From a virus, in the IMG/VR virus record IMGVR_UViG_3300028920_000148, positions 1 to 39,655 of that record: a stretch of 39,655 nt of DNA; one strand, written 5' to 3'. The translations under genes and the position numbers were made by a program. Positions within the stretch are counted from its first letter, which is position 1. The number at the start of each line of letters is the position of its first letter. This document shows positions 1 through 39,655 of the stretch, piece after piece. Below the pieces are notes generated by a model. That model made no database searches. It had not been told where the DNA came from and saw nothing but the letters and a program-made list of their open reading frames with translations.

Positions 1-2694
1 CTCTTGTGCTAAATGGGCTATGTATATTATATCATCAGCATATACTCCCGATGCTTTCTTTCCGTTTGGCATTATTATTTCATAAGTTCCCTTTACTTTA
101 TCTAAATCAATTCCCCATGTATTTTTTAGAAACTTTCTGGCTTTTGCTATTTGAAATATTTGTTTTGCTGGTTTGGCTTGTTTTTGTGCTTGGTATCTTA
201 GTCTATCTGGATCAAACTTAAAATCTTTTACACCTGCCTTTTCACCAATAGAAGAAAGTGTGTCCATTTCCATTTGAGATAAATCCATATTGTCTGCCAT
301 TGATCCTGTATGATGCTGTAAGTTTATGGCTCTATCAATGGCTTTTATTTTTTCTCTAGTTGTTTTTGCGTTTTGTAATTGGTCATATGTTTCTTGCATA
401 TTATTAATTACATCTTTATCAATGCCTCCCCCTTCATACCATTGTTGGTAACCTTCATTTTCTAAAACATCTCTAATAATATCTCTTGTCTCTGAGTTTT
501 TTGCAAGCAATCCATCTATTCCGCCATAAAGCTCTGATAACTCACTGAAATCATATGCCTCTGGTAGGTCATCAGGATTTTGTTCTCTATACATGTCTTC
601 TATTTCATAGTCCTCTAATTCAGAAACTTCTTCATTGCTCAAATTTAACAATGCTATTTTATCCTCTAGCGAAGGTTCTTCTGTTGCTAATTCTTTATTA
701 TATTTATCAACAACAGCTTGCCCAATATCAATAGTTTGTTGTCCACCAACGCCACCCATAGTAAACGTTCCATTATATTTTAGCATTGGTTCGCCAAATT
801 CTTCATTTTCGTCTAACACTTGGTCTGCCCAAGTTGTTGGAGATTCTGCGCCATGCGCATCAAGCCAATCCTTTATTGGATATTGTATTTCTTCTTTTAT
901 ATCATCAGCAAGACTACTTAATTGACCATCAAGCCTTTTTATTCTTGCTTGCTCTGATTTTTTAAAACCACTAGCTTGTTGCTCCATTGCTGTTAGCCTG
1001 AGCTCATTGCCATACATAGTTCCTAGCTTGTCAAAAAGAGTTTGTCCATATTTTTTATCACCTTTAAATCGTGGTGATATTAAAAGCTCACCGTCCTTTT
1101 CATATCCTTCCATGTAGTCTGGTTGATCTTTACCAATGCCAGTTTTGTCCATTTCTTTAAAAATATTATCTAGTTTTTCATTATATAAACCTTCCTGAAA
1201 CTGAGGCGCACGACGTTCGCCTTCTGGCATTTCTGGCGTGCGTTGCATCTTTCCTTCAGGAGCTATTGTCTCGCCTTCGTATGGAGTTTCTTTTGTGGCT
1301 TCGGTTATTTCTTCTGGTTTAATTAAGCCTTCTTTAGTAAATGCCTGTAAGTCTTTTAATTCTTCTTGCGTACATCCTTTTGTTTTAAGTTTATCTAAAG
1401 TCTCTTCTGCAAGTTCTCTTATTTCTTCTTGGGCTTGTTCTGGTACGCCTTGTTCGTCTAGTCTTGCTTTAACGTTTTCAGGTATAACAACGGTTGTACC
1501 ACCACCTAATATACTCCCGATACCAATACTCATTAAGACATTGTCCATAATGTTTTGATCCATGCCTAAACCATATTTACGTATAATGTTACCCTTGACT
1601 TCCTGTGCGCCCTCGGTAGATCCCTCTGTAAGCATATTAACAGCTATTGCAGATAGGCTTCTGCCAACGCCTGGTTTAAGTATTCTATTCAATGATAGTG
1701 ATTCTAATCCTGCTTCTAACACACCATCAATAGTTGCGTAGTTAATAGCCGTAGTGTCATCTAGTCCCTGTGCTTTTGCGTTTACAAAAGTGTCTCCTGC
1801 TGCTTGTAATCCAAATACAGATCCAGCTAGTCCAGGACTCTTAGTTAAGATACCTATAGTTGCAGCTTCGCCAATACTGACTAGCCCAGATCCAGCACCA
1901 TGAGAGAATCTTGATATTACATCATCACCTGTTGGTTGTAGATCTGTTCTTGTTTGCATATATAATTTATTTTTATCAGCAAGTTTTTTACCTTCTATTT
2001 TTAGCCATTCTCCAAACCCTGTTTTTTTAGAGATATATTGAGAAGCAACTTTAAATGGGGCAATTAATGAGCTTGTTTGAGATAAATCATACGCAGTGTA
2101 TGGTCTATCCATAATAGCCCCAGATAATTGTGCAACATTACCAGCTACTTGTGGTGATGATTTTATGTTTTGAATCATACCTCTTTTAACGTTTTCTGGT
2201 ATATTTACAATAGAATTAATAGTATTTTCAGCTTTTGATTTATTAGAATCATTAGCAATTCCTCTTGCTATTTCTAGCTGTTCTTCGTACGGCTTTCCTA
2301 GTGACTTTTGTTCGTACTGTTGCTTTTGATCTGGCGTAAAACTATTAACAGTTTGGTTAAATTCTATAACGCTTGGTGAATTTCCAGTATACTGAGCGTC
2401 TATCTCCCTTATAAAGTCATCTGAATTATATGGCTTTTCTTGGTTTGTTAATGTTACGGCTTCGTCATACGCTTGATCCAGCCCCATCTCTAATACTTTG
2501 CTTTGAGTATAAATCTCTTTAGCTTTATCTATGTCCTGTGCGCTAGGTTGTTTTGGCTCTTGTGAAAAGTAATCATCTTCAACAAACGCCTTTTCAGGCT
2601 CTTTTGTTTCAGAAAAATAATCATCTTCAGTAAAAGATCCGCTTTGTTTGTTGTTTATATCTTCAGCAAAGTAATCGTCTTCAGTAAATGCCAT
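1..2694 (-). CDS. Giant virion protein, N-terminal part (runs off window)
   Basis: Open frame of 898 codons from ATG at 2694 to the window edge, with no stop. The start is supported by AAGGGG six bases upstream, inside the end of the preceding gene. The N-terminus carries three copies of an EDDYF motif (residues 3-9, 21-27, 37-43). A small-residue-rich helical stretch lies around residues 230-330, and the rest is charged and helical. The last residues (ending in YIAHLAQE) resemble the segment that precedes metallopeptidase-like regions in large phage polyvalent proteins. The gene follows two internal virion proteins, which suggests a component ejected with the DNA. The coding at the right window end is probably its continuation (inference). 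No catalytic motif is visible in the part present. Confidence 0.7.
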   Translation of the reverse strand, partial: MAFTEDDYFAEDINNKQSGSFTEDDYFSETKEPEKAFVEDDYFSQEPKQPSAQDIDKAKEIYTQSKVLEMGLDQAYDEAVTLTNQEKPYNSDDFIREIDAQYTGNSPSVIEFNQTVNSFTPDQKQQYEQKSLGKPYEEQLEIARGIANDSNKSKAENTINSIVNIPENVKRGMIQNIKSSPQVAGNVAQLSGAIMDRPYTAYDLSQTSSLIAPFKVASQYISKKTGFGEWLKIEGKKLADKNKLYMQTRTDLQPTGDDVISRFSHGAGSGLVSIGEAATIGILTKSPGLAGSVFGLQAAGDTFVNAKAQGLDDTTAINYATIDGVLEAGLESLSLNRILKPGVGRSLSAIAVNMLTEGSTEGAQEVKGNIIRKYGLGMDQNIMDNVLMSIGIGSILGGGTTVVIPENVKARLDEQGVPEQAQEEIRELAEETLDKLKTKGCTQEELKDLQAFTKEGLIKPEEITEATKETPYEGETIAPEGKMQRTPEMPEGERRAPQFQEGLYNEKLDNIFKEMDKTGIGKDQPDYMEGYEKDGELLISPRFKGDKKYGQTLFDKLGTMYGNELRLTAMEQQASGFKKSEQARIKRLDGQLSSLADDIKEEIQYPIKDWLDAHGAESPTTWADQVLDENEEFGEPMLKYNGTFTMGGVGGQQTIDIGQAVVDKYNKELATEEPSLEDKIALLNLSNEEVSELEDYEIEDMYREQNPDDLPEAYDFSELSELYGGIDGLLAKNSETRDIIRDVLENEGYQQWYEGGGIDKDVINNMQETYDQLQNAKTTREKIKAIDRAINLQHHTGSMADNMDLSQMEMDTLSSIGEKAGVKDFKFDPDRLRYQAQKQAKPAKQIFQIAKARKFLKNTWGIDLDKVKGTYEIIMPNGKKASGVYADDIIYIAHLAQE

Positions 2695-2697
2695 TAA

Positions 2698-4227
2698 CTA
2701 CCCCTTTAACTGTTGGTATGCTTTTCTTGCTTCCTCTTTCGATTTATATTTCCCTTTAGGTTGTTTTTGTAACCATGCAATATATCCAGATTCATCAAAA
2801 GATTGTGCATTATCTGTAGGAACATATTCTCCTGTTCTTACTTGCTTTTCTCCTTTTTTAACCTCTGGGCCAAATAGTCCAAAATACTTTTTACCTTTTA
2901 TGTCTTCTTTTTGATATTCTGGTTGCTCACCTTTTAAAGCGCCTTTAACCCTGTCTTGAACATAGTTTTGTTTTGCTTTAACTTCGTCACCACCAGCCTC
3001 TTTTACATACTTGTCATATTCTGCATTGTTTGGGTTTTCCCAATCTTCCAAAGCTTCTTCTCTAGTCTTAACCTCTAGCTGGTAATAATCTTTTTCTGTC
3101 ATCTTGCCTTCTTTACTACCATATTTAGATTTTATCTTAGCCTTACCTTCTGCTGTGCCTAAATCATATTCTTGCTGGAGTTTAAGCTTTTCTTCATAAG
3201 ACAATTCTGGCTTTTTCTTTTTAGATTTAGCTGCATCCATATCGTCTGTCCAATCAAGGTATCTAGTAATGGCAGATTTTCCTAGTCCCCAGTTATTACG
3301 CTTTGTATCTACATAATATCCGTACATTCTAGCTGCATTTTTAACAAGATTGCCAAAATCGTCCATACCAAAAGGGTTCTCTTTTTCCTCTGTTTTACCG
3401 CTACTAGTAGTGGTTGTTTGCTTCTCTATTTTCTTAACTGATTTATCAGGATGAGAGGTTGGTGTTCCTTTTTGGCCGCTAGTTACGCTTTTATACTCAC
3501 TCAAAAAGTCTTCACCTTCCTGTTCGCCCATAACCTTTGGATCTACATTATATTGATATAGGTTTTTTATTGATGATGTTGTTGCCATGTTTTCACCAGG
3601 ATTAACTGTTATGTTTTGTGTTGATTCTGGTGGCATCCCATTAACAACAGACATGTCATTACCCATGCCATCAGCATAAGCAGGCACGATTGTTTCAGGG
3701 CCACGTTCGTTCATTGTCCCTGTTGGTTTGTTAGTACGCATATCATAAATAACTGCTGGCTTACCATCGTTTGGAATACCACCATTATAATATTGTGGCA
3801 AATAACCAGTTAAATCAAAGCCACCTCCGCCTTGTGGTGCATATCCACTATCAGGAAGAGCTGGCATATCTCCACCTTGATCTCCGCCCATACCAGCCAT
3901 TCCCCTCAACGCTTGAACGTTGCTAAGACCGCCCATTAAACTTCCACCTTCGCCAGTGAAACCTAACGCATTTCCAACAGAACTTAGTGCGCCTCCACCT
4001 TCTGCTGCAATAACAGGAGCGCCAGCTATTGCTGCTGTAGCACCAGTAATGCCACCAATCAATTCATTTCTTTTCTGTTCATCAGGAATAAGGACCTTTT
4101 CAAGCTCTCTTGTCCCAAGATTGCCAGTAAAATTACTCATCCCAGAGCCTAACGCTTCTTGGAATTTCCCTTGACCAAGAAGATTCCCTATTTCTCCTAA
4201 TTTTTTAAATCCTCCAAAGAGTTCCAT
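2698..4227 (-). CDS. Internal virion / ejection-type protein, 509 aa
   Basis: Not assigned to a named family. The first 110 residues are rich in Gly and Ala and could insert in or cross a membrane. A stretch around residue 172 (MNERGPETIVPAY) resembles the GE-GPE-IP motif seen in tape-measure and internal virion proteins. The C-terminal half is Lys/Glu-rich and probably helical. Its position between the 223-aa virion protein and the giant virion protein fits a DNA-ejection protein of a podovirus. It ends in TAG; one in-frame codon later comes the ATG of the giant gene, so leaky termination would fuse the two. Start ATG 4227 follows the stop of the upstream gene by one base. Confidence 0.55.
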   Translation of the reverse strand: MELFGGFKKLGEIGNLLGQGKFQEALGSGMSNFTGNLGTRELEKVLIPDEQKRNELIGGITGATAAIAGAPVIAAEGGGALSSVGNALGFTGEGGSLMGGLSNVQALRGMAGMGGDQGGDMPALPDSGYAPQGGGGFDLTGYLPQYYNGGIPNDGKPAVIYDMRTNKPTGTMNERGPETIVPAYADGMGNDMSVVNGMPPESTQNITVNPGENMATTSSIKNLYQYNVDPKVMGEQEGEDFLSEYKSVTSGQKGTPTSHPDKSVKKIEKQTTTTSSGKTEEKENPFGMDDFGNLVKNAARMYGYYVDTKRNNWGLGKSAITRYLDWTDDMDAAKSKKKKPELSYEEKLKLQQEYDLGTAEGKAKIKSKYGSKEGKMTEKDYYQLEVKTREEALEDWENPNNAEYDKYVKEAGGDEVKAKQNYVQDRVKGALKGEQPEYQKEDIKGKKYFGLFGPEVKKGEKQVRTGEYVPTDNAQSFDESGYIAWLQKQPKGKYKSKEEARKAYQQLKG

Positions 4228-4228
4228 A

Positions 4229-4900
4229 TTAAGCCACCTCTACTTTCTGTAGTCTGTTTTTATACCATTTGCCAAACTGCACTGCTGCTTTTTGCCAAAC
4301 AAATCCTATCATTGCTCTTATTCCTAGTCTTTTATTGTATACAACACTTTTCATATATTCGCTCCAACATAACACTGGTAGCCAAATTAAATATGTAACA
4401 ATTTTGCTTTTCTTCATAACCTCTACAAAAGGAATAGCCCATCTTAAATAGTTCTCGTGAGTTTCTTTGTCTACATGATATTTAAGATATTTAAGGTCTG
4501 CTTTAATATGAGATAATGGCAATAGTCCTTGCCTATATAACTCAGTACATAAAACCTTTTGACTTCTTTTTTGACGGCCTATGTGCATTTGCTCGTTAAA
4601 CGCATCTTCTTTAAATTGTTGCGCTCTTTCTGCTAAAGATTGAGATCTTTCTTTGTAGTGAAGATCAGTTAACGCTCTTCGCACAGATTCTGCACCAGTT
4701 TGCAATAATGGGTTTATTACTTGTCCCTCTATTGTTGGTGCGTTATATCTACCAAAGCCACGTTGAGATAAACTACCTCTGGCTTTTTGTAGTTGAGGCT
4801 TCATAAACTGTTGTATACCAGTTAATACCTGTCCCCTTGCCGTTTCTTGATCGAACGGTTGATCTACGTTTTCTCCAAATAATGTTCCTTGTTCTGCCAT
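4229..4900 (-). CDS. Internal virion-associated protein, 223 aa
   Basis: The N-terminal 90 residues are Gln/Arg-rich and helical (residues 20-70). The C-terminal part (from about residue 115) holds a pattern starting CTELYRQGLLP and continuing through a hydrophobic segment (KIVTYLIWLPVLCWSEYM). I recall similar CTEL-RQG segments in many podovirus virion proteins. Role inferred: a head-located protein ejected or used at the tail vertex. The gene lies between the nozzle-like protein and the 509-aa protein, and its start has a GGAGG-type site (AAGGAGGAAATT before ATG). It ends in TAA. Confidence 0.5.
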   Translation of the reverse strand: MAEQGTLFGENVDQPFDQETARGQVLTGIQQFMKPQLQKARGSLSQRGFGRYNAPTIEGQVINPLLQTGAESVRRALTDLHYKERSQSLAERAQQFKEDAFNEQMHIGRQKRSQKVLCTELYRQGLLPLSHIKADLKYLKYHVDKETHENYLRWAIPFVEVMKKSKIVTYLIWLPVLCWSEYMKSVVYNKRLGIRAMIGFVWQKAAVQFGKWYKNRLQKVEVA

Positions 4901-4910
4901 AATTTCCTCC

Positions 4911-6980
4911 TTATTGTCTTTTTAATGTTACAAAACCAACTTGTGGACGTTTTATTACTATGTCTTCATTAGATCCTGTACATTCAATTAAAAACTCTAT
5001 CTCATATCCAATCCCAGAAAACGGGTGTCCTGTTCTAGGAAAGTAAACCTCTTCATAATTTTCTGTATCTGTAAAAGCATAAGACACTTGAGTGCCTGCA
5101 ACGCCATCTATATACGGTGTTATATATACCGTGCCAGTTCCTTTTGCCCTTATAATAAAGGCTTTAAAAAACTTTCTAACGCCCTCATATCTTTTACCAC
5201 AACACCATGCGCCAGTTCTTGCCGATGCTGTAATTGCATTGCCATAAAAAGTACCGCCTGTATCAAACTCATATAAATACCCAGAAGTTGATGACGCATA
5301 AAACGCACGTCCCTCAACAACAACAAAAGCATTAGCGTTAATATTATCGTAAACAGTCCAGCCATAGCTTACCTTTCTGTCTACATTGGTTCTAGTATCA
5401 ATAGCTAATATTCTATTGTTTCTGCGTTTTCTTATTTTATATGTACCGTCTGTAACAGCGCCATCTTTGTTTCTGTCTAATACAATCGCTGTGTTGCTTG
5501 TTACTGTGGTTATTGTGTACCATGTTGTATCTGTGCCTGTAAACTGTATCTGATCGTATGGTTTAATAGTTCCTCTCCATGCAGTATCAGTTCCTGCCAC
5601 AGCCGTATCTGCATCAGAAACAGTTACAGTTCCTGTAGAATACCCAAGCTCAATATCATCTTCATCATAAGTTTCTTGTGATGGAACGCTTATTAATAGT
5701 GTGTCTTTCCATATAGAGGCAGTAATTAATTCATATCTATTTGGATCAATATCATTTATTTGTTCTATTATTGAGTCGCTAAAAGAAGTCATCCCTAAGT
5801 CTGTAAGATTTAACGATCCACCTTTAGATATAAAATAACCTTGCTTAGACATAAAACCAAGCCATCCGTCTTTAGATATAATTGATCTGTGGCTAACACA
5901 GCCAACAGGCAACCTCATTTGCTGTGGGATTGTCCACGTTGAAGTGTCTGTTCCGAGTATAAATTCACCGCCTGTTTTAGTAAAAAATATTACAGCATCA
6001 TTAAAATTATGAATACCTGTATTTGGAGCATTAATCTTGATTAATCCAGGATCATCGCCACCAACTATTCCTGTTGTTTGCCAATCGTTAAGACATTCTT
6101 CAGCACTCCAATATATAACATCTTCTGATATTCTTCTTAGAAAATAAGTCGATCCGCTATCTGTTGTTTCGTTAAATTGTTCTGTTAAAGTTATTGATGT
6201 GTCGCTTGTTACTTTAGCTATGGTATACCATGTTGATGCTGGGGTTATTGCTGTATAAGCAGCAGCAGCTCCGCCAGCTTCTTCATACTCCTTTGTTAAT
6301 GTTAAAGATGTATTACTGGCTATTGACGCTACCTGATAATAAACGTCGTCTGTATCGTTTTTTATCCAATCACCAACAGATACATTTGTACTCCAAACAG
6401 TAGTTGTTCCTGTTACTGTTTTACTTCCTTTAGTAAAGGCAGCCGTTCCTGTAGTGTATTCTGTTGCATTTGCAATTTGATCTCCAGCTCTAGCATTATC
6501 ACCCCATTCAGTGTCCGTACCAGAAACAACAAAAGAATTTTGGGTAAATGTTGCTGTTCCTGTAATATAATAATCTGTTGTAGTGCCACCCATAAACAAT
6601 CTATTTTTAGCAGATATAACATATTCACCAATAGGCGCATTGTCTAAATACCCATCAGTAATAGTGCCTGAACTATCAACATGAAGCCATCTGACTAAGT
6701 CCGTACCGTTTGTTATATAAACCCTGTTGTTATGATTAGTAAAAGTATATTGTTTATATTTTGTTAATCCAGTTATTTGTTGCGTTGTAGTATATCCAGC
6801 AGCAGCAGTAACATCTATCTTTGTTATATATATACTGTCTGTATCTGCGTCTGTCTTTGTTCCTACATACACCATATACTCAACGCCATCTTGTCCAATA
6901 TAATTTACGCCATGATTCTGTACATCTGCTAACCCAGAACTAACTAATGTTTGTACTAATAACTTTGGTCTTAGACTCAT
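4911..6980 (-). CDS. Tail nozzle / stabilisation-like protein, 689 aa
   Basis: Long beta-rich protein with repeated short strands, and with tandem segments of the type GTxTWxxxxxVGDxI followed by a SNTxxTLT strand (about residues 140-270, repeated near 450-510). The N-terminus (MSLRPKLLVQ) and the YTFTNHNNRVYITNGTD stretch with following RLFMGG recall podovirus tail stabilisation or nozzle proteins built as a beta-propeller. It would sit at the tip of the short tail. Its start overlaps the stop of the upstream gene (ATGA). No enzymatic motif is seen. Family assignment is by recall of pattern, not by alignment. Confidence 0.6.
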   Translation of the reverse strand: MSLRPKLLVQTLVSSGLADVQNHGVNYIGQDGVEYMVYVGTKTDADTDSIYITKIDVTAAAGYTTTQQITGLTKYKQYTFTNHNNRVYITNGTDLVRWLHVDSSGTITDGYLDNAPIGEYVISAKNRLFMGGTTTDYYITGTATFTQNSFVVSGTDTEWGDNARAGDQIANATEYTTGTAAFTKGSKTVTGTTTVWSTNVSVGDWIKNDTDDVYYQVASIASNTSLTLTKEYEEAGGAAAAYTAITPASTWYTIAKVTSDTSITLTEQFNETTDSGSTYFLRRISEDVIYWSAEECLNDWQTTGIVGGDDPGLIKINAPNTGIHNFNDAVIFFTKTGGEFILGTDTSTWTIPQQMRLPVGCVSHRSIISKDGWLGFMSKQGYFISKGGSLNLTDLGMTSFSDSIIEQINDIDPNRYELITASIWKDTLLISVPSQETYDEDDIELGYSTGTVTVSDADTAVAGTDTAWRGTIKPYDQIQFTGTDTTWYTITTVTSNTAIVLDRNKDGAVTDGTYKIRKRRNNRILAIDTRTNVDRKVSYGWTVYDNINANAFVVVEGRAFYASSTSGYLYEFDTGGTFYGNAITASARTGAWCCGKRYEGVRKFFKAFIIRAKGTGTVYITPYIDGVAGTQVSYAFTDTENYEEVYFPRTGHPFSGIGYEIEFLIECTGSNEDIVIKRPQVGFVTLKRQ

Positions 6981-7342
6981 TGTTTAATCCTCTCAAATAT
7001 ATTTTTTTGTTTAGCAAGATAACATTCTTTTGGGGTTAGTTTTTTTATGTTTGCACCAACATCAAATAATAGCTTTTCAACATTTTCATCTGCTACACTT
7101 CCTCTTAATTGCTTATCAGGGAATAGGGCCATGTATTCATTTAGCATCCCAAAAAAGGATCTTGCAAAAGTTTTATTTAAAAGTCGCATATTGACATAAG
7201 CAGAGTTTAAATCATTTTGTGGATAATATAAGTGAAAATATCCAACTAACTTACCATCTTTATGTGCACCATAAATTGTATCGCTATAATGTAATGTTTT
7301 ATATTTTTTAAAGTCTTTTTCTGTTAATTTTTTTAATTCCAT
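6977..7342 (-). CDS. GNAT acetyltransferase-like protein, 121 aa
   Basis: The stretch YGAHKDGKLVGYFHLY (residues 24-39) looks like the central beta strands of a GNAT fold, and the order of predicted strands and helices afterwards is compatible. No clear acetyl-CoA RxxGxG/A loop is visible, so catalysis is uncertain. Comparable small GNAT-like proteins occur beside tail genes in phages of Gram-negative hosts; a structural use is possible. Its end overlaps the ATG of the nozzle-like gene by four bases, so the two are probably translated together. Confidence 0.4.
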   Translation of the reverse strand: MELKKLTEKDFKKYKTLHYSDTIYGAHKDGKLVGYFHLYYPQNDLNSAYVNMRLLNKTFARSFFGMLNEYMALFPDKQLRGSVADENVEKLLFDVGANIKKLTPKECYLAKQKNIFERIKQ

Positions 7343-7351
7343 TATTTACTC

Positions 7352-8908
7352 CTATGCGTTTGCTGGATCGCTTGTTGAGCCTGTATAATTACTTCCCTCA
7401 ATATGTATTCTTCCAACAGAGCCAGCCCCACCATTAACATTATTTGTTCCAGAAGCATCGCTACCATTGTTAACACTAGCACCGCCACCACCACCAGAGC
7501 CTGTGTCTGAAAAACCAGAGCCAAGAGATGTACCACCTGCGCCAGAGCTTGCGGTTATTTTATCTGTTCCAATTGCGCCTTCTAGTGTTTCTATGTAGAT
7601 ACATCCACCAGCACCGCCACCACCGCCACCAGAAGAGTTTATTCCCTTGTCTGGTTGTTCTCCGTTTTCTCCGACCTCTCCATTTGATGAAATAATACCG
7701 TTAACTGTATTGAAAGTAGCTGCATAAATTCTAATAGCACCACCACCGTTTCCACCGTCTCCCCCAGTTGCATCGGAAGATCCAGTGCCAGCACCGCCAC
7801 CACCGCCACCACCAGAGCCATATAAATCTGACCATGTGGTTGTTGGGATGTCTGATTCGCCATAAGAAGTGCCACCAACGCCTGCTACGCCACTGTTTCG
7901 GTTTCCACCACCGCCACCACCAGAGCCATCGCCTGCGTCAGCTTGAGAAATAGCGGTTGTTCCGCCATCGCCACCAGTAGCCCCCAAAGCGTCCATATCT
8001 ATTGTTCCATTGTTTGTAAATGTTCCAGTACATCCTATCCATATAATACCGTTTTTATTACTTGTTCCATCTCCATAAGCGGTACTATGTGTTAATGTAG
8101 CGCCAGAACTAATAGTAAAGTCTGTTGCTTGGATATAAGCATCATTTTCTGGATCATATGTACCAGAACCATTGTTAAGCCCTTTATTAACACCTCGGTT
8201 AGTTGTTACTCCTGTAACGTCATCGTCTTCGTAAATAGCGTCTATATTAACAGTGCCAGAAGTTATTGTAATTGCTCCGTCACTGCCGTCACCATATTGA
8301 GCACCTAGCCCAACAGAGCTATAAAAATATCCATCAGGATCAGCAGTTGCTACTACCTGCATACCATAATTAGTAGATACCATATCTGTTATCCATGATG
8401 TAGGTAAACTCAATATGTGTTCTGTAGAAGCACCTGACGCTGACACACTAACGCTACTTGAATTATCATATGCTGGTGGGTCTTCACTTGTTTCTGTAAA
8501 ATCAGCAGTATTTTGATACAGTGTTCCATTATAAACATCTTCAGTAACAGTATATAAATATAGAGAAGCATTTAAAATTGTATTAGCCAATCCACTAAAA
8601 AATGCATCAGGAAATTTTAACGCAAGATAATCACGTTTTAAGAAGCTATCGTTTTGAACATCACCATCATCGTCCCAATAACAATCTACTGCGGTGTCAT
8701 CGTCTGGCTGAGATTCGTTATCAGTAACAACTCCGTTTGTTACAATGCTATTTCCTAAAATCTTTTTAAGTCCACCAAGTTCATCAAAAGTAAAGTTAGA
8801 TATTTCTTGCAATTCACCAGGCGCTAAGTCGTCTTTAGACTTACGGGTATTTAATGAATTAAACTCATCACTTTTGCCTTGTGGGTACCAATTAAGCGTT
8901 TGCCTCAT
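7352..8908 (-). CDS. Glycine-rich adhesin-like tail protein, 518 aa
   Basis: Residues 1-60 form a separate N-terminal region (MRQTLNWYPQGKSDEF...) that may attach it to the tail. Residues 60-300 are beta-rich. From about residue 300 onward there are at least four runs of five to eight glycines, separated by strand-forming segments. This pattern resembles receptor-binding adhesins made of stacked polyglycine II helices (such as the S16 gp38 type). Role inferred: host recognition at the tail tip. It ends in TAG, followed by GAG and an in-frame TAA. The start overlaps the upstream stop (TAATG). Confidence 0.5.
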   Translation of the reverse strand: MRQTLNWYPQGKSDEFNSLNTRKSKDDLAPGELQEISNFTFDELGGLKKILGNSIVTNGVVTDNESQPDDDTAVDCYWDDDGDVQNDSFLKRDYLALKFPDAFFSGLANTILNASLYLYTVTEDVYNGTLYQNTADFTETSEDPPAYDNSSSVSVSASGASTEHILSLPTSWITDMVSTNYGMQVVATADPDGYFYSSVGLGAQYGDGSDGAITITSGTVNIDAIYEDDDVTGVTTNRGVNKGLNNGSGTYDPENDAYIQATDFTISSGATLTHSTAYGDGTSNKNGIIWIGCTGTFTNNGTIDMDALGATGGDGGTTAISQADAGDGSGGGGGGNRNSGVAGVGGTSYGESDIPTTTWSDLYGSGGGGGGGAGTGSSDATGGDGGNGGGAIRIYAATFNTVNGIISSNGEVGENGEQPDKGINSSGGGGGGAGGCIYIETLEGAIGTDKITASSGAGGTSLGSGFSDTGSGGGGGASVNNGSDASGTNNVNGGAGSVGRIHIEGSNYTGSTSDPANA

Positions 8909-9096
8909 TACAACTCTCCATTAACTGCGTTTAATAAACATGTATTGCACACATCTAAATGTGTATAGCTTTCGTCTATCTCTTGCCTGTTAACAATACA
9001 TTCTATTTTGTACCACTTAGTGGCTTTCTCTATATTAAAAACAGGGTTACTGTTTTCAATTTCCGCTCCACATATATCACATAATCTTTTTAACAT
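8908..9096 (-). CDS. Small CxxC zinc-binding protein, 62 aa
   Basis: Contains CDIC near residue 6 and CNTC near residue 51, enough for one zinc site formed by two separated Cys pairs. No family is recognised. It sits inside the tail gene block, with its stop overlapping the start of the glycine-rich protein (TAATG), so it is translated with that protein. It could be a structural knuckle or an unrelated insertion. Confidence 0.6.
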   Translation of the reverse strand: MLKRLCDICGAEIENSNPVFNIEKATKWYKIECIVNRQEIDESYTHLDVCNTCLLNAVNGEL

Positions 9097-9107
9097 AATT
9101 TACTCCT

Positions 9108-9689
9108 TTACATTGCAAAAAAAGCATACCAATCGGCTTGGTGGACATCTGTTGAAGCTGGCCAGGTTTCTGGGAATGTAGACACGCCAATATCTTTATA
9201 CCTACTTGTTCCATTAGATGAGTTAAAGGCTACGGAAATGGCTACAGAGGCAAGTTGTGCAACCCAATAATTTGTACCAGCTAATAAAGTTAAAGGACTT
9301 GTTAACGCAACACTTTCATCACCCTGATAACTTGGCGACAAAGCATCTGTTTGACCAAGTAATTCGTCTGGCTCTCCATTATTATCAGAATAAATTGCAA
9401 ATTTTGTTGTACCTGATGCTGCTACTAAAAATGCTCCCATCCTAGATACTGATCCAGAAAGATGACACATACATTTTGTTGCATGTATCCTGTTTGCAGA
9501 AAATACCCCAGAAGTATTCGCCGACCAGACAGAAGTATTTAACGAAGTTGGACTTCCTACAGAAATTTCTGTTAAATCACTGTCTTCTCTTCCTTTGCTT
9601 AACGCGACATATAGCTTACCTGCTTCTTGATCCACATAAAGATCACCATCAGCTTTATTGTTTTTATTGCCTACTTTTCTAATGGTCAT
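9108..9689 (-). CDS. Tail-associated beta-sandwich protein, 193 aa
   Basis: The N-terminal 40 residues look like a linker (KADGDLYVDQEAGKLYVAL). Residues 50-193 form a strand-rich domain containing FAIYSDNNGEPDELLGQT and LTLLAGTNYWVAQL, a pattern I associate with jelly-roll carbohydrate-binding-like domains found in phage fibres. Role inferred: tail decoration or receptor contact. It lies directly after the adaptor gene (overlap TAATG at 9689). No catalytic residues can be named. Confidence 0.5.
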   Translation of the reverse strand: MTIRKVGNKNNKADGDLYVDQEAGKLYVALSKGREDSDLTEISVGSPTSLNTSVWSANTSGVFSANRIHATKCMCHLSGSVSRMGAFLVAASGTTKFAIYSDNNGEPDELLGQTDALSPSYQGDESVALTSPLTLLAGTNYWVAQLASVAISVAFNSSNGTSRYKDIGVSTFPETWPASTDVHQADWYAFFAM

Positions 9690-10372
9690 TATAAAGTTCC
9701 TCTCCCTACAATTCCTGGTCTTCTAACGCCGATATACTCGCTTCCACTACTTCTATGAGCGGTTAGCATTGGATCGTTAGTGTTGTCTATTCTGTTTAAC
9801 TCTAGTAAATATTTATTATTCCACATCTCTGATTCTTGATATAGCTCGTTTCTTTCAGATATAAATTTACATGTTAAATATACTGTTGCCACTTGATATT
9901 TGTCTGGCAAGTCAGAAGTTGTACTATTGCTACTCATTGTTGCAGGATAATAATAATGTATTATTGACACGTTGCTTGAGCCTGAATAGTCAGGTATTTT
10001 ATAAAAACCTATTCTATCGTCTTGAATCCAGAAATAAGTTGGGGTTCCTTCTTCTGTAGTTAAATCATCAAACCTGTTTTTTAAGCTATTGTATGTCGCC
10101 CAGTTTAAATAATGAACAACACTGTTTGTGTCTGTATATAAAACACAGTTATTGTCATCAAACATTGACATATAATTGCTAGGCAAGTCATATAATTGTG
10201 TTCCATCGACACTAGATATGGTTGATGTTTCATATAATATTTTGCATGTTTCTTGTATTTCTCTTTGAGCGTCATTAACGCACTGATTATAAAAAGCTTC
10301 ACTGTTAGTAACAAAGCTAGTATCGTTCATCCGTTCTGAAGCTCTTGTTTTTATCGATAATAAAGTTGCCAT
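9689..10372 (-). CDS. Head-tail adaptor-like protein, 227 aa
   Basis: The N-terminal helices (residues 1-50, ending in the helix NQCVNDAQREIQETCKI) precede a YDLPSNYMSMF motif near residue 63, then strands and a long C-terminal helix (EMWNNKYLLELNRI). This order, and especially the Y-LP-D/N-Y element, is typical of phage adaptor and stopper proteins that join portal to tail. It would bind the portal ring. The start has an excellent site, TAGGAGG six bases before ATG. That TAG is also the stop codon of the upstream gene. Confidence 0.55.
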   Translation of the reverse strand: MATLLSIKTRASERMNDTSFVTNSEAFYNQCVNDAQREIQETCKILYETSTISSVDGTQLYDLPSNYMSMFDDNNCVLYTDTNSVVHYLNWATYNSLKNRFDDLTTEEGTPTYFWIQDDRIGFYKIPDYSGSSNVSIIHYYYPATMSSNSTTSDLPDKYQVATVYLTCKFISERNELYQESEMWNNKYLLELNRIDNTNDPMLTAHRSSGSEYIGVRRPGIVGRGTL

Positions 10373-10381
10373 GTATTCCTC

Positions 10382-10603
10382 CTATTTAATTACCTTTGCT
10401 ATAGCAAGTGCAAACCCTATTAATGCAGAGCCACCAGCTATCATATTAAAATATTTCTCGTGCCTATCTGTTTTCTTAATTATTCCCTCTCGCCCATTAC
10501 CAACTAAATAACTTTTTATTATTGCAATGTCTTCAGCTATAGAATCTTGCTTGTCGTCTATTTTTTCTATGACTTCTCTGTATACACACTCTTGTTTTTT
10601 CAC
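10382..10603 (-). CDS. XhlA-like small membrane protein, possible holin, 73 aa
   Basis: About 50 residues of amphipathic, coiled-coil-prone sequence followed by one C-terminal membrane segment (residues 54-70, MIAGGSALIGFALAIAK), with a KTDRHEKYFNM motif in front of it. This architecture matches XhlA/hemolysin-type phage membrane proteins that help holins. It lies far from the endolysin, within tail genes. It ends in TAG, which forms part of the next gene's ribosome site. Its frame continues into the adaptor gene if TAG is read through. Confidence 0.5.
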   Translation of the reverse strand: MKKQECVYREVIEKIDDKQDSIAEDIAIIKSYLVGNGREGIIKKTDRHEKYFNMIAGGSALIGFALAIAKVIK

Positions 10604-10663
10604 TCTATTGTCTCCTCTTTGTCAATTATTTGCTTCTTTGTTTGTGTCGTGTTATTGATATTT

Positions 10664-10738
10664 TCATTTAATTACCCGAATATACGACATAACAGGTGTT
10701 GACGTTGGATTCTGTAGGTATTCTATTTCGTTAGCCAT
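10664..10738 (-). CDS. Tiny hypothetical protein, 24 aa
   Basis: Short ORF starting at ATG 10738 (MANEIEYLQNP...) and ending at TGA. AAGGA lies about nine bases upstream of the start. It fills most of the gap between the 73-aa membrane protein and the tail fibre gene. Nothing in the sequence suggests a function, and it may be leader sequence instead. A 13-codon ORF starting at 10667 overlaps its stop but is too short to call. Confidence 0.3.
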   Translation of the reverse strand: MANEIEYLQNPTSTPVMSYIRVIK

Positions 10739-10776
10739 TTTATTTTATCCTTTGTATAAATATTATTTATATTTTT

Positions 10777-13728
10777 TTAGTTTCCTACATACGAAACAGT
10801 GAAATTATTCAGCCCGACACTACCAGTTCCGCCATCAGTATGAGGCCGTATAATGTCCCCAGCTTTGAAATAGCGTGTAGTAGTGCACCATATAGAGTCA
10901 TTATAACTTGCTATCGTTCGACCCGCACAAAGAATATCTTGTGCATTTAATGACGCAGGACCAGTTGACAATTGTGTACTATTTAGTGAAATCCCCCCGT
11001 CCTCATAACCAGAGTTCATGCGTGAGTAAAATTCAATACAATATTTACCTGATTTATTAATAGTTATCTCAAGACCCTTTGCATTTGCGCTATAGCCAGA
11101 ATCATGGTTTTGAGAAAAATAATTTCCACAAAATTCGCGATTATTTGTAAATCGCATAATACACGCATCTGTATCACCATACCCCAAATAAGTATCTAAA
11201 ACTAATTGACACGTTATACGTTCATCAAGTATTTTCCACTCATCACTCTTGGCCTGTATTTTTAATCTGTCCCCATCTCTCGGTAACTCTATTGTTGTCA
11301 TACCGTCAATAGTTTCAGCACCTTCACCATCAACGGTTACTGTATTGGCGAACTCTAATATGCAGTTAGTTTCTGTCTTATTGGCATTTGCAGATAATTC
11401 AAAAGTAGTGCTATTTGTTATGCTTGCCACTGTAGTTCCTGAATTAACATTGTTTCCATATACGTTCATTCCTGCCGATATTACGCTTGTATCGTCCATT
11501 GTGGCTGTTGTACTTCCAGATGTTGTATCACAGGTAGCATCGATAACTCCAGTGTTGTTATGTATTGTTATTACCCTTTTTGTGTTATCTGCTAATGTCG
11601 GTAAGGTAATAGTTATATTAGAGCTAGCAGAATTAACATATACTATCCTATATCCATCGTCGTCTAGTATAGTATAGTTTGCAGTAGTTTCTTTTGTGTT
11701 ATATTCGTTTGATCCACCACCACCAGCGTTATCATCTACATATTTCTTACTTGCAAAGTCTTCATCGTTACTACCCATGTCAGTCGTAGCTGTATATCTA
11801 GCCTCTCCGTCAACTTCCAGTTTTGCGCTTGGACTACTTGTCCCAATGCCAACATTGCCATTATTTAAAGCTAAATAAGAATCTCCACCCCCACTTAAGT
11901 GATGATTTAGTCCTGCAGTGCCATCACAATTATGTATGTACAGGCCGTTTGCGCCAGAAGTATTTGTTTGTCTCCCTATTTGAATCACACCATTGCTGGT
12001 ATTGTCTAATGGTCTTGCATCCAAAAGTAACGAAGAAACTCCCGTATTTGCAATATTTTCTACTACTGTTTGAGAATCGGCAGCATTATAAATTCTAAAA
12101 TAAGAATTTGCATTGTTCCCACTTTCCCTTATTCTTAGTTCGGGATCACCACTACTTTCAATGTGTAATTCTGCTAATGGACTGCTTGTTCCTATTCCTG
12201 CATTACCAGCACTATCTATTCTTAATCTTTCAGTAGGAGAGTCCCCGTCACTACCGTCATTAGTTTGAAATATTAAATCGCCTTTTTGATCGTCACTAGT
12301 GCCGTCATGAGAGGCTTGTATCTTAGCTAAAGTAGTTTTTTCTCCACCCGATTGACGCCCCTTAAAAGTTATTATTGACTCTCTCCCACCATCTGTGTCT
12401 TCTTTTGTTGTATTGCATATAGTCAGCTTTTCACCTTCACCTGAACATAAATCTAACGTACCGTCTGTATCAGAAGATGCTTGAATAAATGTCCCTGCCC
12501 CAGTAACACCATCATCAGCAATAATATCATCAAGCTGACTTGTTACCGTTGCATTTGTGTCTGTTAAAAAACTGTATGAAGAACCGCCAGAATCAACAAC
12601 GTGAATATGGTTATAGAATGATCTAAAATTAACAGTCCCACTTATAAAAGCACCGTAACCAGTACCACTTCCAACAGTAACATGGATTTCATTTCTGTAA
12701 AATTCACTTGTCCCTGAACCGCTAAAATAATAACCTGCTCCTATGCCTGTGCCTGCATCATCTAAAGTAATATAGCAATCATTTATATTCGCAACGCCTG
12801 TTCCTGCACTCAATGTTACCGCTATAGCTGTGCTTGCCCCTGCACCATCTACATCAATATTAACAAAATCTAAATTGACTGTTGCGCCTGTACCTACACT
12901 AATAGCTTGCTTAATCGCACTTGCACCCGCTACGGCGTTGTTATAATCAATAGTACCACGCTTCATATTTAAAGTACCAGCACCAGTTACACTAATACAA
13001 CCAGGTTGACTTGCTGCTGTCACATTAGAGTTAGTACACTCTACATGACAATCTCTCAATGCTATTGAGCCTGTTGAACCTGTAACAGTAAATATTGCCG
13101 AAGTTGCTGCTGTTAATTGCATCTTGATATTAGAAACTCTACAACCTGTATATGCTGCAAAATCACATATATTAGCATCTGCCTGAGTAACTATTTGTTG
13201 AGAAGTTGTTCCTGCGCCAACAACACATTGGTTGTTTGCCGTAAATGCTATAGTATCATTTGCATATGTACCAGGATATACTAAGAATAATTCTCCACCA
13301 CTTGTATTGGCATCTAATGCAGCTTGAATAGTTGCATAATCTCCACCACTTGGCGATACTGTATAAGTTTTCTCTGGTGCTGTAATCTGGGTTAAATCAA
13401 CATCAGCGTCAGGCATTGTAATTGTTCTTGTTGTACCTGTGGATATATTAGATACATCAAAGTTAGCAATCTTTGTATTATCTGTATTATCATATACCTG
13501 GAAGTTAGAGCTATCAAAATATGCTGGTATGTTACCTAATCTGCCCCATGCTGTACCGTTACTATAGTAGAGTCCTGCTGATTTACGGTTAACAAGGTAT
13601 ACTCCTTCACCTGCTAGAGCCACCCATATTTCACCTGAATGGGCCGATGCAGTAGGTAAAGCGGAATAGTTGGCCGCTTGACCACTAACAAAATTATTTG
13701 TATTCGCTACTTGTGAGATTCTTGCCAT
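10777..13728 (-). CDS. Tail fibre protein, 983 aa
   Basis: The N-terminal 120 residues form a tail-attachment type region (SGEIWVALAGEGVYLVNR, then a coiled strand segment). Residues 125-420 show a pectate-lyase-like beta-helix pattern that begins SPSGGDYATIQAALDA. Residues 470-640 carry two fibre motifs, AGIGTSSPLAELHIE and VGIGTSSPSAKLEVD. The end (GKYCIEFYSRMN to NNFTVSYVGN) resembles a C1q/TNF-like trimeric head. It most likely binds the host surface. No S74 chaperone domain is visible. It ends in TAA; the start follows the previous stop by two bases. Confidence 0.75.
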   Translation of the reverse strand: MARISQVANTNNFVSGQAANYSALPTASAHSGEIWVALAGEGVYLVNRKSAGLYYSNGTAWGRLGNIPAYFDSSNFQVYDNTDNTKIANFDVSNISTGTTRTITMPDADVDLTQITAPEKTYTVSPSGGDYATIQAALDANTSGGELFLVYPGTYANDTIAFTANNQCVVGAGTTSQQIVTQADANICDFAAYTGCRVSNIKMQLTAATSAIFTVTGSTGSIALRDCHVECTNSNVTAASQPGCISVTGAGTLNMKRGTIDYNNAVAGASAIKQAISVGTGATVNLDFVNIDVDGAGASTAIAVTLSAGTGVANINDCYITLDDAGTGIGAGYYFSGSGTSEFYRNEIHVTVGSGTGYGAFISGTVNFRSFYNHIHVVDSGGSSYSFLTDTNATVTSQLDDIIADDGVTGAGTFIQASSDTDGTLDLCSGEGEKLTICNTTKEDTDGGRESIITFKGRQSGGEKTTLAKIQASHDGTSDDQKGDLIFQTNDGSDGDSPTERLRIDSAGNAGIGTSSPLAELHIESSGDPELRIRESGNNANSYFRIYNAADSQTVVENIANTGVSSLLLDARPLDNTSNGVIQIGRQTNTSGANGLYIHNCDGTAGLNHHLSGGGDSYLALNNGNVGIGTSSPSAKLEVDGEARYTATTDMGSNDEDFASKKYVDDNAGGGGSNEYNTKETTANYTILDDDGYRIVYVNSASSNITITLPTLADNTKRVITIHNNTGVIDATCDTTSGSTTATMDDTSVISAGMNVYGNNVNSGTTVASITNSTTFELSANANKTETNCILEFANTVTVDGEGAETIDGMTTIELPRDGDRLKIQAKSDEWKILDERITCQLVLDTYLGYGDTDACIMRFTNNREFCGNYFSQNHDSGYSANAKGLEITINKSGKYCIEFYSRMNSGYEDGGISLNSTQLSTGPASLNAQDILCAGRTIASYNDSIWCTTTRYFKAGDIIRPHTDGGTGSVGLNNFTVSYVGN

Positions 13729-13730
13729 TA

Positions 13731-14054
13731 CTACCCGCCTTCAAGATAATATACTGTGCCTGTTCCAGTTGCTAATACAACATAAACATCTACATTAGCA
13801 CCAGCATCTATAGATAGCGTTTCACCGTTTTTAACAAGCATCCCATTGAGCCCTGCTTTAGTTACATTACTAGCACCAACATAAGCTGTTTGATCTGAAT
13901 CATTTCGTATCATTATTGATTTTCTATCAGTTAGCGGGGTATCAGGAATCTTGGCCGCTGTATCAGTTGCCGTTATATTCCCTGCCGATATTCCCTCTCT
14001 CATCCCGTATTGCACAATACCAAGTGGTAATACATTTTGTAATTTTTGAGCCAC
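13731..14054 (-). CDS. Small structural beta protein, 107 aa
   Basis: Strand-rich, with IMIRNDSDQTAYVGAS, GMLVKNGETLSIDAG and a final VYYLEGG. This is the pattern of small phage decoration or fibre-collar proteins. The N-terminus shares QNVLPL with the gene immediately upstream. It ends in a tandem TAG TAA. Role inferred from neighbours: virion structural protein associated with the tail fibre. Confidence 0.5.
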   Translation of the reverse strand: MAQKLQNVLPLGIVQYGMREGISAGNITATDTAAKIPDTPLTDRKSIMIRNDSDQTAYVGASNVTKAGLNGMLVKNGETLSIDAGANVDVYVVLATGTGTVYYLEGG

Positions 14055-14109
14055 TATAATTCTCCTTTATTTTAGTAACTCCTTTTCTAATCTCTCTATT
14101 TCTATTCTA

Positions 14110-14541
14110 CTAAACTAAAAATCCAAACACCATTGCAGTAAATGTATATGTATCTTCTGCACCTGTAGTGGTCGCTGCTGTATCAACGTCAATCTTGACC
14201 GTTCCAGCAGCAGCTACGCTAGCATTTAAACTAGCTATGTTAAAATGCCATGTTTCACCAGCAGCATCAAAGTTAGTCAATGTAGTCTCTGCCACAATGT
14301 CTTCCCATTCTGCTGTAGTTTTACCAACACTTACATCTGCAACGCCAGTAACATTACTTGCCGCTGTCATTCTTAATATAACCTTAGTTACTATTGCTGT
14401 CTTGCCAGTTGGTACGGTATATAGTGTAGTAGCTCCTGTGGATTTACCATCAATACTAGCCGAACCTAACATTACACTCGCTGGTATTGTACTATCAGCA
14501 GCTAATGTAACTTTCAGTGGTAATACGTTTTGACTTGCCAT
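14110..14541 (-). CDS. Small structural beta-sandwich protein, 143 aa
   Basis: Strand-rich protein with VPTGKTAIVTKVILRMTAAS in the middle and regular alternation of polar and hydrophobic residues, consistent with a phage decoration or tail-associated beta sandwich. The N-terminus shares QNVLPL with the next gene. It ends in tandem TAG TAG. The start overlaps the stop of the 36-aa gene (TAATG). No specific function is recognised. Confidence 0.5.
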   Translation of the reverse strand: MASQNVLPLKVTLAADSTIPASVMLGSASIDGKSTGATTLYTVPTGKTAIVTKVILRMTAASNVTGVADVSVGKTTAEWEDIVAETTLTNFDAAGETWHFNIASLNASVAAAGTVKIDVDTAATTTGAEDTYTFTAMVFGFLV

Positions 14542-14651
14542 TATTTTCTCCTTCTGCCAGTCCCTCTAGGTGGAACTTTGCTTTTTGCGCCATATATCTT
14601 TTTATGACGTGCTTTTCTTTGTGCCTCTGTCCTCGGTTTACCTTTTCTCAT
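14541..14651 (-). CDS. Small basic protein, 36 aa
   Basis: Very basic miniprotein (MRKGKPRTEAQRKARHKK..., ending PPRGTGRRRK). I recall similar KPRTEAQRKARHK proteins in the structural regions of many phages. Ribosome site GGAGCTTATA before ATG; the stop overlaps the next start. It may bind nucleic acid or act in assembly; the function is unknown. Confidence 0.6.
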   Translation of the reverse strand: MRKGKPRTEAQRKARHKKIYGAKSKVPPRGTGRRRK

Positions 14652-14661
14652 TATAAGCTCC

Positions 14662-14778
14662 TTAACTAAAACTTGCTAAATCTATAACAACCTCGTTCTT
14701 ATTAACTGGAGGCTTTTCATCTGACGTAGCAGTGAATGTTATTTTTTTAGCCAATGTATTTACGCAGTTATCACTCAT
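14662..14778 (-). CDS. Small hypothetical protein, 38 aa
   Basis: ORF from ATG 14778 (MSDNCVNTLAKK...) to TAA. It overlaps the end of the coiled-coil gene by eight bases, and GGAGC for the next gene follows its stop. No family is recognised. The compact spacing on both sides is the main support. Confidence 0.5.
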   Translation of the reverse strand: MSDNCVNTLAKKITFTATSDEKPPVNKNEVVIDLASFS

Positions 14779-15286
14779 TTGAATTTCCTGTGTTTATTTC
14801 TTCTAACTTGCGACGTTTTCTCTCTTCTTCTCTAAGCATTGTTTCTCTTTCGGCTTCTTCTTTTGCCTTATTTTGTTCTTTTACTTTAAAATCAGCAATG
14901 ACTTGCTCTCTTTCTTTTTTATATTGTTCAACATGTTTTAAATAGTCTTTAAGAGAATTTTCTTCCCCTGGTCTTAATATGCCACCGTTATCTAATTTTT
15001 TACCCTCTAGCCTGTCTATACGGCCCTGTAGTGTTGCAATCCTGCCGTCTAATAAATCTAAATAAGCATCTAAAGGTAGATCATTATTTTTAATTTGAGT
15101 GCTAACAGCGTTTCTTAAATCTGCTATCTCTTCTCTTGTGTTGTCTTTTTGTAGGTTTTGATGAGCTTTAATCTTTAACGATGCCGCTAAGTTAAGCTTC
15201 TCTATCCTTTGCTTTTTGTTTTTTCTCCCTAGTTGAGAGGTCATTTCATTTATATCCTTTAAACTTATCTTGTTTTCTTTTACCAT
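14771..15286 (-). CDS. Coiled-coil protein, 171 aa
   Basis: Start chosen at ATG 15286 because AAGGAG lies seven bases upstream; the longer frame to 15328 has no such site. Almost entirely charged helix. Residues 70-100 (DLLDGRIATLQGRIDRLEGKK) have heptad spacing, and the C-terminus is very rich in Glu/Lys/Arg. Probably an oligomeric assembly or structural protein. No enzymatic motif. It follows the 108-aa protein, whose stop TAG lies just before its start. Confidence 0.55.
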   Translation of the reverse strand: MVKENKISLKDINEMTSQLGRKNKKQRIEKLNLAASLKIKAHQNLQKDNTREEIADLRNAVSTQIKNNDLPLDAYLDLLDGRIATLQGRIDRLEGKKLDNGGILRPGEENSLKDYLKHVEQYKKEREQVIADFKVKEQNKAKEEAERETMLREEERKRRKLEEINTGNSNE

Positions 15287-15288
15287 TT

Positions 15289-15615
15289 CTATGCTCCTTT
15301 TCTTTTTAACCTTCCGTTTTCGTCCCAAACATCAGCATCCGAAAAGCCCCAAACTTTGCCAGGTGTAAATCCTGGATCTTTTTTTTGAGCTTCCTTTCGC
15401 TTCTTTTCCCAGTTATGCTTAGTAATATTCTCACTAGCATAGCTATTAGCAGAGTCAGTTTTAACACGCTTCTTAGTGAATTTTTTCTCTTCTTCTTCAT
15501 TACGCTTATGAACCCTTTCTCTGTTTTTAGCACTTTTTAAATGAGAATAGTCTTGCTTGACTCTTTCGCCAAGATCAACCACTTCTGCATCTGGTGCTAC
15601 TCTAATATTAGCCAT
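15289..15615 (-). CDS. Basic hypothetical protein, 108 aa
   Basis: Start chosen at ATG 15615, preceded by AAAGGAAAC; the longer frame to 15648 lacks a site. Charged sequence rich in Lys, Arg and Glu (residues 25-75), with an aromatic C-terminal segment (GKVWGFSDADVWDENGRL). It overlaps the previous gene's end by eight bases. Function unknown; its position among virion genes suggests an assembly role. Confidence 0.5.
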   Translation of the reverse strand: MANIRVAPDAEVVDLGERVKQDYSHLKSAKNRERVHKRNEEEEKKFTKKRVKTDSANSYASENITKHNWEKKRKEAQKKDPGFTPGKVWGFSDADVWDENGRLKRKGA

Positions 15616-16012
15616 TGTTTCCTTTTGCGTCTTCTGCAACTTTGGCAATTTTTAATTCTTCAATCACTTTATTAAGCTCTTCAATCTCTGCTTTTAGTTC
15701 TTCAACACCTTGCGCTCTATTACCAAAAGCCTTCTTTTGCATTAGCAATCCAGCAAGTCTAGCTCTTTTATCAGAAGCTCTTTTAATTGCCTCTAGTGTT
15801 GTTTTAGGCTCTTCAACAGGCTTTTGTTCTAATTCTTTAATTCTAGCCCATCTAGCCTCTACTCTTGCGCTATTATTAGCCTCTTCTTGTGCTTTTATTT
15901 TAGCTTCTTTGTCTTTTGATACAGTTTCCTTTTTAGGTTTTACAACCTTCTTAGGCGCTACTGTTTTTTTAGCTTTTGGCTTTACTGCTTTTTTTATCTT
16001 TTTTTCCGCCAT
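15608..16012 (-). CDS. Lysine/alanine/proline-rich protein with coiled coil, 134 aa
   Basis: The first 30 residues are built of Lys-Ala-Pro-Val (KKAVKPKAKKTVAPKK), like the tails of H1-type histones. Residues 45-125 form a charged helix with a clear coiled coil (VEELKAEIEELNKVIEELKI). The tail could neutralise DNA or an acidic protein such as the scaffold (inference). It overlaps the 70-aa gene at its start and the 108-aa gene at its end. Ribosome site AAAGGAGC before ATG. Confidence 0.5.
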   Translation of the reverse strand: MAEKKIKKAVKPKAKKTVAPKKVVKPKKETVSKDKEAKIKAQEEANNSARVEARWARIKELEQKPVEEPKTTLEAIKRASDKRARLAGLLMQKKAFGNRAQGVEELKAEIEELNKVIEELKIAKVAEDAKGNNG

Positions 16013-16181
16013 TGTCTAGCTCCTTTTTTTGGTTTTCTAGTTCAATAAAAGCGCCTTGTATTTGTTTCATTTGTTCACTAATACCGTTAGCTTGCTTTTG
16101 TAGTTCTTGCAATGCTTTAGCCCCTTTATCAAATTCTCCCTTTAATTCTTCTTGTCTCTTTTCTATATATCCTAAATCCAT
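15969..16181 (-). CDS. Small coiled-coil protein, 70 aa
   Basis: Helical protein (EKRQEELKGEFDKGAKALQE...) with heptad-like spacing and a Lys-rich tail. Ribosome site AGGAGAGAGA before ATG 16181. Its last 44 bases overlap the next gene in another frame. It is the first of a run of small coiled-coil and basic genes downstream of the repeat-rich fibre protein. Confidence 0.5.
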   Translation of the reverse strand: MDLGYIEKRQEELKGEFDKGAKALQELQKQANGISEQMKQIQGAFIELENQKKELDNGGKKDKKSSKAKS

Positions 16182-16198
16182 TTATCTCTCTCCTTCTT

Positions 16199-16237
16199 TT
16201 TTTATTTGAGCGGGGATAGTGTCAATCACGTCCCCGC
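16199..16237 (-). promoter_or_regulatory. Hairpin with promoter-like elements before the small-gene run
   Basis: The 93-base gap 16182-16274 holds a strong hairpin: GCGGGGA (16210-16216) pairs with TCCCCGC (16231-16237), and GTG (16219-16221) with CAC (16227-16229) inside. On the minus strand the loop contains TTGACA (16220-16225), and TAAAAA follows after 15 bases (16199-16204), as in the other candidate promoters here. No U-run follows on the minus strand, so it is not a standard terminator. A second small hairpin, CGCT-ATTA-AGCG, lies at 16248-16259. Confidence 0.35.
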
Positions 16238-16274
16238 CCATCAGATATAACGCTATTAAGCGATTATCCCTTTG

Positions 16275-18626
16275 TTAATCAGGTGTACCGCCAGCAACTA
16301 TGTCACCGTCAGTATCAATTATAGATACAGTCCAGTTTCCAGCAGCTCCGCCTTTAGTACAAATACACCTTGCTATTTGACCTGCACCGATAGCAATTTC
16401 TTCATCACTAGAACAGTCTCCACCATTCATAGTAGTATTTGCTTTGTCACCAGGTTTTGGTCTAATTTCAAAACCAGTAGCACTATTTTCAAACATTAAA
16501 ATAACGTCACCCAATGCACCTTGTGGTAATGAAATAACTTTATCAGCACTATCAGTAGTAACATCTACAAAAGATGTTCCAGCAGCAACAGCACCAGTTG
16601 TTAAACCATCCGCAGTAGCAGTTCTAGCAACAGCACTACATCTTAAACCAGCAGCACAAGTAACTAAACCTGTTAAGGTAGTAGCACCTGCAACTGATAG
16701 CCCAGCAGCACCAGCTAAGATCAAATCATCTGCTGACTCATCCCATAACATATAAGCACCATCTGTAGCACCATAAAACTTAACATCAACACCAGTATCA
16801 TTGACACCAGTTGTTACAGTTCCAGTGAATGTAGTAGCACCTGCAACGGTCAAACCAGCCGCTCCAACCAATTTAAGGTCGTCTGCCGATTCGTCCCATA
16901 AACAATATGCTCCGTCAGTTGCACCATAAAACTTAACATCGTGGCCAGTATCATTAACACCAACTGTTAATGTTCCAGTCATTGAAGTGTTACCACCAAC
17001 AGATAAAGTTTCATCAAATACAACTGCACCTGCATCAACTTTTAATGCTTCAACATTAGTACCAGTAGCATTAATGTTTACTGCATAAGTACCTACGTTA
17101 CTTGCTCCAGTAGAAGCTTCAACGTAAAGTAAGTTTGATGCTGCATTATGTGATCCTGTAGAAACAATTCTTACTAGGTCTGCATTAGCACCTAAGTTAC
17201 CAGTGTGTGCTATATCAATAGCAGCACCTTCACTAGCCGTTCCAGTAGCAGCACTACCAATAGATAATGCCATACCAGCTACGTTAGTACCCATGTTAAT
17301 ATCTATACCGTTGCCAGTTGCAGCAGCAGTACCATAAGTAATATCTAACGCATTTCCTGTGTGAACAGTATCAACATTAATATCAATTATTGCACCAGAA
17401 CCAATGTTGTCAACATCAATCTCAAGAGCACTAATGTTTCCGTCACCGTCTAACTTAAGACCTACAAGATCTTCAGTTCTAGTTCCAGCACCAGCATCAA
17501 CATAAATACCGTAACCTGCTAAGTTAGCGTCACAGTCAATATCAATGATATTTCCTGTAGCAGCAGCTGTATTACAGCTTAATTCAAGTATATTACCAGT
17601 ATAAATACCAGTAGTAGCAACTTTAATCAATCCTGCATTGCCAGTAGAAGCGTCTGCAATATCGATAAGAGAATCAGTTCTTGCGCCAGCAGCAGCTAAT
17701 ACAATAGCTCCACCAGCAATATTAGTTCCCATATCAATACTAATAGCATCACCAGTTGCAGCTGCCGTACCGTAAACAACGCTTAATGCGTTTCCAGTAT
17801 GGATAGCGTCAACAGCAATGTCAATTAAGTTACCTGATCCTGTATTTGTTGCGTCAATATCTAATACAGATACATCGCCGTCACCATCAAATTTAACATC
17901 AATTAAATCAACAGTTCTTGTCGCTGCACCAGCATCAAAATAAATACCACCATAAGCAACGCCAGCGTTAAAGTCTACGTTAAGAACGTATCCAGTTGTA
18001 GCCGCTGCACCTAAAGCAACATCAAATATAGAACCTGTATAAATACTAGATACATCAATATCAAACGCACTAGAAGCCGCTGCCCCAGTTTGTGAGATAT
18101 TAATATCAAATATAGTACCACCAGCAGCAGAATCAAAAGTTCCGTCTAAACCAATAACGTTAAGAGCAGCCGTTCTTGCACCGCCACCAGCGTCAATGGT
18201 TAATGCTGTAGCCCCAACACCTGCGTCTAAATCAATATTGATCGCGTCACCTGTGTTAGTGCTTGATTTGGTAATCTCAAGCGTGTTTGTAGAACCAGTT
18301 GAAGGATCAGTCAAAGCAATTGCTCCACCGTCAACCGTAACTGCACTACCTACATCATAAGCAATATCTAACGAATTAGAACCACTTGTTGATGTTAAAG
18401 GTACAGTATATTCAGTACCATTGGTATTATAGTGAATACCGTCACTTTCCATCCATAGTGAACCGTATGTTCCACCAGCGGTTACTAAAGATGAATATGC
18501 GCGTCCCTGAGAATCAATATTCCCAGAAGGCTCACTTGTTTCAAGCTTCATTAATAAACCGTTACCACCGTTATCGCCAGTACCGATTTGAAGCCCGTTT
18601 TGAAAACTTGTTAATCTTTTAGCCAT
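16275..18626 (-). CDS. Repeat-rich beta-helix fibre-like virion protein, 783 aa
   Basis: The N-terminus (residues 1-90) contains GDNGGNGLLMKLETSEPSG and SSLVTAGGTYGSLWME. Residues 120-480 consist of short repeats of the type TGNxIDIxxGTxxAG, expected for a parallel beta-helix. A block of about 76 residues at 231 recurs at 377, and a 51-residue block at 550 recurs at 601. The final 120 residues (DVTTDSADKVISLPQGALG...) form a different domain. Its position right after the capsid gene suggests a head fibre or decoration protein, but a tail fibre is also possible. Ribosome site AAAGGTAAAC before ATG. It ends in TAA. Confidence 0.6.
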   Translation of the reverse strand: MAKRLTSFQNGLQIGTGDNGGNGLLMKLETSEPSGNIDSQGRAYSSLVTAGGTYGSLWMESDGIHYNTNGTEYTVPLTSTSGSNSLDIAYDVGSAVTVDGGAIALTDPSTGSTNTLEITKSSTNTGDAINIDLDAGVGATALTIDAGGGARTAALNVIGLDGTFDSAAGGTIFDINISQTGAAASSAFDIDVSSIYTGSIFDVALGAAATTGYVLNVDFNAGVAYGGIYFDAGAATRTVDLIDVKFDGDGDVSVLDIDATNTGSGNLIDIAVDAIHTGNALSVVYGTAAATGDAISIDMGTNIAGGAIVLAAAGARTDSLIDIADASTGNAGLIKVATTGIYTGNILELSCNTAAATGNIIDIDCDANLAGYGIYVDAGAGTRTEDLVGLKLDGDGNISALEIDVDNIGSGAIIDINVDTVHTGNALDITYGTAAATGNGIDINMGTNVAGMALSIGSAATGTASEGAAIDIAHTGNLGANADLVRIVSTGSHNAASNLLYVEASTGASNVGTYAVNINATGTNVEALKVDAGAVVFDETLSVGGNTSMTGTLTVGVNDTGHDVKFYGATDGAYCLWDESADDLKLVGAAGLTVAGATTFTGTVTTGVNDTGVDVKFYGATDGAYMLWDESADDLILAGAAGLSVAGATTLTGLVTCAAGLRCSAVARTATADGLTTGAVAAGTSFVDVTTDSADKVISLPQGALGDVILMFENSATGFEIRPKPGDKANTTMNGGDCSSDEEIAIGAGQIARCICTKGGAAGNWTVSIIDTDGDIVAGGTPD
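16674..16979 (-). repeat. Tandem 153-base repeat inside the fibre-like gene
   Basis: Two adjacent units (16827-16979 and 16674-16826) encode nearly the same 51 residues, both with VKFYGATDGAY and LWDESADDL. They differ at scattered positions, so the duplication is not very recent. Likely a structural repeat of the shaft. Confidence 0.8.
17271..17936 (-). repeat. Distant duplicated block inside the fibre-like gene
   Basis: Coding for residues 231-306 (17709-17936) recurs as residues 377-452 (17271-17498). Both start DAGA-TRT, then have K-DGDG, GSG-IDI, HTGNAL and YGTAAATG. The period is 438 bases. Some DNA-level identity remains. Confidence 0.7.
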
Positions 18627-18652
18627 TTTAGTTTACCTTTCTTTTTACTCGC

Positions 18653-18710
18653 CAAAGGAATCGAACCTTTGCTTAACCGACCAGGACTTTCACTAGCCCC
18701 GAAGGGCTAG
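18653..18710 (-). other. Two hairpins after the capsid gene, one resembling a tRNA T-arm
   Basis: On the minus strand the first hairpin is CTAGCCC-TTCG-GGGCTAG (18693-18710), a seven-pair stem with a UUCG loop. The second is CAAAGG-TTCGATT-CCTTTG (18653-18671), a six-pair stem whose seven-base loop fits the tRNA T-loop rule. The stretch GGTCGGTTAAGC just before it looks like part of a D-loop. No matching 5' acceptor strand for GGCGAGT or anticodon arm is present, so it is not a normal tRNA. It could be a processing or attenuation element, or a tRNA-derived site. Confidence 0.5.
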
Positions 18711-18725
18711 CTACGAAAATTCAAT

Positions 18726-19652
18726 CTATGCAGCTCCAGTAGAACCGATTACACCTTGCCAGTCAGTATGACCGTAAGAAAATCTTTCACGAGCTTTCAT
18801 TAAGTAGTTTCCAGAGTATACGTCTCTATCGTTATAGAATTGAGGTTTAACTCTCCAGAAAAATTTACCTCTTGCTTCACATGTAGGATCAATTAAGAAC
18901 CATGCAGTAGAAGAAGATAGGTATGGGTCAACAACAATTTTAGTAATTTCATTTTTGTATACGTTGATTGCGTTGTTTGCATTGCTAGGAGTTTTATCAG
19001 ATCCTTTTAGCTCTTCAGCTTCTCTACGAAGTGCAGGTGGCACAACAAGAGTAGTAAAGTTAGTAGGGATAATGATGTTAGCTTCGTTAACAATGTTATC
19101 AGCTAGAACATAAGCTTCTTCTAAACCATCAGCACTAAGTGCAGTAGTTAAAGCGTTAGAACCAGTTGATGCGCTATTAATCAAGTTGTGGTCAGTAACA
19201 CAAAGGTAAGAACCATCTGCACCTGTACCACTTGAAAATGCATTATTAAGAACGTCTGCACCGTTATTCTCTTTAGCAGAATATCCGCCACGAGCCATTT
19301 CTTTTGCAGTCTTCATAATTTGTGGCCATTGGTTGTCTTCCATCAACTCTTCTGAAAGGTCATAAGCCTCTGCATAAGTAGTATGTGTGTAAGCAACTTC
19401 TGTACCTTGAGCATAGTCACCGAATGTATATTCAGCAGCTTCACTCTTAGAACTCCATTCTCCACGTCCGCCAACTGTATTTTCAGTTTCAGCAGATTTT
19501 GTAGAGTTTTCCACGATTAGAAAGTTATCTAATAGAGGTGGAAGCATTTTAAATTGGTCGTAAAATACTTTCCTGATTTCAGGAAAGTTTTTCATTAATG
19601 ATGCAAACGATGACCTAACGTTTGCGCTTGAACTTGTATAACTAATTGCCAT
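18726..19652 (-). CDS. Major capsid protein, 308 aa
   Basis: Length and composition fit a HK97-fold capsid protein of the Mu gpT-like type: early helix (SSFASLMKNFPEIRKVF), central strands (YTFGDYAQGTEVAYTHTTYAEAYDLSEELM), an IIPTNFTTLVVPPALRREAEEL segment and a final GNYLMKARERFSYGHTDWQGVIGS. It follows the scaffold gene and has AAGGAGAAAATAAA before ATG. It ends in TAG, and the hairpin pair lies just beyond. The naming rests on order (portal, scaffold, capsid) and pattern. Confidence 0.8.
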   Translation of the reverse strand: MAISYTSSSANVRSSFASLMKNFPEIRKVFYDQFKMLPPLLDNFLIVENSTKSAETENTVGGRGEWSSKSEAAEYTFGDYAQGTEVAYTHTTYAEAYDLSEELMEDNQWPQIMKTAKEMARGGYSAKENNGADVLNNAFSSGTGADGSYLCVTDHNLINSASTGSNALTTALSADGLEEAYVLADNIVNEANIIIPTNFTTLVVPPALRREAEELKGSDKTPSNANNAINVYKNEITKIVVDPYLSSSTAWFLIDPTCEARGKFFWRVKPQFYNDRDVYSGNYLMKARERFSYGHTDWQGVIGSTGAA

Positions 19653-19675
19653 TTTATTTTCTCCTTATAGTGTTT

Positions 19676-20641
19676 TTAAACTATTGAGTACCCTTTCATT
19701 AACTTATATTCCTGTTTGCATAGATCGTCTAACTCTTTATCAGTTAGTCTACGCTTTGATATATCTGAAACTTTGCCTCTCTTCTCTTTGACAAAGTCTT
19801 TAAACATTGGCATATTTGCATATTTATACTTACTACTAAATCCATTACCGCCCTTTGTCTTAGTTGCATCGCCTTTTTTGTGGCTTGTAGGCTTGATCTT
19901 AACGCCCTGTTTCTTCATGTTCTTAACCTTTTTAGCGTCGTCTAATAGATCTAGGTTTTCTAAATGCTCTCTGTATAACGAATAAAGTGATCTCTCACCT
20001 GTTGTCCATGATAGATACCGAAGTCTTTTAGAAGCTACGAATTGTTCAAACCCGTTATCTACTGCTTCTGGAAAGTCTTTTAAGAAAGCATCCTGCGCTT
20101 TTAAAGCAACTTTACGCATTTTGGACTGTAACATCTCCGCTTTCTTCTTATTGCGAGCCATGTCTCTTTTATAGACAGCTAACTCTGCACGATATTCCGC
20201 CATGTCCTCTTCGTCTACTTCGCCATATTCATCCTTGACAGGCTTTTTTGGTGGCTCTAAGTCATCCAAGTATTCAAACTCTTCGCTTAGACTCTCCAAC
20301 GCCTTTGCCGATTCTTGATAAGCTTTATTTGAAAGTTCTTTCCCACGAAGGGCACTCACGTTAATTTGTTTTTGTTTTGTATCAGACTCTTCAACCTCGT
20401 CTTCTGCATCTTCTACATCTTCGTCTATGTCGTCATCAATTTCGTCAATATCTTCGTCGTCATCAATGTCATCATCAGATTCGTCTATATCATCAGCATC
20501 TTTTTTAGACTTAGTTTCTTTATCCTCTACATAACTGTCCTTTTCTTCGCTCTCTGCCATTCCTTCATCTAAATAATCCAATCCTTCCATTTCAGCGTCA
20601 GGCAATTCGCCTACAATAACGCTATCGTCTTTTTCTATCAT
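19676..20641 (-). CDS. Scaffolding protein, 321 aa
   Basis: Very acidic N-terminal half: residues 45-85 are almost entirely Asp, Glu and Ile. Then comes a helical region (SNKAYQESAKALESLSEEFEYL, and a second helix at about 145-190) and a basic C-terminus (KPTSHKKGDATKTKGG, KYKLMKGYS). This is the usual plan of podovirus scaffolds, in which the basic end binds the capsid protein. It sits directly before the capsid gene, with AAAGGAGCATAGC before ATG. It ends in TAA. Confidence 0.7.
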   Translation of the reverse strand: MIEKDDSVIVGELPDAEMEGLDYLDEGMAESEEKDSYVEDKETKSKKDADDIDESDDDIDDDEDIDEIDDDIDEDVEDAEDEVEESDTKQKQINVSALRGKELSNKAYQESAKALESLSEEFEYLDDLEPPKKPVKDEYGEVDEEDMAEYRAELAVYKRDMARNKKKAEMLQSKMRKVALKAQDAFLKDFPEAVDNGFEQFVASKRLRYLSWTTGERSLYSLYREHLENLDLLDDAKKVKNMKKQGVKIKPTSHKKGDATKTKGGNGFSSKYKYANMPMFKDFVKEKRGKVSDISKRRLTDKELDDLCKQEYKLMKGYSIV

Positions 20642-20642
20642 G

Positions 20643-20834
20643 CTATGCTCCTTTTCTTATTTCTAACTCTTGTATCAACTCTTTTAACAGTTGACCCTTT
20701 CCTTTTTCTAACATAGAACTTATGCCGTCTGGCTGATCTATGTTCGTGTAAGCAACACCTTGAAGCTTTGCCTCAAGATATTTCTTATACGGCTGTAGTT
20801 GCTCCTTGTGGAGCTGCACCCATTCCCTGCTCAC
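20643..20834 (-). CDS. Small helical protein between portal and scaffold, 63 aa
   Basis: Starts at GTG 20834, with AAGG a few bases upstream inside the portal gene, and overlaps the portal end by 50 bases. Amphipathic helical sequence (HKEQLQPYKKYLEAKLQ, GQLLKELIQELEIRK). It ends in TAG inside the ribosome site of the scaffold gene, so translation is probably coupled. Function unknown; portal-adjacent miniproteins of this kind occur in other podoviruses. Confidence 0.5.
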   Translation of the reverse strand: MSREWVQLHKEQLQPYKKYLEAKLQGVAYTNIDQPDGISSMLEKGKGQLLKELIQELEIRKGA

Positions 20835-22812
20835 CTTGCATTCCTTCCTGCATTTCCATCATCGTATCGTTAATGATCTTTAATGCCGCTTGATCGCCTA
20901 CTTCATTTAACTTATTCATAACTTGCTCAACGCCAGCACTCATCATCTCTGCTTCCATAGAAACAGCTTGTAATTCCTTTTGAGTGTCAATAAGCTCTTG
21001 TGTTACATTTACATTTGGGAACAGTTTGTCTAGGTCTGTAATGCCTAAGCTTCTCGCTATCTCTTCTGTAAGATATTTATAGTCTGTACGGCGTAATAAC
21101 GCTTGTCCAAATTCAGGATTAACGCCCATAACGCCACCCATGATTTGCATAAACCTTTGGATCTTTCCTATTTGTTTTTCAGATTCTAGGATTCTTTTAG
21201 CAGCTACAAATACTATATCAACGTCTCTTAGTATGTTAGGGAATTGAACCATCTTAACTTGTCCATCAACATCAACATAAGTATAATCTTCCTCGTCTAA
21301 TATCTTTGGTATATCTTCTTTAGGATCTATTTTGTCTTGGAAGTTTGCATAACACATTTCAGCATATCGCTTAAAAAATTGATCCTCAAAGTCTTCAATG
21401 TAATTGTTTATTCTTGCGTTACCTTCTGAGATAGTAGCTTCAATCCCAGCAGCTGTTTTGTCTACTTGTGAATCTGTTGGCATACCAGATAATAACTGTA
21501 CTGCGCCTGAGCCTGTTTGCATTGCACGATCTAACTCTTGTGTAATGTCTAATCCTGTAGAACTAGGAAACGATCCTCTAATATCGCCCCATGACAATAT
21601 AGGCTTTCCTTTGCTTGCTAACATAGCAGATAATCCAGTAACAGCTTTATATTCGCCTGGTACTAGGTTATCAAAGTCAGGAAGGCTTGTAGCGTCTTTA
21701 AATCCACCGCCTTTAATCTCAAACGTAGATAGATCAAATACTTGGTTAAATCTAGTACACTTAGCAATGTATGGCGCATATAGTTCATCACCAGCACCAA
21801 TACCATAAAACCCATCAGTCTTAATATGTTGTCCTGAAATAAAAGGATAGCGCTCTTCTTGGATGTCTTTAATGCCTAATACCTTGCCATCTCTATTGTG
21901 GATGGCTTCGTACATCTTTCTGTCATCGTCATCTTCACCCCACCAGAAATAACCATAAAACAAGTCATATACTCTTACTTCGTCTTCTATCTCACTATCG
22001 TTAGCTTTTTGATCTTCTGCATCTTCTACGTCGCTATCAAGCTCGTTTTCGTTATTATGTTCTTTAACATACTCGGCCATGCCGTCTTCAATGTCGCCAT
22101 TCTCTTCCATGTCTAATAGGTCTTGATATGTAACTTCTCTTGATATAAATATTGCTGGTTGATCTTGGATGTCTTTTATTCTTGGGTGTACGTATGCTTT
22201 TTTAAGATTGATATATTGTAAGTCTGTAAATTTCTTTTCTCTTACTTCATAACCAACATAAGGCTCTGTCTTTTGAATAACACCGTCTATCTCTATTGGA
22301 TTACCTTGCTTATCAACCATGATGTCAGTTAATACTTTTGTTCTTACATCCTCTTCTGTATATGGTGCGTAAGCAATCCATGTGCCATAAAGATATTTGT
22401 CTAGTAACATTCTTGATGTTTCTGATCTAAGCTCAACGCAATCAAAGTTATATTTAACTAATTTTTTAGCTAGGCTTGCGTCTTCTTCTGTTGAACGTTT
22501 GCGTGATTTGGTTTCAAATAATTCAGCACCAGAGAAAAATGTATTCATCTCTCTAACACGTAGTGTTTCTATTTTGTCGTGGAAGTCAGGCAGTACAATA
22601 TTTGACCAGCCTTGATACTCTGTAGCAGAGCGATCGTTTCTTGCTCGCATACTGTAACAACGGTCATATTCTACCCATCGATCTGTAAATGTTGAAAAGA
22701 AATAATACTGGTCAGCTATGTTTCGTAAGTCAATATAGCTTTGTAATGTTGTTTGTAAAAAGGACTCAATGTCCGTACGGGTGCTATCATCTAAGTTAAT
22801 TAATTCAGCCAA
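20785..22812 (-). CDS. Portal protein, 675 aa
   Basis: Size and layout match P22-type portals. The N-terminal helical region has DRWVEYDRCYSMRARNDRS and WSNIVLPDFHDKIETLR. The middle wing is strand-rich and holds DLFYGYFWWGEDDDDR and ERYPFISGQHIKTDGFYGIG. The long helical stem region has AGIEATISEGNARINNYIEDFEDQF. The C-terminus is Met/Gln-rich (MEMQEGMQGEQGMG). It forms the dodecameric ring for DNA entry. It starts at TTG 22812 with AGGGG seven bases upstream; no in-frame ATG fits better. It is the first gene behind the strong promoter at 22863-22889. Confidence 0.85.
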   Translation of the reverse strand: MAELINLDDSTRTDIESFLQTTLQSYIDLRNIADQYYFFSTFTDRWVEYDRCYSMRARNDRSATEYQGWSNIVLPDFHDKIETLRVREMNTFFSGAELFETKSRKRSTEEDASLAKKLVKYNFDCVELRSETSRMLLDKYLYGTWIAYAPYTEEDVRTKVLTDIMVDKQGNPIEIDGVIQKTEPYVGYEVREKKFTDLQYINLKKAYVHPRIKDIQDQPAIFISREVTYQDLLDMEENGDIEDGMAEYVKEHNNENELDSDVEDAEDQKANDSEIEDEVRVYDLFYGYFWWGEDDDDRKMYEAIHNRDGKVLGIKDIQEERYPFISGQHIKTDGFYGIGAGDELYAPYIAKCTRFNQVFDLSTFEIKGGGFKDATSLPDFDNLVPGEYKAVTGLSAMLASKGKPILSWGDIRGSFPSSTGLDITQELDRAMQTGSGAVQLLSGMPTDSQVDKTAAGIEATISEGNARINNYIEDFEDQFFKRYAEMCYANFQDKIDPKEDIPKILDEEDYTYVDVDGQVKMVQFPNILRDVDIVFVAAKRILESEKQIGKIQRFMQIMGGVMGVNPEFGQALLRRTDYKYLTEEIARSLGITDLDKLFPNVNVTQELIDTQKELQAVSMEAEMMSAGVEQVMNKLNEVGDQAALKIINDTMMEMQEGMQGEQGMGAAPQGATTAV

Positions 22813-22862
22813 AGAAATTCCCCTATAGTTATTTTCTTTTCTTTGGCCTAGTTCATTAACAT

Positions 22863-22889
22863 ATTATATTAATAATATATAAATGTCAA
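22863..22889 (-). promoter_or_regulatory. Late promoter
   Basis: TTGACA (22884-22889) and TATAAT (22863-22868), both perfect, with a 15-base spacer that is entirely A/T. It points at the portal gene 50 bases away and starts right after the TAG stop of the lipoprotein gene. It probably drives the portal-scaffold-capsid-tail block. A 17-base spacing with TAATAT is an alternative reading. Confidence 0.7.
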
Positions 22890-23378
22890 CTAAAATTTAG
22901 ATAAATACCAATAACATATTTTATTATTATTATGATAAATAGCAACAATATCGTTTGGATTATCATAGTCCAATACGTCTTCTGTCACATTCATTGTTAT
23001 AACTTCTCCTAGCACTCCGCCTGCATTTTGACTGACAACAACATTAACACAATTATTAAGATTACCATTTAAGGTCGTAGTAACTTCAGATCCTCTAACC
23101 TTAATTGTCACCTGTTGTGGTGTCATTCCATTTGGTGTGTATAAAATAATAGTGTCTGGTAATGGGTATCTGTTATAAAGTATTTGGTCTATATCTGCTG
23201 TTCTGTGATCTGAAAATACAATAGAGTCTGTTGATTGGTTGTGTGTATATGGTCTTGTGATTGGCGTCTCTTCTTCTACTGGGGCTACGTATGCTGCGCT
23301 TCTTGATCCTGTCTCTTCTGCTACTTGTTCACAGCCAAATAATGCAAATAGCATAAATGCTATAACTAGCTTTTTCAT
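22890..23378 (-). CDS. Lipoprotein, 162 aa
   Basis: Signal peptide MKKLVIAFMLFALFGC with a lipobox (LFGC, Cys16), then a Glu/Ser/Pro-rich linker and a strand-rich domain without recognised motifs. Secreted and lipid-anchored, exposed to the periplasm or cell surface. It stands alone between terminase and portal with its own promoter, a good ribosome site (GGAGGTGAGAC) and a promoter for other genes right behind it. This is the arrangement of a moron gene, so superinfection exclusion is one possible role (inference). A virion or lysis role is not excluded. It ends in TAG. Confidence 0.7.
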   Translation of the reverse strand: MKKLVIAFMLFALFGCEQVAEETGSRSAAYVAPVEEETPITRPYTHNQSTDSIVFSDHRTADIDQILYNRYPLPDTIILYTPNGMTPQQVTIKVRGSEVTTTLNGNLNNCVNVVVSQNAGGVLGEVITMNVTEDVLDYDNPNDIVAIYHNNNKICYWYLSKF

Positions 23379-23467
23379 GTCTCACCTCCTTCATTCCTTC
23401 GTCCTATTTCTTATATCGTTATATATCCCACTTTTCTTGCATTTTATACATCGATATTTTCTGTTGT

Positions 23468-23476
23468 ATTATACCA
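23468..23476 (-). promoter_or_regulatory. Extended -10 promoter for the lipoprotein gene
   Basis: TATAAT (23468-23473) preceded by TGG gives the TGnTATAAT extended -10 form, with no good -35 box. It lies next to the TGA stop of the terminase and leaves a leader of about 85 bases before the lipoprotein ATG. Confidence 0.45.
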
Positions 23477-23478
23477 TA

Positions 23479-25797
23479 TCAATATGCAACAACTCCACCA
23501 GTATTTACGTTGTTGTTCTCTGGTTTAATATAAGGATTATTCCCGTGATAGTCTACGCCTAGTCTGTCTTCCCACATTTCATAATCGTCATCAAACACAT
23601 CTTTTTTCTTTAGCCCGTCTATGGTCATGTTAACTCTTGGTTCTGCTTCCATGCGATAACATTCGTCCTCAAGGGCGTAGCGTGTCGCATCTAGGCAATT
23701 TGATACAAGTATTCCATTTGCGTAGAATAAAGGACAGTCTTTAATTGTTAGATTATATACGTCTCTTTTGATGTATAAGTTTTCCCCTACAAGAAAATGA
23801 ACATGTTTTAACCTTTGAATATTTGTCAGTCTTAAATGGTTCGTTGCAGATAACACAGCGTCTTTCAATGTCATCAACCTTTGAATCACGCCTATGCTTC
23901 GACTTACAAGCATTTGAACAATAGATCGCTTTCTTTGTGCGTGTATAGAATTGTTTTCCACATTGTTTGCATGTATGCTCGAAGTCAAGCCCTTTCCCCT
24001 CCCATGCTTTAACGCCGTGATCTCTATGCCATTCTCTGCCCTCTTCGCTTGCGTGCCATTCTTTTGTAAGTGGTCTAATCTTATCAAGATTCTGCTTAAC
24101 AAACTCTTTGTTGTCTTTGTGGTATTGTTTGGCATGCATCGAAATATGTTTCTTTTTACAAATACACTCAAGGTTATCAATGGCGTTATTAGTTTTATTA
24201 TAATCCTTGTGGTGTATTGCATAGTCTTTAGGAATAGTCCCGTTATAGCTCTCCCACACCTCCAGATGTAATGCTTTATGTTTTCCGTTATATCTACAAG
24301 TAGAGATATAATATCTGCCATTAAAATAATACTTCTCGCCATTAAATATAATATGTTTCTTTTCTTGCATGTATCTATTATATCACCGTATCGCATAGAG
24401 TCAATCTTAATCATTCTCCCTTTTGAATATATCTTATGGCTTGCTGTTGAGAATAACTCAACCCCATTTGAATATAGGGATCTATATATCTCTCTAGTCC
24501 CTGTCTTGCCACAATTAATAAGTGGCTTATATCCTATTGGCGTAAGTATTTTGTCGTCAATGGTTATTTTATCTATACGCTTTACTCCATTATCAGTTTC
24601 AACTAGCGTACTGCCAATAAAACAGTGATTGTCTTTATCAACGGGCACTGGCATAGCGTTGCCGTCTTTATCCTCTTTGTATTGGTATGTTTGTATCTCG
24701 TTAACATAGTCCTGACATCTTGGGTGTATGATGATCTCTAGTGACTGCAAAAACTTAATACCGTACTCTATTGATCCTTTGCCTTTCTTTGCGCCAAAAG
24801 CATTTAATCCTAGCTGTTGCCATTCTGCTACTGATTTGGGTTCTGCGCTATCGCACTTAACTATCTCTATCCCTATCTTCTCTTTGACCATCTTAGCAGA
24901 GTCTTTGTTGAGTAGGTTCTTTTGGTATATCGTGTCACAGACATATAGCTTTCTTTGGTTCATGTTTAAGTGTAAGCGCACAAAAGCGAATGGATCGCTA
25001 CTAAATCCCCAGTCAACACCGTTGTGGTATCTGTCAAAAGAGTCTGGATCAAACTTCTCTATCTTCCAATTCTTAAATATAATATGGCCAAGTATTCCCC
25101 AATTACCTAGAGTATATACCTCATACCAGTATCTATCCTTCTCGTTCTCTAGTGCTGCACAATCTTCTGGCTCTAAGAACTCATTATCTTTGTATGTTGT
25201 CTTTAGTATTGATAGATTCTCTGTCTCTGCATAGTTTTCTGCTTCATTCCATAGCCCTTTAAAATACTCTGTATATATCCAGTGAGACTTTAATATCGGG
25301 TTAAATGAGATAGTTAGCCTCTTTTTAAATTTTGATCTACCTCTAAGTCTTTTCTTTAGCTGTTTAATATCGTCTAGTTCTGCTTCTGTAGCTTCCTCTA
25401 CCCATATATCAGTGATAACACCTTTAGCTGGTGTAATAGATTTAACCTTCTCTACGTCGTCTAGGCCAGCAAATAGTATCTGTGAGCCTGTTAGCTCGCA
25501 TGTAATAACCATCTCTGACTTGTTTATGCTGAAATAGTCCTGTAGCTTAAACTTATATATTGACTTCTTTATCTCGTTAAATGTTGACTTCCTGAGTGTG
25601 TTGCCTGTCTTACGGCAGATTAAATAGTTTCTACCCCTTAATACGTCTAATACTGTTCTGTCTGAGAGAAACACTGACTTACCAGAAGATGATCCGCCAA
25701 AATATATCTGTTCTCTATGCGTATTGTCTATATGCCTAACGTATACTTTGTTAAAGACTCCTTCTGTCTTTATATCAATCTGTAATTGATTTACCAT
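23479..25797 (-). CDS. terL: Terminase large subunit with intein, 772 aa precursor
   Basis: The ATPase domain has Walker A GGSSSGKS (residues 34-41), Walker B VITDIWVEE (127-135) and SFNP (164-167). The nuclease domain has D262 (GVDWGF), D316 (CDSAEP) and D703 (CLDATRYALE). Between H391 and C701 lies a 309-residue intein. Splicing would give a 463-residue enzyme, normal for the family. The intein interrupts the conserved NH-x-D-A-RYA motif two residues before the third catalytic aspartate, so the nuclease is probably inactive before splicing. The enzyme packages DNA through the portal. The start overlaps the small subunit by 23 bases; the ribosome site is weak. Confidence 0.9.
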   Translation of the reverse strand: MVNQLQIDIKTEGVFNKVYVRHIDNTHREQIYFGGSSSGKSVFLSDRTVLDVLRGRNYLICRKTGNTLRKSTFNEIKKSIYKFKLQDYFSINKSEMVITCELTGSQILFAGLDDVEKVKSITPAKGVITDIWVEEATEAELDDIKQLKKRLRGRSKFKKRLTISFNPILKSHWIYTEYFKGLWNEAENYAETENLSILKTTYKDNEFLEPEDCAALENEKDRYWYEVYTLGNWGILGHIIFKNWKIEKFDPDSFDRYHNGVDWGFSSDPFAFVRLHLNMNQRKLYVCDTIYQKNLLNKDSAKMVKEKIGIEIVKCDSAEPKSVAEWQQLGLNAFGAKKGKGSIEYGIKFLQSLEIIIHPRCQDYVNEIQTYQYKEDKDGNAMPVPVDKDNHCFIGSTLVETDNGVKRIDKITIDDKILTPIGYKPLINCGKTGTREIYRSLYSNGVELFSTASHKIYSKGRMIKIDSMRYGDIIDTCKKRNILYLMARSIILMADIISLLVDITENIKHYIWRCGRAITGLFLKTMQYTTRIIIKLITPLITLSVFVKRNIFRCMPNNTTKTTKSLLSRILIRLDHLQKNGTQAKRAENGIEITALKHGRGKGLTSSIHANNVENNSIHAQRKRSIVQMLVSRSIGVIQRLMTLKDAVLSATNHLRLTNIQRLKHVHFLVGENLYIKRDVYNLTIKDCPLFYANGILVSNCLDATRYALEDECYRMEAEPRVNMTIDGLKKKDVFDDDYEMWEDRLGVDYHGNNPYIKPENNNVNTGGVVAY
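23753..24370 (-). CDS. HNH homing endonuclease gene nested out of frame in the intein, 205 aa
   Basis: HNH motif: H53-H54 in AIHHKDYNKTNN, N66-L67, C71, H75 and H79. Two Cys4 fingers follow: C134/C137/C151/C155 and C172/C175/C190/C194. This layout fits a free-standing HNH homing endonuclease that would cut intein-less terminase genes. It is not in the terminase frame. It has its own ATG, an in-frame TGA five codons before that ATG, and a TAA stop inside intein block F. It therefore looks like an independent gene and not a domain of the intein. A promoter candidate ends six bases before the ATG; no clear ribosome site is present. Confidence 0.85.
   Translation of the reverse strand: MQEKKHIIFNGEKYYFNGRYYISTCRYNGKHKALHLEVWESYNGTIPKDYAIHHKDYNKTNNAIDNLECICKKKHISMHAKQYHKDNKEFVKQNLDKIRPLTKEWHASEEGREWHRDHGVKAWEGKGLDFEHTCKQCGKQFYTRTKKAIYCSNACKSKHRRDSKVDDIERRCVICNEPFKTDKYSKVKTCSFSCRGKLIHQKRRI
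24377..24404 (-). promoter_or_regulatory. Candidate promoter for the nested HNH gene
   Basis: TTGACT (24399-24404) and TATAAT (24377-24382) with a 16-base spacer, 11 of 12 consensus bases. The ATG of the HNH gene begins seven bases after TATAAT, so a transcript from here would start at or very near the start codon. Confidence 0.45.
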
Positions 25798-26203
25798 CTA
25801 TGCTTAATACTACGTTAGCTTGCTTCTGTTTGTTATCCTTTTCATATCTGCCCTGTAGTTTATTGTATATGTCTATAGCTCTGAGCTTAGTTGATAGGTC
25901 TGCTGACTGATTAATAACAAAAGAGTGTTGAGCATCTACTGATTCATCGTTATATCCTTGTTTATTCAGTAGGTCTCTCCCAGCCTCGTATATCTTAGGC
26001 GTTCTTAGTAGTTCATATGCCTTAACTCCTGCAAAATTATAGTTAATTGTACCGTTTTTAGTTTGAAACTCTCCTTCACCAAAGGCAGATAGTATAGATT
26101 GAGTGCCGTTTCCGAAGGTGTCGCTGCTTTGTGTATAGTAATACTCTACAAAGAGAGCTTCGTTATCTGTTAGTTGTTTAGTTAGTAGAGGGCTTTTAGG
26201 CAT
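25775..26203 (-). CDS. terS: Terminase small subunit, 142 aa
   Basis: Start chosen at ATG 26203; GGAG lies ten bases upstream, while an in-frame GTG at 26212 is too close to it. The N-terminus (LTDNEALFVEYYYTQSSDTFGNGTQSILSAFG) and the following GVKAYELLRTPKIYEAGRDLL match the DNA-binding helix-turn-helix region of small terminase subunits. The C-terminal helix (LSTKLRAIDIYNKLQGRYEKD) would oligomerise and meet the large subunit. It recognises the packaging site. It overlaps the large subunit gene. Confidence 0.8.
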   Translation of the reverse strand: MPKSPLLTKQLTDNEALFVEYYYTQSSDTFGNGTQSILSAFGEGEFQTKNGTINYNFAGVKAYELLRTPKIYEAGRDLLNKQGYNDESVDAQHSFVINQSADLSTKLRAIDIYNKLQGRYEKDNKQKQANVVLSIDGKSITD

Positions 26204-26375
26204 TAGCTGCACTCTCCAGTATTTCTTCTATCGCTGCCTGTTCTGCTATGTGTCTAAACTCACCGCACCAGTCTCCTAGGATTTTAGGTTCATTCTTTGG
26301 TAGTCTTCTACAATAGCCGTTGTATGTTTGCATCTTGTGAGGCATGAAGTATATACAGTCTTTACATTTATCCAT
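26196..26375 (-). CDS. Small Cys-rich protein with WCGEF motif, 59 aa
   Basis: Start chosen at ATG 26375 behind AAGGAG; the longer frame lacks a site. C-x2-C near the N-terminus (CKDC), a single Cys (YCRRLP) and a final DWCGEF give four zinc ligands in the spacing of a common phage miniprotein type. It overlaps the terminase small subunit by eight bases. Function unknown. Confidence 0.65.
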   Translation of the reverse strand: MDKCKDCIYFMPHKMQTYNGYCRRLPKNEPKILGDWCGEFRHIAEQAAIEEILESAANA

Positions 26376-26493
26376 TAATAATCTCCTTAATATAGTCCAC
26401 AAAATTTACTTGTTTGTTATATACAGCGTCTAGAATCTCTTGAGCTGTTTCTTTTCTTATTCTATCTACTATTTCATCAAATTCATTATCCAT
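26371..26493 (-). CDS. Small acidic protein, 40 aa
   Basis: ORF from ATG 26493 (MDNEFDEIVDRIRKE...) to TAA, overlapping its neighbours at both ends (TAATG at the start, five bases at the end). One amphipathic helix is likely. AAGGG stands upstream. No family recognised. Confidence 0.5.
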
Positions 26494-26615
26494 TACTTTT
26501 TCCCTTGACTAGCTTTAATCGCCTTTAGTCGTTTAATTGCTTTAGCTTTTGTTTTGCTTATACCAGGAGTGTTAGCTATTTTATATCCACCTTTTACTTT
26601 TCTTATTGGTGACAT
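26493..26615 (-). CDS. Small basic protein, 40 aa
   Basis: MSPIRKVKGGYKIANTPG, then a Lys/Ala-rich helix (SKTKAKAIKRLKAIKAS). I recall this RKVKGGYK pattern in small proteins near phage and ribosome-associated genes; the function is unknown. It overlaps the next start by TAATG. No strong ribosome site is seen, so it may depend on coupling with the 49-aa gene ending one base upstream. Confidence 0.55.
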   Translation of the reverse strand: MSPIRKVKGGYKIANTPGISKTKAKAIKRLKAIKASQGKK

Positions 26616-26616
26616 G

Positions 26617-26766
26617 TTATGCGCCTATAGATAGTTTAAATTGGTTGTAGTTAAATGCTGTTATGTCTGATACTTTGTCTTCTAAAATGGCTAATAGTTT
26701 GTTTGCTTTTAGCAATACTTCTTCGTATTCATTTAATATTTTTGGAGTTGTTAGGTTGTTGTACAT
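26617..26766 (-). CDS. Small hypothetical protein, 49 aa
   Basis: ORF from ATG 26766 (MYNNLTTPKILNEYEEVLL...) to TAA. AGGAGCATAAATA precedes the ATG. Mostly helical. Its start overlaps the stop of the zinc-ribbon gene (TAATG). Nothing else can be said. Confidence 0.55.
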   Translation of the reverse strand: MYNNLTTPKILNEYEEVLLKANKLLAILEDKVSDITAFNYNQFKLSIGA

Positions 26767-26918
26767 TATTTATGCTCCTGCTTAATAAATCCAGTGTCTT
26801 TATCGCATCTACTACAGTACACCTTTTCTGGTTCTTCTAAGTTTACATATCTTTCTTCTTCAAAACCACAGTGCTGGCAATTAACGTTTGTTATTATTGC
26901 AACTCTGCCACTAGGCAT
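26766..26918 (-). CDS. Zinc-ribbon miniprotein, 50 aa
   Basis: Two Cys pairs, CQHC (residues 14-17) and CSRC (35-38), with strands between: a simple zinc ribbon. AGGAAACAACTA precedes the ATG. It overlaps the end of the 101-aa gene by eight bases. Possibly nucleic-acid binding; no closer assignment. Confidence 0.6.
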   Translation of the reverse strand: MPSGRVAIITNVNCQHCGFEEERYVNLEEPEKVYCSRCDKDTGFIKQEHK

Positions 26919-27216
26919 TAGTTGTTTCCTTTAACTTTTCTTCTAACTTTTTTCGCTCTTCAAATCTTATATAAATATCTTCTAGGTCATTATGCCTACA
27001 TACTACTCTTAATATATTTACTATTGAATCTTTTATAATGTGCTGTCTTCCGAGAAGTATTGATACTTGAGATGGTTCAACATAACAGTTAATCTTTAAC
27101 AACCCTTCTGCGTTTTTAGGTTCAACCACTGAAGTGTCGTCACCATTTAATATTCCCTGTACTATTTCTGTGAATAAATCTACCGCTGCCATCTTTGTCT
27201 TGTGTCTTATTTCCAT
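26911..27216 (-). CDS. KH-domain-like protein, 101 aa
   Basis: Start chosen at ATG 27216 because the preceding GGAGGGG is an ideal ribosome site; the frame extends upstream to a GTG inside that site. LKINCYVEPSQVSILLGRQHIIKDSIVNILRVV resembles a KhpA-type KH domain (shown here in part: VEPSQVSILLGRQ), but the GxxG loop is incomplete (GRQH). RNA binding is a guess. It ends in TAG. Confidence 0.4.
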   Translation of the reverse strand: MEIRHKTKMAAVDLFTEIVQGILNGDDTSVVEPKNAEGLLKINCYVEPSQVSILLGRQHIIKDSIVNILRVVCRHNDLEDIYIRFEERKKLEEKLKETTNA

Positions 27217-27277
27217 TGTCCCCTCCACTTATTCTATTTCATAGCAACGTTATTATATATTATATTGTTATAAATTA

Positions 27278-27493
27278 CTAGTCTTTATAATATTTTTCTT
27301 GTGCAATAACATAATTAATTTCTTTACAAGCTCTTATTACTTTAGCAATGTATTTAGGTTGGTATTCAGGATCTAGCATCTTCTCCCATTCTGCATCTGC
27401 TTCTCTTTGCCACTTAATATCGTTAGTTATCTTTATGTTAATACAAAGAGCTATTGTTATTAGTATTGCTATAACTATAAACTCTTTATTCAT
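27278..27493 (-). CDS. Small membrane protein, 71 aa
   Basis: One N-terminal membrane segment (residues 5-22, FIVIAILITIALCINI) followed by a charged cytoplasmic or periplasmic part of about 45 residues. It ends in tandem TAG TAA. The start overlaps the stop of the 89-aa gene (ATGA). The 61-base gap downstream (27217-27277) is AT-rich and contains TATAAT, but no good -35 box. Confidence 0.55.
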   Translation of the reverse strand: MNKEFIVIAILITIALCINIKITNDIKWQREADAEWEKMLDPEYQPKYIAKVIRACKEINYVIAQEKYYKD

Positions 27494-27759
27494 TCTTTAC
27501 TCTCCTTGTTTTGTTGGATTATTTCTTTGATATAATTAACAACATCTCTACAACTTCCATTTTCTCCTTTTGAAATTATGGCAATTCTATTTTCTTCCCA
27601 TATTTTCTCAACTGTTTCAGCTACTTCAACTCTAGCCTCTCTCTGCTTTTGCTCTACAAAATCGGCTATATTTCTTATATCGTCAGCTTTATCACAACAC
27701 CCTGCACAACCAAAAACAACATCTTCTTTTATCTCATCTATTATCTCTTGTCTATTCAT
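27490..27759 (-). CDS. Small CxxC protein, 89 aa
   Basis: GCAGCCDK near residue 17 gives a CxxCC cluster; then a charged helix (EQKQREARVEVAETVEKIW) and a final helix (VVNYIKEIIQQNKE). The same order appears in the 79-aa protein at 28666-28905, so the two are probably paralogues. The function is unknown. Overlaps with both neighbours are four bases (ATGA). Confidence 0.55.
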   Translation of the reverse strand: MNRQEIIDEIKEDVVFGCAGCCDKADDIRNIADFVEQKQREARVEVAETVEKIWEENRIAIISKGENGSCRDVVNYIKEIIQQNKESKE

Positions 27760-27968
27760 TTGTTTAGCTCCTGTAGTTTATTGTCTACCCACTCCCCAAA
27801 TTCTTCATTATCAAAGTTTAAATATTCATCAAAACATTCTTCAAGTAGCTTGCGTTGTTCGGCTATGTGCCAATCTGCTGTTGCTTCCAATGGGTCTCCA
27901 CCAGTCATTGCACACCTTTCGGCTATTCCGAATATTTTATTAGCTATCTCTTGTCGCTTATTAGTCAT
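27756..27968 (-). CDS. Small hypothetical protein, 70 aa
   Basis: Start chosen at ATG 27968, after GGAGACCACAA; the longer frame lacks a site. Helical with ADWHIAEQRKLLEECFDEYL in the middle and an acidic C-terminus. It overlaps the previous and next genes by a few bases, as throughout this region. No family recognised. Confidence 0.5.
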   Translation of the reverse strand: MTNKRQEIANKIFGIAERCAMTGGDPLEATADWHIAEQRKLLEECFDEYLNFDNEEFGEWVDNKLQELNK

Positions 27969-28125
27969 TTGTGGTCTCCTTGATGTCTTCATCTAAAATT
28001 AGCTTTAATGCAGATATTATTCCTTCTAGTTTCCCTATTCCAAAATTAATTGTTTTTTTATCAGACAAGCTAACTATTGCACTTTCTATTTTTTCTATTA
28101 ATACATCTTTGTCTATATATATCAT
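27961..28125 (-). CDS. Small hypothetical protein, 54 aa
   Basis: ORF from ATG 28125 (MIYIDKDVLIEKIES...) to TAA, behind AAAAGGAGTAGTA, a strong ribosome site. Helical. The upstream gene's TAG TAA lies inside this leader. No family recognised. Confidence 0.55.
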   Translation of the reverse strand: MIYIDKDVLIEKIESAIVSLSDKKTINFGIGKLEGIISALKLILDEDIKETTND

Positions 28126-28127
28126 TA

Positions 28128-28661
28128 CTACTCCTTTTCTAAATCTTTAATCTTATCTCGCATCGTTTTTATTTGATCGTTCATATTGTTTATGGAATAG
28201 CTTATTCCATCAATAACTAGCTGGTAGTGGTGACGCATATTTAATAACTTAGCAATCGCTACCTCTTTAATCAATATTGCTGTCTCTAGCTCTTCTTTTT
28301 CATGCAATAAATCTTCTAAATTGTGAATTTGTGTCAGGCATCTTGACGCATAGTGTTTTGTTTTGTTATAAACAATGTGATATATCTTGTAATATTCTCT
28401 TTCGTGGCTAAGTATCTTTAAACACATTTCATATACTTGGTTATAAATGCTTATCTTTTCTATTATTGTTAATTGTGAACCTTCTAATTGTCCAGCCATA
28501 AAGTTGCGGTATTGTTTAAACTCTTTGAGTCTTTGTGATTTTTCTTTGTGATTGCCGTTTCTGTAGGCGTCCTCTAGTCTCATAACAGAGTTATAAACAA
28601 GGGCTACTAATCCTTTGCACTCAAGAAAAATATCTGGCATTGGTATTACTTTAGTTATCAT
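28128..28661 (-). CDS. Coiled-coil hypothetical protein, 177 aa
   Basis: Almost wholly helical. Residues 115-175 (HNLEDLLHEKEELETAIL... and MNDQIKTMRDKIKDLEKE) form a likely coiled coil; the first half is a helical bundle with several aromatic residues. No known motif. It ends in TAG followed at once by TAA. Confidence 0.55.
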   Translation of the reverse strand: MITKVIPMPDIFLECKGLVALVYNSVMRLEDAYRNGNHKEKSQRLKEFKQYRNFMAGQLEGSQLTIIEKISIYNQVYEMCLKILSHEREYYKIYHIVYNKTKHYASRCLTQIHNLEDLLHEKEELETAILIKEVAIAKLLNMRHHYQLVIDGISYSINNMNDQIKTMRDKIKDLEKE

Positions 28662-28665
28662 GGCT

Positions 28666-28905
28666 TTACTCCTTATTGGCTTCGATTATTTTATCTAAAT
28701 AATCTTTTAATTCTTCCCATAAATACCAATCTTCATTTGGCGCACCTATAACATCTTTTGTAATTGCCTCTGCTACCTCTCGCCTTGCTTGTCTTTCTCG
28801 TTTTTCGATGTAGTCTGATAAATTTCCATAAATGTTTGGTTTATAGCATTTTCCGCATAAATTGAAATGATTTTTTAAATATTTTATTGTATCTTCTCTA
28901 CTCAT
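28666..28905 (-). CDS. Small CxxC protein, 79 aa, paralogue of 27490-27759
   Basis: Contains CGKC (residues 17-20), EKRERQARREVAEAI (34-48) and a final LKDYLDKIIEANKE, in the same order as the 89-aa protein. Start behind AAGGGAGATAGTA. It is the first gene downstream of the hairpin region 28948-29185, whose transcript, if any, would form its leader. Confidence 0.55.
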   Translation of the reverse strand: MSREDTIKYLKNHFNLCGKCYKPNIYGNLSDYIEKRERQARREVAEAITKDVIGAPNEDWYLWEELKDYLDKIIEANKE

Positions 28906-28928
28906 TACTATCTCCCTTGCTTTTATTT

Positions 28929-28976
28929 AGTATACATTCACTTGCTCAATGTCTACTAACTTGCGTTTTTGTAGAC
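28929..28976 (-). promoter_or_regulatory. Weak candidate promoter overlapping a hairpin
   Basis: TAGACA (28971-28976) and TATACT (28929-28934). TAGACA lies in one arm of the inverted repeat at 28948-28979. The distance is larger than a normal spacer, so only TATACT with an alternative -35 inside the hairpin is likely (TTGAGC at 28944-28949 is too close). Use with caution. Confidence 0.2.
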
Positions 28977-29185
28977 ATTGGTGGCTAGAGGGGAAGTTTC
29001 ACAGAGGCGTAATCGCTTGATTCACTTGTCGGGTTTAAACCTAGGAGCCTATCCCTACTCTAGCCGTGCTACACACAGGCTATCCTAGTTGTAGCTTGTT
29101 ATTGTGGCAGTTGGTCTGCAATATCTGTATGCGATTAACGGCTTACAAACGTATTTATCAGGGTACCACCCCCACACAATAACAA
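28948..29185. ncRNA. Chain of hairpins in a noncoding GC-rich region
   Basis: Between the genes ending at 28905 and 29198 there is no supportable gene. Four stems follow one another with zero to three bases between them: AATGTCTAC/GTAGACATT (28948-28956 with 28971-28979); GGCTAGAG plus GGGA with TCCC plus CTCTAGCC (28983-28994 with 29052-29065); GCTACA/TGTAGC (29068-29073 with 29090-29095); TTGTTATTGTG/CACAATAACAA (29096-29106 with 29175-29185). Inner hairpins lie at 29005-29018 and 29107-29119. I counted 94 G+C in 200 bases from 28981, high for this AT-rich phage. It could be a structured RNA or a replication origin; the strand is undecided. Confidence 0.6.
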
Positions 29186-29197
29186 ATTATCAAAGTT

Positions 29198-29329
29198 CTA
29201 TTTATACAAATTCTCCATTGCGTTCAAAAACTCTAGCATATCAAATAGCTTATCTTGCTCTTTTCTATTCTCTGGTATTTGTAGTTTCCAGTTTATTTCT
29301 TTTTTCTTTTCAGCTATTGCTTTTATCAT
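29198..29329 (-). CDS. Small hypothetical protein, 43 aa
   Basis: ORF from ATG 29329 (MIKAIAEKKKEINWKLQ...) to TAG. AGAGG stands upstream. Charged and helical. It overlaps the zinc-ribbon gene by 20 bases and is the last gene before the hairpin region. Confidence 0.45.
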   Translation of the reverse strand: MIKAIAEKKKEINWKLQIPENRKEQDKLFDMLEFLNAMENLYK

Positions 29330-29468
29330 CTTGTACCTCTTTTAAAATGCTTTTTACAGTGGTTGTTTTTTCACAATGGTTACAATACCATCTGTGGAAC
29401 TGTCCATCCTTAACTATTTTTAAGTCTTCTCCACCGCATTTATCGCAAATATAATGTTCTATCTTCAT
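29310..29468 (-). CDS. Zinc-ribbon miniprotein, 52 aa
   Basis: Cys pairs CDKC (residues 8-11) and CNHC (29-32) separated by short strands form a zinc ribbon. The tail is Lys/Thr-rich. Start overlaps the stop of the 74-aa gene (ATGA). Probably nucleic-acid or protein binding; not further assigned. Confidence 0.6.
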   Translation of the reverse strand: MKIEHYICDKCGGEDLKIVKDGQFHRWYCNHCEKTTTVKSILKEVQDDKSNS

Positions 29469-29689
29469 GCTTTTACCAACTTATATTTATCAAATACTAT
29501 TGTCCTTGATTTGCTTGTTGGTTTAAACTTAACTGTTTTCCTAGCAAACTTATATCCTGCTGGTGTGTTTTCTCTTATCTCTCTTGCACGCCTATCTGCA
29601 TGTGCTGAATAAATAATATCGCACATCTCTCTGTTGCTTAACCATCTTTTCTTTAACTCTCTAGTTAGTATCTCTTTTTTACTTATCAT
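29465..29689 (-). CDS. Winged-helix-like small protein, 74 aa
   Basis: KKRWLSNREMCDIIYSAHADRRAREIRE followed by a basic hairpin (ARKTVKFKPTSKSRTIVF) resembles a compact winged-helix domain of phage early proteins (helix-turn-helix at about 13-40, wing at 50-68). Could be a DNA-binding regulator. Start overlaps the upstream end by 11 bases. Confidence 0.4.
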   Translation of the reverse strand: MISKKEILTRELKKRWLSNREMCDIIYSAHADRRAREIRENTPAGYKFARKTVKFKPTSKSRTIVFDKYKLVKA

Positions 29690-30068
29690 TTTTAACCCCC
29701 TTTAATTCTTCTAACTGGTCAATAAATAGACTTGCTTGTTCTTTTGTTAGAGTGGTTATAGATATGTCCTCAGAGCCAAGTAGTTTCGTTTTAAGGCGTT
29801 TCTTTGTATCTTCTAAGGCATAACCGTACTTTGTGGCTAGCTCGCCGTAGAGGATGTTTATTTTCGCCTTTTGCTCGTTTGACGCTGTTGATAACTGATT
29901 AATGGCTGTTGCCCCGTCAATATTCATTTCAACTTTTAATGGCTTCTTTAAGAAGTTGGTTATCTGTTGCATAACTCGACTAGCGTCTGTCTCTGGTAGA
30001 TCAAACTCTAGCCTTACAGCACCAGTAGCCATATTTTTAAATCTTATTAGCTCAGCATTAAATAACAT
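29679..30068 (-). CDS. Hypothetical protein in the recombination block, 129 aa
   Basis: The first part (residues 14-50) contains ATGAVRLEFDLPETDASRV and looks like a small alpha/beta unit. The second part (EQKAKINILYGELATKYGYALEDTKKRLK) is helical and recalls phage recombination-associated proteins of the NinB type, but key residues cannot be confirmed. It sits downstream of the 79-aa protein and the possible annealing protein. Ribosome site AAGGAGTAAATAA before ATG. Confidence 0.4.
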   Translation of the reverse strand: MLFNAELIRFKNMATGAVRLEFDLPETDASRVMQQITNFLKKPLKVEMNIDGATAINQLSTASNEQKAKINILYGELATKYGYALEDTKKRLKTKLLGSEDISITTLTKEQASLFIDQLEELKGVKNDK

Positions 30069-30124
30069 TTATTTACTCCTTAAAATGGCACAGAATTTGG
30101 GTAATCATTGTGATCTGCTAAAGT

Positions 30125-30364
30125 TCATGTACGCTTTTTGTTTGGGTCTGGCTTCCAACGATTAATGCTTATATAATGCGTTTTATTCCATTGATATGGT
30201 TCTGCCTTTTTTCCTATTGTTATATTAACGTATCGTTTACCGTTCTTTTGTGATGCTGTTATGTCTTGTTCTGGTATGTCATCTATACATATGCTACCGT
30301 TAATATACTTCTCGTTTGTTTGTTTCGCTGATCCTATAAATACTGGTTTTTCTTGTTCTATCAT
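30125..30364 (-). CDS. Hypothetical replication-block protein, 79 aa
   Basis: Strand-rich protein with NGKRYVNITIGKKAEP and THYISINRWKPDPNKK, a pattern I recall near single-strand-binding proteins of phages. The frame ends in TGA (30125-30127), but continues open for 14 more codons to TAA at 30080 and would add TLADHNDYPNSVPF, an acidic tail with a terminal Phe like that of SSB-type proteins. Whether the stop is leaky is unknown. Ribosome site AAGGAGAAAGAA before ATG. Confidence 0.5.
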   Translation of the reverse strand: MIEQEKPVFIGSAKQTNEKYINGSICIDDIPEQDITASQKNGKRYVNITIGKKAEPYQWNKTHYISINRWKPDPNKKRT

Positions 30365-30374
30365 TTCTTTCTCC

Positions 30375-30488
30375 TTAATTTTTGCTAAATTTAAAATTAA
30401 CTTCTGTATCTATCTTTAAGCTATATTTAAAAATATGCTCTGGTGGTTTAATGTGCTGTATCTCTTTAGCTATCTTTACATTATCCAT
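30375..30488 (-). CDS. Small hypothetical protein, 37 aa
   Basis: Start chosen at ATG 30488, behind AGGAGAATAATA; the longer frame to 30602 runs through another gene. It overlaps the end of the 142-aa gene by eight bases. Mixed sequence MDNVKIAKEIQHIKPPEH... with no motif. Confidence 0.5.
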   Translation of the reverse strand: MDNVKIAKEIQHIKPPEHIFKYSLKIDTEVNFKFSKN

Positions 30489-30909
30489 TATTATTCTCCT
30501 GTTGAGCATAGTATGCTTTCTTTTGTTCTTCTGGCGTTCTGCCTTTTGGTTTCTTAAAGCTATCGGCCTCAACGTCGCTATATATTCCATATTCATAAGC
30601 ATTAATTAATTTTAATACAGCCCTGTCTATCCCTCTCTTCTCGGCCATTGCCCCATAATATTTAGATGTGCAATTATCGTTTGATGCCTCGCCAACTGTT
30701 ATTATTCGCTTGCTTCCCTTTTTACATGTTACTAAAAACCTGCTAGATGTTTCTGTTTGGTATAAAGACTCAATACTTACTAGCTCTATAGCTTCTATTG
30801 CCATAATCTTTTCAACAGCATTATGAGATATAATCCAGCTTCCGTGACAATTCCAAACATCTTTTTCTCTATCTAGGTTATATTTTAATCCAAGCTCTTT
30901 AATATCCAT
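30481..30909 (-). CDS. Possible single-strand annealing protein, 142 aa
   Basis: Start chosen at ATG 30909 (MDIKELGLKYNL). GSWIISHNAVEKIMAIEAI, then strands, then VGEASNDNCTSKYYGAMAEKRGIDRAVLKLI. The GEAS-N and MAEKR-DR-VLKL pattern is shared by phage proteins of the Rad52/ERF-like annealing group, as far as I recall. Its place in a block with RusA and a DnaD-like initiator supports a recombination role. The C-terminus is Glu/Gln/Lys-rich. The start overlaps the upstream stop (TAATG). Confidence 0.45.
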   Translation of the reverse strand: MDIKELGLKYNLDREKDVWNCHGSWIISHNAVEKIMAIEAIELVSIESLYQTETSSRFLVTCKKGSKRIITVGEASNDNCTSKYYGAMAEKRGIDRAVLKLINAYEYGIYSDVEADSFKKPKGRTPEEQKKAYYAQQENNNG

Positions 30910-31058
30910 TATCCACACATCCTTTCAGCTAGTTGTTCTGACTTAACCTTACCTTTAAGTTTAATTAAATCATCTATCTTTTCGTCTATCTTTTCTTTTT
31001 CTTGCTCTAGTGCCTCTATGCACATATCAAGCCATTTTAACTCTGTTTCGTAATTCAT
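30909..31058 (-). CDS. Small coiled-coil protein, 49 aa
   Basis: MNYETELKWLDMCIEALEQE followed by KEKIDEKIDDLIKLKG gives one helix pair with heptad spacing. GGAGGGCAACTA precedes the ATG. Overlaps both neighbours by TAATG. No function assigned. Confidence 0.55.
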   Translation of the reverse strand: MNYETELKWLDMCIEALEQEKEKIDEKIDDLIKLKGKVKSEQLAERMCG

Positions 31059-31219
31059 TAGTTGCCCTCCAAATAATCTCTTATCTCTTCATCATATTCA
31101 TCTTTTAATGATTCTCTAAAAGAATAATCTTGCAACTTAATGTCTAGCCAGTCATTTAATTGTTCATCTGTAATGTCTTTTTCCCAGCATTGCTTAGTAT
31201 CTTCATATTCTTTTACCAT
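31058..31219 (-). CDS. Small acidic protein, 53 aa
   Basis: MVKEYEDTKQCWEKDITDEQ followed by an Asp/Glu-rich helix. GAGGTAACATC precedes the ATG. Overlaps both neighbours. An acidic miniprotein from the early region could be a host inhibitor or DNA mimic, but nothing specific supports this. Confidence 0.5.
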   Translation of the reverse strand: MVKEYEDTKQCWEKDITDEQLNDWLDIKLQDYSFRESLKDEYDEEIRDYLEGN

Positions 31220-31347
31220 GATGTTACCTCCGCATTAAAATGTACGTCACCTTCATAAAATACTTTTGTTGATCCAATTTCCTGGAATCCAAAGTATTCT
31301 GCTAGCTTGTCCCATATCGTTACTTCTTGTCTTAGTGAAATTTTCAT
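31213..31347 (-). CDS. Small hypothetical protein, 44 aa
   Basis: MKISLRQEVTIWDKLAEYFG, then EIGSTKVFYEGDVHFNAEV. An ideal ribosome site (AAGGAGG, ten bases from ATG). First gene behind the promoter at 31393-31422. No family recognised. Confidence 0.55.
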   Translation of the reverse strand: MKISLRQEVTIWDKLAEYFGFQEIGSTKVFYEGDVHFNAEVTSW

Positions 31348-31392
31348 CTTGCTTAACCTCCTTGATTTATTTTCCTCTGCTGAGGATTACTA

Positions 31393-31422
31393 ACTTTAAC
31401 ACAAACACTGTAATCGTGTCAA
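31393..31422 (-). promoter_or_regulatory. Promoter with operator-like repeat
   Basis: TTGACA (31417-31422) with TAAAGT (31393-31398) after 18 bases. Inside lies ACAC-N7-GTGT (31405-31419), overlapping the -35 box. It sits in the 82-base gap downstream of the LexA-like gene and points at the 44-aa gene. The repeat could be an operator for that regulator (inference). Confidence 0.45.
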
Positions 31423-31429
31423 GTCTTTT

Positions 31430-31651
31430 TTATTGCATTGTATTCTTTAAAATCTTTAATCTACGTGCTGTATTTTTGGCTCTTTCAATATACCCCTTTT
31501 TTATAAGGGTTTTAATTCTGTCCGATATAGCGTTTAAGCTAACTTCAAAATGATCTGCCATTTCTCTATAGCTTGGTTGGTAGTCATTCTCCCTGCTAAA
31601 TGTAATTATGTATCTTAATGTTTCTGCTTGTTTGTCTGATAATTTATTCAT
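31430..31651 (-). CDS. LexA-type winged-helix regulator, DNA-binding domain only, 73 aa
   Basis: LSDKQAETLRYIITF, then PSYREMADHFEVSLNAISDR and LIKKGYIERAKNTARRLKIL follow the LexA N-terminal domain closely, helix by helix. The catalytic Ser-Lys peptidase domain of LexA is absent, so it cannot self-cleave. It probably represses or activates phage promoters, possibly the one just downstream. The ribosome site is weak. It ends in TAA. Confidence 0.75.
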   Translation of the reverse strand: MNKLSDKQAETLRYIITFSRENDYQPSYREMADHFEVSLNAISDRIKTLIKKGYIERAKNTARRLKILKNTMQ

Positions 31652-31663
31652 ACTGTTATTGTA

Positions 31664-31894
31664 TCAAGTGTTTGATTTATTTGCAAGCTTTTTATATTCT
31701 TTTCTTAGCCTAGCTATTGTTTGCTTGTTTGCGTAGTCGGTAGAAGCTATTGGTGTTTCATGTAGTTTTTCAAATATCCAGTTTTTTTCATCAGGCGGTA
31801 TTGCGTCTTTGTTTTTCTTTTTCTTAGCTCTCCACTTTTTATTGCTCTCTACTTGTCGTGCTAAGTGTGCTTTGTATTTATCTGATTGCTTCAT
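31664..31894 (-). CDS. Basic hypothetical protein, 76 aa
   Basis: Lys-rich helical N-terminus (SNKKWRAKKKKNKDAIPPDE), then ASTDYANKQTIARLRKEYKKL. Overlaps the upstream gene by four bases (ATGA). No motif is recognised; nucleic-acid binding is possible from charge alone. Confidence 0.5.
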   Translation of the reverse strand: MKQSDKYKAHLARQVESNKKWRAKKKKNKDAIPPDEKNWIFEKLHETPIASTDYANKQTIARLRKEYKKLANKSNT

Positions 31895-32112
31895 CCCAAC
31901 TCCCCTAATTCTTTTTTTAATATTTTCCAGCCTTCCCGTAGCTTTTGTTTCTCTTCATCTGCCATAGGAAATAATTTAGCTAGCGTCTCTATGTGGTTCA
32001 TTCTCTTTTGTATCTCTATCTTCTTTCTCTCTATAGCATTCTTTCTTTCTATATCTTCCATATTAGAAAACTCAAACCCTATTTGTCTAAGAGAAGATTT
32101 AATGCGTCCCAT
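31891..32112 (-). CDS. Charged helical protein, 73 aa
   Basis: Start chosen at ATG 32112, which overlaps the upstream stop (TAATG), in place of the in-frame TTG at 32127. Charged helix throughout (DIERKNAIERKKIEIQKRMN). Function unknown. Confidence 0.5.
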   Translation of the reverse strand: MGRIKSSLRQIGFEFSNMEDIERKNAIERKKIEIQKRMNHIETLAKLFPMADEEKQKLREGWKILKKELGELG

Positions 32113-32390
32113 TAGTCTAGTATCCAATCAAAACAGTTTATTTCATTTGGACCTGCGCTCATTTCTTCTAGACTCTTTTCTATAAGTTGTTGGATTATTT
32201 TTAAGGCTCTAATTGATATTCGATAACTTGGAATTTCTTTTTCTATATATGATTGCAATTCTTCAATTTTGTCTTTTTTCTTTTCCCATTTAGAGCAATA
32301 ATCTTTTGATGTGTACCAATTATCCCATTTAACACCAGATTGCTTAGTATTACAGTTTACATTCTTGCAATTGTCGCAACACTTATCCAT
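32112..32390 (-). CDS. Cys-rich small protein, 92 aa
   Basis: The first 35 residues hold six Cys (CCDNCKNVNC... and YC), consistent with a zinc knuckle; the rest is a charged helical region with EELQSYIEKEIPSYRIS. Ribosome site AGAGGTGTAAG before ATG. Unknown function. Confidence 0.55.
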   Translation of the reverse strand: MDKCCDNCKNVNCNTKQSGVKWDNWYTSKDYCSKWEKKKDKIEELQSYIEKEIPSYRISIRALKIIQQLIEKSLEEMSAGPNEINCFDWILD

Positions 32391-32391
32391 C

Positions 32392-32553
32392 TTACACCTC
32401 TTCTTTCCTTAATTGTTTAGCCATCCTGGTTATTTTATTGTCAGTTCTATTATATCCACATTCACTGCAAACATTATATTTTTTATCAAAAGTTGCGCCA
32501 AAATCTAATATGATCTTTTTGCAGTTTGGACAAGTCCATTGAGTATTAATCAT
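32392..32553 (-). CDS. Zinc-ribbon miniprotein, 53 aa
   Basis: CPNC (residues 8-11) and CSEC (29-32), with strands between, then a basic helix (RMAKQLRKEE). AAGGAAAGAAG before ATG. Probably nucleic-acid binding, as other early zinc ribbons. Confidence 0.6.
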   Translation of the reverse strand: MINTQWTCPNCKKIILDFGATFDKKYNVCSECGYNRTDNKITRMAKQLRKEEV

Positions 32554-32680
32554 CTTCTTTCCTTATATAGTTATCTTGGATGTATTTTAGCCACCAACCA
32601 AGCTCGCTAAATAAATAAAAATCTTTAGGAAACGCAACTTTATAATCAGACACAATTTTGTTTTGTTCTTCTTTATTCAT
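32546..32680 (-). CDS. Small hypothetical protein, 44 aa
   Basis: MNKEEQNKIVSDYKVAFPKD, then an aromatic stretch (FYLFSELGWWLKYIQD). Overlaps the zinc-ribbon gene by eight bases; AAGGAGATAATAAG precedes the ATG. No family recognised. Confidence 0.5.
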   Translation of the reverse strand: MNKEEQNKIVSDYKVAFPKDFYLFSELGWWLKYIQDNYIRKEDD

Positions 32681-32709
32681 CTTATTATCTCCTTTTATAT
32701 ATACCGTTA

Positions 32710-33216
32710 TTAAAACGGACAAAGATCTGCTGTTCTTTGGATAAGTTTTTTAGCGCCAAATCTTTTAAGGTATTCATATATCTTTTTTTCTTTATCCATT
32801 AGCTTTATATCTGCTTCATACTTTAATGGGTGCATATTATATCTTGGCAAGTTTTGATTATCGCCAGCTTTGCACTTACAAGCATAAGCGTATTCGTTTG
32901 TATCTTTTGTAACAGTAACAACACCATAGCCACCACATAGTTTACAGTCCGTTATTTGGTTGGCTCTCAATTCTCCTGTTCTATATTTGCCATCCCTTAT
33001 TTCTCTATAGACATTTTTAATTTCCCTTATTGTTGGAAAATATTTGTTTGTCTCTATTATCTTGTCGATCATCTCTTTAAATATTCCCTGATTAGAACAC
33101 ATATCGCCAATAGCATCTAAATATTCTAGCCTTTGTTCTTCGTTAGTATTCTTTTTAAAAAAAGATGATAACCTATCTATCCCTTTGTTTATCCATGCAC
33201 TATGATAATTTTGCAT
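32710..33216 (-). CDS. Possible helicase loader with zinc finger, 168 aa
   Basis: The N-terminal helical domain (residues 10-80) ends with YFPTIREIKNVYREI, a feature of phage helicase loader or replisome organiser proteins. CKLCGGYG (near residue 92) and CKCKAGD (near 113) form a zinc finger. The C-terminal part is a charged helix. It follows the DnaD-like initiator with a 17-base overlap, the usual order initiator then loader, in a phage with no polymerase of its own. Family call is tentative. It ends in TAA. Confidence 0.45.
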   Translation of the reverse strand: MQNYHSAWINKGIDRLSSFFKKNTNEEQRLEYLDAIGDMCSNQGIFKEMIDKIIETNKYFPTIREIKNVYREIRDGKYRTGELRANQITDCKLCGGYGVVTVTKDTNEYAYACKCKAGDNQNLPRYNMHPLKYEADIKLMDKEKKIYEYLKRFGAKKLIQRTADLCPF

Positions 33217-33862
33217 TAGCTCGCTCCTTTCTTCTTTCCTCTAGCTTTTTATTAAGTCTATCCATATCATAACTACCATCGTTTTTATCTTGATAGCCTG
33301 ACTCCTTCCATTTTTTTAAAATACCTTCAATATACCTTAAACTTCTAGCGTTAGAATCAATAGCTATTTTGCAAGCATTTATAAACCACTCTTCTGAATA
33401 AGTTTTTAACATATCCTTTATTCTCTCTGCTTCGTGTGAACTAATACTTAAATTTATATTATTTTGATAAAAGTCAAAACCACCACCACTATTAGTAGTT
33501 GTCTTTATCTCTTTTCTATTATCTATTATCTTTTGTCTATTATCTATTATCGGCTTTTTTGGGTTGCCTTGGGTTTCCAAATAACCCACTGGGTTTTCTG
33601 GGTTATTCTTTGGCCTGCCACCTTTCAGCCCATTTATTCTATTTCTCTCACAAATAGCATTATATTTGTCGTTGTCTCTATCAAATTGGCGTTTCATAAA
33701 TGAAAATACAAGATCAACAGAATGAGACAGATCTTTTGTCTCACCTGTTATTGAATAGTCAAACATAGCTGTTAGTAGCTCTGCCTGTTCTTCTATTGTT
33801 AGTTTTTGGATAGTTTGGTAATTATCTTTGTATAATAAAAACCCTTTTTTTTCTTTGTGCAT
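33200..33862 (-). CDS. DnaD-like replication initiator, 220 aa
   Basis: Start chosen at ATG 33862 behind GGGAGGG. The N-terminal domain (GFLLYKDNYQTIQKLTIEEQ...) matches the DUF6291-type region of phage initiators. A low-complexity linker follows (IIDNRQKIIDNRKEI). The C-terminal domain (SEEWFINACKIAIDSNARSL, then RYIEGILKKWKESGY) is a DnaD-type domain with its YI-IL-W signature. It should bind the phage origin and recruit the loader and host replisome. First gene behind the strong promoter at 33954-33980. Its ribosome site can be masked by a pseudoknot. It ends in TAG. Confidence 0.7.
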   Translation of the reverse strand: MHKEKKGFLLYKDNYQTIQKLTIEEQAELLTAMFDYSITGETKDLSHSVDLVFSFMKRQFDRDNDKYNAICERNRINGLKGGRPKNNPENPVGYLETQGNPKKPIIDNRQKIIDNRKEIKTTTNSGGGFDFYQNNINLSISSHEAERIKDMLKTYSEEWFINACKIAIDSNARSLRYIEGILKKWKESGYQDKNDGSYDMDRLNKKLEERRKERANAKLS

Positions 33863-33866
33863 ATTT

Positions 33867-33899
33867 CCCTCCCTTTGTCCTTGGAGGGGCAGTAAGGAC
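33867..33899 (-). promoter_or_regulatory. Predicted H-type pseudoknot over the initiator ribosome site
   Basis: On the mRNA, GTCCTT (33899-33894) pairs with AAGGAC (33882-33877). The loop between them contains CCCTCC (33888-33883), fully complementary to GGAGGG (33872-33867), the ribosome site of the DnaD-like gene. The connecting loop is AAAG. Both stems are perfect six-pair helices, and the second would block ribosome binding. Confidence 0.5.
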
Positions 33900-33923
33900 A
33901 AACAAACCACCCCTCGAGATTGC

Positions 33924-33943
33924 TCAATTAAGTTCTTAATCGA
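33924..33943. promoter_or_regulatory. Operator-like palindrome downstream of the early promoter
   Basis: ATTAAG-TT-CTTAAT (33927-33940) with outer TC/GA pairs and one mismatch, 20 bases in all. It begins about ten bases past the -10 box of the promoter at 33954-33980, a normal position for a repressor site. As RNA it could also fold into a hairpin. Confidence 0.4.
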
Positions 33944-33953
33944 ACACCTATAT

Positions 33954-33980
33954 AGTATACTAAATGAGTTTAAATGTCAA
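33954..33980 (-). promoter_or_regulatory. Early promoter for the replication block
   Basis: TTGACA (33975-33980) and TATACT (33954-33959) with a 15-base spacer, pointing at the DnaD-like gene about 90 bases away. The -35 box includes the TGA stop of the RusA gene. It shares TTGACATTTA and the same spacing with the late promoter. Confidence 0.65.
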
Positions 33981-34324
33981 ACAGAAATTATGCTAATATC
34001 GCAACCCTGCATATCCTTTTTTACATATTCCTTAGTTACTTCTAGTTCAAATATTTGGGAGTCATCTAAGTAACAAATACCATTTAGCGCATCTAATACA
34101 AACTTTAAAGAACTGTCTATATCTGTCCCTTTTCTTGGGTATCGCATGTTTATACTCATTTTTACTTTGGACGTCTTACAGGGCAACCTCTGCTCTCTAA
34201 GGGCTATATATGCGTGGTCGTGTAGATATTTTTTAGCTTCTCTGTACTTTTTAGAGAGGTGGTAGCTTCTCCCTACAAACTTCTGGTTGATGCTACAAAG
34301 TGGGCCATAGTATTTTATATCCAT
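33977..34324 (-). CDS. rusA: RusA-family Holliday junction resolvase, 115 aa
   Basis: Signature RKGTDIDSSLKFVLDALNG followed by LDDSQI; D68, D70, K74 and D87/D88 fit the RusA active site, except that the usual DN pair after D-x reads DS here. The length is normal. It cuts four-way DNA junctions, useful in recombination and before packaging. The start overlaps the upstream stop by ten bases. It ends in TGA, inside the next promoter. Confidence 0.8.
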   Translation of the reverse strand: MDIKYYGPLCSINQKFVGRSYHLSKKYREAKKYLHDHAYIALREQRLPCKTSKVKMSINMRYPRKGTDIDSSLKFVLDALNGICYLDDSQIFELEVTKEYVKKDMQGCDISIISV

Positions 34325-34626
34325 CCGTAACCTTCATTTATAAACTGTTGATAATGCTCTGGAGATAGTAAGTTTTTCCAAAACCTCATACATTTAAGCT
34401 TTATTTCTCTAGGTACTGATTGTGAATCGTGCCAATTCTTAGCGTGACTAAATTGCACTCCATGATCTGCACAAGACATTGGTAAAACCAATGACAACGC
34501 TTCTTCTTTCTGGCCTTTAACATAATGGTGTATTTCTCCTACCCATTGGTCTAAATATAGTTTAATAATAAACCAATGTTTCTTTTTGAATTTCTTTTTC
34601 TTTTCTGGTAATTCTATTTGTATCAT
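34315..34626 (-). CDS. Hypothetical protein before rusA, 103 aa
   Basis: Start chosen at ATG 34626, as the longer frame runs into the terminator. Lys-rich N-terminus (LPEKKKKFKKKHW), then an aromatic region with PMSCADHGVQFSHAKNWHDS containing Cys and His residues that might bind a metal. No family recognised. No good ribosome site; the leader contains an alternative hairpin TGGCGG/CCGCCA (34638-34643 with 34665-34670). Confidence 0.5.
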   Translation of the reverse strand: MIQIELPEKKKKFKKKHWFIIKLYLDQWVGEIHHYVKGQKEEALSLVLPMSCADHGVQFSHAKNWHDSQSVPREIKLKCMRFWKNLLSPEHYQQFINEGYGWI

Positions 34627-34675
34627 GTTATTTAAAGTGGCGGATAGTTTAAATGGGGGGCTACCCGCCAAGGGC

Positions 34676-34699
34676 AAAAAAGAGTGATGTTAGATCACT
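34676..34699 (-). terminator. Intrinsic terminator after the lysis block
   Basis: On the minus strand AGTGAT (34699-34694), loop CTAAC, ATCACT (34688-34683), then CTTTTTT. It overlaps the last codons of the small membrane protein gene and separates it from the gene at 34626. Confidence 0.65.
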
Positions 34700-34938
34700 G
34701 TTGCTATTATAATTAATAAGTATCCTGTTTTCAAGTAAAAATTTTCTCTCTTAACTTCTTTCATTTGGTTTGAGCGATACTCTTCTTTAACCTCATAGGT
34801 TATCTGAGCTTTATATGTGTCGAGCTGCATTTCATACAGTTCATTTAAGTCTTTTGCTGAGATTTCTTGCCCTACGCATACGCTCGTCAAGATCAGCGTG
34901 CTTAAAAGAATTGCGAAGTATCTTTTGAATTTTTTCAC
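34690..34938 (-). CDS. Small exported or membrane protein, 82 aa, spanin-like layout
   Basis: GTG at 34938 is preferred: GGGAGG lies seven bases upstream, whereas the ATG at 34944 directly abuts that site. The N-terminus KKFKRYFAILLSTLILTSVCVG is a signal or anchor. A charged helix follows (residues 30-60) and a final hydrophobic segment (YLLIIIATVI). A membrane-anchored coiled coil next to an endolysin could be an inner-membrane spanin, but the second hydrophobic end is unusual. Not assigned with certainty. Confidence 0.5.
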   Translation of the reverse strand: MKKFKRYFAILLSTLILTSVCVGQEISAKDLNELYEMQLDTYKAQITYEVKEEYRSNQMKEVKRENFYLKTGYLLIIIATVI

Positions 34939-35004
34939 TGTCATCCCTCCCAAATAAAAGATTCCATATGTTCATTATTATTTTAATCACTTATTCCCCT
35001 TTGT

Positions 35005-35035
35005 GGGCTACACTGAGGATGGTAGCCCTTTTTGG
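35005..35035 (+). terminator. Plus-strand terminator-like hairpin
   Basis: GGGCTAC (35005-35011) pairs with GTAGCCC (35022-35028) over a ten-base loop, and TTTTTGG follows on the plus strand. On the minus strand no U-run follows. It lies in the 138-base gap 34954-35091, which otherwise shows only GGTCG direct repeats and no gene. Confidence 0.5.
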
Positions 35036-35091
35036 TTTTAGTCTTTTGGCTCGACCAGCCCAGCGACCAACTGCCTAAAATTGTAAATATA

Positions 35092-35628
35092 TTATATCAT
35101 ATATATCAATACCAATATAATCCATATAGGCCATGCTCTTAATAATTGGTGGCCATTATCCCATAAATACCATTTATCTTCGTCTTCATTAGCAAATAAT
35201 ACAGAAGTTAACTGAACTCCATATATTGCCATTGCATGAAACACTATGTTTTGAAAAGGGAAAAAGAATAGCTTTGATGTAACCATACCAAACAATGTTA
35301 GGCCAATAACTAATGACGCAAGTTCGCTTGCCGTTTGATGCTCGCTTCCGTTCCTATACATGCCCCATAAAAAGTGAGTAAGACTAAAGAATAGAGCAGA
35401 GTATATAGTTGCTAATTGAACAGATAATCCAAGTTTAATTATTAAAAGTAAATACATAATTAAATATCTAAATATAAACTCTTCTATTAATGCTGTTGGA
35501 ATAGCTATTTTAAATATATCTAAAAACGCATCTGTCCACCATATTTTAGGCTTAATATATGTTATTCCAAACATGCTCATTATTAACGCATATCCAAGTA
35601 TTATAAGAAATATCTGCCAGCTAATCAT
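35092..35628 (-). CDS. CPBP-family (CAAX/Abi-like) membrane protease, 178 aa
   Basis: Four or more membrane segments. E49-E50 with R54 (IEEFIFRYL) forms motif 1, F81 to H85 (FSLTHF) motif 2, and H131 (NIVFHAMAI) a likely third ligand, although the usual Asn after it is missing. These are the marks of CPBP glutamic membrane proteases. It sits between the holin-like gene and the spanin-like gene, with AAAAGGAG before ATG. Possible roles are maturation or immunity-type functions, or interference with host defence or lysis. No substrate can be named. Confidence 0.7.
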   Translation of the reverse strand: MISWQIFLIILGYALIMSMFGITYIKPKIWWTDAFLDIFKIAIPTALIEEFIFRYLIMYLLLIIKLGLSVQLATIYSALFFSLTHFLWGMYRNGSEHQTASELASLVIGLTLFGMVTSKLFFFPFQNIVFHAMAIYGVQLTSVLFANEDEDKWYLWDNGHQLLRAWPIWIILVLIYMI

Positions 35629-35629
35629 A

Positions 35630-35809
35630 TTAATCTCCTTTTATTACATTAGCAATCTTTTCGCTTGCTGTTCCACCAACAAATACACCAAAAGCACCTA
35701 GCCAAACCATTTGATCTACTTTGCCTAAAAACAACAAAACAGTAGCTAGTATAAAGCCTTTAACCTTTCTGTTCTTTGTTGGATCTAATATGTTTTTATA
35801 AAAATTCAT
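35630..35809 (-). CDS. Holin-like small membrane protein, 59 aa
   Basis: Start chosen at ATG 35809, overlapping the endolysin stop (TAATG). Two hydrophobic segments (GFILATVLLFLG and MVWLGAFGVFVGG) joined by a short turn with charged ends, the plan of a class II holin. Its place directly after the endolysin supports this. It would open the inner membrane for the M15 peptidase. Confidence 0.6.
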   Translation of the reverse strand: MNFYKNILDPTKNRKVKGFILATVLLFLGKVDQMVWLGAFGVFVGGTASEKIANVIKGD

Positions 35810-36165
35810 TATTGCACCCACTTCCTGTTTTGATAGAATCTTACAATTGGTATCTCTGGCACGTCCTTGCAATCAACATGCAGCCAATTCTCTCTTAAAT
35901 TAATAGCACATCTTGTCCATTTATATTTAAGAATGTTATATAACAACCATGATGCTACTTTTATTATATGTACGTTATTAACAGATATATCTATTGCTTT
36001 GCCATAAATATGTTGAGAATTTTCTGCACCACCTATTTTTTTATTATAATCAGGCGTTCTATAACCAGAATGTATATTTACATTGCCAAACTTATTATCG
36101 ATAGCTCTAACTAATGTTTGGATGTCATGTACACATCCTTCTAGTTTATGTTCGTTCTCTATCAT
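35809..36165 (-). CDS. M15-type peptidase endolysin, 118 aa
   Basis: SGYRTPDYN (residues 33-41), SQHIYGKAID with H52 and D59, and WLHVDCK with H96 match the zinc ligands of D-Ala-D-Ala carboxypeptidase-type M15 peptidases. It cuts peptidoglycan cross-links or stem peptides. The length is that of a single catalytic domain, without a wall-binding domain or signal peptide, so a holin is needed. Ribosome site AAAGGAGATAATCT before ATG. Confidence 0.8.
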   Translation of the reverse strand: MIENEHKLEGCVHDIQTLVRAIDNKFGNVNIHSGYRTPDYNKKIGGAENSQHIYGKAIDISVNNVHIIKVASWLLYNILKYKWTRCAINLRENWLHVDCKDVPEIPIVRFYQNRKWVQ

Positions 36166-36168
36166 AGA

Positions 36169-37182
36169 TTATCTCCTTTTTCTTTTTGTTCTACCTCTTC
36201 TAGCTCTGGATGTTTGTTTGCTTTTTGACCCCTTCTGTCCTGCTATATAAGGAGATAAGCCTGCAACTTGCTTTAATCCCTCTTCTAATTTACCATCAGA
36301 TATTTTTTCAACACCTTGTTCTATATCAACAAGGGCCTTTATAGGTAGCCCAGTCATCTTTCCAGTTACATCGGCTGCCTTTCTTGCAGCCCTTAAATTA
36401 TCTTCACTTGTTTTATTTTCTTTTTTTGCAATACCAATAAGGTCACCAAGATCTTTAAATACAGATAATATAGTAGGTTGCATGCCAAAAGATCTAAGTT
36501 TTAACATCTTTCGCAAAACATAATCAATGCCATCTCCTAACATAAATAACCCATTAAGAGATCCTAATATTGCCGCTCGTTTCTGTTCGTCTTTATCCCA
36601 CACAAAACCATTAGACACCCATTGAAATAATGTAGGTAATACAACATGATAAATAACTAATGTTTTGGCGTGTTGTGTTAGACTTCCACGTTGAGTTAAT
36701 ATACCCCTCACCGCCTGTAGCTCTTTACGTAAATATTGGTTTGGAGAAGATCTAAATGTAGTGGCTGCTTTAGCCAACGATCCACCACGTTGCCAGTAAG
36801 ATTGTTCTGAAATATCACCAGATTGCTGAGTTGACTCTGTAACGCTTTCAAACTTTTTAATAGCTTCTTTATGACTGAACCCTTTATTTTTATAATATTT
36901 ATATACAGCATAACCACCAGCTACAATAGCACCCTGGTCACCAAGCTGAACATTTAACATTGCCTTATCTTGTAAGCTTTTACCTTTTCTAAACTTATCA
37001 TATTTTTGTGACTTAGCTAATTGAGCTAAATCTCTTTCTTGATATTTTCCTCTATTTTGAAGCAATACAGATGATTCGTATAACATCTTAGTGTTTTTAA
37101 TCGGATTTTCCCAAAACTCAACAGAACCTTTAATCCATGCTGTAACAGGAATGGCGTCTGCATAAGCTGGCGCAGACGTTAA
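36169..37182 (-). CDS. Giant virion protein, C-terminal part after the amber codon
   Basis: Open in the same frame as the upstream part. LTSAPAYAD follows the amber directly, and the first ATG is only at 37086, without a ribosome site. It contains DLAQLAKSQKYDKF, a possible membrane stretch (GAIVAGGYAVYKYYK), TQQSGD, a SPNQYLRKELQAVRG segment, a hydrophobic helix (VIYHVVLPTLFQWVSNGFVW) and a very basic end (RARRGRTKRKRR). The same order is known to me from the C-termini of large virion-associated phage proteins. Taken alone it would not be translated, so it is read here as part of the upstream gene. Confidence 0.65.
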   Translation of the reverse strand, partial: LTSAPAYADAIPVTAWIKGSVEFWENPIKNTKMLYESSVLLQNRGKYQERDLAQLAKSQKYDKFRKGKSLQDKAMLNVQLGDQGAIVAGGYAVYKYYKNKGFSHKEAIKKFESVTESTQQSGDISEQSYWQRGGSLAKAATTFRSSPNQYLRKELQAVRGILTQRGSLTQHAKTLVIYHVVLPTLFQWVSNGFVWDKDEQKRAAILGSLNGLFMLGDGIDYVLRKMLKLRSFGMQPTILSVFKDLGDLIGIAKKENKTSEDNLRAARKAADVTGKMTGLPIKALVDIEQGVEKISDGKLEEGLKQVAGLSPYIAGQKGSKSKQTSRARRGRTKRKRR

Positions 37183-39655
37183 CTAATTAACACCAATAAA
37201 GGTTTTTAATGGTAATACCGATCTTGCAACATTCATTCTTAACTTGTCAATAATTCCTAGCGTGTTTGCGTTTTGTGGCCCATTAGAGGTAAAGTCATTT
37301 ATAAAGCCATTTAAAATAGAAAGCAGTCTTTTATCGTGATTAATAGCTACTGCGTCCATAAACTTTGCGTTACCATATACTGATTTAAGATCACGAATCT
37401 TATGCGCCCATGCTTTAAAATGTTCCATCTCTGTTATGTGTTGTTCTAAAACAGCAATATCATTTTGTCTCTGTATCTTTTTGGTGTTTAATACCCTTGC
37501 TTTTGTTGAGCCAGGGGCCACCGATCTTTGTAGTGCTATTTCTTGTAAAAACTCATTTCCTTGCATATCTTCTTTCCCAATACCTTCTCTTCTTATTGGA
37601 GAGTAAAATTCATTCTTTGGAAGATCGACACCGTATATATCTCTATACACTTCATTTATACTATTGTAATATTCTTGATAAAAGTCTAATTGGGCATCAG
37701 CAAACGCTTTGTCTTGTGGTGTTAAGAATTTGTTAATAGCTTCTTTGATCTCTTCTGTATATCCCATATTGCTAAAAGACTCATCTAGCGTAGCGTCTTT
37801 AAATTCCATATAAAGCTTTCTTGCCTCTGCTTTATTAATAGTTAAGTTTACTTCATTGCCATTTCTTAACCTGAACTTTCCAAGTGATACATCTTTCATA
37901 TCATTATTAAATTTATCCATCATCTGACTATCGTTTTTAAGGTTAAGCGCATCAAAGGCCATGTCTCTAACTTTATTCATGTTGTCTTTAACGCCTTTTT
38001 TCTCTACGTTCTTTTCATCTAACACGTCGCCAAACTTATTTAATGCACTTTCGCCTGGCTTAGATGTTTTATCTAATGATGATAACATATCTAAAATATC
38101 TTTATAGCCAACAATGGTTTTGCCCATACCCCTCATTGCAACAGAGGCTTTTTCTCTTATTGTCTTTGGCTCATATTCTTTAATGCTTCTAAAAGCATAG
38201 TCACCAGGAAGGTTTTTTCCACCAGTAACAACCTTAATGGCATCCTCTAACTTTTCTTCAATGGCGGCTTTTCTAATATGTTTTTTAAGTTCGTTAGCAA
38301 TAATACCTTTTTGTTTCATCTCTTTAATATAAGCAAGACCATTCTCTAGGTTTTCAACTGTTTGCTCGTCTAATCCGCCATATATAGAAAGTATTTTATT
38401 TTGCAACGCAATATCGTCTGGCGGTATTTGATCTGTGTATTTCTCCATATTTTCAGCGATTTTGTTCTGTGCTTGCTCTTGTGTTAAATTAGTAGCTTCT
38501 CTAGCTGAGTTAAGCATACTTTGTATTTCTGGTGTATACTTCCCAACAATCTTACCAGCTTGTTTTTTTGTTTTTGTTTTCTTTAATTCTTTTTTAATGT
38601 CAGCCTTTAATGTTATAATCTGTGACTGAGCTCCTAATCTGTCTATATATGTAATTAGTTTAGCCCTATCCAATAGTGTTTTAAGATTCTTTATTCTTGC
38701 TAGTAATTTACCACGCTCTTTAAGTGGTAACTTTTTAGCATATTCAATGGCTTCTTTTTTAAACTCTTGTGTGTTAGATTGTTTTTCTTTTAATCTAGCA
38801 ACAACCTTACTGCGTTCATCTTGTCTAATCTTGACTTCTTTTTTCTTAAACTCTTTCTCTTTTTCTTTAACTTCCCTTTTGGCTTTCTCTGCCTCTGATA
38901 AAGCTTTAGCTTCTACGTATTTACCAATCTCAACCTCTGCTTTTAGTTTAGCTTTTTCTTTAGTAAGCTTTTTAGCTTCTTGTTTAGTCTTAACTAGCTC
39001 ACGTTTACGCATCTCTTCTTTAGTTGGAGTATAAGTAGTTAAGGCATTGTATTCTTTTGTGCCAAGTGCTTCTTTTGTTCCTTTAGATATAGTTTTCCAA
39101 TCAATATCAGGCGGTATCTCCATGCCACTCTGCACGTCTTTATAGCCCTCTGACAGCCTTTTATTTGCAATCTCTAATACTTCTGCGTAATTCTTATTGC
39201 CACGCTTTAGAGAGGCTAATGCTTGCGTCTCATTGGATAATCCTAAGTCTCTAGCCCAAGATGGAAACTCACTTTCGTAAGTCTTTCCTTCTTTATATAC
39301 GCCACGTCTATAATCTTTTACTTCATCACGCATTGTGTTTAATTCTTTATCAAGACGTTTTCTTACCCAGTCTTTAGCCATTTTCTTTTGTTGTGGTGTT
39401 AGCTCTTGGTACTTAACGTTCTGTAACATCTTTGGTACACCAACTCCCCTGCCCTGCTCTAGTGCGTTAAAAAGGCGTTTAGCGTACTTCTGCTTGCCAA
39501 ATACACTCTTTAGAGCTTGCATGAGCTGGTCAAAAAGTTTTCTAACTTTACCAGTAACAGAGTCCCTTTTGTTTTTATACTTAGCAAATTCTTCTGCTAA
39601 ATATTCATCCTCTGTCATTCCCATTTTTTTTGCAGCTTCCTTAACTTCAATTGCT
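37183..39655 (-). CDS. Giant virion protein, central part (enters from window edge)
   Basis: Open to the window edge; coding upstream of ATG 39624 (AIEVKEAAKK) shows that the true start lies outside. The start (TEDEYLAEEFAKY) resembles the segment behind metallopeptidase-like regions in phage polyvalent proteins. Residues about 190-330 are a very long charged coiled coil (KTKQEAKKLTKEKAKLKAE). Later parts include ARKLYMEFKDATLDESFSNM and FYQEYYNSINEVYRDIYGVD. It ends at TAG 37183-37185, but the reading frame goes on. This gene is probably the same as the one at 1-2694. Confidence 0.65.
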   Translation of the reverse strand, partial: AIEVKEAAKKMGMTEDEYLAEEFAKYKNKRDSVTGKVRKLFDQLMQALKSVFGKQKYAKRLFNALEQGRGVGVPKMLQNVKYQELTPQQKKMAKDWVRKRLDKELNTMRDEVKDYRRGVYKEGKTYESEFPSWARDLGLSNETQALASLKRGNKNYAEVLEIANKRLSEGYKDVQSGMEIPPDIDWKTISKGTKEALGTKEYNALTTYTPTKEEMRKRELVKTKQEAKKLTKEKAKLKAEVEIGKYVEAKALSEAEKAKREVKEKEKEFKKKEVKIRQDERSKVVARLKEKQSNTQEFKKEAIEYAKKLPLKERGKLLARIKNLKTLLDRAKLITYIDRLGAQSQIITLKADIKKELKKTKTKKQAGKIVGKYTPEIQSMLNSAREATNLTQEQAQNKIAENMEKYTDQIPPDDIALQNKILSIYGGLDEQTVENLENGLAYIKEMKQKGIIANELKKHIRKAAIEEKLEDAIKVVTGGKNLPGDYAFRSIKEYEPKTIREKASVAMRGMGKTIVGYKDILDMLSSLDKTSKPGESALNKFGDVLDEKNVEKKGVKDNMNKVRDMAFDALNLKNDSQMMDKFNNDMKDVSLGKFRLRNGNEVNLTINKAEARKLYMEFKDATLDESFSNMGYTEEIKEAINKFLTPQDKAFADAQLDFYQEYYNSINEVYRDIYGVDLPKNEFYSPIRREGIGKEDMQGNEFLQEIALQRSVAPGSTKARVLNTKKIQRQNDIAVLEQHITEMEHFKAWAHKIRDLKSVYGNAKFMDAVAINHDKRLLSILNGFINDFTSNGPQNANTLGIIDKLRMNVARSVLPLKTFIGVN

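Follow-up and report, generated by a model that had tools for sequence, protein, structure and literature searches.

The window analysed in this study was the whole IMG/VR record IMGVR_UViG_3300028920_000148, with a length of 39,655 bases. A continuous open reading frame (ORF) for the large terminase subunit (TerL) lies on its minus strand. This frame carries an intein, and a complete HNH endonuclease gene is nested within the intein in another frame. The features are listed below.

23479..25797, minus strand: TerL ORF, 772 aa, intein-bearing; Pfam Terminase_3 at 1.5e-45, Terminase_3C at 2.3e-24, phage_term_2 above cutoff
24625..25797, minus strand: N-extein, TerL residues 1–391, ending ...DKDNH in the RNase H-like nuclease motif
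23698..24624, minus strand: intein, 309 aa, TerL codons 392–700, Cys1 to Asn309 and then Cys+1
24364..24624, minus strand: N-terminal splicing region of the intein, blocks A and B, residues 1–87; predicted Hint fold, pLDDT about 90 or more over most of it
24383..24387, minus strand: weak Shine-Dalgarno-like GGTGA, 12 nt upstream of the HNH ATG, within the codons for intein YGD
23753..24370, minus strand: HNH homing-endonuclease gene, 205 aa, HNH core and zinc-finger-like CxxC pairs; matches to HNH_3, phrog_15471 and the I-HmuI profile, pLDDT 96
23785..24363, minus strand: shadow stretch, the TerL-frame translation opposite the HNH gene, intein residues 88–280; pLDDT mostly below 60, 0 stops against 8.8 expected
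23698..23784, minus strand: C-terminal splicing region of the intein, blocks F and G, residues 281–309; TIGR01443 intein_Cterm, pLDDT above 90
23479..23697, minus strand: C-extein CLDATRYALED..., the remainder of TerL

The first-pass annotation had placed an HNH gene out of frame inside a terminase intein at 23698–24624, and these coordinates were exact on recomputation. A small ORF at 22890–23378 on the minus strand, between terminase and portal, has a lipoprotein-like signal (MKKLVIAFMLFALFGCEQ) and belongs to no family.

The intein reads CFIGSTLV...GILVSN/C and is inserted at NH/CLDATRY in the TerL nuclease motif (slashes mark junctions). It has C1 in block A and T60-x-x-H63 in block B, and the Asn followed by a Cys, Ser or Thr extein residue that is required for membership is present at its C-terminal junction as N309-C310. 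Among 36–42 relatives, C1, H63 and N309 were invariant and C310 was conserved in more than 90%. The penultimate residue is Ser and not His (VSN/C), as in several relatives. The C-terminal region matched TIGR01443 intein_Cterm with 21.4 bits (cutoff 15.6), 39 of the 42 members sharing this layout matched Pfam Intein_splicing, and the gp41-1 intein was found by the intein-family profile at 2e-20. The structure was predicted confidently at residues 1–87 and 281–310 but not between, and no recognisable fold was found in the predicted structure of the shadow stretch. The best structure match of the predicted core was the gp41-1 intein, with an rmsd of 1.8 Å and a probability of 1.00. Judged from sequence and predicted structure, the insert is a genuine intein; protein splicing itself is inferred, without experiment. 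Removal of the 309 residues from the 772-aa ORF would leave a spliced TerL of 463 aa.

The HNH ORF begins with ATG at 24370 and ends with TAA at 23755–23753, at an offset of +2 relative to the terminase frame. The closest upstream stop in its frame is the TGA at 24385–24383, which is at the same time part of the GGTGA element. The HNH gene is complete, with its own start and stop, as the first-pass annotation had proposed. Its product matched Pfam HNH_3 at 1.2e-13 and phrog_15471 HNH at 1.9e-37. The profile matched the homing enzyme I-HmuI at 0.0016, and the fold gave only a weak structure match to I-HmuI (E 0.16). The mean pLDDT of the predicted structure was 96. In 58–68 HNH relatives, H53, H54, N62 and H75 were invariant, H79 was present in more than 90%, and the CxxC pairs were invariant or nearly so. 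On these profile and model data, the HNH ORF is a real, I-HmuI-like gene. Cutting of insert-free terL is inferred from its position and from its sporadic distribution.

In most members of the family, the HNH gene starts near the end of block B and stops in or adjoining block F. The GGTGA element occurs at identical spacing in loci L015b, L088 and L094. Full Shine-Dalgarno sites were found in other nested members, for example AGGAGG(5) in L091 and GGAGG in L074 and L009. Since good sites are present in several members, internal initiation of HNH translation is likely, although the site in the window is weak and initiation has not been shown.

The distribution of this arrangement was investigated by searching viral contigs with the HNH family, to which phage records and one archaeal MAG were added. 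Single-sequence queries with full TerL or HNH returned few relatives, and alignments of four to six sequences were effective. The shadow stretch alone as query recovered only 3 loci. The first set contained 45 loci, the window included, with an HNH gene inside a continuous terminase-intein ORF, and the TerL frame was +1 of the HNH frame in all 45. A hold-out set from a second search contained 31 loci absent from the first set, with exact copies removed. The relative frame was the same, and the shadow frame open, in 31 of 31. Some near-duplicate loci remain in the nested set. A frameshift or assembly error was ruled out, because both layout and frame recur in about 75 further virus contigs and in one contig of an archaeal genome. 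The claim that the endonuclease is a separate overlapping gene was borne out by the 45 and 31 loci. An HNH domain fused in frame, which had been named as the observation that would refute it, was not found.

The nested set includes Acinetobacter phage Highwayman, Tetrasphaera phage TJE1, a Rhodobacteraceae phage, a human-gut phage and a Thermoplasmatales contig. In the last (L099, Thermoplasmatales archaeon MAG CP070724.1), the terminase with this nested intein is encoded on an archaeal chromosome and presumably belongs to a provirus. Locus L015 (1155–4376) has a single terminase ORF of 1073 aa with two inteins, at DWGFS/CDP and NH/CID. Each of the two contains a separate out-of-frame HNH gene, and the relative frame is the same. 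Locus L081 (946–4347) has a terminase ORF of 1134 aa with in-frame matches to LAGLIDADG-type homing endonucleases in addition to the nested-HNH intein; these matches probably represent a second, classical intein. In the Highwayman (L003) and TJE1 (L010) records, the terminase is annotated as a single unspliced protein and the nested HNH gene is unannotated. The families phrog_30251 and phrog_35162 match the shadow-frame region of the window, and PHROG reference families seem to contain translated shadow sequence.

The openness of the shadow frame was compared with chance. In random sequence of 36% GC, the probability of 206 open codons is about 4e-7. A stricter null kept the HNH protein fixed and redrew synonymous codons to local base composition. 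For the window, 8.8 shadow stops were expected, and 0 of 300 redraws were stop-free. Across the 45 nested loci, 0 stops were observed in 8,901 codons, against 293 expected. Free-standing HNH relatives had 6.9 shadow stops per gene (7.2 expected), and relatives between split-intein halves had 8.5 (8.4 expected). Both controls agreed with expectation, indicating that the null was well calibrated. The stop avoidance reaches the amino acids of HNH. Met ATG before an A-initial codon, which creates a shadow TGA, was found in 0 of 74 cases in nested genes, 25 of 68 in split and 20 of 67 in free ones. For Ile ATA before a purine, the counts were 0 of 236, 51 of 114 and 36 of 112, respectively. The hold-out nested loci gave 0/53 and 0/129 for the same two contexts. 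These codon counts follow from the absence of stops; they locate its cost and are not independent proof.

The openness is partly circular, because membership of the nested class depended in part on a continuous ORF. This circularity is limited by the hold-out set, by the free and split controls and by a selection based on the C-terminal block. With a strong C-terminal block, in whichever frame, as the sole criterion, 41 of 42 loci were continuous and in the same frame; the exception was Vibrio phage 1.238, which is now split. The remaining alternative frame has about 20 stops per gene and is hardly usable, which may account for the fixed phase.

Selection was further investigated by comparing substitutions in the two frames. 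Between the window and its closest nested relative, L015, there were 47, 28 and 69 differences at HNH codon positions 1, 2 and 3. HNH position 3 is position 2 of the TerL frame, and the excess there indicates that the HNH frame is the constrained one. The pooled omega of the HNH frame in nested pairs was 0.46. Substitution patterns thus place the HNH frame clearly under purifying selection, which the first-pass annotation had suggested testing in homologues. In the shadow frame, pooled omega was 0.77 in nested, 1.22 in free and 0.87 in split genes. By this measure, shadow amino acids would be at most weakly constrained, with selection acting mainly against stops. Amino-acid selection on the shadow is not claimed from so weak a signal. 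The proposal that selection maintains the second open frame is supported, with one refinement: the shadow is kept free of stops (none in the 45 loci, 31/31 open in the hold-out set), but constraint on its encoded residues is weak at most (omega about 0.8).

The mobility of the insert was examined in relatives. The intein was absent from all eight terminase relatives at about 50% identity. Seven of them (L103–L108 and L110) read through the motif with an empty site, and the site is empty in the eighth, L109, too. L109 (458–1241) is interrupted elsewhere: a probable group I intron follows ITDIW in the Walker B region, with an Rfam score of 35.6 bits that falls short of the gathering score. Among nested loci, the insertion point varies within the motif and falls after NH, NHA, DA or DN. 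A further 24 HNH relatives in terL lie between split-intein halves. Nested, split and free copies are intermingled in the HNH tree; the nested state needs 8 label changes, at least 4 of which are forced by well-supported branches. The deep branches are unresolved and the bootstrap has not settled, and the tree gives no direction among the free, nested and split states.

Two loci show other states of the same region. In Vibrio phage 1.238.A (L011, 2169–3275), intein blocks of the nested type are present, the shadow contains stops, and the terminase is in two ORFs with HNH between them; this is perhaps a recent step from nested to split. In Exiguobacterium phage vB_EauM-23 (L012, 2250–3109), the annotated terminase ends ...NNHSMAA* exactly at the intein site and is followed by a free HNH gene. 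No intron was found there by Rfam, and the terminase is possibly broken or intron-carrying.

These data bear on the role of the HNH protein. A role in packaging is described for HNH proteins of some phages (Kala et al. 2014, as cited in PMC12613952), and of the relatives with neighbours read, most are located within terL or next to it. The HNH protein could therefore be a packaging partner of the terminase, of the HK97-like type, encoded within terL by chance. This is very improbable. The gene sits inside a self-removing insert at several different motif positions, and this insert is missing from the relatives at about 50% TerL identity. Moreover, HNH relatives move between nested, split and free states, and the profile match is to a homing enzyme.

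The HNH domain could also be joined to the N-terminal part of the intein by a ribosomal frameshift after block B, as an unusual fused domain. Near the junction both frames are open, and block B is immediately followed by the start of HNH. An ATG near the end of the N-terminal block in most members, the good Shine-Dalgarno sites in L091, L074 and L009, and free-standing relatives that are whole proteins of about the same length make this explanation very improbable.

Removal of the insert as RNA, with HNH in a self-splicing intron and the intein resemblance secondary, was considered because I-HmuI-type HNH genes often lie in group I introns and L109 has a probable one elsewhere in terL. It is scarcely tenable: no Rfam intron was found in the window, L003 or L015, the catalytic C1, H63, N309 and C+1 are conserved, and an intron needs no open frame, yet every nested copy is open. 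A decayed intein, in which the terminase no longer splices and HNH is the sole live part, would fit the 190-residue shadow without a confident fold and the penultimate Ser, but it can practically be set aside, as TerL is essential with its frame open and conserved, the catalytic residues are invariant in 36 relatives, and a stop-free shadow in all nested copies would be pointless unless full-length TerL were translated.

The best explanation of the observed anatomy, conserved frame, stop depletion, HNH purifying selection, empty sites and several insertion sites is a mobile intein in the TerL nuclease motif, with splicing and homing encoded in two overlapping frames. This explanation is considered highly probable. 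Protein splicing, internal HNH translation, target cutting and homing are inferred steps of it. In the TerL frame, a small splicing domain of the Hint type would be encoded in two parts, separated by about 190 residues of shadow sequence that is stop-free but meaningless. The precursor would splice out the intein to give the 463-residue terminase. The I-HmuI-like HNH gene, in the -1 frame between blocks B and F, would be initiated internally on the same mRNA. Its product would be expected to cut intein-free terL near the NH-DA-RY motif during co-infection, and repair of the cut would copy intein and endonuclease together. The shadow frame would be kept open only to allow translation and splicing of the terminase.

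In the usual description of an intein, the splicing and endonuclease domains are parts of a single fused polypeptide. The window intein resembles classical inteins, such as SPbeta bnrdE and PI-SceI, in its Hint domain and in the position of the endonuclease between blocks B and F. It differs in that the endonuclease is fused in frame in those inteins, whereas the window HNH is at +2. SPbeta bnrdE was considered as an older precedent and rejected: it is a normal intein with its LAGLIDADG domain in frame, and its other two frames have 20 and 50 stops. Fractured genes, in which split inteins carry a nuclease gene between the halves, were reportedly described by Dassa et al. in 2009. They likewise have a separate nuclease gene between the N and C parts of an intein. 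In the nested form, however, the host gene is unbroken and one continuous precursor would splice in cis; a split intein requires the host ORF to be in two genes, and TerL is continuous over 772 aa. Free-standing HNH proteins beside terL (Orf3 of Pseudomonas phage PAE1 and the HNH of Acinetobacter phage BP10) belong to the same family, with 40–44% identity. They lie outside any intein, and the matching shadow frame has 3 and 12 stops, respectively.

The nearest published precedent is the ShiLan domain, an HNH out of frame in a methylase whose host frame is open throughout (PMC11855218, 2025). The window HNH is likewise out of frame in an open host frame (HNH sequences were not compared). No intein or intron is present in ShiLan, and its authors concluded that it is unspliced and stays in the non-essential methylase; its sporadic distribution suggests homing (PMC11855218). 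In the window, the overlap lies within a recognisable intein in an essential gene, and several members have their own ribosome-binding sites. The absence of any splicing element that characterises ShiLan does not apply, as the window HNH has clear intein blocks on both sides. The first-pass annotation, made without searches, knew of no such arrangement; a precedent exists in the out-of-frame HNH without an intein that had been published as ShiLan. Gorbalenya 1998 (non-canonical inteins) and the preprint of Gosselin et al. 2025 on non-canonical phage inteins (doi 10.1101/2025.01.02.630785) are both cited in PMC11855218 with regard to overlapping reading frames in phages. The results confirmed a variant of the endonuclease-bearing intein that is widespread and has its homing gene overlapping the frame for splicing, with splicing, HNH production and cutting inferred. 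Its priority relative to Gorbalenya 1998 and Gosselin et al. 2025 is unsettled.

A wider reading is put forward tentatively, as a possibility still short of probable. Phage terminases may contain a widespread class of inteins, as yet without a name, whose splicing and homing functions are encoded by separate, overlapping genes that always stand in one frame relation. A free HNH gene beside terL, bringing its own start and stop, would invade a small intein, and the host frame would then be kept open for cis-splicing. On failure of this, a split intein with HNH in its middle would result. If this is true, the nested class would be a source of natural split inteins. For the study of dual coding, the nested loci are a large natural collection, and one HNH family that is found nested, split and free provides a clear external control. 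They are also a warning for annotation, as the terminases of these phages are entered as one unspliced protein each and the HNH gene is missed (e.g., Highwayman and TJE1). With the two functions decoupled into overlapping genes, a selfish endonuclease can hide in an essential gene with its own translation start, and the only cost to the host frame is the avoidance of stops. The arrangement suggests testable routes for the entry of free-standing endonucleases into inteins and for the origin of split inteins.

Follow-up and report, generated by a model that had tools for sequence, protein, structure and literature searches.

The systems closest to the element reported here are the phage hammerhead and HDV-like theta ribozymes, the T-box, and ornate phage RNAs such as ROOL and GOLLD. 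Phage hammerheads, in the account of PMC3088659, flank inconstant genes, and one of those described there sits 13 nt before the start of a helicase gene. Theta ribozymes are described as often adjoining tRNAs. In the T-box, as outlined in PMC7583486, a 7-nt bulge pairs through UGGN with the NCCA of the tRNA and continues with ACC. The present element, an 80-nt cloverleaf with two invariant cores in a gene-free gap of a phage genome, recalls each of these in part and, as far as Rfam 15 and the literature examined show, probably represents an undescribed, rare phage RNA family.

The window, meaning the whole stretch of DNA that was analysed, is the 39,655-base virus record IMGVR_UViG_3300028920_000148. 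It comes from a tailed phage with Pfam and NCBIfam matches to an SU10-type portal and adaptor, a PBSX-type terminase, a RusA nuclease and a DnaD/DnaB_2-like initiator. The terminases of bacterial genomes closest to that of the phage belong to Clostridia (59-63% identity), an identity from which the host may be a relative of Clostridia. The large terminase subunit (23479-25797) carries an insert at residues ~390-700 that resembles an intein, with an NCBIfam match to the intein C-terminal region at residues 679-701; in a related contig (L010, 430-1245) some 800 bp, which may be an intron or intein, split the terminase gene at a different position.

All genes around the element lie on the minus strand. 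On this strand the interval 28906-29197, which an earlier note on this DNA had described as lacking a gene, indeed holds no ORF of at least 40 aa (the longest has 30 aa), and stop codons are present in all three minus frames. At 292 nt it exceeds every other minus-strand gap of the phage; only two more reach 120 nt, and these measure 120 and 173 nt. The G+C content quoted earlier for 28981-29180 was reproduced at 0.470, compared to 0.334 for 25800-35000, and is about the top 200-nt value within the latter region. The 79-aa ORF behind the gap matched no Pfam or NCBIfam family above cut-off. Several small ORFs that contain Cys and are built alike cluster at 27490-27992 and 28666-28905, and an ORF of the same look is found in the phage relative L002 (10385-10636); these are perhaps a family of small early proteins. 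The features of the locus, from upstream to downstream, are:

29198 to 29329, minus strand: upstream 43-aa ORF, its stop codon 12 nt before P1
29201 to 29227, minus strand: possible weak promoter TTGAAC-15-TATAAA, read from the sequence, shortly before P1
29096 to 29185, minus strand: conserved part, the cloverleaf RNA domain (P1 domain), 90 nt, delimited by the R2 match and pair counts
29175 to 29185, minus strand: P1 5' strand, 11 bp with 29096-29106, from the stem chain; the outer stem covaries in four phages
29156 to 29174, minus strand: 5' core UGGGGGUGGUACCCUGAUA, invariant in four phages apart from the window's extra G
29124 to 29155, minus strand: variable arm, 32 nt in the window and 31, 21 and 58 nt in L100, L101 and L102
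29107 to 29123, minus strand: 3' core, UAUU plus the hairpin GCAG-ACCAA-CUGC (NCCA loop), from sequence comparison; the hairpin covaries
29096 to 29106, minus strand: P1 3' strand, from the stem chain and covariation
29068 to 29095, minus strand: P2 hairpin, 6 bp (29095-29090/29073-29068), abutting P1, from the stem chain; no homologue found
28983 to 29065, minus strand: P3, 8+4 bp (the 8 being 29065-29058/28990-28983) around ~60 nt, from chain and folding; no homologue found
28947 to 28980, minus strand: P4 hairpin, 10 bp (28980-28971/28956-28947), from the stem chain; no homologue found
28666 to 28905, minus strand: downstream 79-aa ORF with an AAGGGAG ribosome site, ATG at 28905

The chain of hairpins that had drawn attention to the gap was confirmed and can be described more sharply. 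Four stems (P1-P4) of 11, 6, 8+4 and 10 pairs, all of them Watson-Crick, follow each other end to end on the minus strand from 29185 to 28947, with spacers of 0 nt (P1/P2), 2 nt (P2/P3) and 2 nt (P3/P4), and P1 encloses 68 nt. No chain as good as these 35 pairs appeared in 3000 dinucleotide shuffles (maximum 22), and the chain ranks top among 540 windows of the phage. The folding energy z is -4.0 for the minus and -3.75 for the plus strand (0 of 200 shuffles each); since by energy z alone the region comes only third and sixth of 330 phage windows, it is the chain of perfect stems and not the energy that is exceptional. The long-range pairs UAAUCGC/GCGAUUA and CUAGGA/UCCUAG were no better than shuffles (0.15 and 0.11). 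The lowest folding z values of the phage lie at 20576-20815 (-4.9), which spans the gap 20642-20784 from the portal gene to the next ORF, and at 19376-19615 (-4.5).

A 16-base pattern from the P1 domain was searched in 2.9 million viral contigs and retrieved three of them (L100, L101 and L102), all with the whole cloverleaf domain; the three phages are unrelated. As they were chosen by the 16-nt core that they have in common with the window, the conservation of this core is no independent evidence, and the rest of the domain is independent evidence because the selection used 16 bases only. The order of the domain from 5' to 3' is outer stem, 5' core, variable arm, UAUU, hairpin and outer stem, and the four members known read:

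Window: UUGUUAUUGUG / UGGGGGUGGUACCCUGAUA / 32 nt / UAUU / GCAG-ACCAA-CUGC / CACAAUAACAA
L100: GGCUGGCG / UGGGGUGGUACCCUGAUA / 31 nt / UAUU / GCAG-ACCAA-CUGC / CGCCAGCC
L101: UAUUGUGG / core as in L100 / 21 nt / UAUU / GUAG-CCCAA-CUAC / CCACGAUA
L102: AAAACAAG / core as in L100 / 58 nt / UAUU / GCAC-ACCA-GUGC / CUUGUUCU

The 5' core shared by L100, L101 and L102 has one G fewer than that of the window. Over the 18-nt 3' core (UAUU, the hairpin and the next base), L100 agrees with the window at 18/18, L101 at 15/18 and L102 at 12/18 positions, a match that was reached by 0, 0 and 34 of 2000 shuffles, respectively; only 9-11/18 were found at 11 other near-core sites, a comparison that leaves aside L104 and L105, whose core has more than two mismatches. 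In the outer stem, 31 of the 32 possible pairs form (8 pairs in four phages), while nearly every position changes save the invariant closing pair; without that pair the count is 27 of 28, which chance, at 0.375 per pair, would give with a probability of 6e-11. The stem of the 3' hairpin pairs completely (16/16), and two of its four pairs are changed on both sides. All 44 cells pair in alignment A8 (window, L100 and L101), a result not equalled in 500 shuffles, and pairing falls to 30-50% when the partners are slid by 1-3 columns; L100 and L101 by themselves were equalled by 16 of 500 shuffles. None of these pair counts was taken from alignments A4, A5 or A6: A4 and A6 were excluded, the 3' half of L102 having been misplaced by MAFFT, and in A5 the P1 of the window is one column off, owing to the extra G.

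A model built from L100 and L101 only, with the window left out (R2), recovered the window at 29181-29100 with 52.4 bits and E 5.4e-11 in a search space of 1.43 Mb from 100 sources. The same model gives L102 only 15.1 bits (E 1.7), and the junction helix of L102 was reached by 92 of 2000 shuffles. For L101, the Watson-Crick junction helix alone (4 pairs before U-G) is at chance (1420/2000). L102 is thus the weakest member, placed in the family by an exact 18-base core, UAUU, the CCA loop and two stems.

Compensatory change, singled out beforehand as the point on which the structured-RNA proposal could fail, is present in the P1 stems across these related elements, and the window carries the invariant 5' and 3' cores inside the covarying outer stem that mark the family. 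The stretch 29185-29096 is therefore very probably a real conserved RNA domain. The proposal of a noncoding structured RNA stands for the P1 domain through its covariation with the three other phages; for P2-P4, with no homologue found and no covariation, it has the statistics of the chain. The segment 29095-28947 is a structured extension known only from this phage, and its support is statistical.

Within the domain, the invariant cores form two small, opposing arms of the cloverleaf, one of GGG/CCC (29161-29171 in the window) with the loop UGGUA and one of 4 bp with the NCCA loop. Loop-loop pairing of UGG with CCA would be possible in this model, neither partner varying among the members. 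In L102 the minimum-energy fold is the cloverleaf itself, and in L101 the two tie; in the window the cloverleaf comes within 0.4 kcal/mol of the minimum and in L100 within 2.6 kcal/mol. In all four phages it is favoured by 0.5 to 5.4 kcal/mol over an alternative rod fold, in which UGGU pairs with NCCA.

The family is rare, and none of the weak matches examined has both cores. Viral contigs were scanned with the 129-aa neighbour, its two-sequence alignment, the DnaD-like protein, the N-part of the terminase and the 177-aa neighbour. None of the relatives obtained through these proteins (L002/L003 and L004-L013) has the element in the DNA examined; L002 and L003 are one contig, with 65% identity in the DnaD part and 46-47% in the 129-aa protein. 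Since such sequence relatives are without it, the element does not travel with the phage backbone. Terminase scans of bacterial genome contigs returned 0 and 80 loci, and model R1 had no match on the 80. The two-arm pattern CTAGGATAGCC...GGCTCCTAG gave 0 matches, and the P3 pattern GGTTTAAACCCGACAAG gave 3 that are without other similarity and were judged to be chance. BLAST of the whole element found no credible match in phages, plasmids or (with 245 bases) E. coli genomes, as did a 2.5 kb query; a 30-nt core query returned 16-21-nt pieces only and the L100 element 18-22-nt pieces only.

Searches of 20, 391 and 398 genomes with R1 yielded no clear member and one weak match each in the sets of 391 and 398. 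L096 falls within a gene encoded on the other strand, and L095, which overlaps an ORF end, is without the conserved 3' core; both were judged to be chance. At E<=0.01, model R3 matched 6, 9 and 2 genomes in sets of 375, 398 and 98, with 3.8, 4.0 and 1.0 expected by chance. Because R1 and R3 derive from few sequences, and the filters of the large searches were stricter, these counts can miss distant members; one set of 398 probably repeats the other. On recheck (17 of 18 loci, L127 left out) the weak R3 loci scored 18-28 bits, which is chance level, and a core scan allowing up to two mismatches found none with the 3' half. The best of them, L112, lies opposite a gene that we read as glutamate-synthase-like, and L128 is without the 5' core. 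Three loci of the Bacillota search (L120, L121 and L124, at ~1500-1590) have in common a G-run and a stretch like GGTACCCTGATA...TTTGCTTGGCGAA...TACTTTTTTTAC; they are alike among themselves and are not members of the cloverleaf family.

In all four phages the cloverleaf lies between genes, in sense with both flanking genes and mostly with tight spacing. L100 has it 2 nt after a stop codon and 12 nt before the ATG of an N6/N4 DNA methylase. In L101 it stands ~430 nt after a long ORF, which by our own reading is the coat gene (no Pfam match), and is followed after 10 nt by the start codon (ATG) of a 51-aa ORF, with TATAAT a few bases before P1; the region upstream has a folding z of +1.5. The cloverleaf of L102 directly follows a stop codon and is followed after ~250 nt by a helicase-like gene. 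In L102 (390-560), the ~250 nt behind the cloverleaf contain only a 54-aa ORF of doubtful standing and the stem AGACAGG/CCUGUCU; the folding z for a second structured domain there, which could parallel that of the window, is only -0.9. In the window the cloverleaf comes 12 nt after a stop, and only there is it followed by P2-P4. Nothing is shared by the genes downstream in the four phages, and this, as with the phage hammerheads, points to a role in shaping the transcript over control of one pathway.

The element would be transcribed as part of a polycistronic RNA, from the weak promoter ahead of P1, or in both ways. The proposal is that it acts in cis to mark a boundary within the transcript: its compact fold would keep the upstream gene apart from the downstream one and offer either a fixed point of cleavage or an end that is protected. 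Cleavage or protection could come about through its own chemistry, or through a host nuclease or protein recruited to the invariant core formed by UGGGGUGGUACCCUGAUA, UAUU and the NCCA loop. The best explanation overall, to our mind evenly balanced, is a folded RNA of ~240 nt on the minus strand that belongs to the cloverleaf family through its 5' half, where covariation gives the fold, and that would be transcribed and act in cis as a boundary element. The boundary or processing role in polycistronic phage RNA is the favoured guess as to mechanism and is offered tentatively. It is possible, if doubtful, that the cloverleaf would prove a new functional core RNA, either a self-cleaving ribozyme between genes or a sensor of the tRNA 3'-NCCA.

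A tRNA-end sensor in the form of a riboswitch-like element, whose own NCCA loop would hold the bulge closed and open for a tRNA end, would draw on the two cores: UGGUACC, invariant in 4/4, equals the 7-nt T-box bulge as PMC7583486 presents it, and CCA stands in a hairpin loop in 4/4 (ACCA, CCCA and ACCA). This resemblance, however, was noticed after the fact, and the rod fold is the less stable one in every member; no Rfam match was obtained, hence no T-box stem I or antiterminator, and neither a terminator nor a buried ribosome site was seen. As no other T-box part is present, the sensor ranks below the boundary role and is quite improbable. The chain may also be a large leader element of the 79-aa gene; there is no minus-strand terminator-like hairpin near the element and the AAGGGAG ribosome site lies outside any stem, so that no classical switch is visible. 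The stable structure of ~240 nt in the window, the TTGAAC-15-TATAAA shortly before its P1 and the TATAAT before that of L101 would agree with a small RNA that acts in trans as a free molecule, transcribed from a promoter of its own in early infection. Such an RNA is nevertheless rather unlikely: the window promoter, falling outside the rules of the promoter scan, is absent from its output, no terminator was found, and the element of L100, whose flanks measure 2 and 12 nt, leaves little room for a separate gene.

The perfect Watson-Crick stems would also pair in single-stranded DNA of either strand, as an element acting as DNA (an origin of replication, a hairpin binding site) might require, and an origin for the DnaD-like protein had been considered in the earlier note. 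That reading found no support: the iteron search gave only two-copy repeats of 8-10 nt, the GC skew stays monotonic across the element, no DnaA-like box (up to one mismatch) lies inside the stems, with one near-DnaA box just outside, the DnaD-like gene is 4 kb away, and the orientation is sense in 4/4 phages. A function at the DNA level is accordingly very improbable. The few homologues and an energy z that is not unique in the phage would fit chance or a decayed gene, a reading that is hardly credible given the stops in all three minus frames, an 18-nt 3' core that lies in different reading frames in the window and L100, and covariation in four phages. Placed against these readings, the cis-acting boundary element is the one favoured. 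A compact fold, an almost invariant core of ~25 bases and unrelated surrounding genes are together the signature of RNA chemistry or specific binding, and new ribozyme and riboswitch classes were found from such motifs. The cloverleaf is short enough for quick transcription and assay, with the natural compensatory variants serving as controls.

Comparison with known RNA classes returned no family for the region, as the Rfam search proposed earlier now shows: Rfam 15 had no match at the gathering cut-off in the window and none at E<=10 for 28600-29500 or for L102 380-700, and on the whole of L100-L102 it gave two chance-level matches away from the motif and none on it. The core strings had no match in literature text, and the motif is absent from the titles and abstract openings of the papers listed by topic, in a search that covered few subscription papers or preprints and main texts only. 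With tRNA and tRNA-like structures the element shares a cloverleaf with an outer stem, a small arm with a UGG loop, a variable arm and a small arm with a CCA loop, whereas its stem lengths (6-11, 3, variable and 4) and loops do not fit. The misfit to a tRNA remarked on in the earlier note is borne out by ARAGORN, which finds 0 tRNA or tmRNA in the window and 0 in L100-L102, and the ACCA that it pointed out on the minus strand is correctly placed (28982-28979). The T-box discriminator has its counterpart in UGGNACC, present as UGGUACC in 4/4 and, in the favoured fold, forming hairpin loop and stem instead of a bulge, together with an NCCA in cis; the element differs from the T-box in having no stem I, no terminator/antiterminator pair, no downstream amino-acid gene and no match in Rfam, the library of which includes the T-box family. 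ROOL, GOLLD and other ornate phage RNAs are likewise structured phage RNAs of unknown function, in comparison to which the element is far shorter, has no match and has no tRNA found nearby. From the phage hammerhead and theta ribozymes it is set apart by the lack of any Rfam match at E<=10, by a core that presumably does not contain the hammerhead strands, and, for the theta ribozymes, by the absence of a tRNA near the element according to ARAGORN. A nested double pseudoknot of the HDV-like/theta type was neither spotted by eye nor matched in Rfam. It is with these ribozymes that the element nonetheless has the following in common: a small compact RNA with an invariant core and variable stems, placed between genes and beside genes that are inconstant.
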